From Clostridia bacterium (GTDB lineage Bacteria > Bacillota > Clostridia > CAKSNL01 > HGM11501), in NCBI GenBank assembly GCA_017411325.1, contig JAFQQJ010000041.1, positions 1 to 46,726 of the forward strand: 46,726 bases of DNA, written 5' to 3'. The translations under genes were made by a program, and so were the position numbers. Shown one piece after another: positions 1-46,726 of the stretch (the stretch's first letter is position 1; every line of letters starts with the position of its first letter). The notes below the pieces were generated by a model. It was not told where the DNA came from and made no database searches. It saw only the letters and a list, made by a program, of their open reading frames with translations.

Positions 1-136
1 CCTGCGATTTTTCTTCATTTTGAGCCTTTTTGCTACGAACAAACTTCACCCTCGACGTATCTATATACGCCTTCGGGTAACTTTCGAAAAGTCTGTAAAC
101 AGACTTTCTCAATTCAGTTTGTCCGTTCTGAAGCAT
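1..136 (-). CDS. Partial ORF running off the left edge, unknown
   Basis: This open frame starts at an ATG (134-136, minus strand) and stays open to the window edge, giving 45 codons. An AGGAG sequence lies about ten bases upstream of the ATG, which favours translation. The visible product is basic and polar, with no membrane segment and no motif I recognise. It lies directly downstream of the terminator that ends the AraC gene, leaving almost no room for its own promoter. It would need read-through, or it may not be a gene. An internal short palindrome (AGTCTGT/ACAGACT) suggests it could instead be part of an intergenic repeat. Confidence 0.3.
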   Translation of the reverse strand, partial: MLQNGQTELRKSVYRLFESYPKAYIDTSRVKFVRSKKAQNEEKSQ

Positions 137-152
137 TTTTTTCTATCTCCTG

Positions 153-188
153 AAAAAGGGGCTGTAATTATTTTACAGCCCCTTTTTT
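153..188 (-). terminator. Intrinsic terminator of the AraC gene
   Basis: A 14-bp perfect stem (154-167 pairing with 173-186) with a short A/T loop is flanked by A and T runs on both strands. The stop codon of the AraC gene (173-175) lies inside the hairpin. Confidence 0.85.
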
Positions 189-937
189 GATAACTCTTTC
201 GGGGACAAGCCTGTATTTTTTTTAATAAATGCGCTGAAATAATAAGGCGTGCAAAAGCCACACATCTCGGAAACCTCCGATATGGTGTAGTAGCCTGAGC
301 ATAAAAGCTCCTTTGCAAATGCGAGCCTTAAATCGTTGATATAAGAAAGGGGAGATTTTCCGGTATAATCGGAAAATACTTTACGGAAATAGGTTTCGCT
401 CATATTAAGCTTTTGTGAAAGGAGTGAAACAGACATATTTCTGTCCGTAAAATTGTCGTGGATATAGGATAAAAGAGCTTCAATTTTAGCTGATGTATCG
501 CTTATGTTTTTTGAGGCAGAATCCTTTTCCATAAGTGAAAGGATTTTATAAAACAGACTTTTTACCTCATATTCATATCCCGGATGTTTTTTTAAGTGTG
601 CATAATACATTTCGGAAAAGAGCTTTTCGTATTGATGGGGAAAAGAAGGGGTAAAAATAAGAAGGTCATCTGAAAGCGGGGTATCCGAATTAAAATGAAC
701 GATATATAAAACCTCTTCCTCGCAGTTAAGCTCATACTGAAGATATGCAGGAGCAAAAACAATATCCTTGCTTTTTGCGTGCATATAAGTATCTTTGCAC
801 TTAAATGAAGAATTGCCTTCCAGGCGGAATGAGAGGGCGTGATAAGGTCTCGGAATACCTGAGGAAATACATTTTGGCCTCTCGATAAGGAAAACAGAAA
901 TAGGCTCACAGTTTATAGCTTTTGTTTTGAAAAACAT
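173..937 (-). CDS. AraC family transcriptional regulator
   Basis: A 254-residue regulator. The first ~150 residues look like a cupin-type ligand-sensing domain. The last ~100 carry two helix-turn-helix motifs typical of AraC/XylS proteins (MSVSLLSQKLNMSETYFRKV and YTISEVSEMCGFCTPYYFSA, then a GLSPKE ending). The ATG follows a GAAGGTG ribosome binding site. It is divergent from the GH89-like glycosidase gene at 1072 and shares its 134-bp promoter region, where a 21-bp-spaced direct repeat lies. The likely role is sugar-responsive activation of the glycosidase gene; the ligand cannot be read from sequence. Family assignment is secure, target inferred. Confidence 0.9.
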   Translation of the reverse strand: MFFKTKAINCEPISVFLIERPKCISSGIPRPYHALSFRLEGNSSFKCKDTYMHAKSKDIVFAPAYLQYELNCEEEVLYIVHFNSDTPLSDDLLIFTPSFPHQYEKLFSEMYYAHLKKHPGYEYEVKSLFYKILSLMEKDSASKNISDTSAKIEALLSYIHDNFTDRNMSVSLLSQKLNMSETYFRKVFSDYTGKSPLSYINDLRLAFAKELLCSGYYTISEVSEMCGFCTPYYFSAFIKKNTGLSPKELSKKGL

Positions 938-999
938 AAAATCACCTTCAATGAAAGTATAATATTAAAAGATTTTGCTGTCAATAGAGTTTTGAAAAA

Positions 1000-1026
1000 C
1001 GTATTTTTTGTTTCGGAATGCGTATT
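1000..1026 (+). promoter_or_regulatory. Direct-repeat operator, likely AraC half-sites
   Basis: CGTATT occurs at 1000-1005 and 1021-1026, exactly 21 bp apart. The second copy overlaps the -35 box of the glycosidase promoter, the class II activator arrangement typical of AraC proteins. Confidence 0.55.
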
Positions 1027-1052
1027 GTTATTTTTGCAAAAAAGAGTAAAAT
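1025..1052 (+). promoter_or_regulatory. Promoter of the GH89-like gene
   Basis: -35 TTGTTA (1025-1030), a 16-bp spacer and -10 TAAAAT (1047-1052), just upstream of the ribosome binding site AAAGGAG. The weak -35 fits an activator-dependent promoter. Confidence 0.5.
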
Positions 1053-1071
1053 GAAGTAAAGGAGTGATTTT

Positions 1072-3372
1072 ATGTCTTTAATTATCATAGAAGCAACCAT
1101 TGATCCCGCATATAAAAAAGCCACGGAGATTTTTAACGAAATGTATGAAAAGGTGACGGGGAAGAAGCTTTCCGTAAAGACGGAGGATGACGGAGAAAGT
1201 GACCTTATTGTGCTTGGATCTGACAGTGTAAACGATTTTCTTATGACAGAAGTTTTCGAAGGAAGGATAAAGTCCCTCGGCATACGCTACGGTACTGATT
1301 CCTATGCCATAAAAAGCTATGAAAAGGATGGACGAAGGATTCTTATTTTAGCCGGAGGAAGATTAAGAAGCACTCTTTATGCGATTTACGGATATTTTGA
1401 GAAGTTTTTGGGCTGCGGATATTTCTGGGACGGAGACGTTATTCCGCATTCGGACGAAATACCGCTTACGGGAATTTGTATAAACGAGGAGCCCCGCTTT
1501 TTTTACCGCGGCTTAAGATATTTTGCTCACCGCGGACTCAAACGGTTTCAGGCGGAGCACTGGGGATATTCCGACTGGAAAAAAGAGCTTCTCTGGATGA
1601 CTAAAAAGAGACTTAATTTCTTTATGATGAGAATCGGTATGGATGATGTGTGGCAAAGAGCCTTTCCCGATGATGTTCCATATCCCGAAGGATACAGAAA
1701 GATTACGGGGACCGATGCGAAAGACTACGATGACAGAACGGATTTCTGGACACTTAAATACAGGGGAGAGCTTCGCGAAAAGGTACTTGAATATGCAAGG
1801 AGTCTTGATATTATGTACCCTGCAGACTGCGGGACAATGACTCATTGGTATTCACGAACTCCGATAGAGTTTTTGGAGTCGAAAAAGCCGTCATTTGTTA
1901 CGCAGGAGATAGCGCAATATACCGAATCCGACACGGGAAAAGTTTTCGATTTTATGAAAAAGGAAAATATGGACTACTATATGCATCTGACGGAAACGAT
2001 GGTGGCGGAGCACGAAAAATCATCGGCACTTTTTCATACGATAGGGCTTGGCGAAAGACAGATGTTCAAGGAAAAAGAGAAAAACTTTGCACTTAAGATG
2101 ATTGCATACAGAAGAATTGTGGAAAACATAAAAAGGCGCTGGCCCGAAGGAAAGCTTATGCTTGCAAGCTGGGACTTTATAGGCTGGTGGGAACACGAGG
2201 AGGTCAAAAGTCTGATTTCCGAGCTGGACCCTGAAAATACGATAATTCTCGATTACACCTCGGAAGTTGACGATCCCGAGACGGGATTTTTAAATTGGGG
2301 AGTGGTGGGCAAATTCCCCTGGATCTTCGGTCTTTTTCACGCCTATGAATCTGAGAGCGAGATAAGAGGGCCATACGACAGAAGTGACGAGAGACTTAAG
2401 GTGGCAGCAGATGACAGCTTCTGCAAGGGAATGATATTCTGGCCTGAACTTTCGCACAGCGACCCGGTCGTTCTTGAATATCTTTCGGCAAATTCGTGGG
2501 CACCGCTTAAGCTTAAGGCAGAGGCTCTTGCTGAGAGATATTGCGAAAAAAGATACGGAGACTTATCCGATAAAATGAACTGTTCCTGGCAAAAACTTTT
2601 CCCCTTTATAAAGCTCTCAGACTGGGGCGGATATACAAAAAGGAGCAATGATGATGAAAATTACGTCAAATACTGTCCTTCCTGGTTTGTACATCAGAGT
2701 ATGTGGGTTAAGCTTACGATTTTCTTAAGGCAAAAGCCGCAGCCTGACAGTGCACTGGTTAAATACTGGAACGGAAAAATTGAAGAAACCCGTCCGATGA
2801 TGAAGGATATTAAAGAAGCACTTATAAATTTATCCGAAAATGAAAAGGCGTTTTCAGATGAGTTTATATTAAGGGATACGATAGATCTTACAAGAACGGT
2901 TATATCAAGATTTTTAAATTATATCGTCATTAAGGCGGTGGAAGCAACGGGAGAGGAAAAGAGGATAGAGACTCTTAAGAGGCACTATCTTAGACTTATG
3001 GAAATTCTCGGAGAGCTACTTTCCCACAGCAAGGATTTTTCTGTGTATGAGACGCTTAAAGGCTTAAGTGAGGAAGCTCCCGTTAATCCTGATTTTGAAA
3101 CCACGTTAAAGCGTAATATATGGAATACATATTGTTCACAGGCGGCGTACGAGCTTGTGAAATACATATTTATTGAGGAGGGAAAAATCGGATTTTCCCA
3201 TCTTGCAAAACCCCCGGGAACAGAGCCTGCTTTCAATGAGCCGATGAAAGTTATTAAAGAGAATTTCTTCAATACTCCTTTATCAAAAATGCAGCCGGGA
3301 AGGATTAGTCCTTTAAGCGAAATTATCATAAAAGCAGCAAAGGCAATAGAAGATACGGAAAAAATACTGTGA
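1072..3372 (+). CDS. GH89-like alpha-N-acetylglucosaminidase family protein
   Basis: A 766-residue protein without signal peptide, so probably cytoplasmic. The N-terminal ~140 residues form an accessory domain ending in GGRLRSTLYAIYGYFEK. The central part has WKKELLWMTKKRLNFFMMRI and WQRAF, which resemble the start of the NAGLU/GH89 barrel. GLGERQMF (Glu328) and LDYTSEVDDPETG (Glu398), followed by PWIFGLFHAY, align by eye with the acid/base and nucleophile regions of NAGLU, but the two Glu lie closer together than in known GH89 enzymes. The C-terminal third is mostly helical. GH89 enzymes release terminal alpha-GlcNAc, for example from mucin or heparan. Here the exact substrate is uncertain and a new subfamily is possible. 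It starts eight bases after AAAGGAG and is divergent from an AraC regulator. Confidence 0.65.
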   Translation: MSLIIIEATIDPAYKKATEIFNEMYEKVTGKKLSVKTEDDGESDLIVLGSDSVNDFLMTEVFEGRIKSLGIRYGTDSYAIKSYEKDGRRILILAGGRLRSTLYAIYGYFEKFLGCGYFWDGDVIPHSDEIPLTGICINEEPRFFYRGLRYFAHRGLKRFQAEHWGYSDWKKELLWMTKKRLNFFMMRIGMDDVWQRAFPDDVPYPEGYRKITGTDAKDYDDRTDFWTLKYRGELREKVLEYARSLDIMYPADCGTMTHWYSRTPIEFLESKKPSFVTQEIAQYTESDTGKVFDFMKKENMDYYMHLTETMVAEHEKSSALFHTIGLGERQMFKEKEKNFALKMIAYRRIVENIKRRWPEGKLMLASWDFIGWWEHEEVKSLISELDPENTIILDYTSEVDDPETGFLNWGVVGKFPWIFGLFHAYESESEIRGPYDRSDERLKVAADDSFCKGMIFWPELSHSDPVVLEYLSANSWAPLKLKAEALAERYCEKRYGDLSDKMNCSWQKLFPFIKLSDWGGYTKRSNDDENYVKYCPSWFVHQSMWVKLTIFLRQKPQPDSALVKYWNGKIEETRPMMKDIKEALINLSENEKAFSDEFILRDTIDLTRTVISRFLNYIVIKAVEATGEEKRIETLKRHYLRLMEILGELLSHSKDFSVYETLKGLSEEAPVNPDFETTLKRNIWNTYCSQAAYELVKYIFIEEGKIGFSHLAKPPGTEPAFNEPMKVIKENFFNTPLSKMQPGRISPLSEIIIKAAKAIEDTEKIL

Positions 3373-3398
3373 GTTTTAGCCGCAGGAAAAACTTTGCC

Positions 3399-3427
3399 TT
3401 GCACTTCTCATAAAAAAGGTGTATAAT
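3399..3427 (+). promoter_or_regulatory. Promoter of the LysR gene
   Basis: TTGCAC (3399-3404), a 17-bp spacer and TATAAT (3422-3427): a near-consensus sigma-A promoter 40 bp upstream of the start codon. Confidence 0.75.
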
Positions 3428-3466
3428 ATCTCTATAAGGTATAAAAGAAATTTATGAGGTGATATT

Positions 3467-4414
3467 ATGCCGGAAGAAATGGACTATGTCTATGAGGTGT
3501 ACAAGGAAAAAAGCTTTTCAACTGCGGCTAAAAAACTTTTTGTGACACAGCCTGCACTTTCCTCTGCAATTAAAAAGGCAGAAGAGAGAATCGGTGCGGT
3601 TTTGTTTGACAGAAGCACCGTTCCCGTTCAGCTTACGGATGCGGGAAAGGTTTACATTCAGGCGATAGAGCAGATAAAAACCATCAAAGAAGATATGATG
3701 GAAACAATTAAAGACGTGTCTGAAATAAAAACAGGACATATAAAGGTCAGCGGCGAAAACTTTGTTTCCGCCTTCATTATGCCGGAAATATTAAAAGAGT
3801 ACAATAAAAAGTACCCCGGTATTTCCGTTGAGCTTATCGAGTCCAATATGCACGATTTACAGGCTCAGCTTTTGGAATCCAAAATTGACCTTCTTATTGA
3901 CTATGAATTTGATCCTGAGCTTTACACCTCCTTTCCGCTTCTTAAGGACAAGCTTCTTTTAGCAGTGCCAAGCAACCTTGAAATAAATAAACGGCTTAAG
4001 GAGTTCAGGCTTACGGATAAGGATATCGCAGACGGAAGAAACCTTGATAAGGATGTGCCCGACGTTGATATAAGCGAGTTTTCCTCCCTTGATTTTGTAA
4101 TGCTCAAAAAGGGGAACGATATGAATCACAGAGTGTCAACTCTCTGTGACGAGGCGGGTATTTCGCCCCGCACCGTGCTTTACACAGACCAGCTTATAAC
4201 CGCCTATAATATGGCGCGAAGCGGAATGGGGGCGGCTTTTATAACGGATACCCTGGTACGCTCTGTAATAGAGCCTTCAAAGTGTGTTTTTTATAAAATT
4301 GCCGGTGAAAGTGCAAAAAGAACCCTTTGCATAGGGTATAAGAAAAACCGTTATCAGTCAAAGGCGGTAAGAGCCTTTATTGATACGGCGAGAGAAGTTT
4401 ACGGCAAAAAATAA
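3467..4414 (+). CDS. LysR family transcriptional regulator
   Basis: A 315-residue protein with an N-terminal winged helix-turn-helix (FSTAAKKLFVTQPALSSAIK, residues ~15-35) followed by ERIGAVLFDRS, a clear LysR signature. The rest is the periplasmic-binding-like effector domain. The length is usual for the family. The start ATG follows GAGGTGATATT. LysR regulators often act on a divergent neighbour, but the upstream gene here is co-oriented and the downstream gene convergent, so the target is not evident. It has its own strong promoter and a terminator just after the stop. Confidence 0.9.
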   Translation: MPEEMDYVYEVYKEKSFSTAAKKLFVTQPALSSAIKKAEERIGAVLFDRSTVPVQLTDAGKVYIQAIEQIKTIKEDMMETIKDVSEIKTGHIKVSGENFVSAFIMPEILKEYNKKYPGISVELIESNMHDLQAQLLESKIDLLIDYEFDPELYTSFPLLKDKLLLAVPSNLEINKRLKEFRLTDKDIADGRNLDKDVPDVDISEFSSLDFVMLKKGNDMNHRVSTLCDEAGISPRTVLYTDQLITAYNMARSGMGAAFITDTLVRSVIEPSKCVFYKIAGESAKRTLCIGYKKNRYQSKAVRAFIDTAREVYGKK

Positions 4415-4437
4415 AAGAGTGCAAAAGCACTCTTTTA
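4413..4437. terminator. Bidirectional intrinsic terminator
   Basis: AAAAGAGTGC and GCACTCTTTT form a 10-bp stem with a four-base loop between convergent genes. A and T runs on each side let it serve both the LysR gene and the PepSY lipoprotein gene. Confidence 0.85.
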
Positions 4438-4956
4438 AGAATCTATTACGACATCGGAGCTTAATATATCGCCGGTTACGGCATCTATTAAATAATTATA
4501 TTCTGTATTTCCCGACCTGAAAATTATATTATAGGTTTTGTTTTCGCGGTCGAGAGAGTTCTTTACAAGAACTGCCGTTCCGCTTGCACCGGAGTCCCTT
4601 AAAGCCAGGGTAAGCGCGGTGTCCAAAGAGATAAAAACTTCTTCGGAAGCGGATTCTTCATCCTCGGGAGCAAACATAGGCTCGTCGGTTTCAGGCTCTT
4701 TAAGCATTACGGATAATAGCTTTCCTGATGAGGCGTTTACAATGCCCTCATAGGTTCCGTGAAAGGTTTTAAAGTCTACGATGTAGGAACGCTCTTCTTC
4801 AACAAAGAGACACTCCAGTATTATGGCTTCGGGGTAGATTTCCGTAATCGTTTCCTTTGCTGTTTTTTCGGTAATAAGTTGAGGCTCCTTTTCGCATGCG
4901 GGAAGGATGACAATAATCATGGAAAGAAGCAGAATTAAAGAAATTAATCTGTGCAT
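4435..4956 (-). CDS. PepSY-domain lipoprotein
   Basis: A 173-residue exported protein. The N-terminus has a hydrophobic signal ending in the lipobox LPAC (Cys at residue ~21), so it should be anchored to the outer face of the membrane. Two PepSY-like repeats follow: residues ~30-90 (with a GTYEGIVNASSGKLLSV turn) and ~105-170 (with NYLIDAVTGDILSSDVV). An acidic linker rich in Glu, Asp and Ser joins them. PepSY domains are often tied to peptidase inhibition or envelope homeostasis; the specific role here is unknown. It is monocistronic and convergent with the LysR gene. Confidence 0.8.
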   Translation of the reverse strand: MHRLISLILLLSMIIVILPACEKEPQLITEKTAKETITEIYPEAIILECLFVEEERSYIVDFKTFHGTYEGIVNASSGKLLSVMLKEPETDEPMFAPEDEESASEEVFISLDTALTLALRDSGASGTAVLVKNSLDRENKTYNIIFRSGNTEYNYLIDAVTGDILSSDVVIDS

Positions 4957-5096
4957 TGTTTAATCTCCGTGATATATTTTTTGTTTACGATATATTATTA
5001 TATATGTTTTTATTCATAAATGCAAGGATTTTATTGATTTTTAATTTGAAATGTGATGTAATATATTAAATATAACTTAATATGAGGAGCAAAAAA

Positions 5097-5276
5097 ATGA
5101 AAAAAACAAGATGCGAAGAATGTATGTATTATGAATTTGACGAGGACAGCGAGACTTACAGCTGTATAGTAAATCTTGATGAGGATGAGGCACAGCGTTT
5201 TATGTCGGGAGATTCTATGCGGTGCTCATATTTTCGTTTTTATGATGAATATAAAATGGTTAAGAAACAAAACTGA
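5097..5276 (+). CDS. Small four-cysteine protein
   Basis: A 59-residue acidic protein. I place the start at the ATG at 5097, seven bases after GAGGAG, and not at the upstream ATG (5082), which lies within the ribosome binding region. It has four cysteines: CEEC near the N-terminus, one ~16 residues later, and one in MRCSYF. This layout suggests a small zinc or iron-sulfur site. It resembles a small Clostridial family of unknown function (possibly DUF6472, from memory). It is the first gene of a run with tcdA, mnmA and a ttcA-like gene, nine bases upstream of tcdA, so a role near tRNA modification or sulfur transfer is possible but unproven. Confidence 0.75.
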   Translation: MKKTRCEECMYYEFDEDSETYSCIVNLDEDEAQRFMSGDSMRCSYFRFYDEYKMVKKQN

Positions 5277-5285
5277 GGTTTTTTT

Positions 5286-5993
5286 ATGGAAGAACGTTTG
5301 AAAAGAACAGCCCTTCTTTTCGGAGACGGTGCTGTTGAAAAATTGAAAAATGCTCACGTTGCAATTTTCGGAACAGGGGGCGTTGGCGGATATGTTGCAG
5401 AGGCTCTTGCCAGAAGCGGAGTAGGGCATATTACTTTAGTAGATAACGATAAGGTGAGCGAAAGCAACATAAACAGACAGATAATAGCACTTTATTCTAC
5501 CGTCGGAAAATATAAGGTGGATGTTATGAAGGAACGTATTTCCGATATAAACCCCGATGCGGAGGTTTTCTGCCATAAATGCTTTTATCTTCCTGATACG
5601 GAATGTGAAGTAGACTTTTCGCAGTTTGACTATATCGTAGATGCTATTGATACCGTGACAGGAAAAATAGGGCTTATTATGGAAGGGGAAAAACGGAATA
5701 TTCCCGTAATATCCTCAATGGGTACCGGAAATAAAACAGATCCCTCTGCTTTTAAGATTGCGGATATTTATAAAACTACGGTATGTCCCCTTGCAAAGGT
5801 TATGAGATATGAACTTAAAAAGAGGGGGATAAAGAAGCTGAAAGTTCTTTATTCCGAGGAAATTCCCGTAAAGGTTACGCCTGTAAGCGACGGAGAAAAA
5901 AGGGCCGTTCCCGGCTCAAATGCCTTCTGTCCGCCTGCGGCAGGGCTTATAATAGCTTCGGAAGTAGTAAAGGATATTATAAAAAAGGATTGA
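5286..5993 (+). CDS. tcdA: tRNA threonylcarbamoyladenosine dehydratase
   Basis: A 235-residue E1-like ThiF/MoeB-family protein. The nucleotide-binding motif GTGGVGGYVAEALARSGVG is at residues ~31-49, followed by the DNDKVSESNINRQ block that contacts ATP. The downstream Asp (DYIVDAIDTV) is typical of the family. TcdA (CsdL, YgdL) uses ATP to cyclise t6A37 of ANN-decoding tRNAs into ct6A. Length and lack of a ubiquitin-like partner gene fit TcdA better than ThiF or MoeB. The adjacent thiouridylase gene mnmA starts four bases after its stop, so they are co-translated. Confidence 0.85.
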   Translation: MEERLKRTALLFGDGAVEKLKNAHVAIFGTGGVGGYVAEALARSGVGHITLVDNDKVSESNINRQIIALYSTVGKYKVDVMKERISDINPDAEVFCHKCFYLPDTECEVDFSQFDYIVDAIDTVTGKIGLIMEGEKRNIPVISSMGTGNKTDPSAFKIADIYKTTVCPLAKVMRYELKKRGIKKLKVLYSEEIPVKVTPVSDGEKRAVPGSNAFCPPAAGLIIASEVVKDIIKKD

Positions 5994-5997
5994 TTTT

Positions 5998-7020
5998 ATG
6001 AAAGCGTTAATAGCTATGAGCGGAGGCGTGGACTCAAGTGCCGCAGCACTTATTATAAAAGAAAAGGGCTATGATGCAATGGGGGCGATTATGCACCTTT
6101 TAGGAAAGAGAAATCAGGATGCCGACGCGGCAAAGGATGTTTGCGATAAGATAGGAATCCCTTTTTACGAATTTGATTTTTCAGATGAGTTTTCTTCCTG
6201 TGTAATCAGGAGTTTTGTGGAAAGCTATGAAGAAGGCGCAACGCCAAACCCCTGTATAGAATGTAACAGATACCTTAAATTCGGAAAGTTTTTCGATGCG
6301 GCAAAAGAACTGGGATGCACTCATATCGCAACGGGACATTATGCTAAAATCGAAAAGTGCGGAAAGGAATATTTCCTTAAAAAAGCAAAGGATGCATCTA
6401 AAGACCAGAGCTATGTGCTCTATTCCATAAAGCGGGATATGCTTTCTGAAATTCTTTTTCCTCTCGGCGGATATACCAAAGAGGAAATCAGGGAAATTGC
6501 CGCATCAAACGGCTTTATAAATGCCAATAAAAAAGATAGTCAGGATATATGCTTTGTTCCTGACGGAGACTATAAAAAGGTCATATCTTCTTTGAGCAAC
6601 AAAACCTATCCGGAAGGTGATTTCGTAAACCTTGATGGAAAAGTTTTAGGACGGCACAAGGGGATTATCGGATATACAATAGGCCAGAGGAAAGGTCTTG
6701 GTCTTGCACTTCCTGCGCCGATGTATGTATGCGAAAAAAATGTGGAAAAGAATGAGGTTGTGCTCTGCAGCCACGAAGAACTCTTCAGCAGGGAAATGAA
6801 GGTTAAAAACGTAAACTGGCTTGCTTCGGATAAAGCTCCCGATAAAATACGGGCAAAGGTTAAAATACGGTATAAGCACGAAGAACAGAATGCAGAAATA
6901 AACTTCACCGAAGACGGAGCTTTTGTCACCTTCGATGAGCCGCAACGCGCCATATCAAAAGGTCAGGCGGCGGTGTTCTACGACGGAGATACAGTCCTCG
7001 GCGGAGGAACGATAGTTTAA
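5998..7020 (+). CDS. mnmA: tRNA-specific 2-thiouridylase MnmA
   Basis: A 340-residue PP-loop enzyme that thiolates U34 of the Lys, Glu and Gln tRNAs. SGGVDSS (residues ~8-14) is the ATP pyrophosphatase loop. TPNPCIECN holds one catalytic cysteine (Cys86) and DSQDICFVPDGDY the second (Cys185), matching the cysteine pair of MnmA. A beta-barrel domain follows (IIGYTIGQRKGLGLA onward). It is somewhat shorter than the ~360 residues usual for the family, but no core element is missing. It sits between tcdA and a ttcA-like gene. No cysteine desulfurase gene is seen here, so sulfur must come from elsewhere in the genome. Confidence 0.95.
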   Translation: MKALIAMSGGVDSSAAALIIKEKGYDAMGAIMHLLGKRNQDADAAKDVCDKIGIPFYEFDFSDEFSSCVIRSFVESYEEGATPNPCIECNRYLKFGKFFDAAKELGCTHIATGHYAKIEKCGKEYFLKKAKDASKDQSYVLYSIKRDMLSEILFPLGGYTKEEIREIAASNGFINANKKDSQDICFVPDGDYKKVISSLSNKTYPEGDFVNLDGKVLGRHKGIIGYTIGQRKGLGLALPAPMYVCEKNVEKNEVVLCSHEELFSREMKVKNVNWLASDKAPDKIRAKVKIRYKHEEQNAEINFTEDGAFVTFDEPQRAISKGQAAVFYDGDTVLGGGTIV

Positions 7021-7050
7021 GCCTTGTGGGGATAAACGCCCCTTAGGCTT
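7019..7050 (+). promoter_or_regulatory. Intercistronic hairpin before the ttcA-like gene
   Basis: AAGCCT (7019-7024) can pair with AGGCTT (7045-7050), with an inner GGGG/CCCC stem. It starts at the mnmA stop codon and abuts the AAGGAGG ribosome binding site of the next gene. There is no T run, so mRNA processing or translational tuning is more likely than termination. Confidence 0.5.
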
Positions 7051-7062
7051 AAGGAGGATAAT

Positions 7063-7905
7063 ATGGGAAGAGAACTTACAAAAGAACAGACAGTTGAGAG
7101 AAGCGTTGTTAAAAAATACAGGAAAACTATATGGAACCCGTTTATTGCGGCGGTAAAACGATATGAACTTATAAGTGAGGGAGACCATATAGCTGTTTGC
7201 ATTTCCGGAGGTAAGGATTCGATGCTTCTTGCAGTTTTGATGAGACTGCTTCAGAGAATAAGCGATGTGCCTTTTTCCGTTACTTACCTTGTCATGGATC
7301 CGGGATACAACGAAATCAACAGAAGAAAAATCGAGGAAAATGCCGAACTTTTGAATATTCCCATAAATGTTTTTGAGAGTGACATATTTTCGGTTGCAGA
7401 CAGTGTGGAAAAATCCCCATGCTACCTTTGTGCAAGGATGAGGCGGGGACACCTTTATGCAAAGGCAAAGGAGATGGGGTGCAATAAAATAGCCCTCGGA
7501 CATCATATGAGTGATGTTATTGAAACAACTCTTATGGGTATGATGTACGGAAGTCAGCTTCAGGGAATGATGCCGAGAATAAAAAGCACGAATTTTTCGG
7601 GGATGGAGTTAATACGCCCGATGTATTGCATACTTGAAGAGGACATAATATCCTGGAAAAACTATAATGAACTTTCGTTCATTCAGTGCGCCTGCCGCTT
7701 TACCGAAAAAATGTCGGAGACCGGGGACGGAACAGGGGAATCCAAACGCCAGGAGATAAAAACTCTCATAGCAGACCTTAAGAAAATAAACCCTGATATT
7801 GAGCATAATCTTTTTAATAGTATACACAACGTAAATGTGGATACCTTTGTTGAGTACAAGCTTAAGGGAGAAGAGCACAGCTTCCTTGAAAATTTCAGAC
7901 AATAA
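7063..7905 (+). CDS. TtcA-like tRNA 2-thiocytidine synthase family protein
   Basis: A 280-residue PP-loop ATPase. CISGGKDSMLLAVLM (residues ~45-60) is the SGGKDS loop of the TtcA/TilS group. CYLCARMRRG (residues ~123-132) provides a CxxC pair and IQCACRF further on adds Cys residues, the pattern used by TtcA to hold a [4Fe-4S] cluster. GHHMSDVIETTLMG is the conserved helix after the cluster. TtcA makes s2C32 in tRNA. Clostridia also carry related paralogues of uncertain target, so I give the family and no symbol. It lies 42 bp after mnmA with an AAGGAGG site. Confidence 0.8.
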   Translation: MGRELTKEQTVERSVVKKYRKTIWNPFIAAVKRYELISEGDHIAVCISGGKDSMLLAVLMRLLQRISDVPFSVTYLVMDPGYNEINRRKIEENAELLNIPINVFESDIFSVADSVEKSPCYLCARMRRGHLYAKAKEMGCNKIALGHHMSDVIETTLMGMMYGSQLQGMMPRIKSTNFSGMELIRPMYCILEEDIISWKNYNELSFIQCACRFTEKMSETGDGTGESKRQEIKTLIADLKKINPDIEHNLFNSIHNVNVDTFVEYKLKGEEHSFLENFRQ

Positions 7906-7932
7906 AAAAGAGTGGCTTTGCCACTCTTTTTT
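7904..7932. terminator. Bidirectional intrinsic terminator
   Basis: AAAAAAGAGTGGC and GCCACTCTTTTTT form a long stem with a tiny loop between two convergent operons. Confidence 0.85.
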
Positions 7933-7933
7933 A

Positions 7934-8371
7934 TTACTTTAAGTTTCCTCTGGACTCTTTAAGAGTTTCAATTAAGGATTCAAACTTCTGCTGCATACCA
8001 TAGAGAATTTCGTCGCAATACTCTAAAGTCTGCTTTCTTGTTTCCTGAGCATTTTCCTTAGCGGAATCAATCATACTTGTAGCTCTTTCATAAGCCTTCT
8101 TTGTGATTTCATGCTCCTGAACCATCTGGATAGTCTTTTCTTCAGCAGCCTTTATGATGGATTCTGCTTCCTGCTGAGCCTCGGAAATGATCTTTTTACG
8201 CTCTTCCTTCATCCAACGAGCCTGTTTAAGCTCTTCGGGAAGCTGGAGTCTGATATCTTCAATGTCAGCGAGTAATTCTTCTTTGTCCATAAGGCTTCTG
8301 TTTATAATCGGAATGTTCATTGCCTTATCGATTTTTTCCTCAAGCTTATCAATGATTTCTAAAATTTCCAT
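7934..8371 (-). CDS. Coiled-coil protein of the coaD operon
   Basis: A 145-residue, highly charged, nearly all-helical protein without signal or membrane segment. Residues ~45-130 show heptad-like patterning rich in Glu, Lys, Ala and Gln (for example EAQQEAESIIKAAEEKTIQM), similar to DivIVA-like or ATP-synthase b-like coiled coils. Such proteins commonly follow coaD in Clostridia and are often labelled ATPase or DivIVA-like without functional proof. It starts four bases after the coaD stop behind AGGAGG and ends at a shared terminator, as the last gene of rsmD-coaD-this gene. Confidence 0.75.
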   Translation of the reverse strand: MEILEIIDKLEEKIDKAMNIPIINRSLMDKEELLADIEDIRLQLPEELKQARWMKEERKKIISEAQQEAESIIKAAEEKTIQMVQEHEITKKAYERATSMIDSAKENAQETRKQTLEYCDEILYGMQQKFESLIETLKESRGNLK

Positions 8372-8375
8372 ATTG

Positions 8376-9409
<1,034 letters not shown>

Positions 9410-9461
9410 AACAACCACTCCGCACATAAGCATAATATTGTACTATAATATTATAAAACAA

Positions 9462-9507
9462 ACAAAAGAAAAAAGCAAGAGGAAATTTTCCTCTTGCCCT
9501 ATTTTTT
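9462..9507 (-). terminator. Intrinsic terminator after sipL
   Basis: GCAAGAGGAAA (9475-9485) and TTTCCTCTTGC (9487-9497) form a perfect stem. On the minus strand it is followed by a long T-rich run (A-rich at 9462-9474). Confidence 0.75.
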
Positions 9508-11037
9508 TTAAGCGGGAATTAAAAGTCTTACCCCCACATTAAGAATATCACCTTTTTCCATGGCATTTGCTTCCAGAATTTTTTCTGTTGTAGTGGAATA
9601 TTTTTTTGCAATATCCCACAGTGTATCGCCGCTTTTAACGAAATAAATTACAATTGAAGGTCTTTTTTTCTGAGATGCTTCTCCGATTAAAATGTTTTCA
9701 ATGCAATTGAGGGAATCTGTGTTTTCAGAAATACTCAGTGATATATCCGCAAAACATCTTAAATCAAGCTTTGAGGGATTCAGAAAGTTGAAATCAGCAT
9801 AAACGGCTCCGGTCTTTATAAAAATATCGGGATTTTCAAAGGGAGAATCCATATATTCGGAAAAACTTATACGGTGTGTTATATAATCAAGCGCTTTCCC
9901 TTCTCCGTAAAGATACATTATATATGCATCTATTGTTCCTGTAAGAGATATTTTGCCGTTTTCGACAGATGCATTTACATCTGTGATACGGGCGTGAACA
10001 GGCAAAATCTGCTCGGCGGCAGGCATATTTTCGGGGATGGAAACATTATCTTTAAGTGAAAGAGATATTGTTTCTGTTTTGCTTATTTCACTCTTTTTGC
10101 GATTGATGCTGTTAACCGTAACATTCATTCCCGGAATGTAGGAATCCTTTATAATATGGACCTTTTCTGTGGAGAAAACCACAGAAGAGACTGTTATTTC
10201 TGCGCTGAAGGCAAAGCCCTTGCGGGAGGATTCGTCTGTTCTGAATTCTTCGGAAAATGACTTGACAAAAAATGATACATCACAGGAATCGTCCTCAGAA
10301 AGTCCGGGAATATCAAGGATTTCGGTAAAGGGGGATTCGTGACATATATGTGAGACAGAGCCTTCGGGAGTAAGATAAATTCTGAATACAGACAGTGTAC
10401 CTTTGGCAACGGCTTTACCGGATACAGCCTTAAAGGAACAGTCCTTTAAAGCTGTTCTGGTAAGAAGCAGTGTATCAGGAGGCTCTGACGAAGAAGGCAT
10501 TTCTGAAAAGTCAGACAGTGTAAAGCTTTCCGAAATACAGGAGGTAAGATGTGAAAATGCAACTTGCTCCTTTTTAATTTCCGCTTCCGAGCTCCTGACT
10601 CCCGTGACAAGCGGGAGTGTGAGGTCTGCATAGGAGATAAAGCTTACGGAAATTACGCTTTTTACTGAAATTTTTCTGCTGTTAACCAACATACATTCGG
10701 AGTGTACTGTTTCATAGTTGAGCAAAAATTTATTTTCCGGGCTTACTCCATCACATTCCTCTATGTGGTTGAAGGGAATTTTTGCACATACCGAGTTTAA
10801 CGCATCTGATTCTTCGGAGGTATAAAGAACTGTGAATTCGGCGGTTCCCGCAAACAGTATTCTGTTTTTCTGGATTTCGGTTTTTTCGATATAACTTTTT
10901 CCTTCCACGGCAATGATTTTGTCTATGTCCTTTTTGATATCGGGGACTATAGTTTCGCCTTCCGCCAAAATATTAAGAGTTAAATTTGCTGAAGGATAGC
11001 TGGTCAGAAAATTTTCCTTTACGAGTTCGGCTTCCAT
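9508..11037 (-). CDS. sipL: SipL-like spore morphogenesis protein, SPOCS and LysM domains
   Basis: A 509-residue protein. Most of it consists of DUF3794/SPOCS-type beta-rich segments (around residues 20-140, 170-290 and 310-440). The last ~45 residues form a LysM domain (VKSGDTLWDIAKKYSTTTEK, ending NVGVRLLIPA). Length and order match SipL of Clostridioides difficile (about 510 residues), which binds SpoIVA through LysM and is needed for coat localisation around the forespore. A sigma-E-like promoter lies upstream. The gene stands alone on its strand with its own terminator. The symbol is by domain architecture; other SPOCS/LysM proteins exist. Confidence 0.82.
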   Translation of the reverse strand: MEAELVKENFLTSYPSANLTLNILAEGETIVPDIKKDIDKIIAVEGKSYIEKTEIQKNRILFAGTAEFTVLYTSEESDALNSVCAKIPFNHIEECDGVSPENKFLLNYETVHSECMLVNSRKISVKSVISVSFISYADLTLPLVTGVRSSEAEIKKEQVAFSHLTSCISESFTLSDFSEMPSSSEPPDTLLLTRTALKDCSFKAVSGKAVAKGTLSVFRIYLTPEGSVSHICHESPFTEILDIPGLSEDDSCDVSFFVKSFSEEFRTDESSRKGFAFSAEITVSSVVFSTEKVHIIKDSYIPGMNVTVNSINRKKSEISKTETISLSLKDNVSIPENMPAAEQILPVHARITDVNASVENGKISLTGTIDAYIMYLYGEGKALDYITHRISFSEYMDSPFENPDIFIKTGAVYADFNFLNPSKLDLRCFADISLSISENTDSLNCIENILIGEASQKKRPSIVIYFVKSGDTLWDIAKKYSTTTEKILEANAMEKGDILNVGVRLLIPA

Positions 11038-11070
11038 TTGATCATTCCTTTCTGCTTTCGCTTTTGGTAA

Positions 11071-11100
11071 ACTATATGCATTTTGAGCTGAAGGTATGAC
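11071..11100 (-). promoter_or_regulatory. Sigma-E-like promoter of sipL
   Basis: On the minus strand, GTCATA (11095-11100), a 16-bp spacer and CATATAGT (11071-11078). The -10 matches the sigma-E form CATACANT except at one base, and the -35 has the ATA core. Confidence 0.5.
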
Positions 11101-11116
11101 AAAATAATATATCTAC

Positions 11117-11145
11117 TTGAAAAAAATAACATTTGGTGGTAAAAT
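11117..11145 (+). promoter_or_regulatory. Promoter of the flavoprotein pair
   Basis: TTGAAA (11117-11122), a 17-bp spacer and TAAAAT (11140-11145), 30 bp upstream of the start codon. Confidence 0.65.
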
Positions 11146-11174
11146 ATTATTATCACAAAAAAAGGCGGTGCGCC

Positions 11175-12341
11175 ATGAAAATAGCAGTTGTAGGTGCAGG
11201 CGCGGCAGGACTTGTTGCGGCATCTGTATTAAAAATGAAAAATGCGGATTTTACGCTTTATGAGCGAAGTGCAAGGGCGGGTAAAAAGCTTCTTGCCACG
11301 GGAAACGGAAGGTGTAATATTACAAATCTTTGTATAGATAAAAGCCGCTATCACGGGGATAATGACTTTTCAGAATATGCTTTATCAAGATTCGGATACT
11401 TTGAACTTAAAACATTTTTTGAAAGCATAGGTGTGCCTCTTAAGGCAGAAGGAGATAAGGTTTATCCTTACAGCCTTCAGGCGTCAAGCGTTCTTGATAT
11501 GCTTCGTTTTGCGGAGGGAATGTGTGAAATCTGCGACACCGAAATAACTAAAATTACGCCTAAGAAAAACGGATTTGTTTTGAAAGCAGGGGATAAGGAT
11601 GTGTTTTTTGATAAAGTGATTCTCTGCTGCGGAGGAAAGGCAGCACCTAATTTATCCGGCGGAGGGGCGTATGATCTTTTGACTGATTTGGGACATAAAC
11701 TTACAGCCTTGAAGCCTGCAATTGTCCAGCTTAAGTGCGACGGAACAAAGGCACTTGACGGTGTTAAAATTGATGCCGCCATCAAAATGGAAAAGCGATG
11801 TGAGGAAGGGGAGGTTTTGTTTACATCCTACGGTTTATCCGGGCCTCCGATTCTTCAGCTTTCAAGGGATGCAAAAGGGAAGACGGTATCCCTTGATTTA
11901 ACTCCTGAATTAAGCTATACGGAAATTGTAAATATGTTGTCGGAAAAAAGAAAGCTTACTTATCTTACTCTTGAAAATCTTTTTACGGGCTTTCTTAATA
12001 AAAAGCTTGGGCGTGAAATACTTAAAAGGTGCGACTGCCTTCCTATGGGAAGGGAAATAAAAACACTTACCGACAAGGAAATAAAAAGCCTTGCTTCGGT
12101 AATCAAAGGTATGGAATTTTTAATTACCGACACCAACGGATTTGCCAATGCCCAGGTTACGGCAGGCGGAATCTCCTGCAGGGATTTTAACAGAGAAACC
12201 ATGGAGTCAAAGCTTCATCCGGGAATTTTTGCGGCAGGAGAAATGCTGGATGTTGACGGGGACTGCGGAGGCTTTAACCTTCAGTGGGCGTTTTCCTCTG
12301 CATATCTTGCAGCGCTTTCAGCGATTGGAGAAAATATATGA
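11175..12341 (+). CDS. HI0933/YhiN-like flavoprotein
   Basis: A 388-residue FAD protein. The N-terminus MKIAVVGAGAAGLVAASVLK is the Rossmann GxGxxG motif. ARAGKKLLATGNGRCNITN is the signature of the HI0933/YhiN (BaiN-like) family, and the C-terminus has GEMLDVDGDCGGFNLQWAFS, also typical. I use the ATG at 11175 because it begins the Rossmann strand and follows GGCGGTG; the upstream in-frame start adds residues with no family counterpart. These proteins are NAD(P)/FAD-dependent oxidoreductases whose cellular substrates are mostly unknown; BaiN acts on bile acids. The next flavoprotein gene overlaps by four bases, so the two are probably co-translated. Confidence 0.88.
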   Translation: MKIAVVGAGAAGLVAASVLKMKNADFTLYERSARAGKKLLATGNGRCNITNLCIDKSRYHGDNDFSEYALSRFGYFELKTFFESIGVPLKAEGDKVYPYSLQASSVLDMLRFAEGMCEICDTEITKITPKKNGFVLKAGDKDVFFDKVILCCGGKAAPNLSGGGAYDLLTDLGHKLTALKPAIVQLKCDGTKALDGVKIDAAIKMEKRCEEGEVLFTSYGLSGPPILQLSRDAKGKTVSLDLTPELSYTEIVNMLSEKRKLTYLTLENLFTGFLNKKLGREILKRCDCLPMGREIKTLTDKEIKSLASVIKGMEFLITDTNGFANAQVTAGGISCRDFNRETMESKLHPGIFAAGEMLDVDGDCGGFNLQWAFSSAYLAALSAIGENI

Positions 12342-13882
12342 TTAAAATTGACGGCATAAAGCTTGGTCTTTCGGAAAATGAAAAAGACCTTTTTGAAAAA
12401 GTAAAAAAGATTACAAAAGGCAGAGCGGAAAGCTTTTATGTATTCAAAAAAGCCATAGATGCAAGGCGTAAGGACAATGTGCATTTTGTATATTCCGTTG
12501 TTGCGAAAGCAAAGGGTGAAGAGGCTCTTTCAAAAAGTGTTAACGGAATAATGCTTTATGATGAAAAAAGCTTTGAATATCCGCTTCTTAAAAGAAAAGT
12601 TGAAAGCCGCCCCGTCGTAATCGGAAGCGGCCCTGCAGGAAGCTTTGCGGCACTTTGCCTTGCAAAGGCGGGGGCGTGCCCCATCGTTATCGAGCGGGGA
12701 AAGAGTGTGGATGAAAGAAGTTGCGACACGGAAAAATTTTTTGCAGGCGGAGCACTTGATACAGAGTCCAACGTACAGTTCGGCGAAGGGGGAGCGGGCA
12801 CGTTTTCCGACGGTAAGTTAAACACGGGAACACATTCTCCTTTTATAAGAAAAATACTTTCCGAATATGTGAGATTCGGGGCAAACGAAAATATATTGAC
12901 AGATGCAAAGCCCCACATAGGAACGGACATCCTTAAAAAAATAGCGGTAAATATAAGGCGTGAGGTGATAAGCCTTGGAGGAACCTACTTTTTCTCGAAA
13001 AAGGTTTCGGATATTGAAATCAAAAACGGAAAAATAACGGCGGTTTTCATTCCCGAAAGAATTGAGACCGACACCGTAATTCTTGCCATCGGCCACAGTG
13101 CGAGAGACACCTTTTTTATGCTTGATTCCCGTGGTGTGAAAATGGAGCAGAAGGCTTTTTCCGTGGGCTTAAGAATAGAGCATCCCCAGGAGCTTATAAA
13201 TAAGGCTCAGTACGGCTCGTTTTATAATCATACAGCTCTTGGTGCGGCGGACTATAAATTCGGGGACGATTGCTACACCTTCTGTATGTGCCCCGGAGGC
13301 TATGTTGTGGCAGCTGCAAGTGAAGAGGGCGGAATTGTCACCAACGGTATGAGTTATTCTGACAGGGCAGGGGAAAACGCCAACAGCGCACTTCTTGTAA
13401 ACGTAAACGAAAAGGACTTCGGTACTAATCTTTTTGCGGGAGTTGAATTTCAGCGGAAGATTGAAAGAGCAGCCTACGAAATAAGCAAAAGCTATATGGC
13501 TCCCTGCCAGAAGCTTTCGGACTTTTTAGCGGATACTGAAACAAAATCATTCGGAAGCGTCAACCCCACATATAAACCGGGTGTTGTGCCGTCGGACATA
13601 AGAAAAATCCTTCCGGAAAGAATATGTAACAACTTAAAAAGCGGCATACTTAATATCGATAAAAAGCTTAAAGGCTTTGCTACGGGTGATGCACTCTTAA
13701 CGGCACCTGAGACAAGAAGCTCGTCTCCCGTGAGGATTTTAAGAGATGATACCCTTCAGGCGATAGGTATCGAAGGCTTGTACCCATCGGGCGAAGGGGC
13801 AGGCTATGCCGGAGGCATAATGTCCGCAGCGGCAGACGGTATACGCTGTGCGGTAAAGGTAATTGAAAAGTTGAACGGATAA
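12338..13882 (+). CDS. COG2509-type FAD-dependent dehydrogenase
   Basis: A 514-residue flavoprotein. A ~90-residue N-terminal domain (YVFKKAIDARRKDNVHFVYS) precedes the FAD-binding motif VIGSGPAGSFAALCLAKAGA at ~residues 92-111. QFGEGGAGTFSDGKLNTGT and the C-terminal YPSGEGAGYAGGIMSAAADG are hallmarks of the COG2509 uncharacterised dehydrogenases. The start is the ATG overlapping the previous stop (ATGA), with GGAG upstream. The reaction is unknown. The family is widespread in anaerobic Firmicutes, often with housekeeping genes. A terminator follows immediately. Confidence 0.88.
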   Translation: MIKIDGIKLGLSENEKDLFEKVKKITKGRAESFYVFKKAIDARRKDNVHFVYSVVAKAKGEEALSKSVNGIMLYDEKSFEYPLLKRKVESRPVVIGSGPAGSFAALCLAKAGACPIVIERGKSVDERSCDTEKFFAGGALDTESNVQFGEGGAGTFSDGKLNTGTHSPFIRKILSEYVRFGANENILTDAKPHIGTDILKKIAVNIRREVISLGGTYFFSKKVSDIEIKNGKITAVFIPERIETDTVILAIGHSARDTFFMLDSRGVKMEQKAFSVGLRIEHPQELINKAQYGSFYNHTALGAADYKFGDDCYTFCMCPGGYVVAAASEEGGIVTNGMSYSDRAGENANSALLVNVNEKDFGTNLFAGVEFQRKIERAAYEISKSYMAPCQKLSDFLADTETKSFGSVNPTYKPGVVPSDIRKILPERICNNLKSGILNIDKKLKGFATGDALLTAPETRSSSPVRILRDDTLQAIGIEGLYPSGEGAGYAGGIMSAAADGIRCAVKVIEKLNG

Positions 13883-13888
13883 AGAAAA

Positions 13889-13918
13889 ACAGACTTCAAT
13901 CTGAAGTCTGTTTTTTTC
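13889..13918 (+). terminator. Intrinsic terminator
   Basis: ACAGACTTCA and TGAAGTCTGT form a stem (13889-13910) followed by a run of seven T. It ends the flavoprotein pair. Confidence 0.85.
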
Positions 13919-13965
13919 TTGTCTTGGGAGGATTATTGATTTGTAATTATAAAATGAATTGATTT

Positions 13966-14664
13966 TTATTTATCACTTATTATTTTTTCGATTTCATCGC
14001 TGTGACAAAGAGTGCTTAAATATATTTTTCCGAATTTGCTTGTGTCGCAAAGGAGATAACTCTTTTTGGAATTTTTAATCATTATTTTCCGCATAGAATT
14101 TTCAAGGATTGAATTATCTGAAACAATGCCTTCATCAGACACTCCGCGGCAGGAAAAAAATGCAACATCGGCATTATAGCCTGCTAATGTTTTTTCGGCA
14201 TCTGTTCCCACATAAGAAAAAGATTCAAGAGTCATTTCGCCTCCGGTACAAATGGTTTTGACGCCCATTGATGCGGCTTCAAGTGCTGTTTTTGCTCCGT
14301 TAGTAATTACTAAAATATTTTTGAATTGAGCAAGATGCGGAAGCAAATGAAATACGGTAGTCGAAGCATCGAGCATTATTACATAACCGTCTTTGATATA
14401 CGATGAAGCTTTCACCGCAATTATCTGCTTCGACTGATTTTGTTCAAAGTGGCGGATATAAAGAGGGATACGCTGATCGGGAGAAGTGGTTTTCAGCGTA
14501 ACAATTCCCTTTTTTCTGGTTACCAGATTTTTATCCTGGAGTTGGATAACATCTCTTCTCACTGTCGGTTCGCTGATAAAGAGCTTTTCCGAAAGCTCTT
14601 TTACCGAATGTGGTTTTTGTGCCAGAAGATTTATATATTGACTTTCACGGTTGTAAATAGACAT
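13966..14664 (-). CDS. DeoR family transcriptional regulator
   Basis: A 232-residue repressor-type protein. The N-terminal winged helix (HSVKELSEKLFISEPTVRRD, then GIVTLK) is the DeoR/GlpR DNA-binding domain. The remainder is the DeoR sensor domain, with an ISOCOT-like phosphosugar-binding fold (LDASTTVFHLL and TNGAKTALEA). I use the ATG at 14664, preceded by AGAGGTG, over the upstream in-frame start. DeoR regulators usually repress sugar-phosphate genes and are released by a phosphorylated intermediate. It is divergent from the three-gene dehydrogenase/flavoprotein operon and most likely controls it through the TAATCA repeats between them. Confidence 0.9.
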   Translation of the reverse strand: MSIYNRESQYINLLAQKPHSVKELSEKLFISEPTVRRDVIQLQDKNLVTRKKGIVTLKTTSPDQRIPLYIRHFEQNQSKQIIAVKASSYIKDGYVIMLDASTTVFHLLPHLAQFKNILVITNGAKTALEAASMGVKTICTGGEMTLESFSYVGTDAEKTLAGYNADVAFFSCRGVSDEGIVSDNSILENSMRKIMIKNSKKSYLLCDTSKFGKIYLSTLCHSDEIEKIISDK

Positions 14665-14678
14665 TTGTACACCTCTTG

Positions 14679-14758
14679 TAATCAAAATGTGTTCATCATA
14701 ATCATTATTATAATCAAATTGTAATCAAAAAGTCAATATGTTTTTTAAATATTGATTA
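14679..14758. promoter_or_regulatory. Cluster of TAATCA operator-like repeats
   Basis: TAATCA at 14679, 14699, 14711 and 14722, and its reverse complement TGATTA at 14753-14758, all between the divergent DeoR gene and its presumed operon. Candidate DeoR binding sites; the region is A+T-rich, so some copies may be chance. Confidence 0.45.
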
Positions 14759-14812
14759 TTTATAATAATGGATTATAATTAAATTGATATGATTTAAATG
14801 GGAGGAATCTTT

Positions 14813-16126
14813 ATGTTTGAGAAAGTAAGTGAGAAAAACTGCCCTTGCGGTAAAGAACATATTTTTTCATCAAAAGTAGTAATGGGAAAGGGAGCGATAA
14901 ATCAACTGCCCAAAATACTTGGTGAAATGAATCTGAAAAGCGCATTTATAGTTGCCGATAAAAATACATACAAGGCAGCAGGCGAAAGAGTAATTGAAAT
15001 TTTAGAAAACGCAGGGATAAGAACCAAAAAATATATCTTTGCAGAGGAAAATTTAGAACCAGGCGAAGCAAATGTCGGTCTTGCCGTAATGAATTTTGAG
15101 TCCTCATCTGATGTTGTAATCGGCGTGGGTTCAGGAGTCATAAATGATATAAGTAAGATAGTTTCCAATGTATCCGGGAAAAAATACATAATTGTGGGAA
15201 CTGCACCTTCTATGGACGGCTATGCTTCTGCTACTTCATCAATGACGATGGAAGGACTTAAAATTTCCCTCAACAGTAAATGTGCCGATGTTATTATCGG
15301 AGATACGGACGTTTTGTGCAATGCACCTATGAAAATGATGTTATCTGGGCTTGGAGATATGCTGGCAAAATACGTTTCTATTTGTGAGTGGCGTATTTCC
15401 CATATTATAACCGGAGAGTATTATTGTGAAGATATAGCACAACTTGTAAGGGGTTCTTTGAAAAAATGTGTGGATAATGCCGAGGGGCTTTTGCAGCGGG
15501 ATGAAGAGGCTGTAAAAGCGGTTTTTGAAGGGCTAATAATCTGCGGTGCCGCAATGAAATTTGCAGGTCTTTCAAGACCTGCTTCGGGAATAGAGCATTA
15601 TCTTTCCCATATATGGGATATGCGCGGAGTCGAGTTTGGCACGAAAGTTGAGTTTCACGGTATTCAATGTGCATTAGGAACCCTGATTGCCATAAATCTT
15701 TATGAAAAAATAAAAAATATAACTCCCGACAGGGAAAAGGCGTTAAGTTATGCCGAAAGTTTTGATTACGGTAAATGGTGCAAAGATTTAAGGGCATTTC
15801 TCGGCAAGGGTGCGGAAAGTATGGTTGCACTTGAAGAAAAAGAGCAGAAATATAATAAGGAAAACCATAAAAAACGCCTTGAAATTATTCTTGACAAATG
15901 GGACGCTGTTATAAATATCATAAACGAAGAATTGCCGTCATCAGATGAGCTTTTGGAATTGTTTGAAAAAATCGATATGCCAAAATCGGTGAAGGAGATT
16001 GGCATTGACGAAGATATTTTGCCAATGACTTTCAAAAGTGCAAAAGACATAAGAGATAAATATGTTCTTCCACGGCTTTGCTGGGATCTTGGAATTTTGG
16101 ATGATATAGCGGAGGAGTTATTATGA
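14813..16126 (+). CDS. Glycerol-1-phosphate dehydrogenase-like enzyme
   Basis: A 437-residue member of the iron/zinc alcohol dehydrogenase superfamily, AraM/EgsA branch. VIGVGSGVINDISKIVS is the NAD-binding glycine motif and GTAPSMDGYASATSSM is the strongly conserved EgsA/AraM signature. Metal ligands are visible as Asp in GDMLAK, His in IEHYLSHIWDM and His in EFHGIQC. Known members interconvert dihydroxyacetone phosphate and sn-glycerol-1-phosphate with NAD(P)H. In Bacillus, AraM/EgsA makes an archaeal-type lipid precursor. Here the DeoR neighbour and flavoprotein partners suggest a catabolic substrate instead. The start ATG follows GGGAGGAA; the upstream ATG overlaps this site. The stop overlaps the next gene's start. 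Confidence 0.82.
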   Translation: MFEKVSEKNCPCGKEHIFSSKVVMGKGAINQLPKILGEMNLKSAFIVADKNTYKAAGERVIEILENAGIRTKKYIFAEENLEPGEANVGLAVMNFESSSDVVIGVGSGVINDISKIVSNVSGKKYIIVGTAPSMDGYASATSSMTMEGLKISLNSKCADVIIGDTDVLCNAPMKMMLSGLGDMLAKYVSICEWRISHIITGEYYCEDIAQLVRGSLKKCVDNAEGLLQRDEEAVKAVFEGLIICGAAMKFAGLSRPASGIEHYLSHIWDMRGVEFGTKVEFHGIQCALGTLIAINLYEKIKNITPDREKALSYAESFDYGKWCKDLRAFLGKGAESMVALEEKEQKYNKENHKKRLEIILDKWDAVINIINEELPSSDELLELFEKIDMPKSVKEIGIDEDILPMTFKSAKDIRDKYVLPRLCWDLGILDDIAEELL

Positions 16127-17433
16127 TATATAATTACGCAAAAAATATAGAGGTTATAGAAGAAACTGATGTTTTAGTTGTGGGCGGCGGTCCTGCGGGA
16201 ATTGCCGCTGCTGTTGCATCATCAAGAGTTGGAGTGAAAGTTATCCTTGCAGAACGCTTTGGCGCCGTGGGCGGAAATTTAACCCTCGGAAACGTAAGTC
16301 CCATTTTGGGAAAGGTGTCGGAAGGCACTATCTATGACGAAATCGTAAGCCTGCTTTCCGAAAAACACAAGGATGAAGAAAAGGTAGAGACCAGAAACGG
16401 CAAAGAAATCCACATTGATGCTGAAGAAGCAAAAGGAATTTTAATAAAATTTTTAAAAGATAACAATGTTTCGGTTATGCTTCAGTCAGCTCTGGCAGAT
16501 GTTATAACAGAGAACGAAGAAATAAAAGGTGTTATTCTGACAACCCATATGGGACTTAAAGCTGTTATGGCAAAAAGAGTGGTGGATGCAACGGGAGACG
16601 GTATAGTGGCATATCTTTCGGGCTGCGAGTATGAAATGGGGCGAGATGACGGTCTAACCCAGCCGGTGACCTTGGAATTTACCGTAGGTAATGTGGATGA
16701 AAGCCGTGCAATTATGTGCTTTGGAGGAAGCGACCCCGTAACTCTTCCCGACGGAAGAAAATATTCCGACTTTTGCAAAGAGTGTGAAGCAAAGGGAATC
16801 CTTCCCGAAAATGTTTCAATAGTACGCCTTCATAAAACCTTTTACAAGGGAGAACGCAATGTAAATGCAACACAGATGAACGAAATTAACGGTCTTAAAT
16901 ATGAAGATTTATATAAGGCGGAGGTTACCTTGCGTAACCAGATAGAAAGAGTAATAGATTTCTTGCGCAAATATATCCCGGGATATGAAAACTGTATGCT
17001 GAAAACTTCCGCTTCAACTCTGGGAGTCCGCGAAACCAGACGAATAAAGGGTGAATATCAGGTTTGTGACAGCGATGTGGAAAACGGAAATCATTATGAT
17101 GATGCAATAGTTCACGATGCCTGGTTTTTAATCGACATACATAATCCCAAAGGCGGAGGTCAGGCAGAGGGGCGCTCCAAAATGGCAAAGCCTTATGATA
17201 TAAGATACGGTGCGCTTTTGCCCGTCGGAATCAGAAATCTTATATTATCGGGCAGATGTATCTCCGGTACTCACAGAGCTCACGCCTCCTACAGGGTTAT
17301 GGCGATTTGTATGGCAACAGGCGAAGCGGCAGGTATTGCCGCGGCACTCAGCATCAAAGAAAATGTAACGCTTAAAGAGCTTGGGGCAGAGAAGGTAAGA
17401 GAAGCTTTAACAAAGAAAGGTGTTGTGCTTTAA
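16123..17433 (+). CDS. FAD-dependent oxidoreductase
   Basis: A 436-residue protein of the FAD_oxidored (PF12831) type. DVLVVGGGPAGIAAAVASSR (residues ~15-34) binds ADP of FAD, followed by GAVGGNLTLGNVSP. DATGDGIVAYLSGCEYEMG is the second conserved block. The C-terminal ILSGRCISGTHRAHASYRVM and ATGEAAGIAAALS complete the flavin site. No signal peptide, so cytoplasmic. It overlaps the preceding dehydrogenase gene by four bases (ATGA). Substrate unknown; such proteins occur in sugar and polyol utilisation loci and may oxidise a glycoside or cyclitol. Confidence 0.85.
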   Translation: MIYNYAKNIEVIEETDVLVVGGGPAGIAAAVASSRVGVKVILAERFGAVGGNLTLGNVSPILGKVSEGTIYDEIVSLLSEKHKDEEKVETRNGKEIHIDAEEAKGILIKFLKDNNVSVMLQSALADVITENEEIKGVILTTHMGLKAVMAKRVVDATGDGIVAYLSGCEYEMGRDDGLTQPVTLEFTVGNVDESRAIMCFGGSDPVTLPDGRKYSDFCKECEAKGILPENVSIVRLHKTFYKGERNVNATQMNEINGLKYEDLYKAEVTLRNQIERVIDFLRKYIPGYENCMLKTSASTLGVRETRRIKGEYQVCDSDVENGNHYDDAIVHDAWFLIDIHNPKGGGQAEGRSKMAKPYDIRYGALLPVGIRNLILSGRCISGTHRAHASYRVMAICMATGEAAGIAAALSIKENVTLKELGAEKVREALTKKGVVL

Positions 17434-17434
17434 T

Positions 17435-19282
17435 ATGAAAAGAGAAAAAATAAAACAAGAGCATTATGAATTTGCGGTAATTGGCGGAGGAATGTCAGGA
17501 ATATGTGCTGCTGTTGCTGCGGCAAGGCACGGCGTTAAAACAGTACTTATTCACGCCCGTCCTGTACTTGGCGGTAATGCTTCAAGTGAAATAAGAATGC
17601 ATATATGCGGTGCCGATGAAAACGGACATAAACCAAATCTTACCGAGGGCGGAATTTTACACGAAATATTATTGAAAAACAAAAGCAGAAACCACCATTT
17701 CAGCTATGCTTTGTGGGATTTGACATTGTATGAAACGGTTAAGGCAGAGCCGAATCTTACGGTATATTTTAACACCTCTATGACCGATTGCATGGTGGAA
17801 GACGATAAAATCCTTTCGATTAGTTGCTTTCAGTCTACCACAGAATATAAAATTGAAATAAGTGCGGATATATTTGCAGATTGCACCGGCAATGCAACTC
17901 TTGGCTATTTTGCAGGAGCAGAATACCGTGAGGGAAGCGAAAGCTTTTCCGAGTTTAATGAAAAGCACGCTCCCGAAAAAGCCGACAACAACAGAATGGG
18001 TAACACCATTTTGTTTAAGGCATTGAAAAAAGATGAAGCCGTAACATATAATCCCCCTTCTTTTGCGAAAAAACTGACAGAGGAGCAACTAAAATACAGA
18101 CTCCATTCCAAATTTCATACTGTTGATGCATCTTCTGCAAAGGATCCCGATGCATTTACCCGAGCCTCAACGGGAAGCAATACAAATGTTGACTATGGCT
18201 ACTGGTGGATTGAGCTTATGGGAGAAGGCGACGATTTTGTGGGGCAGTATGAGGATATAAAGGATGACCTTTTATCCTATGTTTACGGTATGTGGGATCA
18301 CGTAAAAAACGGTGGCGAACATGGTGCGAAAAATTATGAACTTGAATGGGTAGGGATGCTTCCCGGCATGAGGGAGAGCAGACGACTTGTAGGCGATTAC
18401 TTACTTAATGAGAATGACATATTTGAAAACCGCATTTTCCCCGATAGCGTAGCCTATGGCGGTTGGCCCGTAGACATGCACTGTGCCAACGGTCTGTTGG
18501 ATTTCCACATTTTGCCCAGCGAAGTCTATGCTTTCAAAGGCTCTTATACCATACCCTGGAGATGCTATTATTCCAAAAACATTAAAAATCTGGTTATGGC
18601 GGGCAGAAATATCAGCACAACAAGACTTGCTCTCGGCAGTACCCGCATTATGGGAACCTGCTCCGTGGGCGGTCAGGCGGTGGGAACAGCCGTAAGTCTT
18701 ATGAAAAAATATAATTGTCTGCCCCGTGAGCTTCAACCCTATATCGGGGAGCTTCAGCAGATTATCTTAAAAGATGACGGCTTTATCCCCGGTGTTAAAA
18801 ACGAAGATAAAAAGGATTTGGCACGAAGTGCAAAGGTTTCGGCATCATCATTTGAGGATGGATATTCCCCCGAAAATGTCATAAACGGAGTTAGCCGTCC
18901 TACGGAAACAAAGGAAAATGCGTGGCGTTCATCGGGAATTTCGGAAAATGGGGAATGGCTTAAATTTAATCTTAAGGAGAAAAAGCAGATATCGGAAGTT
19001 CAGCTCACCTTCGATTCGGGATTCGCCTATCCCATAAAGATAACTATGTCTGATAACAGAAGAAAACAGCAAAGAATCGGCGTACCCCCGGAGCTTGTGA
19101 AAGATTTTACTGTTGAATTGATATCGGGCGGAAAGTCTGTTATGTCAAAATCGGTTACGGACAATATCTATCGTATGTGCAGAGTTAAATTTCAGAATGT
19201 TATGTGTGATACCGTAAAGATTTGTTTTAACAAAACAAATGGTGCTGCGGAATTCAGAGTATTCGAAGTAAGACTATATTGA
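17435..19282 (+). CDS. FAD-dependent oxidoreductase with discoidin-like C-terminal domain
   Basis: A 615-residue protein. Residues ~1-450 are a second FAD_oxidored module: FAVIGGGMSGICAAVAAARH, GGNASSEIRMHICGADENGH, and the C-terminal MAGRNISTTRLALGSTRIMG and VGGQAVGTAVSLM. Residues ~465-615 resemble a galactose-binding/discoidin beta-sandwich (SASSFEDGYSPENVINGVSR, AWRSSG, ending FRVFEVRLY). No signal peptide is present, so a carbohydrate-binding fold on a cytoplasmic enzyme is notable and suggests a glycan or glycoside substrate. The start ATG lies one base after the previous stop. The stop is TGA followed directly by TAA, after which an in-frame related fragment continues. Confidence 0.85.
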   Translation: MKREKIKQEHYEFAVIGGGMSGICAAVAAARHGVKTVLIHARPVLGGNASSEIRMHICGADENGHKPNLTEGGILHEILLKNKSRNHHFSYALWDLTLYETVKAEPNLTVYFNTSMTDCMVEDDKILSISCFQSTTEYKIEISADIFADCTGNATLGYFAGAEYREGSESFSEFNEKHAPEKADNNRMGNTILFKALKKDEAVTYNPPSFAKKLTEEQLKYRLHSKFHTVDASSAKDPDAFTRASTGSNTNVDYGYWWIELMGEGDDFVGQYEDIKDDLLSYVYGMWDHVKNGGEHGAKNYELEWVGMLPGMRESRRLVGDYLLNENDIFENRIFPDSVAYGGWPVDMHCANGLLDFHILPSEVYAFKGSYTIPWRCYYSKNIKNLVMAGRNISTTRLALGSTRIMGTCSVGGQAVGTAVSLMKKYNCLPRELQPYIGELQQIILKDDGFIPGVKNEDKKDLARSAKVSASSFEDGYSPENVINGVSRPTETKENAWRSSGISENGEWLKFNLKEKKQISEVQLTFDSGFAYPIKITMSDNRRKQQRIGVPPELVKDFTVELISGGKSVMSKSVTDNIYRMCRVKFQNVMCDTVKICFNKTNGAAEFRVFEVRLY

Positions 19283-19285
19283 TAA

Positions 19286-19396
19286 GACAAAGTTGTTAAA
19301 AAGATATCGGTAAAATTTAATGACACATGGGGTGCAGAAAAAATCAATATTTATGCATGTGATTTTATTGAAGATATGCAGGTTGCGACAGAATAA
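19286..19396 (+). pseudogene. Remnant of a discoidin-like C-terminal end
   Basis: After the tandem stops TGA-TAA, the same frame continues for 36 codons to a TAA. Its residues (ISVKFNDTWGAEKINIYACD) resemble the end of the preceding discoidin tail (VKICFNKTNGAAEFRVFEVR): both have a beta-strand, an Asn/Thr turn, GA, then a final strand. No start codon with a ribosome binding site precedes it. The best reading is the 3' end of a lost paralogous gene joined here by deletion. Confidence 0.5.
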
Positions 19397-19403
19397 ATCA
19401 AAT

Positions 19404-19447
19404 AAAAAATGCTCACTTATAGAAATTATAAGTGAGCATTTTTATCA
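19404..19447. terminator. Intrinsic terminator of the flavoprotein operon
   Basis: AAAAATGCTCACTTAT pairs with ATAAGTGAGCATTTTT, with a short loop and a T run on both strands. On the minus strand it overlaps the 3' end of the AraC remnant. Confidence 0.85.
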
Positions 19448-19628
19448 AAAAACTTTTTTGATTTTTTGTACTCTGATGGCAGACATCCCATATTCTTTTT
19501 AAATGCAGCTATATAAGCCGATTGACTCTTAAATCCTACTGAATATGCGACGTGAGAGCCGGACATTTTATTTAACATCGGCAGAGTTTCTAAAACTCTT
19601 CTTTTGGATGCATTTAATTTCCACCCAC
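19426..19628 (-). pseudogene. 5'-truncated AraC family fragment
   Basis: On the minus strand a frame with stop at 19426-19428 encodes the last ~65 residues of an AraC-type DNA-binding domain: RRVLETLPMLNKM, then HVAYSVGFKSQSAYIAAF, then KKNMGCLPSEYKKSKK. This is the second helix-turn-helix and the following signature, closest in style to the NimR-like AraC group. There is no N-terminal part; its upstream end runs into the 3' end of the intact AraC gene in another frame. It is clearly a decayed or deleted regulator. Together with the adjacent remnant on the other strand it accounts for the stretch 19283-19613, which holds no intact gene. Confidence 0.7.
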
Positions 19629-20456
19629 TCGATTTTTATTGTTTTTCGCGGTCTTTATTTCTTTTGGTGCATAGCCGTAGTGCTGCTTGAATGCCTTTGA
19701 AAAAGTAACAAAATCGTTGTATCCCACTTTTTCCGCAGTTTCGGCAACACTCAGTCCGTTTTTAAGGAGGTAAACGGCAGTGGTAAGCCTTTTTTTTATT
19801 AAATATTCCTGAAGAGTAAGACCTGTTACTTTCTTGAAGCACCGTGATAAATATCTTATGCTGAGGCGCATAAATTTTGCAACCTTATCGCAGTTTATAT
19901 TCTTTCCGAAATGATGATTTATATACATTATTGCAGCATTTACGTGAAGCGTCTGAAGGTCGGGAGTTTCATCGGCACCAAGGCGGAAAATTGCACACAG
20001 CTTGTGAAGCATGCCTGCAAGATAAAAGGCGTGCATATCGTCCTTGTGGCATATTTCGATTAGTTCGTCGAAAATTTCAGACGGGTAGGAAAAAATTCTC
20101 GGAAGATGGGAAAAAAGGTGGGCAAAGTCACCGGTAAAATTAATAAAGGCATAATACCAGGGGTCTTTCTTGTCGGGCTCATAGTAAATATATTCGTTTG
20201 ACTTTACGATAAAGCCTTCACCTGCATTTACTTCCTTTTTTTCGCCATCTATGGTAATATATCCCTTTCCGCTTTTTACAAAAAATAACATATAGCGGGA
20301 AATACAGTTCCTCGGCACCGTCCAGTTGTCAATGGTACATTTTTCATATCCGTATTCAAGGGGGTGAAAATCCTTAAGTCGTGTGAGCTTTTCAACGTCG
20401 GAAAATACCCCGTGGAAACGGTCTTTGGTATGGATATCAATCATAAAATCAGGCAT
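19614..20456 (-). CDS. AraC family transcriptional regulator
   Basis: A 280-residue protein. Residues ~30-160 are an AraC-type cupin arm (LFFVKSGKGYITIDGEKKEV, GEGFIVKSNEYIYYEPDKKD, WYYAFINFTG). Residues ~175-275 contain the two HTH motifs (INCDKVAKFMRLSIRYLSRC and LSVAETAEKVGYNDFVTFSK, then HYGYAPKEIK). It is divergent from the 905-residue GH99-like gene and the chain of surface proteins. The 137-bp region between them has GTTACATT direct repeats 21 bp apart next to the operon's -35. It is the likely sugar-responsive activator of the surface-protein operon. Confidence 0.9.
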   Translation of the reverse strand: MPDFMIDIHTKDRFHGVFSDVEKLTRLKDFHPLEYGYEKCTIDNWTVPRNCISRYMLFFVKSGKGYITIDGEKKEVNAGEGFIVKSNEYIYYEPDKKDPWYYAFINFTGDFAHLFSHLPRIFSYPSEIFDELIEICHKDDMHAFYLAGMLHKLCAIFRLGADETPDLQTLHVNAAIMYINHHFGKNINCDKVAKFMRLSIRYLSRCFKKVTGLTLQEYLIKKRLTTAVYLLKNGLSVAETAEKVGYNDFVTFSKAFKQHYGYAPKEIKTAKNNKNRVGGN

Positions 20457-20481
20457 ATATTTCCACCTCCGATTAAATATA

Positions 20482-20510
20482 GTTACATTATATCATATCG
20501 AGGTTACATT
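20482..20510 (+). promoter_or_regulatory. Direct-repeat operator and promoter of the surface-protein operon
   Basis: GTTACATT at 20482-20489 and 20503-20510, 21 bp apart. A -35-like TTGCAA (20511-20516) starts right after the second copy, with a weak -10 (TGTGAT, 20535-20540). This suits an AraC activator contacting RNA polymerase. Confidence 0.5.
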
Positions 20511-20593
20511 TTGCAATAGAAAAGTTTCCGGATATGTGATAAATTTAAAGTAAATAACTTGCTTTATCTTTAATAATGTAAGGAGGAATTTTT

Positions 20594-23311
20594 ATGAAGA
20601 AAATTTTATGCCTGCTTTTGGTCCTTTTGCTTACGGCGTCAGGCTTTACGGTCTTGGCCTCGGAAGATGTTACTCTTCTTCCGGAAAACGCCCCCTATGT
20701 ATCGGGCGTTACCGTAAAGGACGGAGCGACGGGCTTTGCCAAAGGGGACTATATCGGTTTTTCCGATGTTGACCTTACGGGGATAAACTCCGTTAAAATT
20801 ACGGGTAAATTCAACCTTGGCGTAGGAAACGGAGAAACCATAAGAATAAAGATTGACGATCCTAAAACGGGAGAGGAAATCGGTTTCGTTGTAATTTCCG
20901 AAACCAAAGAGGAATACTTTGGATATATCGGAGGTGCATCGGGTGTTCACGATGTTTACTTCGTGGGCACTTACTGGTCAGGCTATGATTCCGACTTTTC
21001 AATTAAAAGCTTTACACTTTCAAAAGCACCTTACGAAGATAACGCCTTTGACAATCAGGTTGATGACAGCTACGTAAAAGACTTTTACGAAGACACCTGG
21101 GTTTCTGTTGACGATTTCGGACGCAGGGTAGCAGAGTATCCCGAGGCAGGTCCCGTGAAAGAAGGCGAGCGGGAAGTCGGTATGCTTTACTGGAACTGGT
21201 TTTCGGGAAACGGAACAATCAAGGCAACCGTAATTTCTGACATAACAACCAAGTTTCCCAACGCCATGACGCTTGGCGGGGCTTCTGCGTGGAACGGTGC
21301 AGGCACAACCGTGTGGGACGAGCCTGTTTACGGTTATTACAACTCTTATGACTATTGGGTATACAGAAGACACGCAGAGCTTTTTGCAGCAGCCGGTGTT
21401 GATGTGATTTTCCCCGACTGTTCAAACGGAGGTACTTCTCATATCGAACCTCTGATGATTATGGCAAGAGCATTCAGAGATGCGAAAAAAGAGGGGATAA
21501 AGGTTCCGAAAATTTCTTCTTTTACAGCGGACTGGACAGCATCTGACGGATTTTTCAGATTTTTTGCATCAACATACAACACCTGCTTCCAGCTTGAGGA
21601 CTTCTCCGATATCTGGTATATGAGAGACGGAAAGCCCTTCCTTTTCGGTATGGATGAAGAAGTTGCAAATGGTATTAAAAATGCCGCAAAGGGTGATCCT
21701 GCTTTATCAAATCTTGCAGAAGAGATGGTGGATTTCTTCTCTTACAGAAGAAACGCCACGGGACACATATATCCTGAAAGATGGACATGGATTGAAACCT
21801 TCCCCCAGATGGCACGAGGCGTGAAGACCGATGACGGCAGACCTGAACTTGTTGCAGTCGGCGTTTCCAAAAACTCCGGTTATGTGGGAATAGGCGAGTG
21901 TGCAAGTGACCCCTATGCAATGGGAAGAGCATATTCTGCCCCCTTTGGCGAGGATTACAGGGAAGAGGCTATAAGGGAAGCATACTATTACAGAGAAGAA
22001 GCATCGCTTGCCTTGGATTATGATCCCCACTTCATTATGTTTGACGGATGGAATGAGCTTAAGAGTGACTTATACAGAAACTACGGCGGATACGACATTG
22101 CATTCCCCGACACATTCGACTCCGATAACAGCCGTGATATGGAGCCTGTAAGGGGACTTCTTAAAGACGACTGCTACAATATGTTGGTTGACGTAATAAG
22201 AAAATATAAGGGTGTTCGTCCCGCACCTGTTGCATCAGGCGAAATTACAATCGATATTAACGGTGATGCATCTGTCTGGGCAAATGTAGCACCCGAATTC
22301 TTAAACTACAAGGGAACCGACAGAACAGGCACTGATGCTTACATAAGCGACAGAACAGAAGAACTTAAAGTTTATGATACAGTTATTGCAAACAGAGTGA
22401 TTTCCTCCAAGGCGGCTCGCGATGCCGAAAACTTTTACTTTATGGCAAAAGCCGACAAGGCGATAACAATGGGTGACGGTGCGCTTCAGCTTTTAATAAA
22501 TACCGACAGAAATGCGGCAACAGGCGAAAACGGCTATGATTACATTTTAGGACGCAAGGTCGGAGCGGTTGAAGCGATTGTAAAAGGAGAAAATGGCTTT
22601 ACATATAACGAAGTCGGAAAGTATGAGTACACTGTAAAAGACGATGTGATTCAGATTAAAATGCCGAGAGCCTTAATCGGCGAAACCGGCAAGGTTGAAA
22701 TGGAATTAAAGTGGGTATCGGGAGCATTTTCCGATATACTTGACCTTTATGCAAACCTTTCTTCTGCTCCGATAGGTCGCTTTAACTACCTCTTTATCGA
22801 GGAAGCACAGAAGGCACTTACCAAAGATGAACGTGCAATGATGAAAAACTCCACCCTCATTCAGGCGGGCAATGCAAAGATGATTGCAAACGGCGGTATT
22901 GTGGACGTTTACGAGGCTGATACAAGAGTTGCTACCTTTGAAATGTTCGGAACAGTCTACGTGCCCCTTAAAACTCTTGAAGAAATCATCGGCTGGGGCA
23001 AGAGTAAAACAGAATACGATTATCTTTCAAACATTTTATACATTTATAACTATGAGCTTGACCTTGCGACAAGAGAATACAAGGAAAACAACTGGTATTA
23101 CACCATTGTGGGCACAAACGAGGCTTACAAAAACGGAAAAGCGGCAAATATGACCAATCCCGTAGTTACGGCAAACGGAATGTTATATGTTCCTCTTTCC
23201 GTGTTTACGGATTTAATCGGACGCAATGTAACAGCCCTCGGTAACGGATGCTACCTTGTGGGCGATGCAGGCGCGAAAGAGGCAAATGCGCTTCTTTCGT
23301 ACATAAACTGA
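20594..23311 (+). CDS. Secreted GH99-like glycosidase with CBM9-like and stalk domains
   Basis: A 905-residue secreted protein with a Sec signal (residues 1-22, MKKILCLLLVLLLTASG...). After a beta-rich N-terminal domain (~25-150), residues ~190-510 form a barrel domain: GMLYWNWFSG, HAELFAAAGVDVIFPDCSNG, ISSFTADWTAS, and FDGWNELKSD with Glu488. It resembles GH99/GH71-like enzymes, where a WNE motif bears a catalytic Glu. Residues ~555-740 look like a CBM9-type sugar-binding domain (DASVWANVAPEF, LLINTDRNAATGENGYDYIL). Residues ~760-900 resemble copper-amine-oxidase N-terminal stalk repeats (VYVPLKTLEEIIGW, LYVPLSVFTDLIGR), often cell-wall associated. It is first in the long operon. GH99 acts on alpha-mannosides, but the true substrate here is unknown. 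Confidence 0.7.
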   Translation: MKKILCLLLVLLLTASGFTVLASEDVTLLPENAPYVSGVTVKDGATGFAKGDYIGFSDVDLTGINSVKITGKFNLGVGNGETIRIKIDDPKTGEEIGFVVISETKEEYFGYIGGASGVHDVYFVGTYWSGYDSDFSIKSFTLSKAPYEDNAFDNQVDDSYVKDFYEDTWVSVDDFGRRVAEYPEAGPVKEGEREVGMLYWNWFSGNGTIKATVISDITTKFPNAMTLGGASAWNGAGTTVWDEPVYGYYNSYDYWVYRRHAELFAAAGVDVIFPDCSNGGTSHIEPLMIMARAFRDAKKEGIKVPKISSFTADWTASDGFFRFFASTYNTCFQLEDFSDIWYMRDGKPFLFGMDEEVANGIKNAAKGDPALSNLAEEMVDFFSYRRNATGHIYPERWTWIETFPQMARGVKTDDGRPELVAVGVSKNSGYVGIGECASDPYAMGRAYSAPFGEDYREEAIREAYYYREEASLALDYDPHFIMFDGWNELKSDLYRNYGGYDIAFPDTFDSDNSRDMEPVRGLLKDDCYNMLVDVIRKYKGVRPAPVASGEITIDINGDASVWANVAPEFLNYKGTDRTGTDAYISDRTEELKVYDTVIANRVISSKAARDAENFYFMAKADKAITMGDGALQLLINTDRNAATGENGYDYILGRKVGAVEAIVKGENGFTYNEVGKYEYTVKDDVIQIKMPRALIGETGKVEMELKWVSGAFSDILDLYANLSSAPIGRFNYLFIEEAQKALTKDERAMMKNSTLIQAGNAKMIANGGIVDVYEADTRVATFEMFGTVYVPLKTLEEIIGWGKSKTEYDYLSNILYIYNYELDLATREYKENNWYYTIVGTNEAYKNGKAANMTNPVVTANGMLYVPLSVFTDLIGRNVTALGNGCYLVGDAGAKEANALLSYIN

Positions 23312-23329
23312 TGAAAGGAGAGAATTAAA

Positions 23330-26300
23330 ATGAAAAAAATATTAGCTATTTTACTTGCAGTGCTGACACTTGCATCGCTTATTACAATTCCCTCCTTTGC
23401 AGAAGGAACAAATATTATCCTTGAAAATACATCATTTGATAATCTTGATGATGCCCTTTCTCTTTCAAGAGGAAACAGAGTGACCTTGACAGGAGACTTT
23501 TCGTGGGAAAGCACGATTAAGGATTTTTACGGAACAAGTTTCACTCTTGCCGCAAACGGCAATACATTAAAGCTTGATTCCGATATCTCAATTAACAGCG
23601 GAAGCCATGCTATATTCAGAGATATTGTAGTAGACCTTCAGGGCCACAGCATAACTGTTACCGCAAGAGGAAAGGTAACACTCGGCAAGGGCACAAAGGT
23701 TATAAACGGTGGCGGAAAAATCGGCGGAGCATTTGCTCTTTCGGGAATCGGCGCAGAGCTTATAATGGAAGACGGAAGTGAAATTACTTCCTGTAAAGCC
23801 GATATGGCATCAGCCATAAGCCTCGGTTCCGGCTCAAAGCTTACAATGGAAGGCGGAAAAATAACAGGCAACGAAGCAACGGGTAAAAACGGCGGTGCAA
23901 TCCGTGCTATAACAGATTCTGAAATTATCCTTTCGGGAAATGCAACGGTAACAGGAAATACGGCAGCGGGCGAAAACTGTAACATTGTTGTAGTAAACGA
24001 AAAAATACTTAAGCTTTACAGATACTATACCGGTAAGGCGGGCGTTACAAAAGAGGGCGGAAACAAGAGAACAGAGCCCTTCGGAATAGATGCCGGTGCA
24101 ACAGGCGCAGAAAATCTTTTCTCCGACCAGGATGAAGAATTAACCGCAGTAATTGATGACTATGGAAGACTTGTGTGGGGCGAAGCGGTAAAAATTGAAA
24201 AACCCATGCAGGGCGGAAATAACACCCCCATTGTCGAGGAAAACCCCTATGAGCAGAAGCAGAATTTGACAGATGAAGACAGGATTCAGGCGCAGAAGGG
24301 CAAAACCTTTGAGGCTAAAGGTAACTACTACACCGATATGGGAAGCGCCATTTCCGATGCTGACGGGGAAACCATAAGACTTATTTCAAATGCAACGTGG
24401 ACAGGACCCTTAAAGGACTTCTATAACGCAGATATTAATATTGACGGAAACGGATTCACTCTTAAAACAGAGGAAGTTTTTGTAATAAACACAGGAAGCA
24501 CAATGCATTTAACAAACATAACTGTTGACTTAAACGGAAAGTGCTTTAAGGCACATGGTTCAAGCGGTCACATTATCTACGGAAAAGGATGTACCCTTAT
24601 AAACGGCGGAAGTGATTTTGGCGGTGCAACAACCTCCGAAGGAAAAGGCTCTGTCGTTACAATGCTTCCCGGTTCTAAAATTACGGGAGCAAAGGGTATT
24701 ATGGGCTGCGGTATCGCATCACTTACCGGCGGTACAATCGAGCTTCTCGGCGGTATAATTGAGAACGGTGTAACAGAGCAGGAAGGCGCGGTACTCATAA
24801 ATCCCGGAGCTAAGGTTGTGCTCGGCGGCGACTTTACGATGAAAAACAATAAAACCGGCGCAAACGAAACAGGCATTAAGATAGGTGACATCGGTGCACT
24901 TACCGTTCAGGGTGAATTTACGGGAAACGTAGGCATTAAGTTTACCGGAAATCCCTCTGCCGGAGTAAGGATAGGAACTGATGCAGGCGGTGCAACGGGA
25001 ACCGAAAAGATTTATATGACAGGAAACCCCTCGTTGGTTGTTGTAACTGACGGAAACGGCGGCCTCACCTTCGGAAGTGCAGGCTCAAGCGTTGTATCTT
25101 CGGGTACGAGTGGCTCTTCCAATCAGACAGGAACTACCCCCTCAGGCGGAACGACCACTCCCGTAACGGGTGGCAGTGCTATAACGCCCCTTTCCGAAAA
25201 GGATAAGGCAGCAGCAGCCGAAGGCAAAATATTCAAGCTTAACAATAACTATTATTCAGATCTCGGAAGTGCCATTGTTGATTCTCAGGGTGTTAAAATT
25301 ACAATGGTAGGCTCCGGCGAATGGACAGGTCCCATGAAGGACTTCTACAATTCCAAAATTAACATTGACGGTAACGGCTTTGTGCTTAAGCTTCCTCATG
25401 TAATCGTTATAAATTCAGGAAGCAGCATGACCCTTACAAACGTAACCGTTGACCTTAATAAAAAATGCTTTAAGGCACACGGAAGTAGCGGTCACATTAC
25501 CTACGGAAGCGGATGTACATTAATAAACGGCGGTTCTGACTTTGGCGGTGCAACAACCTCTGAAGGTCCGGGGTCAATTGTTACAATGCTTCCCGGCAGT
25601 AAAATTGTTGGCGCAAAGGGAATAATAGGCTGCGGTATCGCATCTCTTACAGGCGGAACAATCGAGCTTCTCGGCGGAAGTATAGAAGACGGCAAGTCAG
25701 ATTCCGGCGGAGTTGTTAAGATAAATCCCGGTGCAAAGGTTGTGCTTGGTGGCGACTTTACACTTAAGAATAACAAATCCGGTGGAAGCGAAGGCGGCAT
25801 AAATATAGGCGACATCGGTGCGCTTACCGTAAGAGGAAACTTTACAGGTAGTGCAGGCATCAAATTTGATGCAGGCGCATCGGAAGGACAGATAATCGGT
25901 AAGGATGCAGGCGGTGCAACAGGGACAGAAAAGATTTACTTAATCGGTAATTCAGGTCTTGTTGTTGTAACCGACGGTAAGGGCAATCTTACACTCGGAA
26001 AGAAAGGCTCGTCAGCAGTTTCAGATAAGGAAGCAATCGAAAAGGCAGAAAAAGAGGAAGAACTTAAAAAGGCTGAAGAAGGAAGCATCTACTATGTAGA
26101 TAAATCTTCATGGAAGGCAACAGCAAATTCAGGTGCATGGCAGAGAACTCCCGATAAGGCAATAGACAACGACCCGAAATCAGTGTGGCATACAGAATAC
26201 GGCTGGGAAAACAACAAGGTAACCTGGAAAACACCACTTCCGCATAACCTTGATGTTGACTTCGGAAAAGAAATTGATGTTGCAGGCTTCACACTTATTA

Positions 26301-27430
26301 CAAATCCCGGTGCTCCTGCAGGTCAGCCCACAAAGATGAACTTCTATGTAAAGATAAAGGGCGAATATCAGCTTGTTAAGGAATACAAGTTCAACGTAAG
26401 CTCAACAAGCTACAGCCAGACAATCGTAAATGACTTCGGAGCCTCCGTTAAGGCAGAGGGAGTAAGGCTTTTATATCTCGATGCGTTGGACGGACACGGA
26501 ACACTTGCCGAGCTTGAAATCATAAAACCCAGAGAAGGTGTTAAGTCAGAGCCCTTTGAAGACTTCCTTTATACAATGGGTAAAAATGCCCTTTATCCCA
26601 TACCTTTAAAGGAGGCGTCAGCAAGCTATGACGGTGAGGACTGGGGACGTTCGGTAGTTGAAAGAGTGCTTGACGGCTCCACAACAACTGCATGGCAGGC
26701 AAATACAAATATGAAGGCACCCTATAACTTGACCATTGATCTTGGGGAGGTTTGCACTTTAAGTGGATTTACCTACACACCAAGACAGGTAGTCTACTTT
26801 GACGGATACTGGGAAAGCTATAATATCCATATAAGTGACGACGGAGTTAACTACCGTCTTTTAGAGGAAAATCTTTCCTTCCTTCCCAGAACACTTGCGG
26901 CAGGAACTCACACTTTCCCCGAAAAGGTTACAACGCGCTATATAAGATTTGAAATATTGAGAGGTACAGGAAACTTAGGAAGCTGTGCAGAGCTTGAATT
27001 TTTAGAAGACTTTGAAGCTTATATGGCACGTCGTGAAAGAACAGAGCAGTATTACACATTAACCATCGGTAAGAATGAAATCGTTCATAAAAAGGGAACC
27101 GAGACCATTGACGTTGCTCCCTATATTGAAAACGGCACAACCTTCATTCCCTTAAGAGGTTTACTCGAGCTTATGGGAGCCTCTGTTACCTGGGACGGCG
27201 AATACAGAGCGGTTACAATAAAGAAGGATACTACGGAAATTTACCTTCAGATAAGAAACAGAAACGTGTTTGTAACCACAACTAAAAACGGTAAAGAGCG
27301 TTATACTCTTCTTGCAGCACCCAGAATTGAAAACGGAAGAACCTTCATTCCGGTAAGGTTTGTATCGGAAATGCTTGGCTACACTGTGACCTGGGACGGG
27401 GAAACACAGGAAGTTAAAATAACAAATTAA
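23330..27430 (+). CDS. Secreted beta-helix protein with discoidin and stalk domains
   Basis: A 1366-residue secreted protein with a signal peptide (residues 1-24). Residues ~25-300 are a short beta-helix unit. Residues ~310-590 and ~620-895 are two near-identical beta-helix units with a 308-residue period, each containing CFKAHGSSGHI, TLINGGSDFGGATTSEG and GCGIASLTGGTIELLGG. A Ser/Gly/Thr linker separates them. Residues ~920-1080 and ~1090-1245 are two discoidin (F5/8 C-like) domains (TPDKAIDNDPKSVWHTEYGW; VLDGSTTTAWQANTN). The C-terminus (~1250-1366) has two copper-amine-oxidase-like stalk repeats (TFIPLRGLLELMGASVTWDG; TFIPVRFVSEMLGYTVTWDG). No catalytic motif was recognised; adhesion or glycan binding is likely. 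It lies 18 bp after the preceding gene, with an AAAGGAG site. Confidence 0.75.
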   Translation: MKKILAILLAVLTLASLITIPSFAEGTNIILENTSFDNLDDALSLSRGNRVTLTGDFSWESTIKDFYGTSFTLAANGNTLKLDSDISINSGSHAIFRDIVVDLQGHSITVTARGKVTLGKGTKVINGGGKIGGAFALSGIGAELIMEDGSEITSCKADMASAISLGSGSKLTMEGGKITGNEATGKNGGAIRAITDSEIILSGNATVTGNTAAGENCNIVVVNEKILKLYRYYTGKAGVTKEGGNKRTEPFGIDAGATGAENLFSDQDEELTAVIDDYGRLVWGEAVKIEKPMQGGNNTPIVEENPYEQKQNLTDEDRIQAQKGKTFEAKGNYYTDMGSAISDADGETIRLISNATWTGPLKDFYNADINIDGNGFTLKTEEVFVINTGSTMHLTNITVDLNGKCFKAHGSSGHIIYGKGCTLINGGSDFGGATTSEGKGSVVTMLPGSKITGAKGIMGCGIASLTGGTIELLGGIIENGVTEQEGAVLINPGAKVVLGGDFTMKNNKTGANETGIKIGDIGALTVQGEFTGNVGIKFTGNPSAGVRIGTDAGGATGTEKIYMTGNPSLVVVTDGNGGLTFGSAGSSVVSSGTSGSSNQTGTTPSGGTTTPVTGGSAITPLSEKDKAAAAEGKIFKLNNNYYSDLGSAIVDSQGVKITMVGSGEWTGPMKDFYNSKINIDGNGFVLKLPHVIVINSGSSMTLTNVTVDLNKKCFKAHGSSGHITYGSGCTLINGGSDFGGATTSEGPGSIVTMLPGSKIVGAKGIIGCGIASLTGGTIELLGGSIEDGKSDSGGVVKINPGAKVVLGGDFTLKNNKSGGSEGGINIGDIGALTVRGNFTGSAGIKFDAGASEGQIIGKDAGGATGTEKIYLIGNSGLVVVTDGKGNLTLGKKGSSAVSDKEAIEKAEKEEELKKAEEGSIYYVDKSSWKATANSGAWQRTPDKAIDNDPKSVWHTEYGWENNKVTWKTPLPHNLDVDFGKEIDVAGFTLITNPGAPAGQPTKMNFYVKIKGEYQLVKEYKFNVSSTSYSQTIVNDFGASVKAEGVRLLYLDALDGHGTLAELEIIKPREGVKSEPFEDFLYTMGKNALYPIPLKEASASYDGEDWGRSVVERVLDGSTTTAWQANTNMKAPYNLTIDLGEVCTLSGFTYTPRQVVYFDGYWESYNIHISDDGVNYRLLEENLSFLPRTLAAGTHTFPEKVTTRYIRFEILRGTGNLGSCAELEFLEDFEAYMARRERTEQYYTLTIGKNEIVHKKGTETIDVAPYIENGTTFIPLRGLLELMGASVTWDGEYRAVTIKKDTTEIYLQIRNRNVFVTTTKNGKERYTLLAAPRIENGRTFIPVRFVSEMLGYTVTWDGETQEVKITN
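24290..26010 (+). repeat. Tandem intragenic duplication, 924-bp period
   Basis: Two copies (about 24290-25090 and 25214-26010) encode nearly identical beta-helix modules. The shared TGCTTTAAGGCACA begins at 24542 in the first and 25466 in the second, exactly 924 bp (308 codons) apart. Confidence 0.85.
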
Positions 27431-27448
27431 AGAAAGAGAGTGATAAAA

Positions 27449-30400
27449 ATGAAAAAAATCAGCTTGATTACTCTTAGCGTAATTCTTTCTCTTACTCTTT
27501 GCATTTCATCGGTTATTTCATCCTTTGCAGAGGAAGGATTTGAAATCCCTGAAATAGAAGAAGTAACAGAAGAAGAGCTCGTCGAAGTTATCGAGGAAGA
27601 GGAAGCGGAACTTTACGCCGACGCCTCCACGGCAGTTTGCTATGTGGGTGAGGACGAAGCATCAAGAGTGTATTATGATACGCTCTGCGAGGCTATAGTA
27701 GGACTTGGCGATAACAATCTTAAGACGATTCACCTTATGAAAAACACTACATGGGAAGGTCATACCTATTCTGGTGGGTACGGTATTCACCATAGGGACT
27801 TCGTACTTGAAGGTCATGGATATACCGTGACATTAGGGCAGACGATTCACGTGAGCTTAGATTCTGACTTCACATTAAATGATGTGACTGTAAACTTAAA
27901 CGGAAGCTACTCCCTTTTGGTTGGTAATAACGGAAAGCTTACTCTTGGAGACAAAACAGTAGTTACGGGAAGAACAGGGGCAGGCTATGTGGTTGGCACA
28001 GAAAACAGAATGGGTAGCGGCGGTACCTTTACAATGCTTCCCGGAAGTAAAATTACAGGAAATACAGCAAATGACCTTGGTATAGTTTACGGAGGATGTG
28101 CATCTACAATTAAAATCGAAGGCGAAATTACAGGGAACACCTCTAATGCAGGTGCAATTCGTGTAAATCACACAAGTGTAAGAATTACCGTAGGCAAGGC
28201 TGCAAATATTACAGGAAACACATCCAAAAACATTGCAATTACGGCAGCTGATCAATTAACCGTTGCATCAGACTTCACGGGAACAGTCGGCGTTTCCTAT
28301 GGCTCTGCAGGTTCTTCTATCGGTACAATTGTGGAAGGTGCTGATGTTTCAGGCATTACTCTTGACGGTTCAAGCACAATCGCAACAAATAAAGACGGTG
28401 TACTTACCTGGGAAACAGCTGATGAAACAGATGCAAGAACTGCAGTTTGCTACATAGACGAAAACGTAGCAGGGAAGAGATATGCATCCCTTCACGAGGC
28501 TATAAATGCGGCAGCTTCCGGAAGCACGATTTATGTAACAAAGGACATTACACTTGACATTGCTGCAAATACTACTTACGGATATAAGAATCTGACAATT
28601 AAATCAGACGGAGCTAAAAAGACTGTTACAGTAACAGGCGGAAGCATCATCTTTAAGGGAAGCTCAGCGGTTATAAATCTTGAAAACATTGCATTTGACT
28701 TTGCTTTTTCAGGCAAAAACTTCCGAGTTGACGACGGCGCAACAGTTAACTTAATCGGTGCTGACTTACTTAACGGTAAAGGTGGCGTAGGAGGAACTGT
28801 TGCAATAGGTTCGGGAACGTACGGACATCTTGTAATGGACGCAAACTCAACAATTTCCGGTCGTTCATCAGAATCTACAGCTAATATAGGAGGCGTAATA
28901 CACCTTCATAACGGTAACGGACACTCCACATTTACTATGAACGGTGGCACAATTATCAACTATAACACCACTCTTTATGCAGTATCTGCGTGGACTCAAA
29001 ACTGTACTATTACAATCGGCGGAAATGCAACTATTATAAACGGCACAAGCTCTGAAACAACTCCCGTAACAGGCACAAAAAATGCTATCAATTCAAGATA
29101 TGCATCCGTACTTGTTCTTAAAGGCAACTTCACTGGCGATATCAAGGTAAACTACGGCTCAATCGGTGATAAGTTCGGTGCGGCAGAAGAGGGAGCAACA
29201 ATTTCCGGATCACTTGTAAACTACTCAACAGGTAAACCTGCTGCAATTAAAAACGGCGACCTTATCTGGGACTATGCCTGCTATGTTGGAACCGATGTTG
29301 CGGCAAACAGATACTATACTGTAGGCGAAGCGTTAAAGGGAACAAAGACAAGCAAAGTTTATATGGTAAAGGATAGCGTTTGGGAGCCTTCTCTTGATGC
29401 AAATACAGGAACGTATGCAAATGCTAAGCTGACAGTAAACGGTAACGGCTATACGCTTACTCCTTCCAAGAGCATGAGAATGGCATATAACACAGATATC
29501 ATATTTGAAAATGTAATAGTCGATATGGATGGCAAGACGTTTACAATAACAGACGGAGCAAAGGTTACTCTTAACGACGGAGCTCACTTTATTAACGGTG
29601 GCAGTGGCTCAGGACAGGGCGGAACATTTGCAACCTGGGAAAATCACGATATAACAATTACAATGAACGAAGGCTCTTCAATCAAGGGAAGTAAGGCAGA
29701 ATACGGCGGTGCTATAGTTCTTAATTCCGGTTCTAAGTTCATTATGAACGGTGGCGAAATTTCAGGCAACTGGGCAAAGGTACCCGGATTCGGCGGCGGT
29801 GTAAGAGCAAATTCCGGTGCAAAGGTTACGATTTCCGGCAATGCAAAAATTGAAGGAAACAGAAGCGGTACTACTTGGGATGGTGCGAGGTCAGATAACC
29901 TTCAGCTTGCATCTGCAAGTGATTTAACCGTAAATCCAGGCTTTACAGGTCACATCGGAATATGGTTTGAAGCAAACACTGTAGAAGGAAATGCGGTAGG
30001 TAAGGCAGGAACTGGTCTTACAAGTCTTCCTTCCGTAAATTCAATCACAAACGATGCAAATATCAATCATTTCGGCTGGATTGATGCTGAAGGAAACATC
30101 ATCTGGCAGGTGGCACCCTCTATTGCTCCTACTCTTCAGTACGGTACCTATGCAGAGGGAACAAAAGGAATTATCAGATTTACAAACAGCTTTGAATCTG
30201 CTCCGGCAAGTGCGAAAATCACAGCATTCGGTACATATGTGCTGGATAATTCCAGCTTCTCCGAAAGTGATATGGAAGCAAGTGACAATAAGTTCTTTAA
30301 AACTGAGCAGAGCGTTTCGGCATCGGGAAAGAGCTTTATAACAGACCTTCACACAGGAAATCTTTCCAAGAGCTATACGGCATCATCATTCTGCTATATA

Positions 30401-30520
30401 GAGGGAATAGATGCACCTGTATTTGTTACAACAACAGCAGAGGCAATTAATTCTCGAGAGGGCGTAATCGAGCTTTCAGATGAAGCCGTTTCAGAATATG
30501 AAAGCTTATATGAAAACTGA
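27449..30520 (+). CDS. Secreted three-module beta-helix surface protein
   Basis: A protein of about 1023 residues with a signal peptide (1-27) and then an acidic stretch rich in Glu. Three modules each begin with a CY(V/I)-type motif and a YYxT/YASL-EA segment: ~63 (CYVGEDEASRVYYDT), ~334 (CYIDENVAGKRYASLHEAIN) and ~611 (CYVGTDVAANRYYTVGEALK). Each runs as a right-handed beta-helix rich in ITGN-, TLNDG- and FTMNGG-like turns. The last ~125 residues form a separate domain (LQYGTYAEGTKGIIRFTNSF, TAFGTYVLDNSSF) that recurs in the protein at 30801. I use the ATG at 27449, not the GTG at 27440. No anchor or catalytic motif is visible. Likely an adhesin or glycan-binding scaffold. Confidence 0.72.
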   Translation: MKKISLITLSVILSLTLCISSVISSFAEEGFEIPEIEEVTEEELVEVIEEEEAELYADASTAVCYVGEDEASRVYYDTLCEAIVGLGDNNLKTIHLMKNTTWEGHTYSGGYGIHHRDFVLEGHGYTVTLGQTIHVSLDSDFTLNDVTVNLNGSYSLLVGNNGKLTLGDKTVVTGRTGAGYVVGTENRMGSGGTFTMLPGSKITGNTANDLGIVYGGCASTIKIEGEITGNTSNAGAIRVNHTSVRITVGKAANITGNTSKNIAITAADQLTVASDFTGTVGVSYGSAGSSIGTIVEGADVSGITLDGSSTIATNKDGVLTWETADETDARTAVCYIDENVAGKRYASLHEAINAAASGSTIYVTKDITLDIAANTTYGYKNLTIKSDGAKKTVTVTGGSIIFKGSSAVINLENIAFDFAFSGKNFRVDDGATVNLIGADLLNGKGGVGGTVAIGSGTYGHLVMDANSTISGRSSESTANIGGVIHLHNGNGHSTFTMNGGTIINYNTTLYAVSAWTQNCTITIGGNATIINGTSSETTPVTGTKNAINSRYASVLVLKGNFTGDIKVNYGSIGDKFGAAEEGATISGSLVNYSTGKPAAIKNGDLIWDYACYVGTDVAANRYYTVGEALKGTKTSKVYMVKDSVWEPSLDANTGTYANAKLTVNGNGYTLTPSKSMRMAYNTDIIFENVIVDMDGKTFTITDGAKVTLNDGAHFINGGSGSGQGGTFATWENHDITITMNEGSSIKGSKAEYGGAIVLNSGSKFIMNGGEISGNWAKVPGFGGGVRANSGAKVTISGNAKIEGNRSGTTWDGARSDNLQLASASDLTVNPGFTGHIGIWFEANTVEGNAVGKAGTGLTSLPSVNSITNDANINHFGWIDAEGNIIWQVAPSIAPTLQYGTYAEGTKGIIRFTNSFESAPASAKITAFGTYVLDNSSFSESDMEASDNKFFKTEQSVSASGKSFITDLHTGNLSKSYTASSFCYIEGIDAPVFVTTTAEAINSREGVIELSDEAVSEYESLYEN

Positions 30521-30533
30521 GGAGGAATGTACT

Positions 30534-30680
30534 ATGAAAAAAACATATATTAAACCTTCTCTTGAAATTACAGAAATTGAAACAAAAGATGTGATAACCG
30601 TAAGCGGTATATTTGAAGACGTTGATATGATGAACACCATAGGAATCGGCAAAATAGATATTGAAATTGATTTAAACTAA
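30534..30680 (+). CDS. 48-residue peptide of unknown function
   Basis: A small gene starting at the ATG at 30534, seven bases after GGAGGAATG, which lies right after the preceding stop. It encodes 48 residues. The first half (MKKTYIKPSLEITEIETKDV, then ITVSG) is the KKxYxKP...SG style seen in many small Clostridia and Bacteroidetes peptides, which I recall as common but unassigned. The second half contains GIGKIDIEID. GIGKI recurs near the mature N-terminus of the next giant protein (VGIGKITMDMTV). No hydrophobic signal or cysteine is present. A GC-rich hairpin follows. It is co-transcribed with the surface genes; leader peptide, assembly factor or secreted-peptide precursor are all open. Confidence 0.7.
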   Translation: MKKTYIKPSLEITEIETKDVITVSGIFEDVDMMNTIGIGKIDIEIDLN

Positions 30681-30698
30681 GGCAATAAAAACTAAAAC

Positions 30699-30729
30699 GG
30701 CTGCTGCGGCTTTGAGTCGCAGCAGCCCC
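30699..30729 (+). promoter_or_regulatory. GC-rich hairpin without T run
   Basis: GGCTGCTGCG pairs with CGCAGCAGCC around a nine-base loop. It is followed by CCCGAAGAAG and no T run, so mRNA stabilisation or processing between the peptide gene and the next giant gene is more likely than termination. Confidence 0.55.
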
Positions 30730-30800
30730 CGAAGAAGAAAACTACGGCACATAATGTGCATTTATATAAATCAGGCTTACTATGTAAAGGAGGGCATTTT

Positions 30801-33800
30801 ATGATTATGAAAGGATTGAAAAAAGCAGTTTCGGCACTGATGGCTGTTTTTATGCTGTCAGCAAATATTTATGCGTCCACCGGCTTTGCGGAAGATTATA
30901 ATTATGTCGGCATTGGAAAAATCACCATGGATATGACCGTATCTGAAGATGAGTTGAAAGATGCAAGGGCTGAGGCAAAAAAAGAGCTTGCCTTTCTGGG
31001 GGCGGATTCTGCATATAACCTTTCTTTGGTTGACCTTGCGACAAGCAAATCTGCAATTTATACCATAGTGGATGAAGCGGCAGATAGTATTGGAGCGGAA
31101 ATTATTACCCTTCCTTATAACAATACATATTCTCTTGCAAGTGCTGAAATTTTGTATGAAGGAGTATCGGATGACGGCAAACTTCTGTCTGATGCTTCCG
31201 TCGTAAATTATGAATCGTCAGTAATTACGGCAGACGGACTTGGTCGCGCAATCGTAAAAGCAGGGGAGGATAAATACCTCATTAAGACCGAGAAAGCTGC
31301 TATCGCCCTTGTTTTGGTTTCGGGACAGAGCAATGCTGCCGGTGCAGAATCTGATGCATCGCTTGCTCCCTCGGCTCTCGGAAAATATAAGGGACGCTAC
31401 TTTATAACAAATAGTATGAATCAGGCGGTTTCGCTTTCCGATATAACATGGGAAGAAGCGAGATATGAAGCGGAACACGGCGGGGCACCGTCAACTTCCG
31501 TTGCCAAAGGCGGATGGGTCGGAACCATGAGAGGTGCAGGTACGGCATCTTCTTTGGGCAAAAGACTTTCTGACGAATGGAATATGGCTGTATGGGTTGT
31601 GAATACAGGATTTGGCGGACATCCGATGGAAGGCTTTGATCCAGCAAAAACAACACATTCTGACTATACAAACACAGTAAACATAGTGAAAAAGGTTAAA
31701 GAGGTTATCGGAAGTGACCGTCACTATGTGCTTGACAATTCAAAAACAGGACTTTTCTGGATTCAGGGCTGCTCCGACGGTATCGGAACCGAGAGCGAAA
31801 ACACCATGGCTGAATATACACAGATGTTTATGAATATGTATTCGGGCTTTAAGAACGATATCGGAATAAACTATGCAGGTATCTGGCTTGTCCGTGCGGG
31901 AACGTATAATAACGGCGATAAAGACTTTTATATGTCAGGGCCCCGTCTTTCTCAGATTTATATGGCAAACTCCAAGGCGGAAAGCTATAAAAACATTCAC
32001 CTCGTATTTAACCCCGACATCTGGAGAACTGATGCGGGTGTCAAGGCTCATTTCGAGGAAAGATACCCTGATGCAGATGCGTTTAAGAGCAGCTACGGCT
32101 ATGACAGACCGATCACGGTTAATGAAGTGAAACCCGATATTCATTACAGACAAAGCGGATATAACGAGCTTGGCGACATAGCGGGAGAGGTTATGGCGGA
32201 TATTTTATCCGGCAATGCAGCAACGCCCATAAGCGCTGAACTTTTAGGCTATGACGGAAATAAAATTTCAGATACCGGCTTTGAGCTTATGGAAGGGGAA
32301 ACGCTATTGGCGGTACCCTTTGCGACAAGTCACTATTACAACGCAAGCTTTTCTCTCAATGTAACTGTAGCTTCTACAAATGTTGCAACATTTGATAACG
32401 CTGCTTTCACATTGAAGGGAGTATCTGAAGGCGAAACTACAGTGAATATTTATCTTGGCGAAACTCTTCTTAAAAGCTATCCCGTAAAGGTTACGGCAGA
32501 AGAGGTAGAACAAGATGCGGTATGCTATATAGGCGAAGACGAAGAAACAGGAGTGTATTACGATACATTTATGGATGCTGTAAAGGCGACAAATCACACT
32601 TCCGTGAAAACTATACACCTCTTGAAAGATGCGATCTGGGAAGACTACACTTATGAGAACGGATACGGTGCTCATCACAGGAAGTTCGTTCTTGAAGGTC
32701 ACGGTTATACATTAAAGTTGAACCAGCAAATGCATATAAGTCTCAATTCAGACGTTACATTTAACAATGTAATTGTTGACCTTAACACAAGCTACAACAT
32801 ATTGCTTGGTGCGGGAGGTAAGCTTACACTCGGTGACAAAACGGTTGTTAAAAATGCAAACTCTGATTTTTATGCAATAGGATTGGAAAACAGAATGGGT
32901 GACGGTGGATCCTTAACGTTGCTTCCCGGAAGTAAGATAACAGGAAACAAATCGAATGTGCTCGGTATAATTTACGGAGGCTGTGCAGGTACAATCAAGG
33001 TTGAGGGTGAAATTACCGGAAATACGGCATCAAATGGTGCTATTCGCATAAATAACAGTAATGTTAAAGTTATAGTTGGCAAAAGTGCCAATGTAACAGG
33101 TAACACTTCAAAAAATATCGCACTTACCGGTGCAAATCAGCTTACAATCGCTGCAGACTTTAATGGTGAAGCAGGCATAAGCTTCGGAGGCGATGGAAGC
33201 GATTTTGCAACAGTTGAAGTAGGAGCAGAACTTAACGGAATTACAAACGATTCAGATGCCGAGCTTGAAGCAAAGGTTATAAGCGGGAAGGCAATATGGA
33301 AGGTAAAAGGAGCAGAGGCTACCGGCAAGTGCTATATCGGTAGCGATACTGAAAACATGCTGAGCCTTCATGAGGCAATTAATCTGGCACCTTCCGGAAG
33401 CACAATCTATGTAACTGATAACATCACCTGGGATAATGTTACAACTTATTGGAATAAGAATGTTACAATAACATCTGTCGGAGATAAGAAGACAATTACA
33501 ATGCCGGCAACATCAAACCTCAGAATTACGGGTGAAAGCGGCAAAATTACATTTGAAAACATAACCTTAGACTTTAATTTCAACGGCAAAATGCTTGCAA
33601 TTGATGACGGCGCGACAGTTAACTTAATTGGTGCTGACATCTTAAACGGTAAAGGTGGCGTAGGCGGAACTGTTCAGCTTGGTGCCGGAACTAAAGGTCA
33701 CCTTGTAATGGACGAAAACAGCCTGATAACGGGCCGTGCTACAGAAAATGCGGCGGTAGGAGCGGTTATCCACCTTCACGGAGGAAACGGAATTTCTACC

Positions 33801-35411
33801 TTTACAATGAACGGCGGTAAAATCATAAACTATGATGCATCAGGTACACGCTATGCCGTTGCTTGCTGGAACTCAAACAGTACCGTTACAATCAGCGGCA
33901 ATGCAACTATTGTAAACGGGGAAAGCTCTGAGGCAACACCTTCTGTCGGCAGAGCAGATGCCATAAGCGTAAAAAATGCAAGCCAGCTTATACTTAAGGG
34001 CAAATTCGAAGGAAGCATAAAGGTAAACTGTGCGGCAGCAGGAAATGTGTTTGGTATAGCAGAAGACGGGGCAGAAATTGCAGGTAGTCTTACTAAATAT
34101 AATAGTGAAACAACGGCACATATAGAAAACGGAATGCTTATCTGGCTTACAGACGGAGACTGCTATATAGGTGACGCCTCTTACGATAAGATAACACTGA
34201 AGGAGGCAATAGAAAAAGCACCTTCGGGAAGTGTAATTCACCTTGTAAGAGACGTTACACTTAATGAAACTATAATGCTCAACAGAATCGGAGTAAGCTT
34301 AACTCTTGACGGAACAAACGGGGATGGAATGTATAAAATAGAATTCCCCATAGGGGCAGAAGAGGAGCTTTCTTCTGCAAATAAGCGTATCTTCCTCATA
34401 AGAAACGGACATCTTACATTAAATAACGTTGTTCTTAAAGGCGGTATGCATAAAGACTATGGCGGAAGTGTAATCGTTGAAGAAGCCTCCTGCTCACTTA
34501 CACTCACGGGTAAAACCGAGATAAGAGGGGCAAGGGCTACAAACGGCGGTGCAGTTTGGGTGAGAAAAGGAACGCTTACAATTAAGGACGATGCTTTAAT
34601 TACTGAAAATACAGCACAGATTCACGGCGGAGCTATTTACTTAACTGATGTGGGCGGCAAGGTAAACCTTGAAGGCGGTAAGATTACAGGCAACTTTGGA
34701 CCCGGTGGCGGCGGACTTTATGCAGGTGCCGGTACTAACATCTACTTTAAGAATGATGCTTATGTTTACGGCAACATCGCAAACAGAGAAACTAATGCGG
34801 AAAGCAACATCATCCCCGAAAATGCGGAAATTATAGTATTAAACGATAGTTTTACCGGCAAAGCGGGTATAAGCTACGGTAATCTTAAGGAAGTATTCGG
34901 TGAAAAGACCGGAGGAGACGGGGAATACAATCTGGTTTCCGATAAAAACAGTGCATATTACGGATATGCTGAGGACGGTAAGTTGATATGGATTCCCGGT
35001 CAGCTTAAAGTGAGTACGGATGCCGATGCAGGAACTAAGGCAGACGGAAAGGCAACGATAAGATTTATAACAAAATTCGATAAAGCGGATAACTTAAATG
35101 CACTTTCTTACGGTACATATATAATTCCAAAATCACTTTTTGCTGATTTTGAAAAGGACGTATACGGAAGTACTGAAGAGGCATTAAAGGCATACTTTGT
35201 AAGTGCAAAGAAGGGTGACGCTACTTACAAAGCTCCATCTACCGGCGAAAGCTTTGGCGTTGACTATGTTGAAATTCCTTCTACTGCTTTCGATATGGAA
35301 TTTGTAGCTGTAAGCTTTATAAATATTGACGGAACATATATCTACATCCGACACAGCGATGTAAGCGTAGAAGGCTTCGGAGAAGACCTTAAAACGCTTG
35401 AACAGGCGTAA
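30801..35411 (+). CDS. Secreted esterase/beta-helix surface protein
   Basis: A 1536-residue secreted protein with signal peptide (1-31). The mature N-terminus has NYVGIGKITMDMTV, echoing the upstream small peptide. Residues ~165-470 form an SGNH/sialate-O-acetylesterase-like (SASA, PF03629) domain: VLVSGQSNAAG with Ser177, NTGFGGHPMEG, FWIQGCSDGIG, and DIHYRQSGYNELG with Asp446 and His448 as the likely acid and base. A short Big2-like domain (~485-560) follows. Three beta-helix modules begin at ~575, ~844 and ~1121. The C-terminal ~125 residues (KATIRFITKF, SYGTYIIPKSLF) match the end domain of the previous giant protein. Likely removes acyl groups from glycans while bound at the cell surface. 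Start chosen at ATG 30801 after AAAGGAGGG. Confidence 0.75.
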   Translation: MIMKGLKKAVSALMAVFMLSANIYASTGFAEDYNYVGIGKITMDMTVSEDELKDARAEAKKELAFLGADSAYNLSLVDLATSKSAIYTIVDEAADSIGAEIITLPYNNTYSLASAEILYEGVSDDGKLLSDASVVNYESSVITADGLGRAIVKAGEDKYLIKTEKAAIALVLVSGQSNAAGAESDASLAPSALGKYKGRYFITNSMNQAVSLSDITWEEARYEAEHGGAPSTSVAKGGWVGTMRGAGTASSLGKRLSDEWNMAVWVVNTGFGGHPMEGFDPAKTTHSDYTNTVNIVKKVKEVIGSDRHYVLDNSKTGLFWIQGCSDGIGTESENTMAEYTQMFMNMYSGFKNDIGINYAGIWLVRAGTYNNGDKDFYMSGPRLSQIYMANSKAESYKNIHLVFNPDIWRTDAGVKAHFEERYPDADAFKSSYGYDRPITVNEVKPDIHYRQSGYNELGDIAGEVMADILSGNAATPISAELLGYDGNKISDTGFELMEGETLLAVPFATSHYYNASFSLNVTVASTNVATFDNAAFTLKGVSEGETTVNIYLGETLLKSYPVKVTAEEVEQDAVCYIGEDEETGVYYDTFMDAVKATNHTSVKTIHLLKDAIWEDYTYENGYGAHHRKFVLEGHGYTLKLNQQMHISLNSDVTFNNVIVDLNTSYNILLGAGGKLTLGDKTVVKNANSDFYAIGLENRMGDGGSLTLLPGSKITGNKSNVLGIIYGGCAGTIKVEGEITGNTASNGAIRINNSNVKVIVGKSANVTGNTSKNIALTGANQLTIAADFNGEAGISFGGDGSDFATVEVGAELNGITNDSDAELEAKVISGKAIWKVKGAEATGKCYIGSDTENMLSLHEAINLAPSGSTIYVTDNITWDNVTTYWNKNVTITSVGDKKTITMPATSNLRITGESGKITFENITLDFNFNGKMLAIDDGATVNLIGADILNGKGGVGGTVQLGAGTKGHLVMDENSLITGRATENAAVGAVIHLHGGNGISTFTMNGGKIINYDASGTRYAVACWNSNSTVTISGNATIVNGESSEATPSVGRADAISVKNASQLILKGKFEGSIKVNCAAAGNVFGIAEDGAEIAGSLTKYNSETTAHIENGMLIWLTDGDCYIGDASYDKITLKEAIEKAPSGSVIHLVRDVTLNETIMLNRIGVSLTLDGTNGDGMYKIEFPIGAEEELSSANKRIFLIRNGHLTLNNVVLKGGMHKDYGGSVIVEEASCSLTLTGKTEIRGARATNGGAVWVRKGTLTIKDDALITENTAQIHGGAIYLTDVGGKVNLEGGKITGNFGPGGGGLYAGAGTNIYFKNDAYVYGNIANRETNAESNIIPENAEIIVLNDSFTGKAGISYGNLKEVFGEKTGGDGEYNLVSDKNSAYYGYAEDGKLIWIPGQLKVSTDADAGTKADGKATIRFITKFDKADNLNALSYGTYIIPKSLFADFEKDVYGSTEEALKAYFVSAKKGDATYKAPSTGESFGVDYVEIPSTAFDMEFVAVSFINIDGTYIYIRHSDVSVEGFGEDLKTLEQA

Positions 35412-35426
35412 AGCCACTTAATTTGC

Positions 35427-35447
35427 GGAAAAGGCTGATGCCTTTTT
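35427..35447 (+). terminator. Intrinsic terminator
   Basis: GAAAAGGC pairs with GCCTTTTTC around TGAT, with the T run forming part of the stem. It follows the stop of the esterase/beta-helix gene by 16 bp. Confidence 0.65.
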
Positions 35448-35464
35448 CATATAGTTTCCTTCCT

Positions 35465-35511
35465 TTTATGCCGAAAGGCATAAAAAGCTCCCGGGCGAAA
35501 GCCCGGGAGCA
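35465..35511 (+). promoter_or_regulatory. Twin GAAA-tetraloop hairpins before the SLH gene
   Basis: Two stems in tandem, both capped by GAAA: TTTTATGCC/GGCATAAAA, then GCTCCCGGGC/GCCCGGGAGC. There is no T run after the second. They lie just upstream of the ribosome binding site of the SLH gene, so they may stabilise or insulate its mRNA. Confidence 0.65.
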
Positions 35512-35534
35512 TCCCTAACAATGGAGGTATGGCA

Positions 35535-38500
35535 ATGAAAAAAATAATATCGCTGTTTCTTACTGTTTTAATGATTTCTTCTTTTACCTCTCTTTCATAT
35601 GCAGAGGAGCTTAAAGATACCAATGTGATAGGAGAAATTAAATTTTCGGATCCTGAAAAGATAAATCTGTCCGATGAAGAAATGGCAGAAACGGTGCAAT
35701 TTGAAAAAATAGAAAGTATAAAGACAGGAGAAACTTTGGTCGGCAGCTCATCCGACGAAGATGCATCAATTCTTTACGACTTTGACAAAGCCTTTCTTGA
35801 TACAGATAAAAATGTAATAAGATTTACGTTTAAGGAAGAAACCTCTGTTTCAGGCATCAGACTGTATAATGATGAGCTTTCTGCAATCGGCGGTGAAATT
35901 TACGGCTCGGTTGACGGAAACGACTATTTCCTTATAGGCGGTCTTAATGTATCTGGCGGAAAAATTTCCGTAACAGATTTCGGATTTAATGTAAACGTGA
36001 AATATCTTGCCCTTAAAGCAGAAGGGGAACTTTCAATCCCCGAACTTCACGTTCTTAAAGGAAAAGACGGCTATGATACCGTAACTGAAGAAACGCTTTC
36101 CGATGCTCTTTATTATAAGAGCGAGAGTAAAAAGTGGACAATTACGGCAGATTCTGAGTATAAGCCAAATCCTGCCAAGAATATGTTTGACGGAAATAAG
36201 GACACCTTCTGGCATTCTGACTATACAACAGAGGGCGGCGTAAAGCCCGTAACGGCACCGCCTCACAGTATAACGGTCAAATTCAACGAAGAAAAGGTTA
36301 TTTCCGGCATAAGATATACTCCTAGAAGCGGAAACAGTAGAATAGTTACGGCGGATATCTACATTTCTCCCGACGGAAACGGATTTTATAAGGCAATTCG
36401 TGCAAGTTTCAGCTATTCGGGTAAGAGCGAACAGGTTGTTGACTTTGGCGAAAACATAAAAGTCAAAGCAGTAAAATTCGTATCCTGTGCAACCGAGGGA
36501 AATCAGTATTCAACGGGTGCGGAACTTGAATTTAAAAAGCCCAATATGGCATATATGACTTCCGACAGTGCAGACGAGGTAATAAAGGCATATACAGATA
36601 AGTATACCGTTTCTGAAATCTATGCTGATGCTTTTGACGGAAACGTGGATACTGCATTTGAAAGCAGGATAGGCGACGTTATAAGCGTGAAGTTCAATGA
36701 AGTATGGGGCGTTTCAGGAGTGAGAATTCACTCTGACGGTGAAAACATTACGAGAGCAAAATTCTCCGTAAGCTATGACGGTATGAATTTCATAGACTTT
36801 GCAGAAAACGACTTACTTGACGGATGCTATCTTTTCAGAGCAAATTTAAAGGTAAAGGCAATCAAGGTCGAAATAAAAGGACAGAGTGCAGAGACGGTAA
36901 ACATAACGGAAATTGCGCCAATCGCAGAATGTGCTTACTATAATGAAATTGCACTTAATAATGAATTTTCTGATACTAGTGGTTTTACTGTAAAGGCTAC
37001 AAGCCAGAATACCTTGCAGCCTGCGTCAAATTTAATTGATGGAAACATCCATACAATATGGCATTCATTCTACGATAATGCCAAGGGGATAAAAGATACA
37101 CCTCCGATTGATATTGTTGTTGACTTCGGAGAACTTAAAGAAATATCAGGCTTTAACTACTATCCCACAAGACAGAATAAGAATGCGGAATCCGCAGGTT
37201 TCTTTAAAAAGCTTACAGTTGCAATAGCTTTTGAAGAAGGGGAGAATCCCACATGGTATCCTCTTATGGATGACTCGTATTCTTATGGTTCCTATTTTGC
37301 CGTACAGACAACAGCCTTTGACTTTAACTATAAGATAAGGCAGATTAAAATCACCGTAAAGGAAGGTAATTACGATTATGCGACGGCAGGGGAAATAAGA
37401 TTCCTTAAAGGCGACAACTCCAAAAAGCCCAAGAGTGCAGAAGCAACAAGCGAATTCGCCGTATTTGAGTATGACGAGCAGAATGATGTTTCGCTTCTTT
37501 ATAAGTTAAACGATGCAAAAGAGCTTCTTGGCGTTGAATTTGAAGGAACTGATGTCTCTGAAAGCTATTATACTGTTACAAATGAAGGAATAATGCTTTC
37601 TAAATATTTCTTCACGGATTATATTGAAGGTGAAGATAATCAGGATATAACATTGCGTCTTAAATTCTTCAGGGGTGAAGATATAGCCTACACCATAAAA
37701 ATCGGGGGAGCTGAAAAGCACAATGTTACATTTACATCCGGCGCAAACGGAAGCATAACGGCAAAAGCAGGCGACAGTTCTGTTTTGAGCGGAAGTGAAG
37801 TTAAGCGAAACGAAAAGCTCATTTTTACATCTGAGTGCGAAACCGGCTATAAGGTTTCTGATGTAAGCATTACAACAGCAGAGGATGTTTACGAAAAAGC
37901 ATCTGTTGCAAAGACAGATTATACGGTATCGGCTTCCGATGAATTTTCGGGAAATCCGGCAGGGAATATGAACGACGATAATATAAATACCTTCTGGCAT
38001 TCATATTACGAGGTTGTAAACGGAAGCGCCGTAAATCTGATGAGACCTCCTCACAGCGCCATTGTTACATTCAATGAAAAGATGAATAACCTTGGCGGTA
38101 TGAGCTATGTTCCGAGGCAGGGAAGTGACGGCGGAAGAATCATTCGATATAAGGTTTATGTTTCTTATGACGGAGAAAGTTTTGAAACAACACCTGTTGC
38201 ATCGGGAACACTCAGAAACGTTAAAGACGAGCAGGAAATCAAGTTTAACTCCATATTGAACGGAGTTGCTGCGATAAAACTTACGGCTGAGACAACCTCC
38301 GGCGGAACAACCTGCGAAATTGCAGAAGTAAATATGTACACACTTACGAAAAAGTATGTTACATATAAAAAGGTGCACGAAGGAACAAAAACAGCTGTAT
38401 TTGAAATTGACGACCTTTTTGCCGACATCAGTTTTGCTGTTAATTTCGAGGCTATCCCGGAAGGAGAGGCAAATATCACATATGATGTTTCGCATATTGA

Positions 38501-39788
38501 TGAAACTATTCTTCCTTCAAAAGCAGAAAAGGGAAATGATGCCGTAATCAATATTAAAGCGGTTGACGACTACTGGGTACCCGAAGAAGTAACGGTAATG
38601 TCCGGAACTGTTACTCTTTATAAGGATAATGACTATACTTACAGCATCAGCGATAACGAAAATGCAGTACTTACTGTAAGAAACGTTACAGAGGATATTA
38701 AGGTTGTAATTACTGCAAGAGACCATGATACATATAAGCTTTCCTATACAGATAAATACGGTGCGACAGGTGCCCTTCCCGAAGATACCTATGTAAGGGC
38801 AGGAACTTCCGTTACACTTACAAAGGTAAAACCCAAGCTTGCAGGCTATGTATTTACAGGCTGGAGTTATGAGGGCGTGGTTTATAAGTCGGGGGCTGAA
38901 TTCGTAATGCCTGCATACAGCGTAAATTTTGAAACAGCATGGGAAAAAGATACATCGATTGAAGAAGACGGAACTAACCGCCCCGGAAAAGGCAATGGAG
39001 GCGGTGGTGGTGGAGGCGGTTTTGCTGCAGGAGGCACACCGACTCAGCCTGCAGGAGCAACGCATTCAGTATACCTTGTTGGAACCGGTTATGTGGATAT
39101 TAAAACCGGAGAAAAAATCCCGGCACCAAAGGTGATTGCAGGATATGAATTTATGGGCTGGTTTTTAGATCAGGCATTTACAGTTCCTTATGCAAATAAC
39201 GGAGTTACAGAAAGCGTTATGCTTTACCCATATTATAAAAAGGTAAGAAACGCATCAGACTTTAAGGACATAGAAGATCATTGGGCAAAAGGAAGCATAA
39301 CAGATATGTACTTAAAGGGATTTGTGTCGGGTAAGGCTGATGGAATATTTGATCCCGATTCGTATATTACGAGAGCAGAGTTCTGTCAGATTCTCTTTAT
39401 GATGTCGGGCGGCGTAGCAGCAGGAGAAGAAGGATTCAAGGATGTATCAGATTCCGACTGGTATAAAAACGCCGTGACCTGGGCTGTTACTAATGGTATA
39501 ACAAAGGGCATGAGCGAGGATGAATTTGCTCCCAACGAAAGAATAACCCGTGAGCAGATGGCGGTTATGATTTACCGATATGCAACAAATCTGGGAATCG
39601 GCTGGGAAATTGAAAACAGTGCAGAATTTTCTGACAGCACTGAAATTTCCGATTATGCACAGTATCAGATAAGCTGGGCAAGCGAAAAGGGCATTGTAAA
39701 GGGATATCCTGACAACGCCTTCAGACCGAAAAACAATGCAACAAGAGCGGAAGCTGTTGCAATGCTTCAAAGACTTTTAAGCATCTGA
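35535..39788 (+). CDS. S-layer-anchored multi-discoidin surface protein
   Basis: A 1417-residue secreted protein with signal peptide (1-25). Discoidin-like domains occur at ~195-340 (NPAKNMFDGNKDTFWHSDY), ~475-635 (QPASNLIDGNIHTIWHSFYD) and ~795-945 (NPAGNMNDDNINTFWHSYYE), with a fourth, weaker one near ~85-185. A bacterial repeat (KLAGYVFTGWSYEGV) and an InlB-like repeat (IAGYEFMGWFLDQAF) flank a poly-Gly linker at ~1155. Three SLH domains (~1240-1417) end the protein: FKDIEDHWAKGSITDMYLKG, FKDVSDSDWYKNAVTWAVTN and YAQYQISWASEKGIVKGYPD. SLH domains bind pyruvylated wall polymers, so this is the clearest wall anchor of the cluster. Start chosen at ATG 35535, seven bases after GGAGG. It may display carbohydrate-binding domains. 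Confidence 0.85.
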   Translation: MKKIISLFLTVLMISSFTSLSYAEELKDTNVIGEIKFSDPEKINLSDEEMAETVQFEKIESIKTGETLVGSSSDEDASILYDFDKAFLDTDKNVIRFTFKEETSVSGIRLYNDELSAIGGEIYGSVDGNDYFLIGGLNVSGGKISVTDFGFNVNVKYLALKAEGELSIPELHVLKGKDGYDTVTEETLSDALYYKSESKKWTITADSEYKPNPAKNMFDGNKDTFWHSDYTTEGGVKPVTAPPHSITVKFNEEKVISGIRYTPRSGNSRIVTADIYISPDGNGFYKAIRASFSYSGKSEQVVDFGENIKVKAVKFVSCATEGNQYSTGAELEFKKPNMAYMTSDSADEVIKAYTDKYTVSEIYADAFDGNVDTAFESRIGDVISVKFNEVWGVSGVRIHSDGENITRAKFSVSYDGMNFIDFAENDLLDGCYLFRANLKVKAIKVEIKGQSAETVNITEIAPIAECAYYNEIALNNEFSDTSGFTVKATSQNTLQPASNLIDGNIHTIWHSFYDNAKGIKDTPPIDIVVDFGELKEISGFNYYPTRQNKNAESAGFFKKLTVAIAFEEGENPTWYPLMDDSYSYGSYFAVQTTAFDFNYKIRQIKITVKEGNYDYATAGEIRFLKGDNSKKPKSAEATSEFAVFEYDEQNDVSLLYKLNDAKELLGVEFEGTDVSESYYTVTNEGIMLSKYFFTDYIEGEDNQDITLRLKFFRGEDIAYTIKIGGAEKHNVTFTSGANGSITAKAGDSSVLSGSEVKRNEKLIFTSECETGYKVSDVSITTAEDVYEKASVAKTDYTVSASDEFSGNPAGNMNDDNINTFWHSYYEVVNGSAVNLMRPPHSAIVTFNEKMNNLGGMSYVPRQGSDGGRIIRYKVYVSYDGESFETTPVASGTLRNVKDEQEIKFNSILNGVAAIKLTAETTSGGTTCEIAEVNMYTLTKKYVTYKKVHEGTKTAVFEIDDLFADISFAVNFEAIPEGEANITYDVSHIDETILPSKAEKGNDAVINIKAVDDYWVPEEVTVMSGTVTLYKDNDYTYSISDNENAVLTVRNVTEDIKVVITARDHDTYKLSYTDKYGATGALPEDTYVRAGTSVTLTKVKPKLAGYVFTGWSYEGVVYKSGAEFVMPAYSVNFETAWEKDTSIEEDGTNRPGKGNGGGGGGGGFAAGGTPTQPAGATHSVYLVGTGYVDIKTGEKIPAPKVIAGYEFMGWFLDQAFTVPYANNGVTESVMLYPYYKKVRNASDFKDIEDHWAKGSITDMYLKGFVSGKADGIFDPDSYITRAEFCQILFMMSGGVAAGEEGFKDVSDSDWYKNAVTWAVTNGITKGMSEDEFAPNERITREQMAVMIYRYATNLGIGWEIENSAEFSDSTEISDYAQYQISWASEKGIVKGYPDNAFRPKNNATRAEAVAMLQRLLSI

Positions 39789-39877
39789 GCTTTTGATTCA
39801 GGGAAAGATAAATAATGTATTAAACACGCAAACAGATACATTTAAGGTATTCCCGGATATTGAAAGTTTTAGATAAG

Positions 39878-39912
39878 AAAAAGGAGAATGCGCATTGCAT
39901 TCTCCTTTTTGC
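39878..39912. terminator. Bidirectional intrinsic terminator
   Basis: AAAAAGGAGAATGC pairs with GCATTCTCCTTTTT. It lies between the SLH gene and the convergent AraC gene. Confidence 0.85.
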
Positions 39913-40722
39913 CTATAAAAATTCTCTTCCGCCGAAGCGGCGTTTGTATTCGGTGGGTGTAAGTCCGCTTCGTTTTTTGAAGCACTCCGAAAAATAATTG
40001 GGGCTTGAAAAGCCCAAGGCATCGCTTATTTCGTAAATCGGTACACCTTCGTTTATCATAGTCATTGCCTTTGTTATTTTAAGATTGTTAAAATAGTCCA
40101 TAACTCCCACACCGGAATAGTTTTTGAAAATCTTTTTAAGGTTGGAAAGTGAAAGTCCGCAAAGAGAGGCGATTTCTTCGGCACATAAATTTTTTTCGAT
40201 GTTCTCGTTCATTACATTTATTATACGGCTGTAATTTAAGGGGCCTTTGGTTTTCTGCTGGCGGACGTCGGGAGTCTGATTTTTTATGATGTTAAGCATG
40301 AGGCGTTCAACATTGAGCGCGGCAATCTGACTTTCCTGGCTGTCCTCATATTCACGGCAAAGCCCGGTATGCCTTACAGCTTCCTTTAAGAGTGCTTCGT
40401 CTTCTTTTGATATATTGAATACGCCCTTATCAAGTACGCCGAAATCCGTTCCTGACAGGGAAAAGGAGAGTATGATGGCACGGGGGCTTGTTCCGTCAGA
40501 TGCCCAGAGACGATGAAATTCCATGGGCATATGGAAGATTATGTCGCCCTTCTGAAGCTTATATATCTTGTCATCCTCGGCGGCTCCGATAACGCCGTCA
40601 ACCACATAAACAAGCTCCCAGAAATTGTGACGCTCGCCTTCAAAGCTGAAATTTTTGTCAAAGGAACGTTCAAATGCGGAGAAAAACGCTTCAATATTTA
40701 CTCTTCTTTTAATTCTAAGCAT
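39913..40722 (-). CDS. AraC family transcriptional regulator
   Basis: A 269-residue protein. The N-terminal cupin sensor (FWELVYVVDGVIGAAEDDKI, LQKGDIIFHMPMEFHRLWAS) and the C-terminal double HTH (LCAEEIASLCGLSLSNLKKI and VPIYEISDALGFSSPNYFSE, then SGLTPTEYKRRFG) are typical. It is divergent from the epimerase/oxidoreductase operon. The 153-bp region between them carries five copies of AAAGTATC or its complement, so it probably regulates itself and the operon. The inducer is unknown; a sugar or keto-sugar is plausible from the target enzymes. Confidence 0.92.
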   Translation of the reverse strand: MLRIKRRVNIEAFFSAFERSFDKNFSFEGERHNFWELVYVVDGVIGAAEDDKIYKLQKGDIIFHMPMEFHRLWASDGTSPRAIILSFSLSGTDFGVLDKGVFNISKEDEALLKEAVRHTGLCREYEDSQESQIAALNVERLMLNIIKNQTPDVRQQKTKGPLNYSRIINVMNENIEKNLCAEEIASLCGLSLSNLKKIFKNYSGVGVMDYFNNLKITKAMTMINEGVPIYEISDALGFSSPNYFSECFKKRSGLTPTEYKRRFGGREFL

Positions 40723-40740
40723 TAAACCACTTCCTTGTTA

Positions 40741-40856
40741 AAAGTATCCGATTTTATACGAAAAGTATCTTAATTCGTATTGTATTTTGAAATAAGATAC
40801 TTTATAATTATATCATAAAGATACTTTATGTCAATAAGGCATTTTGAAAAAGTATC
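40741..40856. promoter_or_regulatory. Five-copy AAAGTATC operator array
   Basis: AAAGTATC occurs at 40741, 40762 and 40849; GATACTTT at 40796 and 40820. The first pair (21 bp apart) brackets a possible -10 of the AraC gene (TATAAA on the minus strand). The second pair (24 bp apart) brackets the operon's -10. Each pair reads GATACTTT in the direction of its own gene. Confidence 0.65.
40787..40816 (+). promoter_or_regulatory. Promoter of the epimerase operon
   Basis: TTGAAA (40787-40792), an 18-bp spacer and TATCAT (40811-40816). A GATACTTT copy lies inside the spacer and another just after the -10. Confidence 0.55.
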
Positions 40857-40875
40857 ATAAATAGGAGGTTTTTTT

Positions 40876-41700
40876 ATGAAAAAGGGTATCAGCAGATGGT
40901 CTTTCAAGGAAGGCTCCTACTCTGAGATTTTTCCTTTTGCGAAAAAGCTCGGCTTTGACGGAGTCGAAGTTACGATGGACGCTTCGGGAGATCTGACACC
41001 GGAGACAAGCGAGGCGGGACTTCTTGAAATAAAGAAGCAGGCTGAAGATTCCGGCATTGAACTTTACAGTATGGCGGCAAGTCTTTACTGGAGCTATTCT
41101 CTTTCATCCGCAGATGAGGAAATGAGAAACAAGGCAAAGTATGTTGCGAAAAAGCAGATTGAAGCTGCGGCAATACTGGGCTGTGACTCTGTTTTAATCG
41201 TTCCCGGTGCAGTAAAGGTTGACTTTGCGGGAGCTCTTGGTGTAACAGATTATGAGGATGCATATAAGTATGCACTCGAGTCTGCAAGAGAAATAGCTCC
41301 TTTTGCAGAGGAACACAAGATAAATGTCGGCTTTGAAAATGTGTGGAACCGCTTTCTTATTACACCCCGCGAAATGAAAAACTTTATCGACGAAGTGGGA
41401 AATCCCTATATGGGCTCATACTTTGATGCGGGTAACGTGTTCCCCAACGGCCTTCCCGAGCAGTGGGTAAAGATTTTGGGAAGCAGAATCAAGAAGGTAC
41501 ATATCAAGGACTTCCACCTTGGCACAAAGAGCTTTTGCGACCTTCTTACAGGAAGCGTTGACTTTGATACGGTTATGGCTTCACTTAAGGAAATCGGCTA
41601 TGATGACTGGATAACAGCTGAAATGGGATGCTATAAAAATCACAACGACGTAATGCTTTACCACACATCCATGGCAATGGATAAAATAATGGGAAGATAA
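40876..41700 (+). CDS. Sugar phosphate isomerase/epimerase (TIM barrel)
   Basis: A 274-residue xylose-isomerase-like TIM barrel (PF01261). The four metal-binding positions of 3-epimerases are visible: Glu in VGFENVWN, Asp in SYFDAGNVFPNG, His in KKVHIKDFHLG and Glu in WITAEMGCY. FDGVEVTMDASGDL at the N-terminus is typical. Family members epimerise ketoses or ketose phosphates, and relatives take part in inositol breakdown and in C-glycoside cleavage. It is first in an operon with a second barrel and a Gfo/Idh/MocA oxidoreductase. The exact substrate is not readable. It starts after AGGAGG. Confidence 0.85.
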   Translation: MKKGISRWSFKEGSYSEIFPFAKKLGFDGVEVTMDASGDLTPETSEAGLLEIKKQAEDSGIELYSMAASLYWSYSLSSADEEMRNKAKYVAKKQIEAAAILGCDSVLIVPGAVKVDFAGALGVTDYEDAYKYALESAREIAPFAEEHKINVGFENVWNRFLITPREMKNFIDEVGNPYMGSYFDAGNVFPNGLPEQWVKILGSRIKKVHIKDFHLGTKSFCDLLTGSVDFDTVMASLKEIGYDDWITAEMGCYKNHNDVMLYHTSMAMDKIMGR

Positions 41701-41707
41701 ATTTTTC

Positions 41708-41736
41708 TTGTATTTGCAAGGAAAATGATGTAAAAT
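41708..41736 (+). promoter_or_regulatory. Possible internal promoter
   Basis: TTGTAT (41708-41713), a 17-bp spacer and TAAAAT (41731-41736), in the 62-bp gap between the two epimerase genes. It could give extra expression of the second epimerase and the oxidoreductase. Confidence 0.5.
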
Positions 41737-41762
41737 AAAGTAAAAAAGAGGAGGAATTAATA

Positions 41763-42587
41763 ATGAATAAAATTGGTATTATATTCGCCCTGGAGGATAT
41801 CTTAAACGAAAAGACCGACGAGCTTTTTGCCTTTGGTCTTGACACAGTTCAGCTTCGCTGCTGGCATCCTGAAAACCTCACAATGGAAAATGCAGAAAAG
41901 GTTAAGAATATTCTTGCAAAGGGTAACCTTGTTGCAACATCCGTTTGGGGCGGCTGGTCAGGCCCTTCCATCTGGGACTTTGTTTCAGGACCCAAGACAC
42001 TTGGTCTTGTTCCCGAGGATTACCGTTTCCAGAGAATGCAGGAATTAAGACGTGCTGTTGACTTTACCGTTGCAATCGGTGCAAAGGATATGGCTACACA
42101 TATGGGCTTCATTCCCGAACAGCCCTGCTATGAAGGCTACAGAGGCTTGGTTGAAGCTGTAAAATGGGTTGGTACATATGCAAAGAGCAAGGGTGTATGG
42201 TTTAACTTTGAAACAGGACAGGAAACTCCCACAACACTTATGAGAACAATTGCCGACACAGGTCTTGATAACCTGGGCGTAAACTTAGACCCCGCAAACC
42301 TTATTATGTACGGAAGAGCAAACCCCGTTGATGCAGTAGGTATCTACGGCGACAAGGTAAGAGGCGTTCATCTTAAGGACGGTAACTATCCCGCAGGCGA
42401 CTTCTCCAAGCTTGGCCGCGAAACAAAGGTTGGAGAAGGATCAGTAAACTATCCTGCATTCATCAACAAGCTCGTTAAGGAGCAGGGATACACAGGCGAC
42501 CTTTACATCGAGAGAGAAATCTCCGGTGCTCAGCAGATTGCTGATATTAAGGACACAATAGTTTATATTAAAGAATTACTTAAATAA
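41763..42587 (+). CDS. Second sugar phosphate isomerase/epimerase (TIM barrel)
   Basis: A 274-residue TIM barrel of the same superfamily but a different subgroup from its neighbour. Metal-binding residues appear as Glu in WFNFETGQET, Asp in GVNLDPANLIMYG, His in RGVHLKDGNYP and Glu in LYIEREISG. THMGFIPEQ and LGLVPEDYRFQRMQ are further conserved-looking blocks. It could be an epimerase, a keto-sugar isomerase or a lyase-type enzyme acting on a 3-keto sugar made by the downstream oxidoreductase. It starts after GAGGAATTAATA and ends 15 bases before the next gene. Confidence 0.85.
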   Translation: MNKIGIIFALEDILNEKTDELFAFGLDTVQLRCWHPENLTMENAEKVKNILAKGNLVATSVWGGWSGPSIWDFVSGPKTLGLVPEDYRFQRMQELRRAVDFTVAIGAKDMATHMGFIPEQPCYEGYRGLVEAVKWVGTYAKSKGVWFNFETGQETPTTLMRTIADTGLDNLGVNLDPANLIMYGRANPVDAVGIYGDKVRGVHLKDGNYPAGDFSKLGRETKVGEGSVNYPAFINKLVKEQGYTGDLYIEREISGAQQIADIKDTIVYIKELLK

Positions 42588-42602
42588 CAGGAGGATTTTA
42601 AT

Positions 42603-43607
42603 ATGTTAACAGTAGCATTAATCGGTTACGGCGGTATGGGTAAAATGCACGGTAAGTGCTATGCCGCATTAAAGGATGTAGTTAAGCTTGTTGCAGTTGC
42701 TGATGTAACACCCGAGTCCGGTGTAGAAAAGTATGCAGAAGAAATGGGCGCAAAGTACTATACATCGGGAAATGACCTTCTTGCAGCAGAAACCCCCGAT
42801 ATTATCGATATCTGCCTTCCCACATTCCTTCATACAGAATATTCTGTAAAGGCAATGGAAAAGGGCTGTCACGTATTCTGCGAAAAGCCCATCTGTATAA
42901 ATGAAGAAGAAGCAAAATTGCTTCTTGAAACAGAAAAGAAGACCGGCGTTAAGGTTCAGGTTGGTCAGGTTGTTCGTTTTATGAAGGAATATAAGTGGCT
43001 TAAGAAAGCTGTAGATGAAGGCAGATACGGAAAGGTTATTTCCGCTGTATTCACCCGTCTTTCCTGCAACCCCAGATGGGCGTGGGAAAACTGGTTCAAC
43101 GATCCTGAAAAGAGCGGTACAATGGCTCTTGACCTTCACGTTCACGATGTTGACTTTATCCGCTACCTTTTAGGCGAGCCCGATACAGTTGAATCCAAGT
43201 GCACAAGAGACTCTGAAGGCGTGCTTCAGCAGATATTCACAACCTATACTTTCGGCGATACAGTTGTTACCTCCGAAGGTATCTGGGACTATCCCGACAA
43301 GTTCCCCTTCAGCCCCGGCTTCCGCGTAAAGATGGAAAAGGGTACTGCTGTACTTAACAGAGGTCTTATGTTCTATCCCGTTGACGGAGATCCCTTCGTT
43401 CCCGAAATGGATGCAGAATTTGAAGGCAAGCTTGATGCAGGTCTTAACGTATCAAGCCTTGGCGGATACTATACAGAGCTTCGTTACTTCATTGAAGAAA
43501 TCATCGAAGGCAACGGTAAGCCCATCGCTCCTCTTTCTGAGGCAATCAAGTCCGCTCAGCTTGTATGGAAGGAAATTGAATCTGCAGGCGGCAAGGTAAA
43601 GAAATAA
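42603..43607 (+). CDS. Gfo/Idh/MocA family oxidoreductase
   Basis: A 334-residue NAD(P)-dependent sugar oxidoreductase. VALIGYGGMGKMHGKCYAAL is the Rossmann motif, HVFCEKPICINEEEAKLL has the family EKP motif, and DLHVHDVDFIRYLLGEP holds the HxxD catalytic pair. No signal peptide. Family members oxidise a ring hydroxyl of sugars, inositols or intact glycosides, often at C3. With two epimerase-type barrels and an AraC regulator it forms a compact sugar-oxidation operon. The terminator follows at once. Family is sure, substrate unknown. Confidence 0.93.
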   Translation: MLTVALIGYGGMGKMHGKCYAALKDVVKLVAVADVTPESGVEKYAEEMGAKYYTSGNDLLAAETPDIIDICLPTFLHTEYSVKAMEKGCHVFCEKPICINEEEAKLLLETEKKTGVKVQVGQVVRFMKEYKWLKKAVDEGRYGKVISAVFTRLSCNPRWAWENWFNDPEKSGTMALDLHVHDVDFIRYLLGEPDTVESKCTRDSEGVLQQIFTTYTFGDTVVTSEGIWDYPDKFPFSPGFRVKMEKGTAVLNRGLMFYPVDGDPFVPEMDAEFEGKLDAGLNVSSLGGYYTELRYFIEEIIEGNGKPIAPLSEAIKSAQLVWKEIESAGGKVKK

Positions 43608-43613
43608 GTAACC

Positions 43614-43646
43614 AAAAAGGTTCAGGCGAAAGCCTGAACCTTTTTT
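43614..43646 (+). terminator. Intrinsic terminator of the epimerase operon
   Basis: AAGGTTCAGGC, GAAA tetraloop, GCCTGAACCTT, then T run. Confidence 0.9.
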
Positions 43647-43654
43647 ATAATAGC

Positions 43655-43683
43655 TTGCAGAATTTGATAAAAGATGCTATAAT
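43655..43683 (+). promoter_or_regulatory. Strong promoter before the accessory region
   Basis: TTGCAG (43655-43660), a 17-bp spacer and TATAAT (43678-43683). It would give a leader of about 110 bases containing the palindromic repeat element before the 91-residue gene. Confidence 0.7.
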
Positions 43684-43720
43684 GAGTTTAACGGTGCCGG
43701 AATTATACAAGCAATATTAA

Positions 43721-43782
43721 TGTAGGGGTCGATGCCCACATCGACCCGAAAACGGACAGATGAGGGAATCTGTCCCTACGAA
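43721..43782. repeat. Palindromic intergenic repeat (MITE-like)
   Basis: The element has short terminal inverted repeats (GTAGGG ... CCCTAC) and two internal hairpins: GGGTCGATG/CATCGACCC and GGACAGAT/ATCTGTCC. I recall similar elements scattered between genes in Clostridia genomes. It sits between a strong promoter and the next gene and would be transcribed. Confidence 0.75.
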
Positions 43783-43803
43783 ATCGTCGAAAGGAAGTGC
43801 GAA

Positions 43804-44079
43804 ATGAAAGAACTAATCGGCAAAATCATTCTTGTGGGAATGACATATTACAACAAAAACAATGAATTTGTTGAACAAAAACAATTTTGGGGAACGATTG
43901 TATCTATAAATGGGAATGATGTTGTGATTAAGCAGAAGAATGGCGAAGAATTTACAATTCCAAATGATAAAAGAGCAATCGAACCTGCAAATCCAGGAGA
44001 ATATAGATTAAGATCAACAGGTGAAGTTGTAGAAAACCCCGATTTTCTTTCAACATGGAATGTTACATTACCAGACTGA
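43804..44079 (+). CDS. Small beta-rich protein, unknown
   Basis: A 91-residue soluble protein without signal or membrane segment. The start is the ATG at 43804, after AAAGGAAGTG; an upstream in-frame ATG lies inside the repeat element and is rejected. The first ~55 residues suggest a small barrel (FWGTIVSINGNDVVIKQKNG), followed by a conserved-looking tail (PGEYRLRSTGEVVENPDF). I recall similar small proteins among orphan immunity or accessory genes, but this is not established. It has A+T-rich codon use like the following genes and is followed by the promoter/leader repeat R1. Confidence 0.65.
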   Translation: MKELIGKIILVGMTYYNKNNEFVEQKQFWGTIVSINGNDVVIKQKNGEEFTIPNDKRAIEPANPGEYRLRSTGEVVENPDFLSTWNVTLPD

Positions 44080-44180
44080 TTTTTATCCTGACTTGATACG
44101 AACTTGCCACCTATAATCTTGGCAGCCGGATTATACAGTCTTTATAAATTGATTTAATGATTTTAATGAGGTGAAATTAA
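44080..44180 (+). promoter_or_regulatory. Promoter/leader repeat R1
   Basis: First of three related intergenic sequences. TTGGCA (44119-44124), a 17-bp spacer containing ATTATACAGTCT, and TTATAA (44142-44147). TGCCA/TGGCA just upstream could form a small stem. It precedes the esterase gene. Confidence 0.6.
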
Positions 44181-45224
44181 ATGCTTGAAAATATACTGAA
44201 AGAAAAAAATCTTCCTCCTTTTAAATCGTCGGAGGAGATGTTAGATATCTTGTTAAAAGAGGAATATGGATACATGCCTCCAAAACCTGAAGGCATAACT
44301 TATAAGTCAATAGAAAACTATATTCCCAATTTTTGTGCAGGAAAAGCAATTTCGAGAAAGGTCGAAATAACTTCACAGTTTTCAAAAAAAGAGTTCACAT
44401 TCCCCATTTATGTCACTATTCCAAAGAAGGAAGGAAAGCATCCGTTTTTTATATGCATAAACTTTCGCGACAGTGTTCCCGACCGATATATTCCTGTTGA
44501 AGAAATTGTTGATAATGGTTTTGCGGTGCTTTCATTCTGCTATAAGGATGTTACCGATGATAATAACGATTTTACAAACGGTCTTGCAGGAGAACTTTAT
44601 GAAAACGGAAAAAGAGGCGCAAGCGATCCCGGAAAAATCGCTATGTGGGCGTGGGCAGCTCAACGAGTTATGGATTATGCAGAAACTCTGGATTGCCTTG
44701 ATTTTGAGTGTAGCATTGTGTGTGGTCATTCCCGTCTTGGAAAAACTGCACTTTTAACAGCAGCAACGGATGAACGCTTTAAGTATGCCTATTCTAATAA
44801 TTCCGGTTGTAGCGGTGCGGCAATCTCTAGAGGTAAACAAGGGGAACGAATTGAAGATATCTGCAAAAACTTTCCGTATTGGTTCTGTGAGAATTACAAA
44901 AAATATGTAAATAATGAATATAATATGCCTTTTGACCAGCATTACCTTGTAGCTTCAATTGCACCAAGATATGTATACATAGCAAGCGCTGATGAGGATA
45001 AATGGGCGGATCCTGATTCTGAAATGTTAACTTGCTATGCAGTAAGCGGAATATATGAAAAATACAGAAAAAAAGGTTTTGTGTGTGAGGATAGACTACC
45101 ACAGGTGAATGATATGTTTCATGATGGTTGTGTAGGATATCATTTGAGGGCGGGTCTGCATTACTTTAGCCGTGAGGATTGGTTGAAGATTATTAAGTTT
45201 GTAAAGAAACACAGTTGCATCTAA
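44181..45224 (+). CDS. CE15-like alpha/beta-hydrolase (glucuronoyl esterase family)
   Basis: A 347-residue alpha/beta-hydrolase with no signal peptide. VCGHSRLGKTALLTAATDER has the GxSRxGK nucleophile elbow (Ser184) characteristic of CE15 and acetyl-xylan-esterase-like enzymes. SNNSGCSGAAISRGKQGERI and FPYWFCENYKKYVN are CE15-style blocks. The candidate catalytic His is in the RAGLHYFSREDW segment (His327). CE15 enzymes cleave ester links between glucuronoxylan and lignin; those are mostly secreted, so a cytoplasmic form suggests a small ester substrate. It is preceded by promoter repeat R1. The start follows GAGGTGAAATTAA. Less A+T-rich than its flanking small genes. Confidence 0.75.
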   Translation: MLENILKEKNLPPFKSSEEMLDILLKEEYGYMPPKPEGITYKSIENYIPNFCAGKAISRKVEITSQFSKKEFTFPIYVTIPKKEGKHPFFICINFRDSVPDRYIPVEEIVDNGFAVLSFCYKDVTDDNNDFTNGLAGELYENGKRGASDPGKIAMWAWAAQRVMDYAETLDCLDFECSIVCGHSRLGKTALLTAATDERFKYAYSNNSGCSGAAISRGKQGERIEDICKNFPYWFCENYKKYVNNEYNMPFDQHYLVASIAPRYVYIASADEDKWADPDSEMLTCYAVSGIYEKYRKKGFVCEDRLPQVNDMFHDGCVGYHLRAGLHYFSREDWLKIIKFVKKHSCI

Positions 45225-45340
45225 ACCTTATGCCTCGCAAGTGATGGAAACAGTGGCATCTAAAATATGCAGTCTTTATAGTAAAGAATGTCGAATGTTG
45301 TCGAAAAATAAAAGAGAGTAATTAACGGAGAGATGATTCT
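45225..45340 (+). promoter_or_regulatory. Promoter/leader repeat R2
   Basis: Second copy. GTGGCA (45253-45258), a 17-bp spacer ending GCAGTCT, and TTATAG (45276-45281), then TGTTGTCGAAAAATAAAAGAGAG leading to the next gene's start region (shared TGTCGAAA with R3). Confidence 0.55.
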
Positions 45341-45946
45341 ATGAATTCAACAATTAAAATATTGAGAGTAACATTGTCATGTATTTTATTAATATGTTCG
45401 ATTTTTTTTCTCTTAAAGATATTTGTTTTTTTAGGTGAAAATGATGAAATATTTCAAGAGTTCACAGATTCACAAATTTTATATGGAAATGAAAAGAGTT
45501 TTGCTGACGAAAAAAATATATATGTGATTAATGAACAATCAGGGATTATACATATTTTCGATTACAACGGAACATTTTTAAGAAGACTACAATTGCCCAC
45601 AAAAGGTGGAACAGTTTGGGTAACAATGGACGATGATTTAAAAGCCTATTGTGTTAGAAGCGATATGTTAATTAGTATAGCAGATATAAATTCCATCGAA
45701 CAACAAGAGGCATACTATAGCAATCCTAAAGAATTTTACAGTTCTTTTGTGTCAGATAATAGTATTGAAAGTTACATAAAGAAAAATATAGTAACAGTTG
45801 GTGCAAATATGACAAAGAAAGATATCGTACTGGATATTAAAACTTCAATCTTTTCTTTAGAGTTTTGTATGACATTATATGCTATTTGCATACTTGCATT
45901 TTTTGCTATATCAGGGTTATTTAAGAAGTTGCTTAAGCAATATTAA
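45341..45946 (+). CDS. Two-membrane-segment protein, unknown
   Basis: A 201-residue protein with a membrane helix at ~8-31 and another at ~172-192, and a ~135-residue domain between them that is probably extracytoplasmic. The domain has a propeller-like strand pattern (NIYVINEQSGIIHIFDYNGT and FLRRLQLP). Codon use is strongly A+T-rich compared with the core genes to the left, consistent with recent transfer. No family was recognised. It lies between promoter repeats R2 and R3. Confidence 0.7.
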   Translation: MNSTIKILRVTLSCILLICSIFFLLKIFVFLGENDEIFQEFTDSQILYGNEKSFADEKNIYVINEQSGIIHIFDYNGTFLRRLQLPTKGGTVWVTMDDDLKAYCVRSDMLISIADINSIEQQEAYYSNPKEFYSSFVSDNSIESYIKKNIVTVGANMTKKDIVLDIKTSIFSLEFCMTLYAICILAFFAISGLFKKLLKQY

Positions 45947-46041
45947 TTTTGATTCCTGATTTGATATGAACTACCACTGAAAAAGACTGGCATCCAGATT
46001 ATACAGTCTTTATAGTAAGATTGTCGAAAGAGAGTGATTAT
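45947..46041 (+). promoter_or_regulatory. Promoter/leader repeat R3
   Basis: Third copy. CTGGCA (45987-45992), a 17-bp spacer containing ATTATACAGTCT, and TTATAG (46010-46015), then TTGTCGAAAGAGAGTG. Its left part (CCTGATTTGATATGAACT) matches R1 (CCTGACTTGATACGAACT). Confidence 0.65.
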
Positions 46042-46518
46042 ATGGTGTATGGAGCAATAAGCAGGGATGATGAAAAATATTATACATACTTGAAAAAAGT
46101 TTTCGATGCCATTGACAATAGACAGAATGATTGTAATTGGCTTATTACTAATTGTGAGTGTTATCCACATAATCGTGAAATAGACGATTTGCTTCACAAT
46201 AGCGAATATTGTTGGATTTCAGGAGAAGAATTGACCAATATGATTTCAGAAGATGATTTTCAATGGATATGGGGAATATTGTCAGGATTTGATAAAAGTA
46301 TTGATTTATCAGAAATACTGAAATATAACATTAGTGAAGAGAATTTTGATGAATATTTTAAGAACCCTTTAGCATTACAACATCCATTGTCTTGTATTGA
46401 AATAGTTCCATTTGATAGTACATTTGTGATGATTTTAAGCAAGGATAAGGAAATAATAACTAATTTCAAGAAAGTATATTCGGACAGCAAAAACTTGTTT
46501 GAATATAATTTAGAATGA
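46042..46518 (+). CDS. Acidic small protein, possible immunity-type
   Basis: A 158-residue acidic, soluble protein without signal or membrane segment. The start is the ATG at 46042, after GAGAGTG; a TTG further upstream lies within repeat R3. Features include NCECYPHNREIDDLLHNSEY and FQWIWGILSGFD. Size, acidity and the isolated, A+T-rich setting recall immunity proteins of polymorphic toxins, but I cannot assign a family and no toxin gene is in the window. Genes of this kind often sit in repeat-separated cassettes like this one. Confidence 0.6.
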   Translation: MVYGAISRDDEKYYTYLKKVFDAIDNRQNDCNWLITNCECYPHNREIDDLLHNSEYCWISGEELTNMISEDDFQWIWGILSGFDKSIDLSEILKYNISEENFDEYFKNPLALQHPLSCIEIVPFDSTFVMILSKDKEIITNFKKVYSDSKNLFEYNLE

Positions 46519-46553
46519 TTTTTTGTACTAACGTAACATAAAACATTACAAAA

Positions 46554-46579
46554 CCCCACACGGGATTTCCCGTGTGGGG
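46554..46579. terminator. Strong hairpin at the IS left flank
   Basis: CCCCACACGGGA pairs perfectly with TCCCGTGTGGGG. It lies between the last accessory gene and the transposase leader. In IS200-type elements a terminator near the left end blocks incoming transcription; this one may do so. Confidence 0.65.
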
Positions 46580-46589
46580 CTCTTCTTGT

Positions 46590-46726
46590 AAAAGGAAAAC
46601 CACGCGATAGTCGCGTGGTTCAGTGAAGGTTAACCGATGAACAAAAACCTCCAATGTGATATAATAAAACTGACCTGCCAGTCAAGAATAAAAATCACAT
46701 TGGAGGATTTATCTATGAAAAAAGAA
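46590..46726 (+). mobile_element. Left end of an IS200/IS605-like element, cut by the window edge
   Basis: The region has the features of an IS200/IS605 left end. There is a subterminal hairpin (AACCACGCGA, TAG loop, TCGCGTGGTT at 46598-46620), a leader, and a start codon near the window edge. CCTCCAATGTGAT (46648-46660) is perfectly complementary to ATCACATTGGAGG (46694-46706), which contains the ribosome binding site. IS200 tnpA mRNA is known to hide its ribosome binding site in such a stem. The exact element boundary and the family need the sequence beyond the window. Confidence 0.6.
46715..46726 (+). CDS. Start of a transposase-like gene, truncated by the window
   Basis: Only four codons (MKKE) are visible, nine bases after TTGGAGG. 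The context (ribosome-binding-site-sequestering stem and upstream hairpins) suggests an IS200-type TnpA, but the protein itself cannot be judged. Confidence 0.45.

Follow-up and report, generated by a model that had tools for sequence, protein, structure and literature searches.

The repeats that stand before unrelated genes near the 3′ end of a contig from a Clostridia bacterium (JAFQQJ010000041.1, assembly GCA_017411325.1) are probably the junctions between one-gene cassettes in an integron-like array, with a site-specific recombinase supplied in trans that likely acts inside a 26-bp core. The window, by which we mean the whole stretch analysed, is 46,726 nucleotides long. A first-pass annotation had picked out three near-identical repeats and had read them as the promoter-carrying ends of mobile or modular gene cassettes. 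The repeats are real: the (T/G/C)TGGCA and TTATAA/G boxes stand 17 bp apart, and flanking sequence is shared on the left and on the right, as it described. Its picture of three similar repeats is modified in detail: one is compound, one has no right arm, and a fourth, truncated site is now added.

A complete site spans up to about 100 bp and consists of a left arm, the 26-bp core and a right arm that adjoins the next start codon. Two kinds of 26-nt core, type A (GGCATCYRGATTATACAGTCTTTATA) and type B (TGCATCTAAACCTTATGNNTCGCAAT), occur with the same arms and have GCATCTA in common; the 281 distinct sites collected comprise 201 of type A and 80 of type B. The left arm follows the consensus TTTTTnnnYTAACTTRAYAYGAACTTGnnnnAAAAAnATT, and its central motif was found at 138 of the 281 sites with at most six mismatches and at 119 with at most five, the corresponding rates in random 60-nt windows being 5.3% and 1.1%. 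The right arm, where present, reads TGTCGAATnTTGTCGAAAGGAG ahead of the start codon. Among type A copies, picked at four or fewer core mismatches, conservation is sharp from the T preceding the core through its final A and spans all 26 bp. Once duplicate stretches were removed, 32 of 40 steps from a type B to a type A site were tandem, with less than 60 bp between them. A left-arm hairpin was considered from compensatory-looking pairs seen by eye and was lost against shuffling of the arms (pairing 61, not higher than the 55.3 of shuffled arms, sd 5.1), and eight source-genome loci gave no Rfam match at gathering scores.

All genes, arms and cores of the window array lie on the plus strand. Cassette 1 (gene at 43804–44079) encodes a small SH3-like protein, below Pfam cut-offs and with no assigned function. 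It is followed by site 1 (R1), with its left arm at 44080–44120, its type A core at 44121–44146 and, by sequence, no right arm. The gene of cassette 2 (44181–45224) encodes a CE15-like glucuronoyl esterase (PF22244, E=5e-30), the stop codon of which falls within the first core of the compound site R2. There a type B core, TGCATCTAAACCTTATGCCTCGCAAG (45216–45241), lies 13 nt ahead of a type A core (45255–45280), and a right arm with two copies of TGTCGAA follows (45281–45312). Cassette 3 (45341–45946) encodes a membrane protein predicted by eye, with no Pfam match over cut-off. Site 3 (R3) has its left arm at 45947–45988, a type A core at 45989–46014 and a right arm with one TGTCGAA at 46015–46036; it leads into the DUF2691-family gene of cassette 4 (46042–46518; PF10903, E=5.6e-8). 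Directly 3′ of this last gene lies the left arm of the fourth site, truncated and without a core (46519–46552), then a terminator-like hairpin (46554–46579) and more sequence to the contig end. The other window repeats align to R1 with 78% and 93% identity over 27 nt, and none of the four genes matched PHROGs. Elsewhere in the window, 20594–39788 holds five very large predicted proteins in a row (905 to 1551 aa), all on the plus strand, most of which, by eye, begin with what looks like a signal peptide; they are unrelated to the cassettes.

The repeat recurs elsewhere in the source genome and in its relatives. A BLAST search with a 101-nt R1 query found 19 places in the source genome, 13 of them with E<0.002, and a 62-nt consensus found 12 copies at E<1e-4. 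Sites are present at many chromosomal loci: across the nine examined in the source genome there are 30 sites, 14 of type A and 16 of type B, at up to five mismatches. The exact core pattern GGCATCNNGATTATACAGTCTTTATA, with 24 fixed bases, was scanned against 84,980 prokaryote species (257 Gb) and matched 85 stretches; with all bases taken as equally frequent and the two strands counted, chance would yield about 0.002. Among the 80 of these 85 matches listed, all were from Oscillospiraceae or other Clostridia MAGs, and the hosts, where given among the matches listed, were all ruminants (goat, sheep, cattle, yak, water buffalo and deer). Every one of 44 genomes reached via 46 loci, and hence selected for carrying the core, holds between 1 and 16 core matches. 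The exact pattern had zero matches in viral contigs, and phage and plasmid collections gave no match over 80% of the query. MAG contigs frequently break off a few hundred bases or less from a site (for example L179, L203, L207 and L230; by eye), so copy numbers are possibly underestimated.

Within arrays, sites point the same way. Adjacent type A sites were co-oriented in 71 of 71 pairs, counted with no overlapping loci among L055–L139, and with both core types and duplicate stretches removed the figure was 162 of 163; the lone exception comes from L200, where one near-palindromic core was matched twice at overlapping positions. We took 124 intervals of 180–2500 bp between sites as cassettes. 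Their median length is 667.5 bp with a median ORF coverage of 0.85, and they usually hold one gene. An ORF of at least 30 aa was present in 120 of the 124, and in 111 of those 120 the longest ORF lay on the strand of the site; eight of the nine wrong-strand cassettes have no ORF longer than 63 aa, and in the ninth the values are 136 versus 91 aa. Cassettes have a median GC content of 33.7%, compared with 40.8% in the loci, which bears out the A+T-rich character first ascribed to the window genes. Their contents are diverse: the 95 cassette proteins aligned, from 96 listed, represent 52 Pfam families, with GDSL lipases, glucuronoyl esterases and PHP, HAD and GNAT proteins among the products, and 15 PADLOC models were matched among the same 95.

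Homology blocks between species often start or stop at cores. We collected sites with downstream bodies at least 80% identical, which gave 22 pairs from 15 cassette families, and upstream sequence was unrelated in all 22. Eleven of these have a MITE in the 80 nt that follow the core; such pairs carry less weight because some of the MITEs are DUF559 elements that may be self-mobile. The remaining 11 pairs, MITE-free and from 11 families, all have unrelated upstream neighbours. By comparison, tiles outside cassettes that match between genomes at 80% identity or more retained their neighbour in 77 of 85 control pairs; these pairs are not independent. Seen from the other side, one left flank has four distinct continuations in four genomes, and 10 more left flanks, neither MITE nor other repeat, have two each (sorted by eye); flanks of MITEs and other repeats have up to five. 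Variation at the repeat boundary between relatives, as the first-pass annotation had envisaged, is seen between the source genome (L023) and isolate S3M_St_2 (L109), which share a 4.2-kb flank at 95% identity and diverge after the site. The assembly of L109 also includes L056 and is genome G005, which has its matches at the same places as genome G001 of the same genus.

Three of the four window cassettes lie beside other neighbours in other gut Clostridia species. Cassette 1 recurs in L197/L090 with another downstream neighbour, and a homologue of the esterase cassette in L208/L072 has different neighbours. Cassette 4 is 95% identical in L193, where the upstream sequence is unrelated, and its homologue in L135 has a complete site where the window keeps the left arm only. 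For cassette 3 there was no homologous cassette among the paired sites of the compared loci. The comparison data are MAG assemblies throughout, with many pairs not independent, and it is from these that cassette mobility is suggested; they showed no circle or excision event. Cassettes often harbour a DUF559 gene flanked by MITE-like sequence (CCTCCCCTGTGTAAGGGGAGG / CTCCCTTTACACAAGGGAGCC). This element may co-opt the left arm; it occurs in L169, L170, L173, L219 and others, and at 11 loci in the flank-gene survey.

Two sets of pairs were used to map breakpoints. In eight upstream-homologous pairs (at least 91% identity, same core type, no MITE), identity is 0.95–0.99 before the core, 0.79–0.94 within it and 0.45 right after it, where random type A pairs have 0.40. 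In eight downstream-homologous pairs (at least 93%; three from one family, four without MITE), identity at the variable core positions 6–8 is 0.50 versus 0.60 in random pairs, and over the first 7 nt past the core it is 0.82 (0.71 in the four MITE-free pairs) versus 0.40. Exchange therefore most likely takes place between core position 9 and the core end, in the block ATTATACAGTCTTTATA. In some pairs the shared sequence begins only 7–30 nt further on, inside the right arm, and this scatter of 5′-side breakpoints may reflect non-coding divergence or a second breakpoint. Judged by eye, the adjacent core type agrees in nine of nine upstream-homologous pairs of at least 91% identity from different loci, and disagrees in four of six pairs below 90%, where three of the four set a compound BA site against an A site. 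Core type can also be uncoupled from the cassette: one cassette has a 5′ core of type A in one genome and of type B in another (L183/L221).

We propose that a cassette unit comprises right arm, gene, left arm and core. Two directly repeated cores would synapse, crossover in the ATTATACAGTCTTTATA block would release a circle, and this circle would re-enter at any other core, so that arrays would grow in a single orientation. Units would thus move as excised circles, the repeated TTGACA/TGTCGA arm motifs may bind the recombinase, and cassettes would be able to pass between species.

We infer a trans-acting enzyme of the tyrosine recombinase type, encoded elsewhere. Six places in the source genome encode tyrosine recombinases that pass the model cut-off: three are lone recombinases of about 280 aa, one is XerS-like (below the cut-off of that model), and the remaining ones look like element integrases or fragments. 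The lone recombinases were set aside as candidates, as they look like DNA invertases and two of them (L210 and L211) have inverted sites of their own; a palindrome search at the third (L209) gave no match. In L210 (7217–7500), L211 (10852–11110) and, for relatives in other genomes, L280–L282, a segment of about 230–260 bp 3′ of the recombinase lies between inverted ACCACATAA-N6-TTATGTGGT-like sites and is likely an invertible promoter switch; L283 has one such site, with the remainder masked. None of 4,326 ORFs in 133 array loci resembles the six tyrosine recombinases of the source genome, and by eye no recombinase is found among the gene clusters common to at least four of 89 loci. Among the 12 of 45 site-bearing genomes examined, Xer-like enzymes are the only broadly shared kind of recombinase, but by eye the XerC/XerD or XerS-like set differs from genome to genome; these enzymes remain candidates. 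Repeat models run over 387 kb near recombinase and other genes (L257–L303) found one weak place (L288), and an empty-site search by flanks returned partial matches only, with no clean empty site.

Upstream of cassette 1, a promoter-like TTGCAG-17-TATAAT on the plus strand (43655–43683) is followed by a degenerate core-like stretch (43693–43712); both assignments, made from sequence, are tentative, and the stretch is not one of the places matched by the repeat models in L028. Directly 5′ of gene 1, at 43719–43787, lies a REP-like palindrome of hybrid type (GTAGGGGTCGATGCC...ATCTGTCCCTAC), parts of which are also present in L069, L250 and L298. In L117 and L181 a promoter-like stretch, and in L115 the end of one, is followed by a core-like GTGCATCTGGATTATG (GTGCATCTGAATTATG in L181) and then by a normal site. 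This layout is possibly a platform or attI-like array start, and the L115 and L181 contigs break there. The window's promoter-like motif and degenerate core (43655–43712), a candidate attI with a common promoter Pc, have a layout similar to that in L117.

It is very improbable that the sites are nothing more than conserved promoter or leader repeats, copied before unrelated genes with no cassette mobility. Cores do lie a median of 40 nt ahead of the longest ORF, and on the plus strand R2 and R3 carry a TTGGCA-like-18-TATAGT that agrees at 9 of 12 positions; however, the 18 promoter-like sites of the region are near the shuffled mean of 13.6 (sd 3.3), and conservation of the whole 26-bp core, core-bounded homology and unrelated upstream neighbours would be left unaccounted for. 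The type B core, by eye, has no promoter hexamers. Of the original proposal, the mobile cassettes are supported, by homology blocks bounded by cores and by variation at the repeat boundary; a promoter role of the shared ends is not supported by these hexamer, shuffling and conservation results. We predict that cassette genes are expressed from upstream or cassette-borne promoters and not mainly from the core. Read on the minus strand, a type A site has a core TATAAT and, 16–19 nt away across the putative crossover, a right-arm hexamer resembling a −35 box. This hexamer agrees with TTGACA at five or six positions in 79 of 201 type A sites; the rate is 3.8% when random windows that share the −10 are scored, and common descent alone could produce the excess. 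In R3 the minus strand reads TCGACA-18-TATAAT (45998–46027), 11 of 12. Joining of ends would reconstitute this putative minus-strand promoter at type A sites.

Non-autonomous transposable units, MITE-like or of the single-strand transposase type, could also build same-direction arrays by inserting beside an existing copy, and are consistent with the dispersed copies, with motifs TTGACA/TGTCGA inverted across the two arms (by eye) and with the source genome's two above-cut-off matches to Y1 transposases. We regard this as improbable: neighbours share a single core and each is without a full end of its own, core type and cassette are separable, arm pairing does not exceed that of shuffled arms, and by eye no transposase recurs among the flank genes, the DUF559 element aside. 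A degenerate classical integron or CALIN, with diverged attC sites and an integron integrase acting now or formerly elsewhere, would match the layout of an ORF with a 3′ site, in a single orientation and with the junction close to the site's right-hand end, as well as the gene diversity and the A+T-rich cassettes, and CALINs without an integrase are known. Yet of the 281 sites, none has GTTRRRY at 8 nt or less from the core's right end, 39 have RYYYAAC up to 90 nt upstream, and none has both boxes. Mean folding z-scores range from −0.36 to −0.81 on either strand (type A −0.50 top and −0.36 bottom, n=81; type B −0.81 and −0.69, n=42; left-arm sites only). The integron integrase model TIGR02249 was over cut-off neither in the source genome nor in any of 44 other site-bearing genomes, in incomplete MAGs and with control genomes also below it. 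We therefore consider this explanation unlikely.

The reading that we favour, an integron-like one-gene cassette array served in trans, admits a more specific form, which we advance tentatively and with less than even confidence. It would be a non-IntI gene-capture system of gut Clostridia, with a dedicated trans recombinase, two interchangeable core types, many loci and ends that rebuild a minus-strand promoter (TCGACA-18-TATAAT). The pooled cassettes would include plant-fibre esterases, sugar kinases, defence-like genes and membrane proteins. Such a pool would account for trade in small adaptive genes, including esterases that degrade fibre, and would probably be invisible to attC-based surveys; given the identity of the enzyme, it would offer a potential tool for sequence-specific recombination. 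A literature search of limited scope, with partly narrow queries, found no description of such arrays in Clostridia.

Among known systems, the Xer (pdif/dif) modules of Acinetobacter share small modules, short sites and enzymes encoded elsewhere. Their sites are reportedly inversely oriented, whereas here they are direct (162 of 163). Compared by eye, the type B core, GGTTTGCAT-7-TTATGTG, may resemble a dif arm pair. The superintegron of Vibrio cholerae likewise has near-identical sites of about 100 bp, the VCRs, between unrelated cassette genes. VCRs are attC sites and form one array beside intI, whereas here there are many loci and no integrase over cut-off. According to the IntegronFinder 2.0 report (PMC9024848), integrons are extremely rare in Firmicutes, with one complete integron (Limnochorda pilosa) and a few CALINs. 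Integrons and CALINs share with these arrays co-oriented one-gene cassettes with a 3′ site, mixed and often unknown functions and, as far as genome comparison shows, shuffling of units. The attC boxes are R′, GTTRRRY at the junction, and R″, RYYYAAC upstream. The present arrays differ in having neither attC boxes nor folding, two conserved core types, nine loci in one genome, and no integron integrase over cut-off, which a CALIN does not need. The array would work like an integron, but the canonical integron hallmarks tested fail. Integrons are the textbook route to a collection of single genes, and the cassette pool in the 45 gut Clostridia genomes examined would be a parallel solution.
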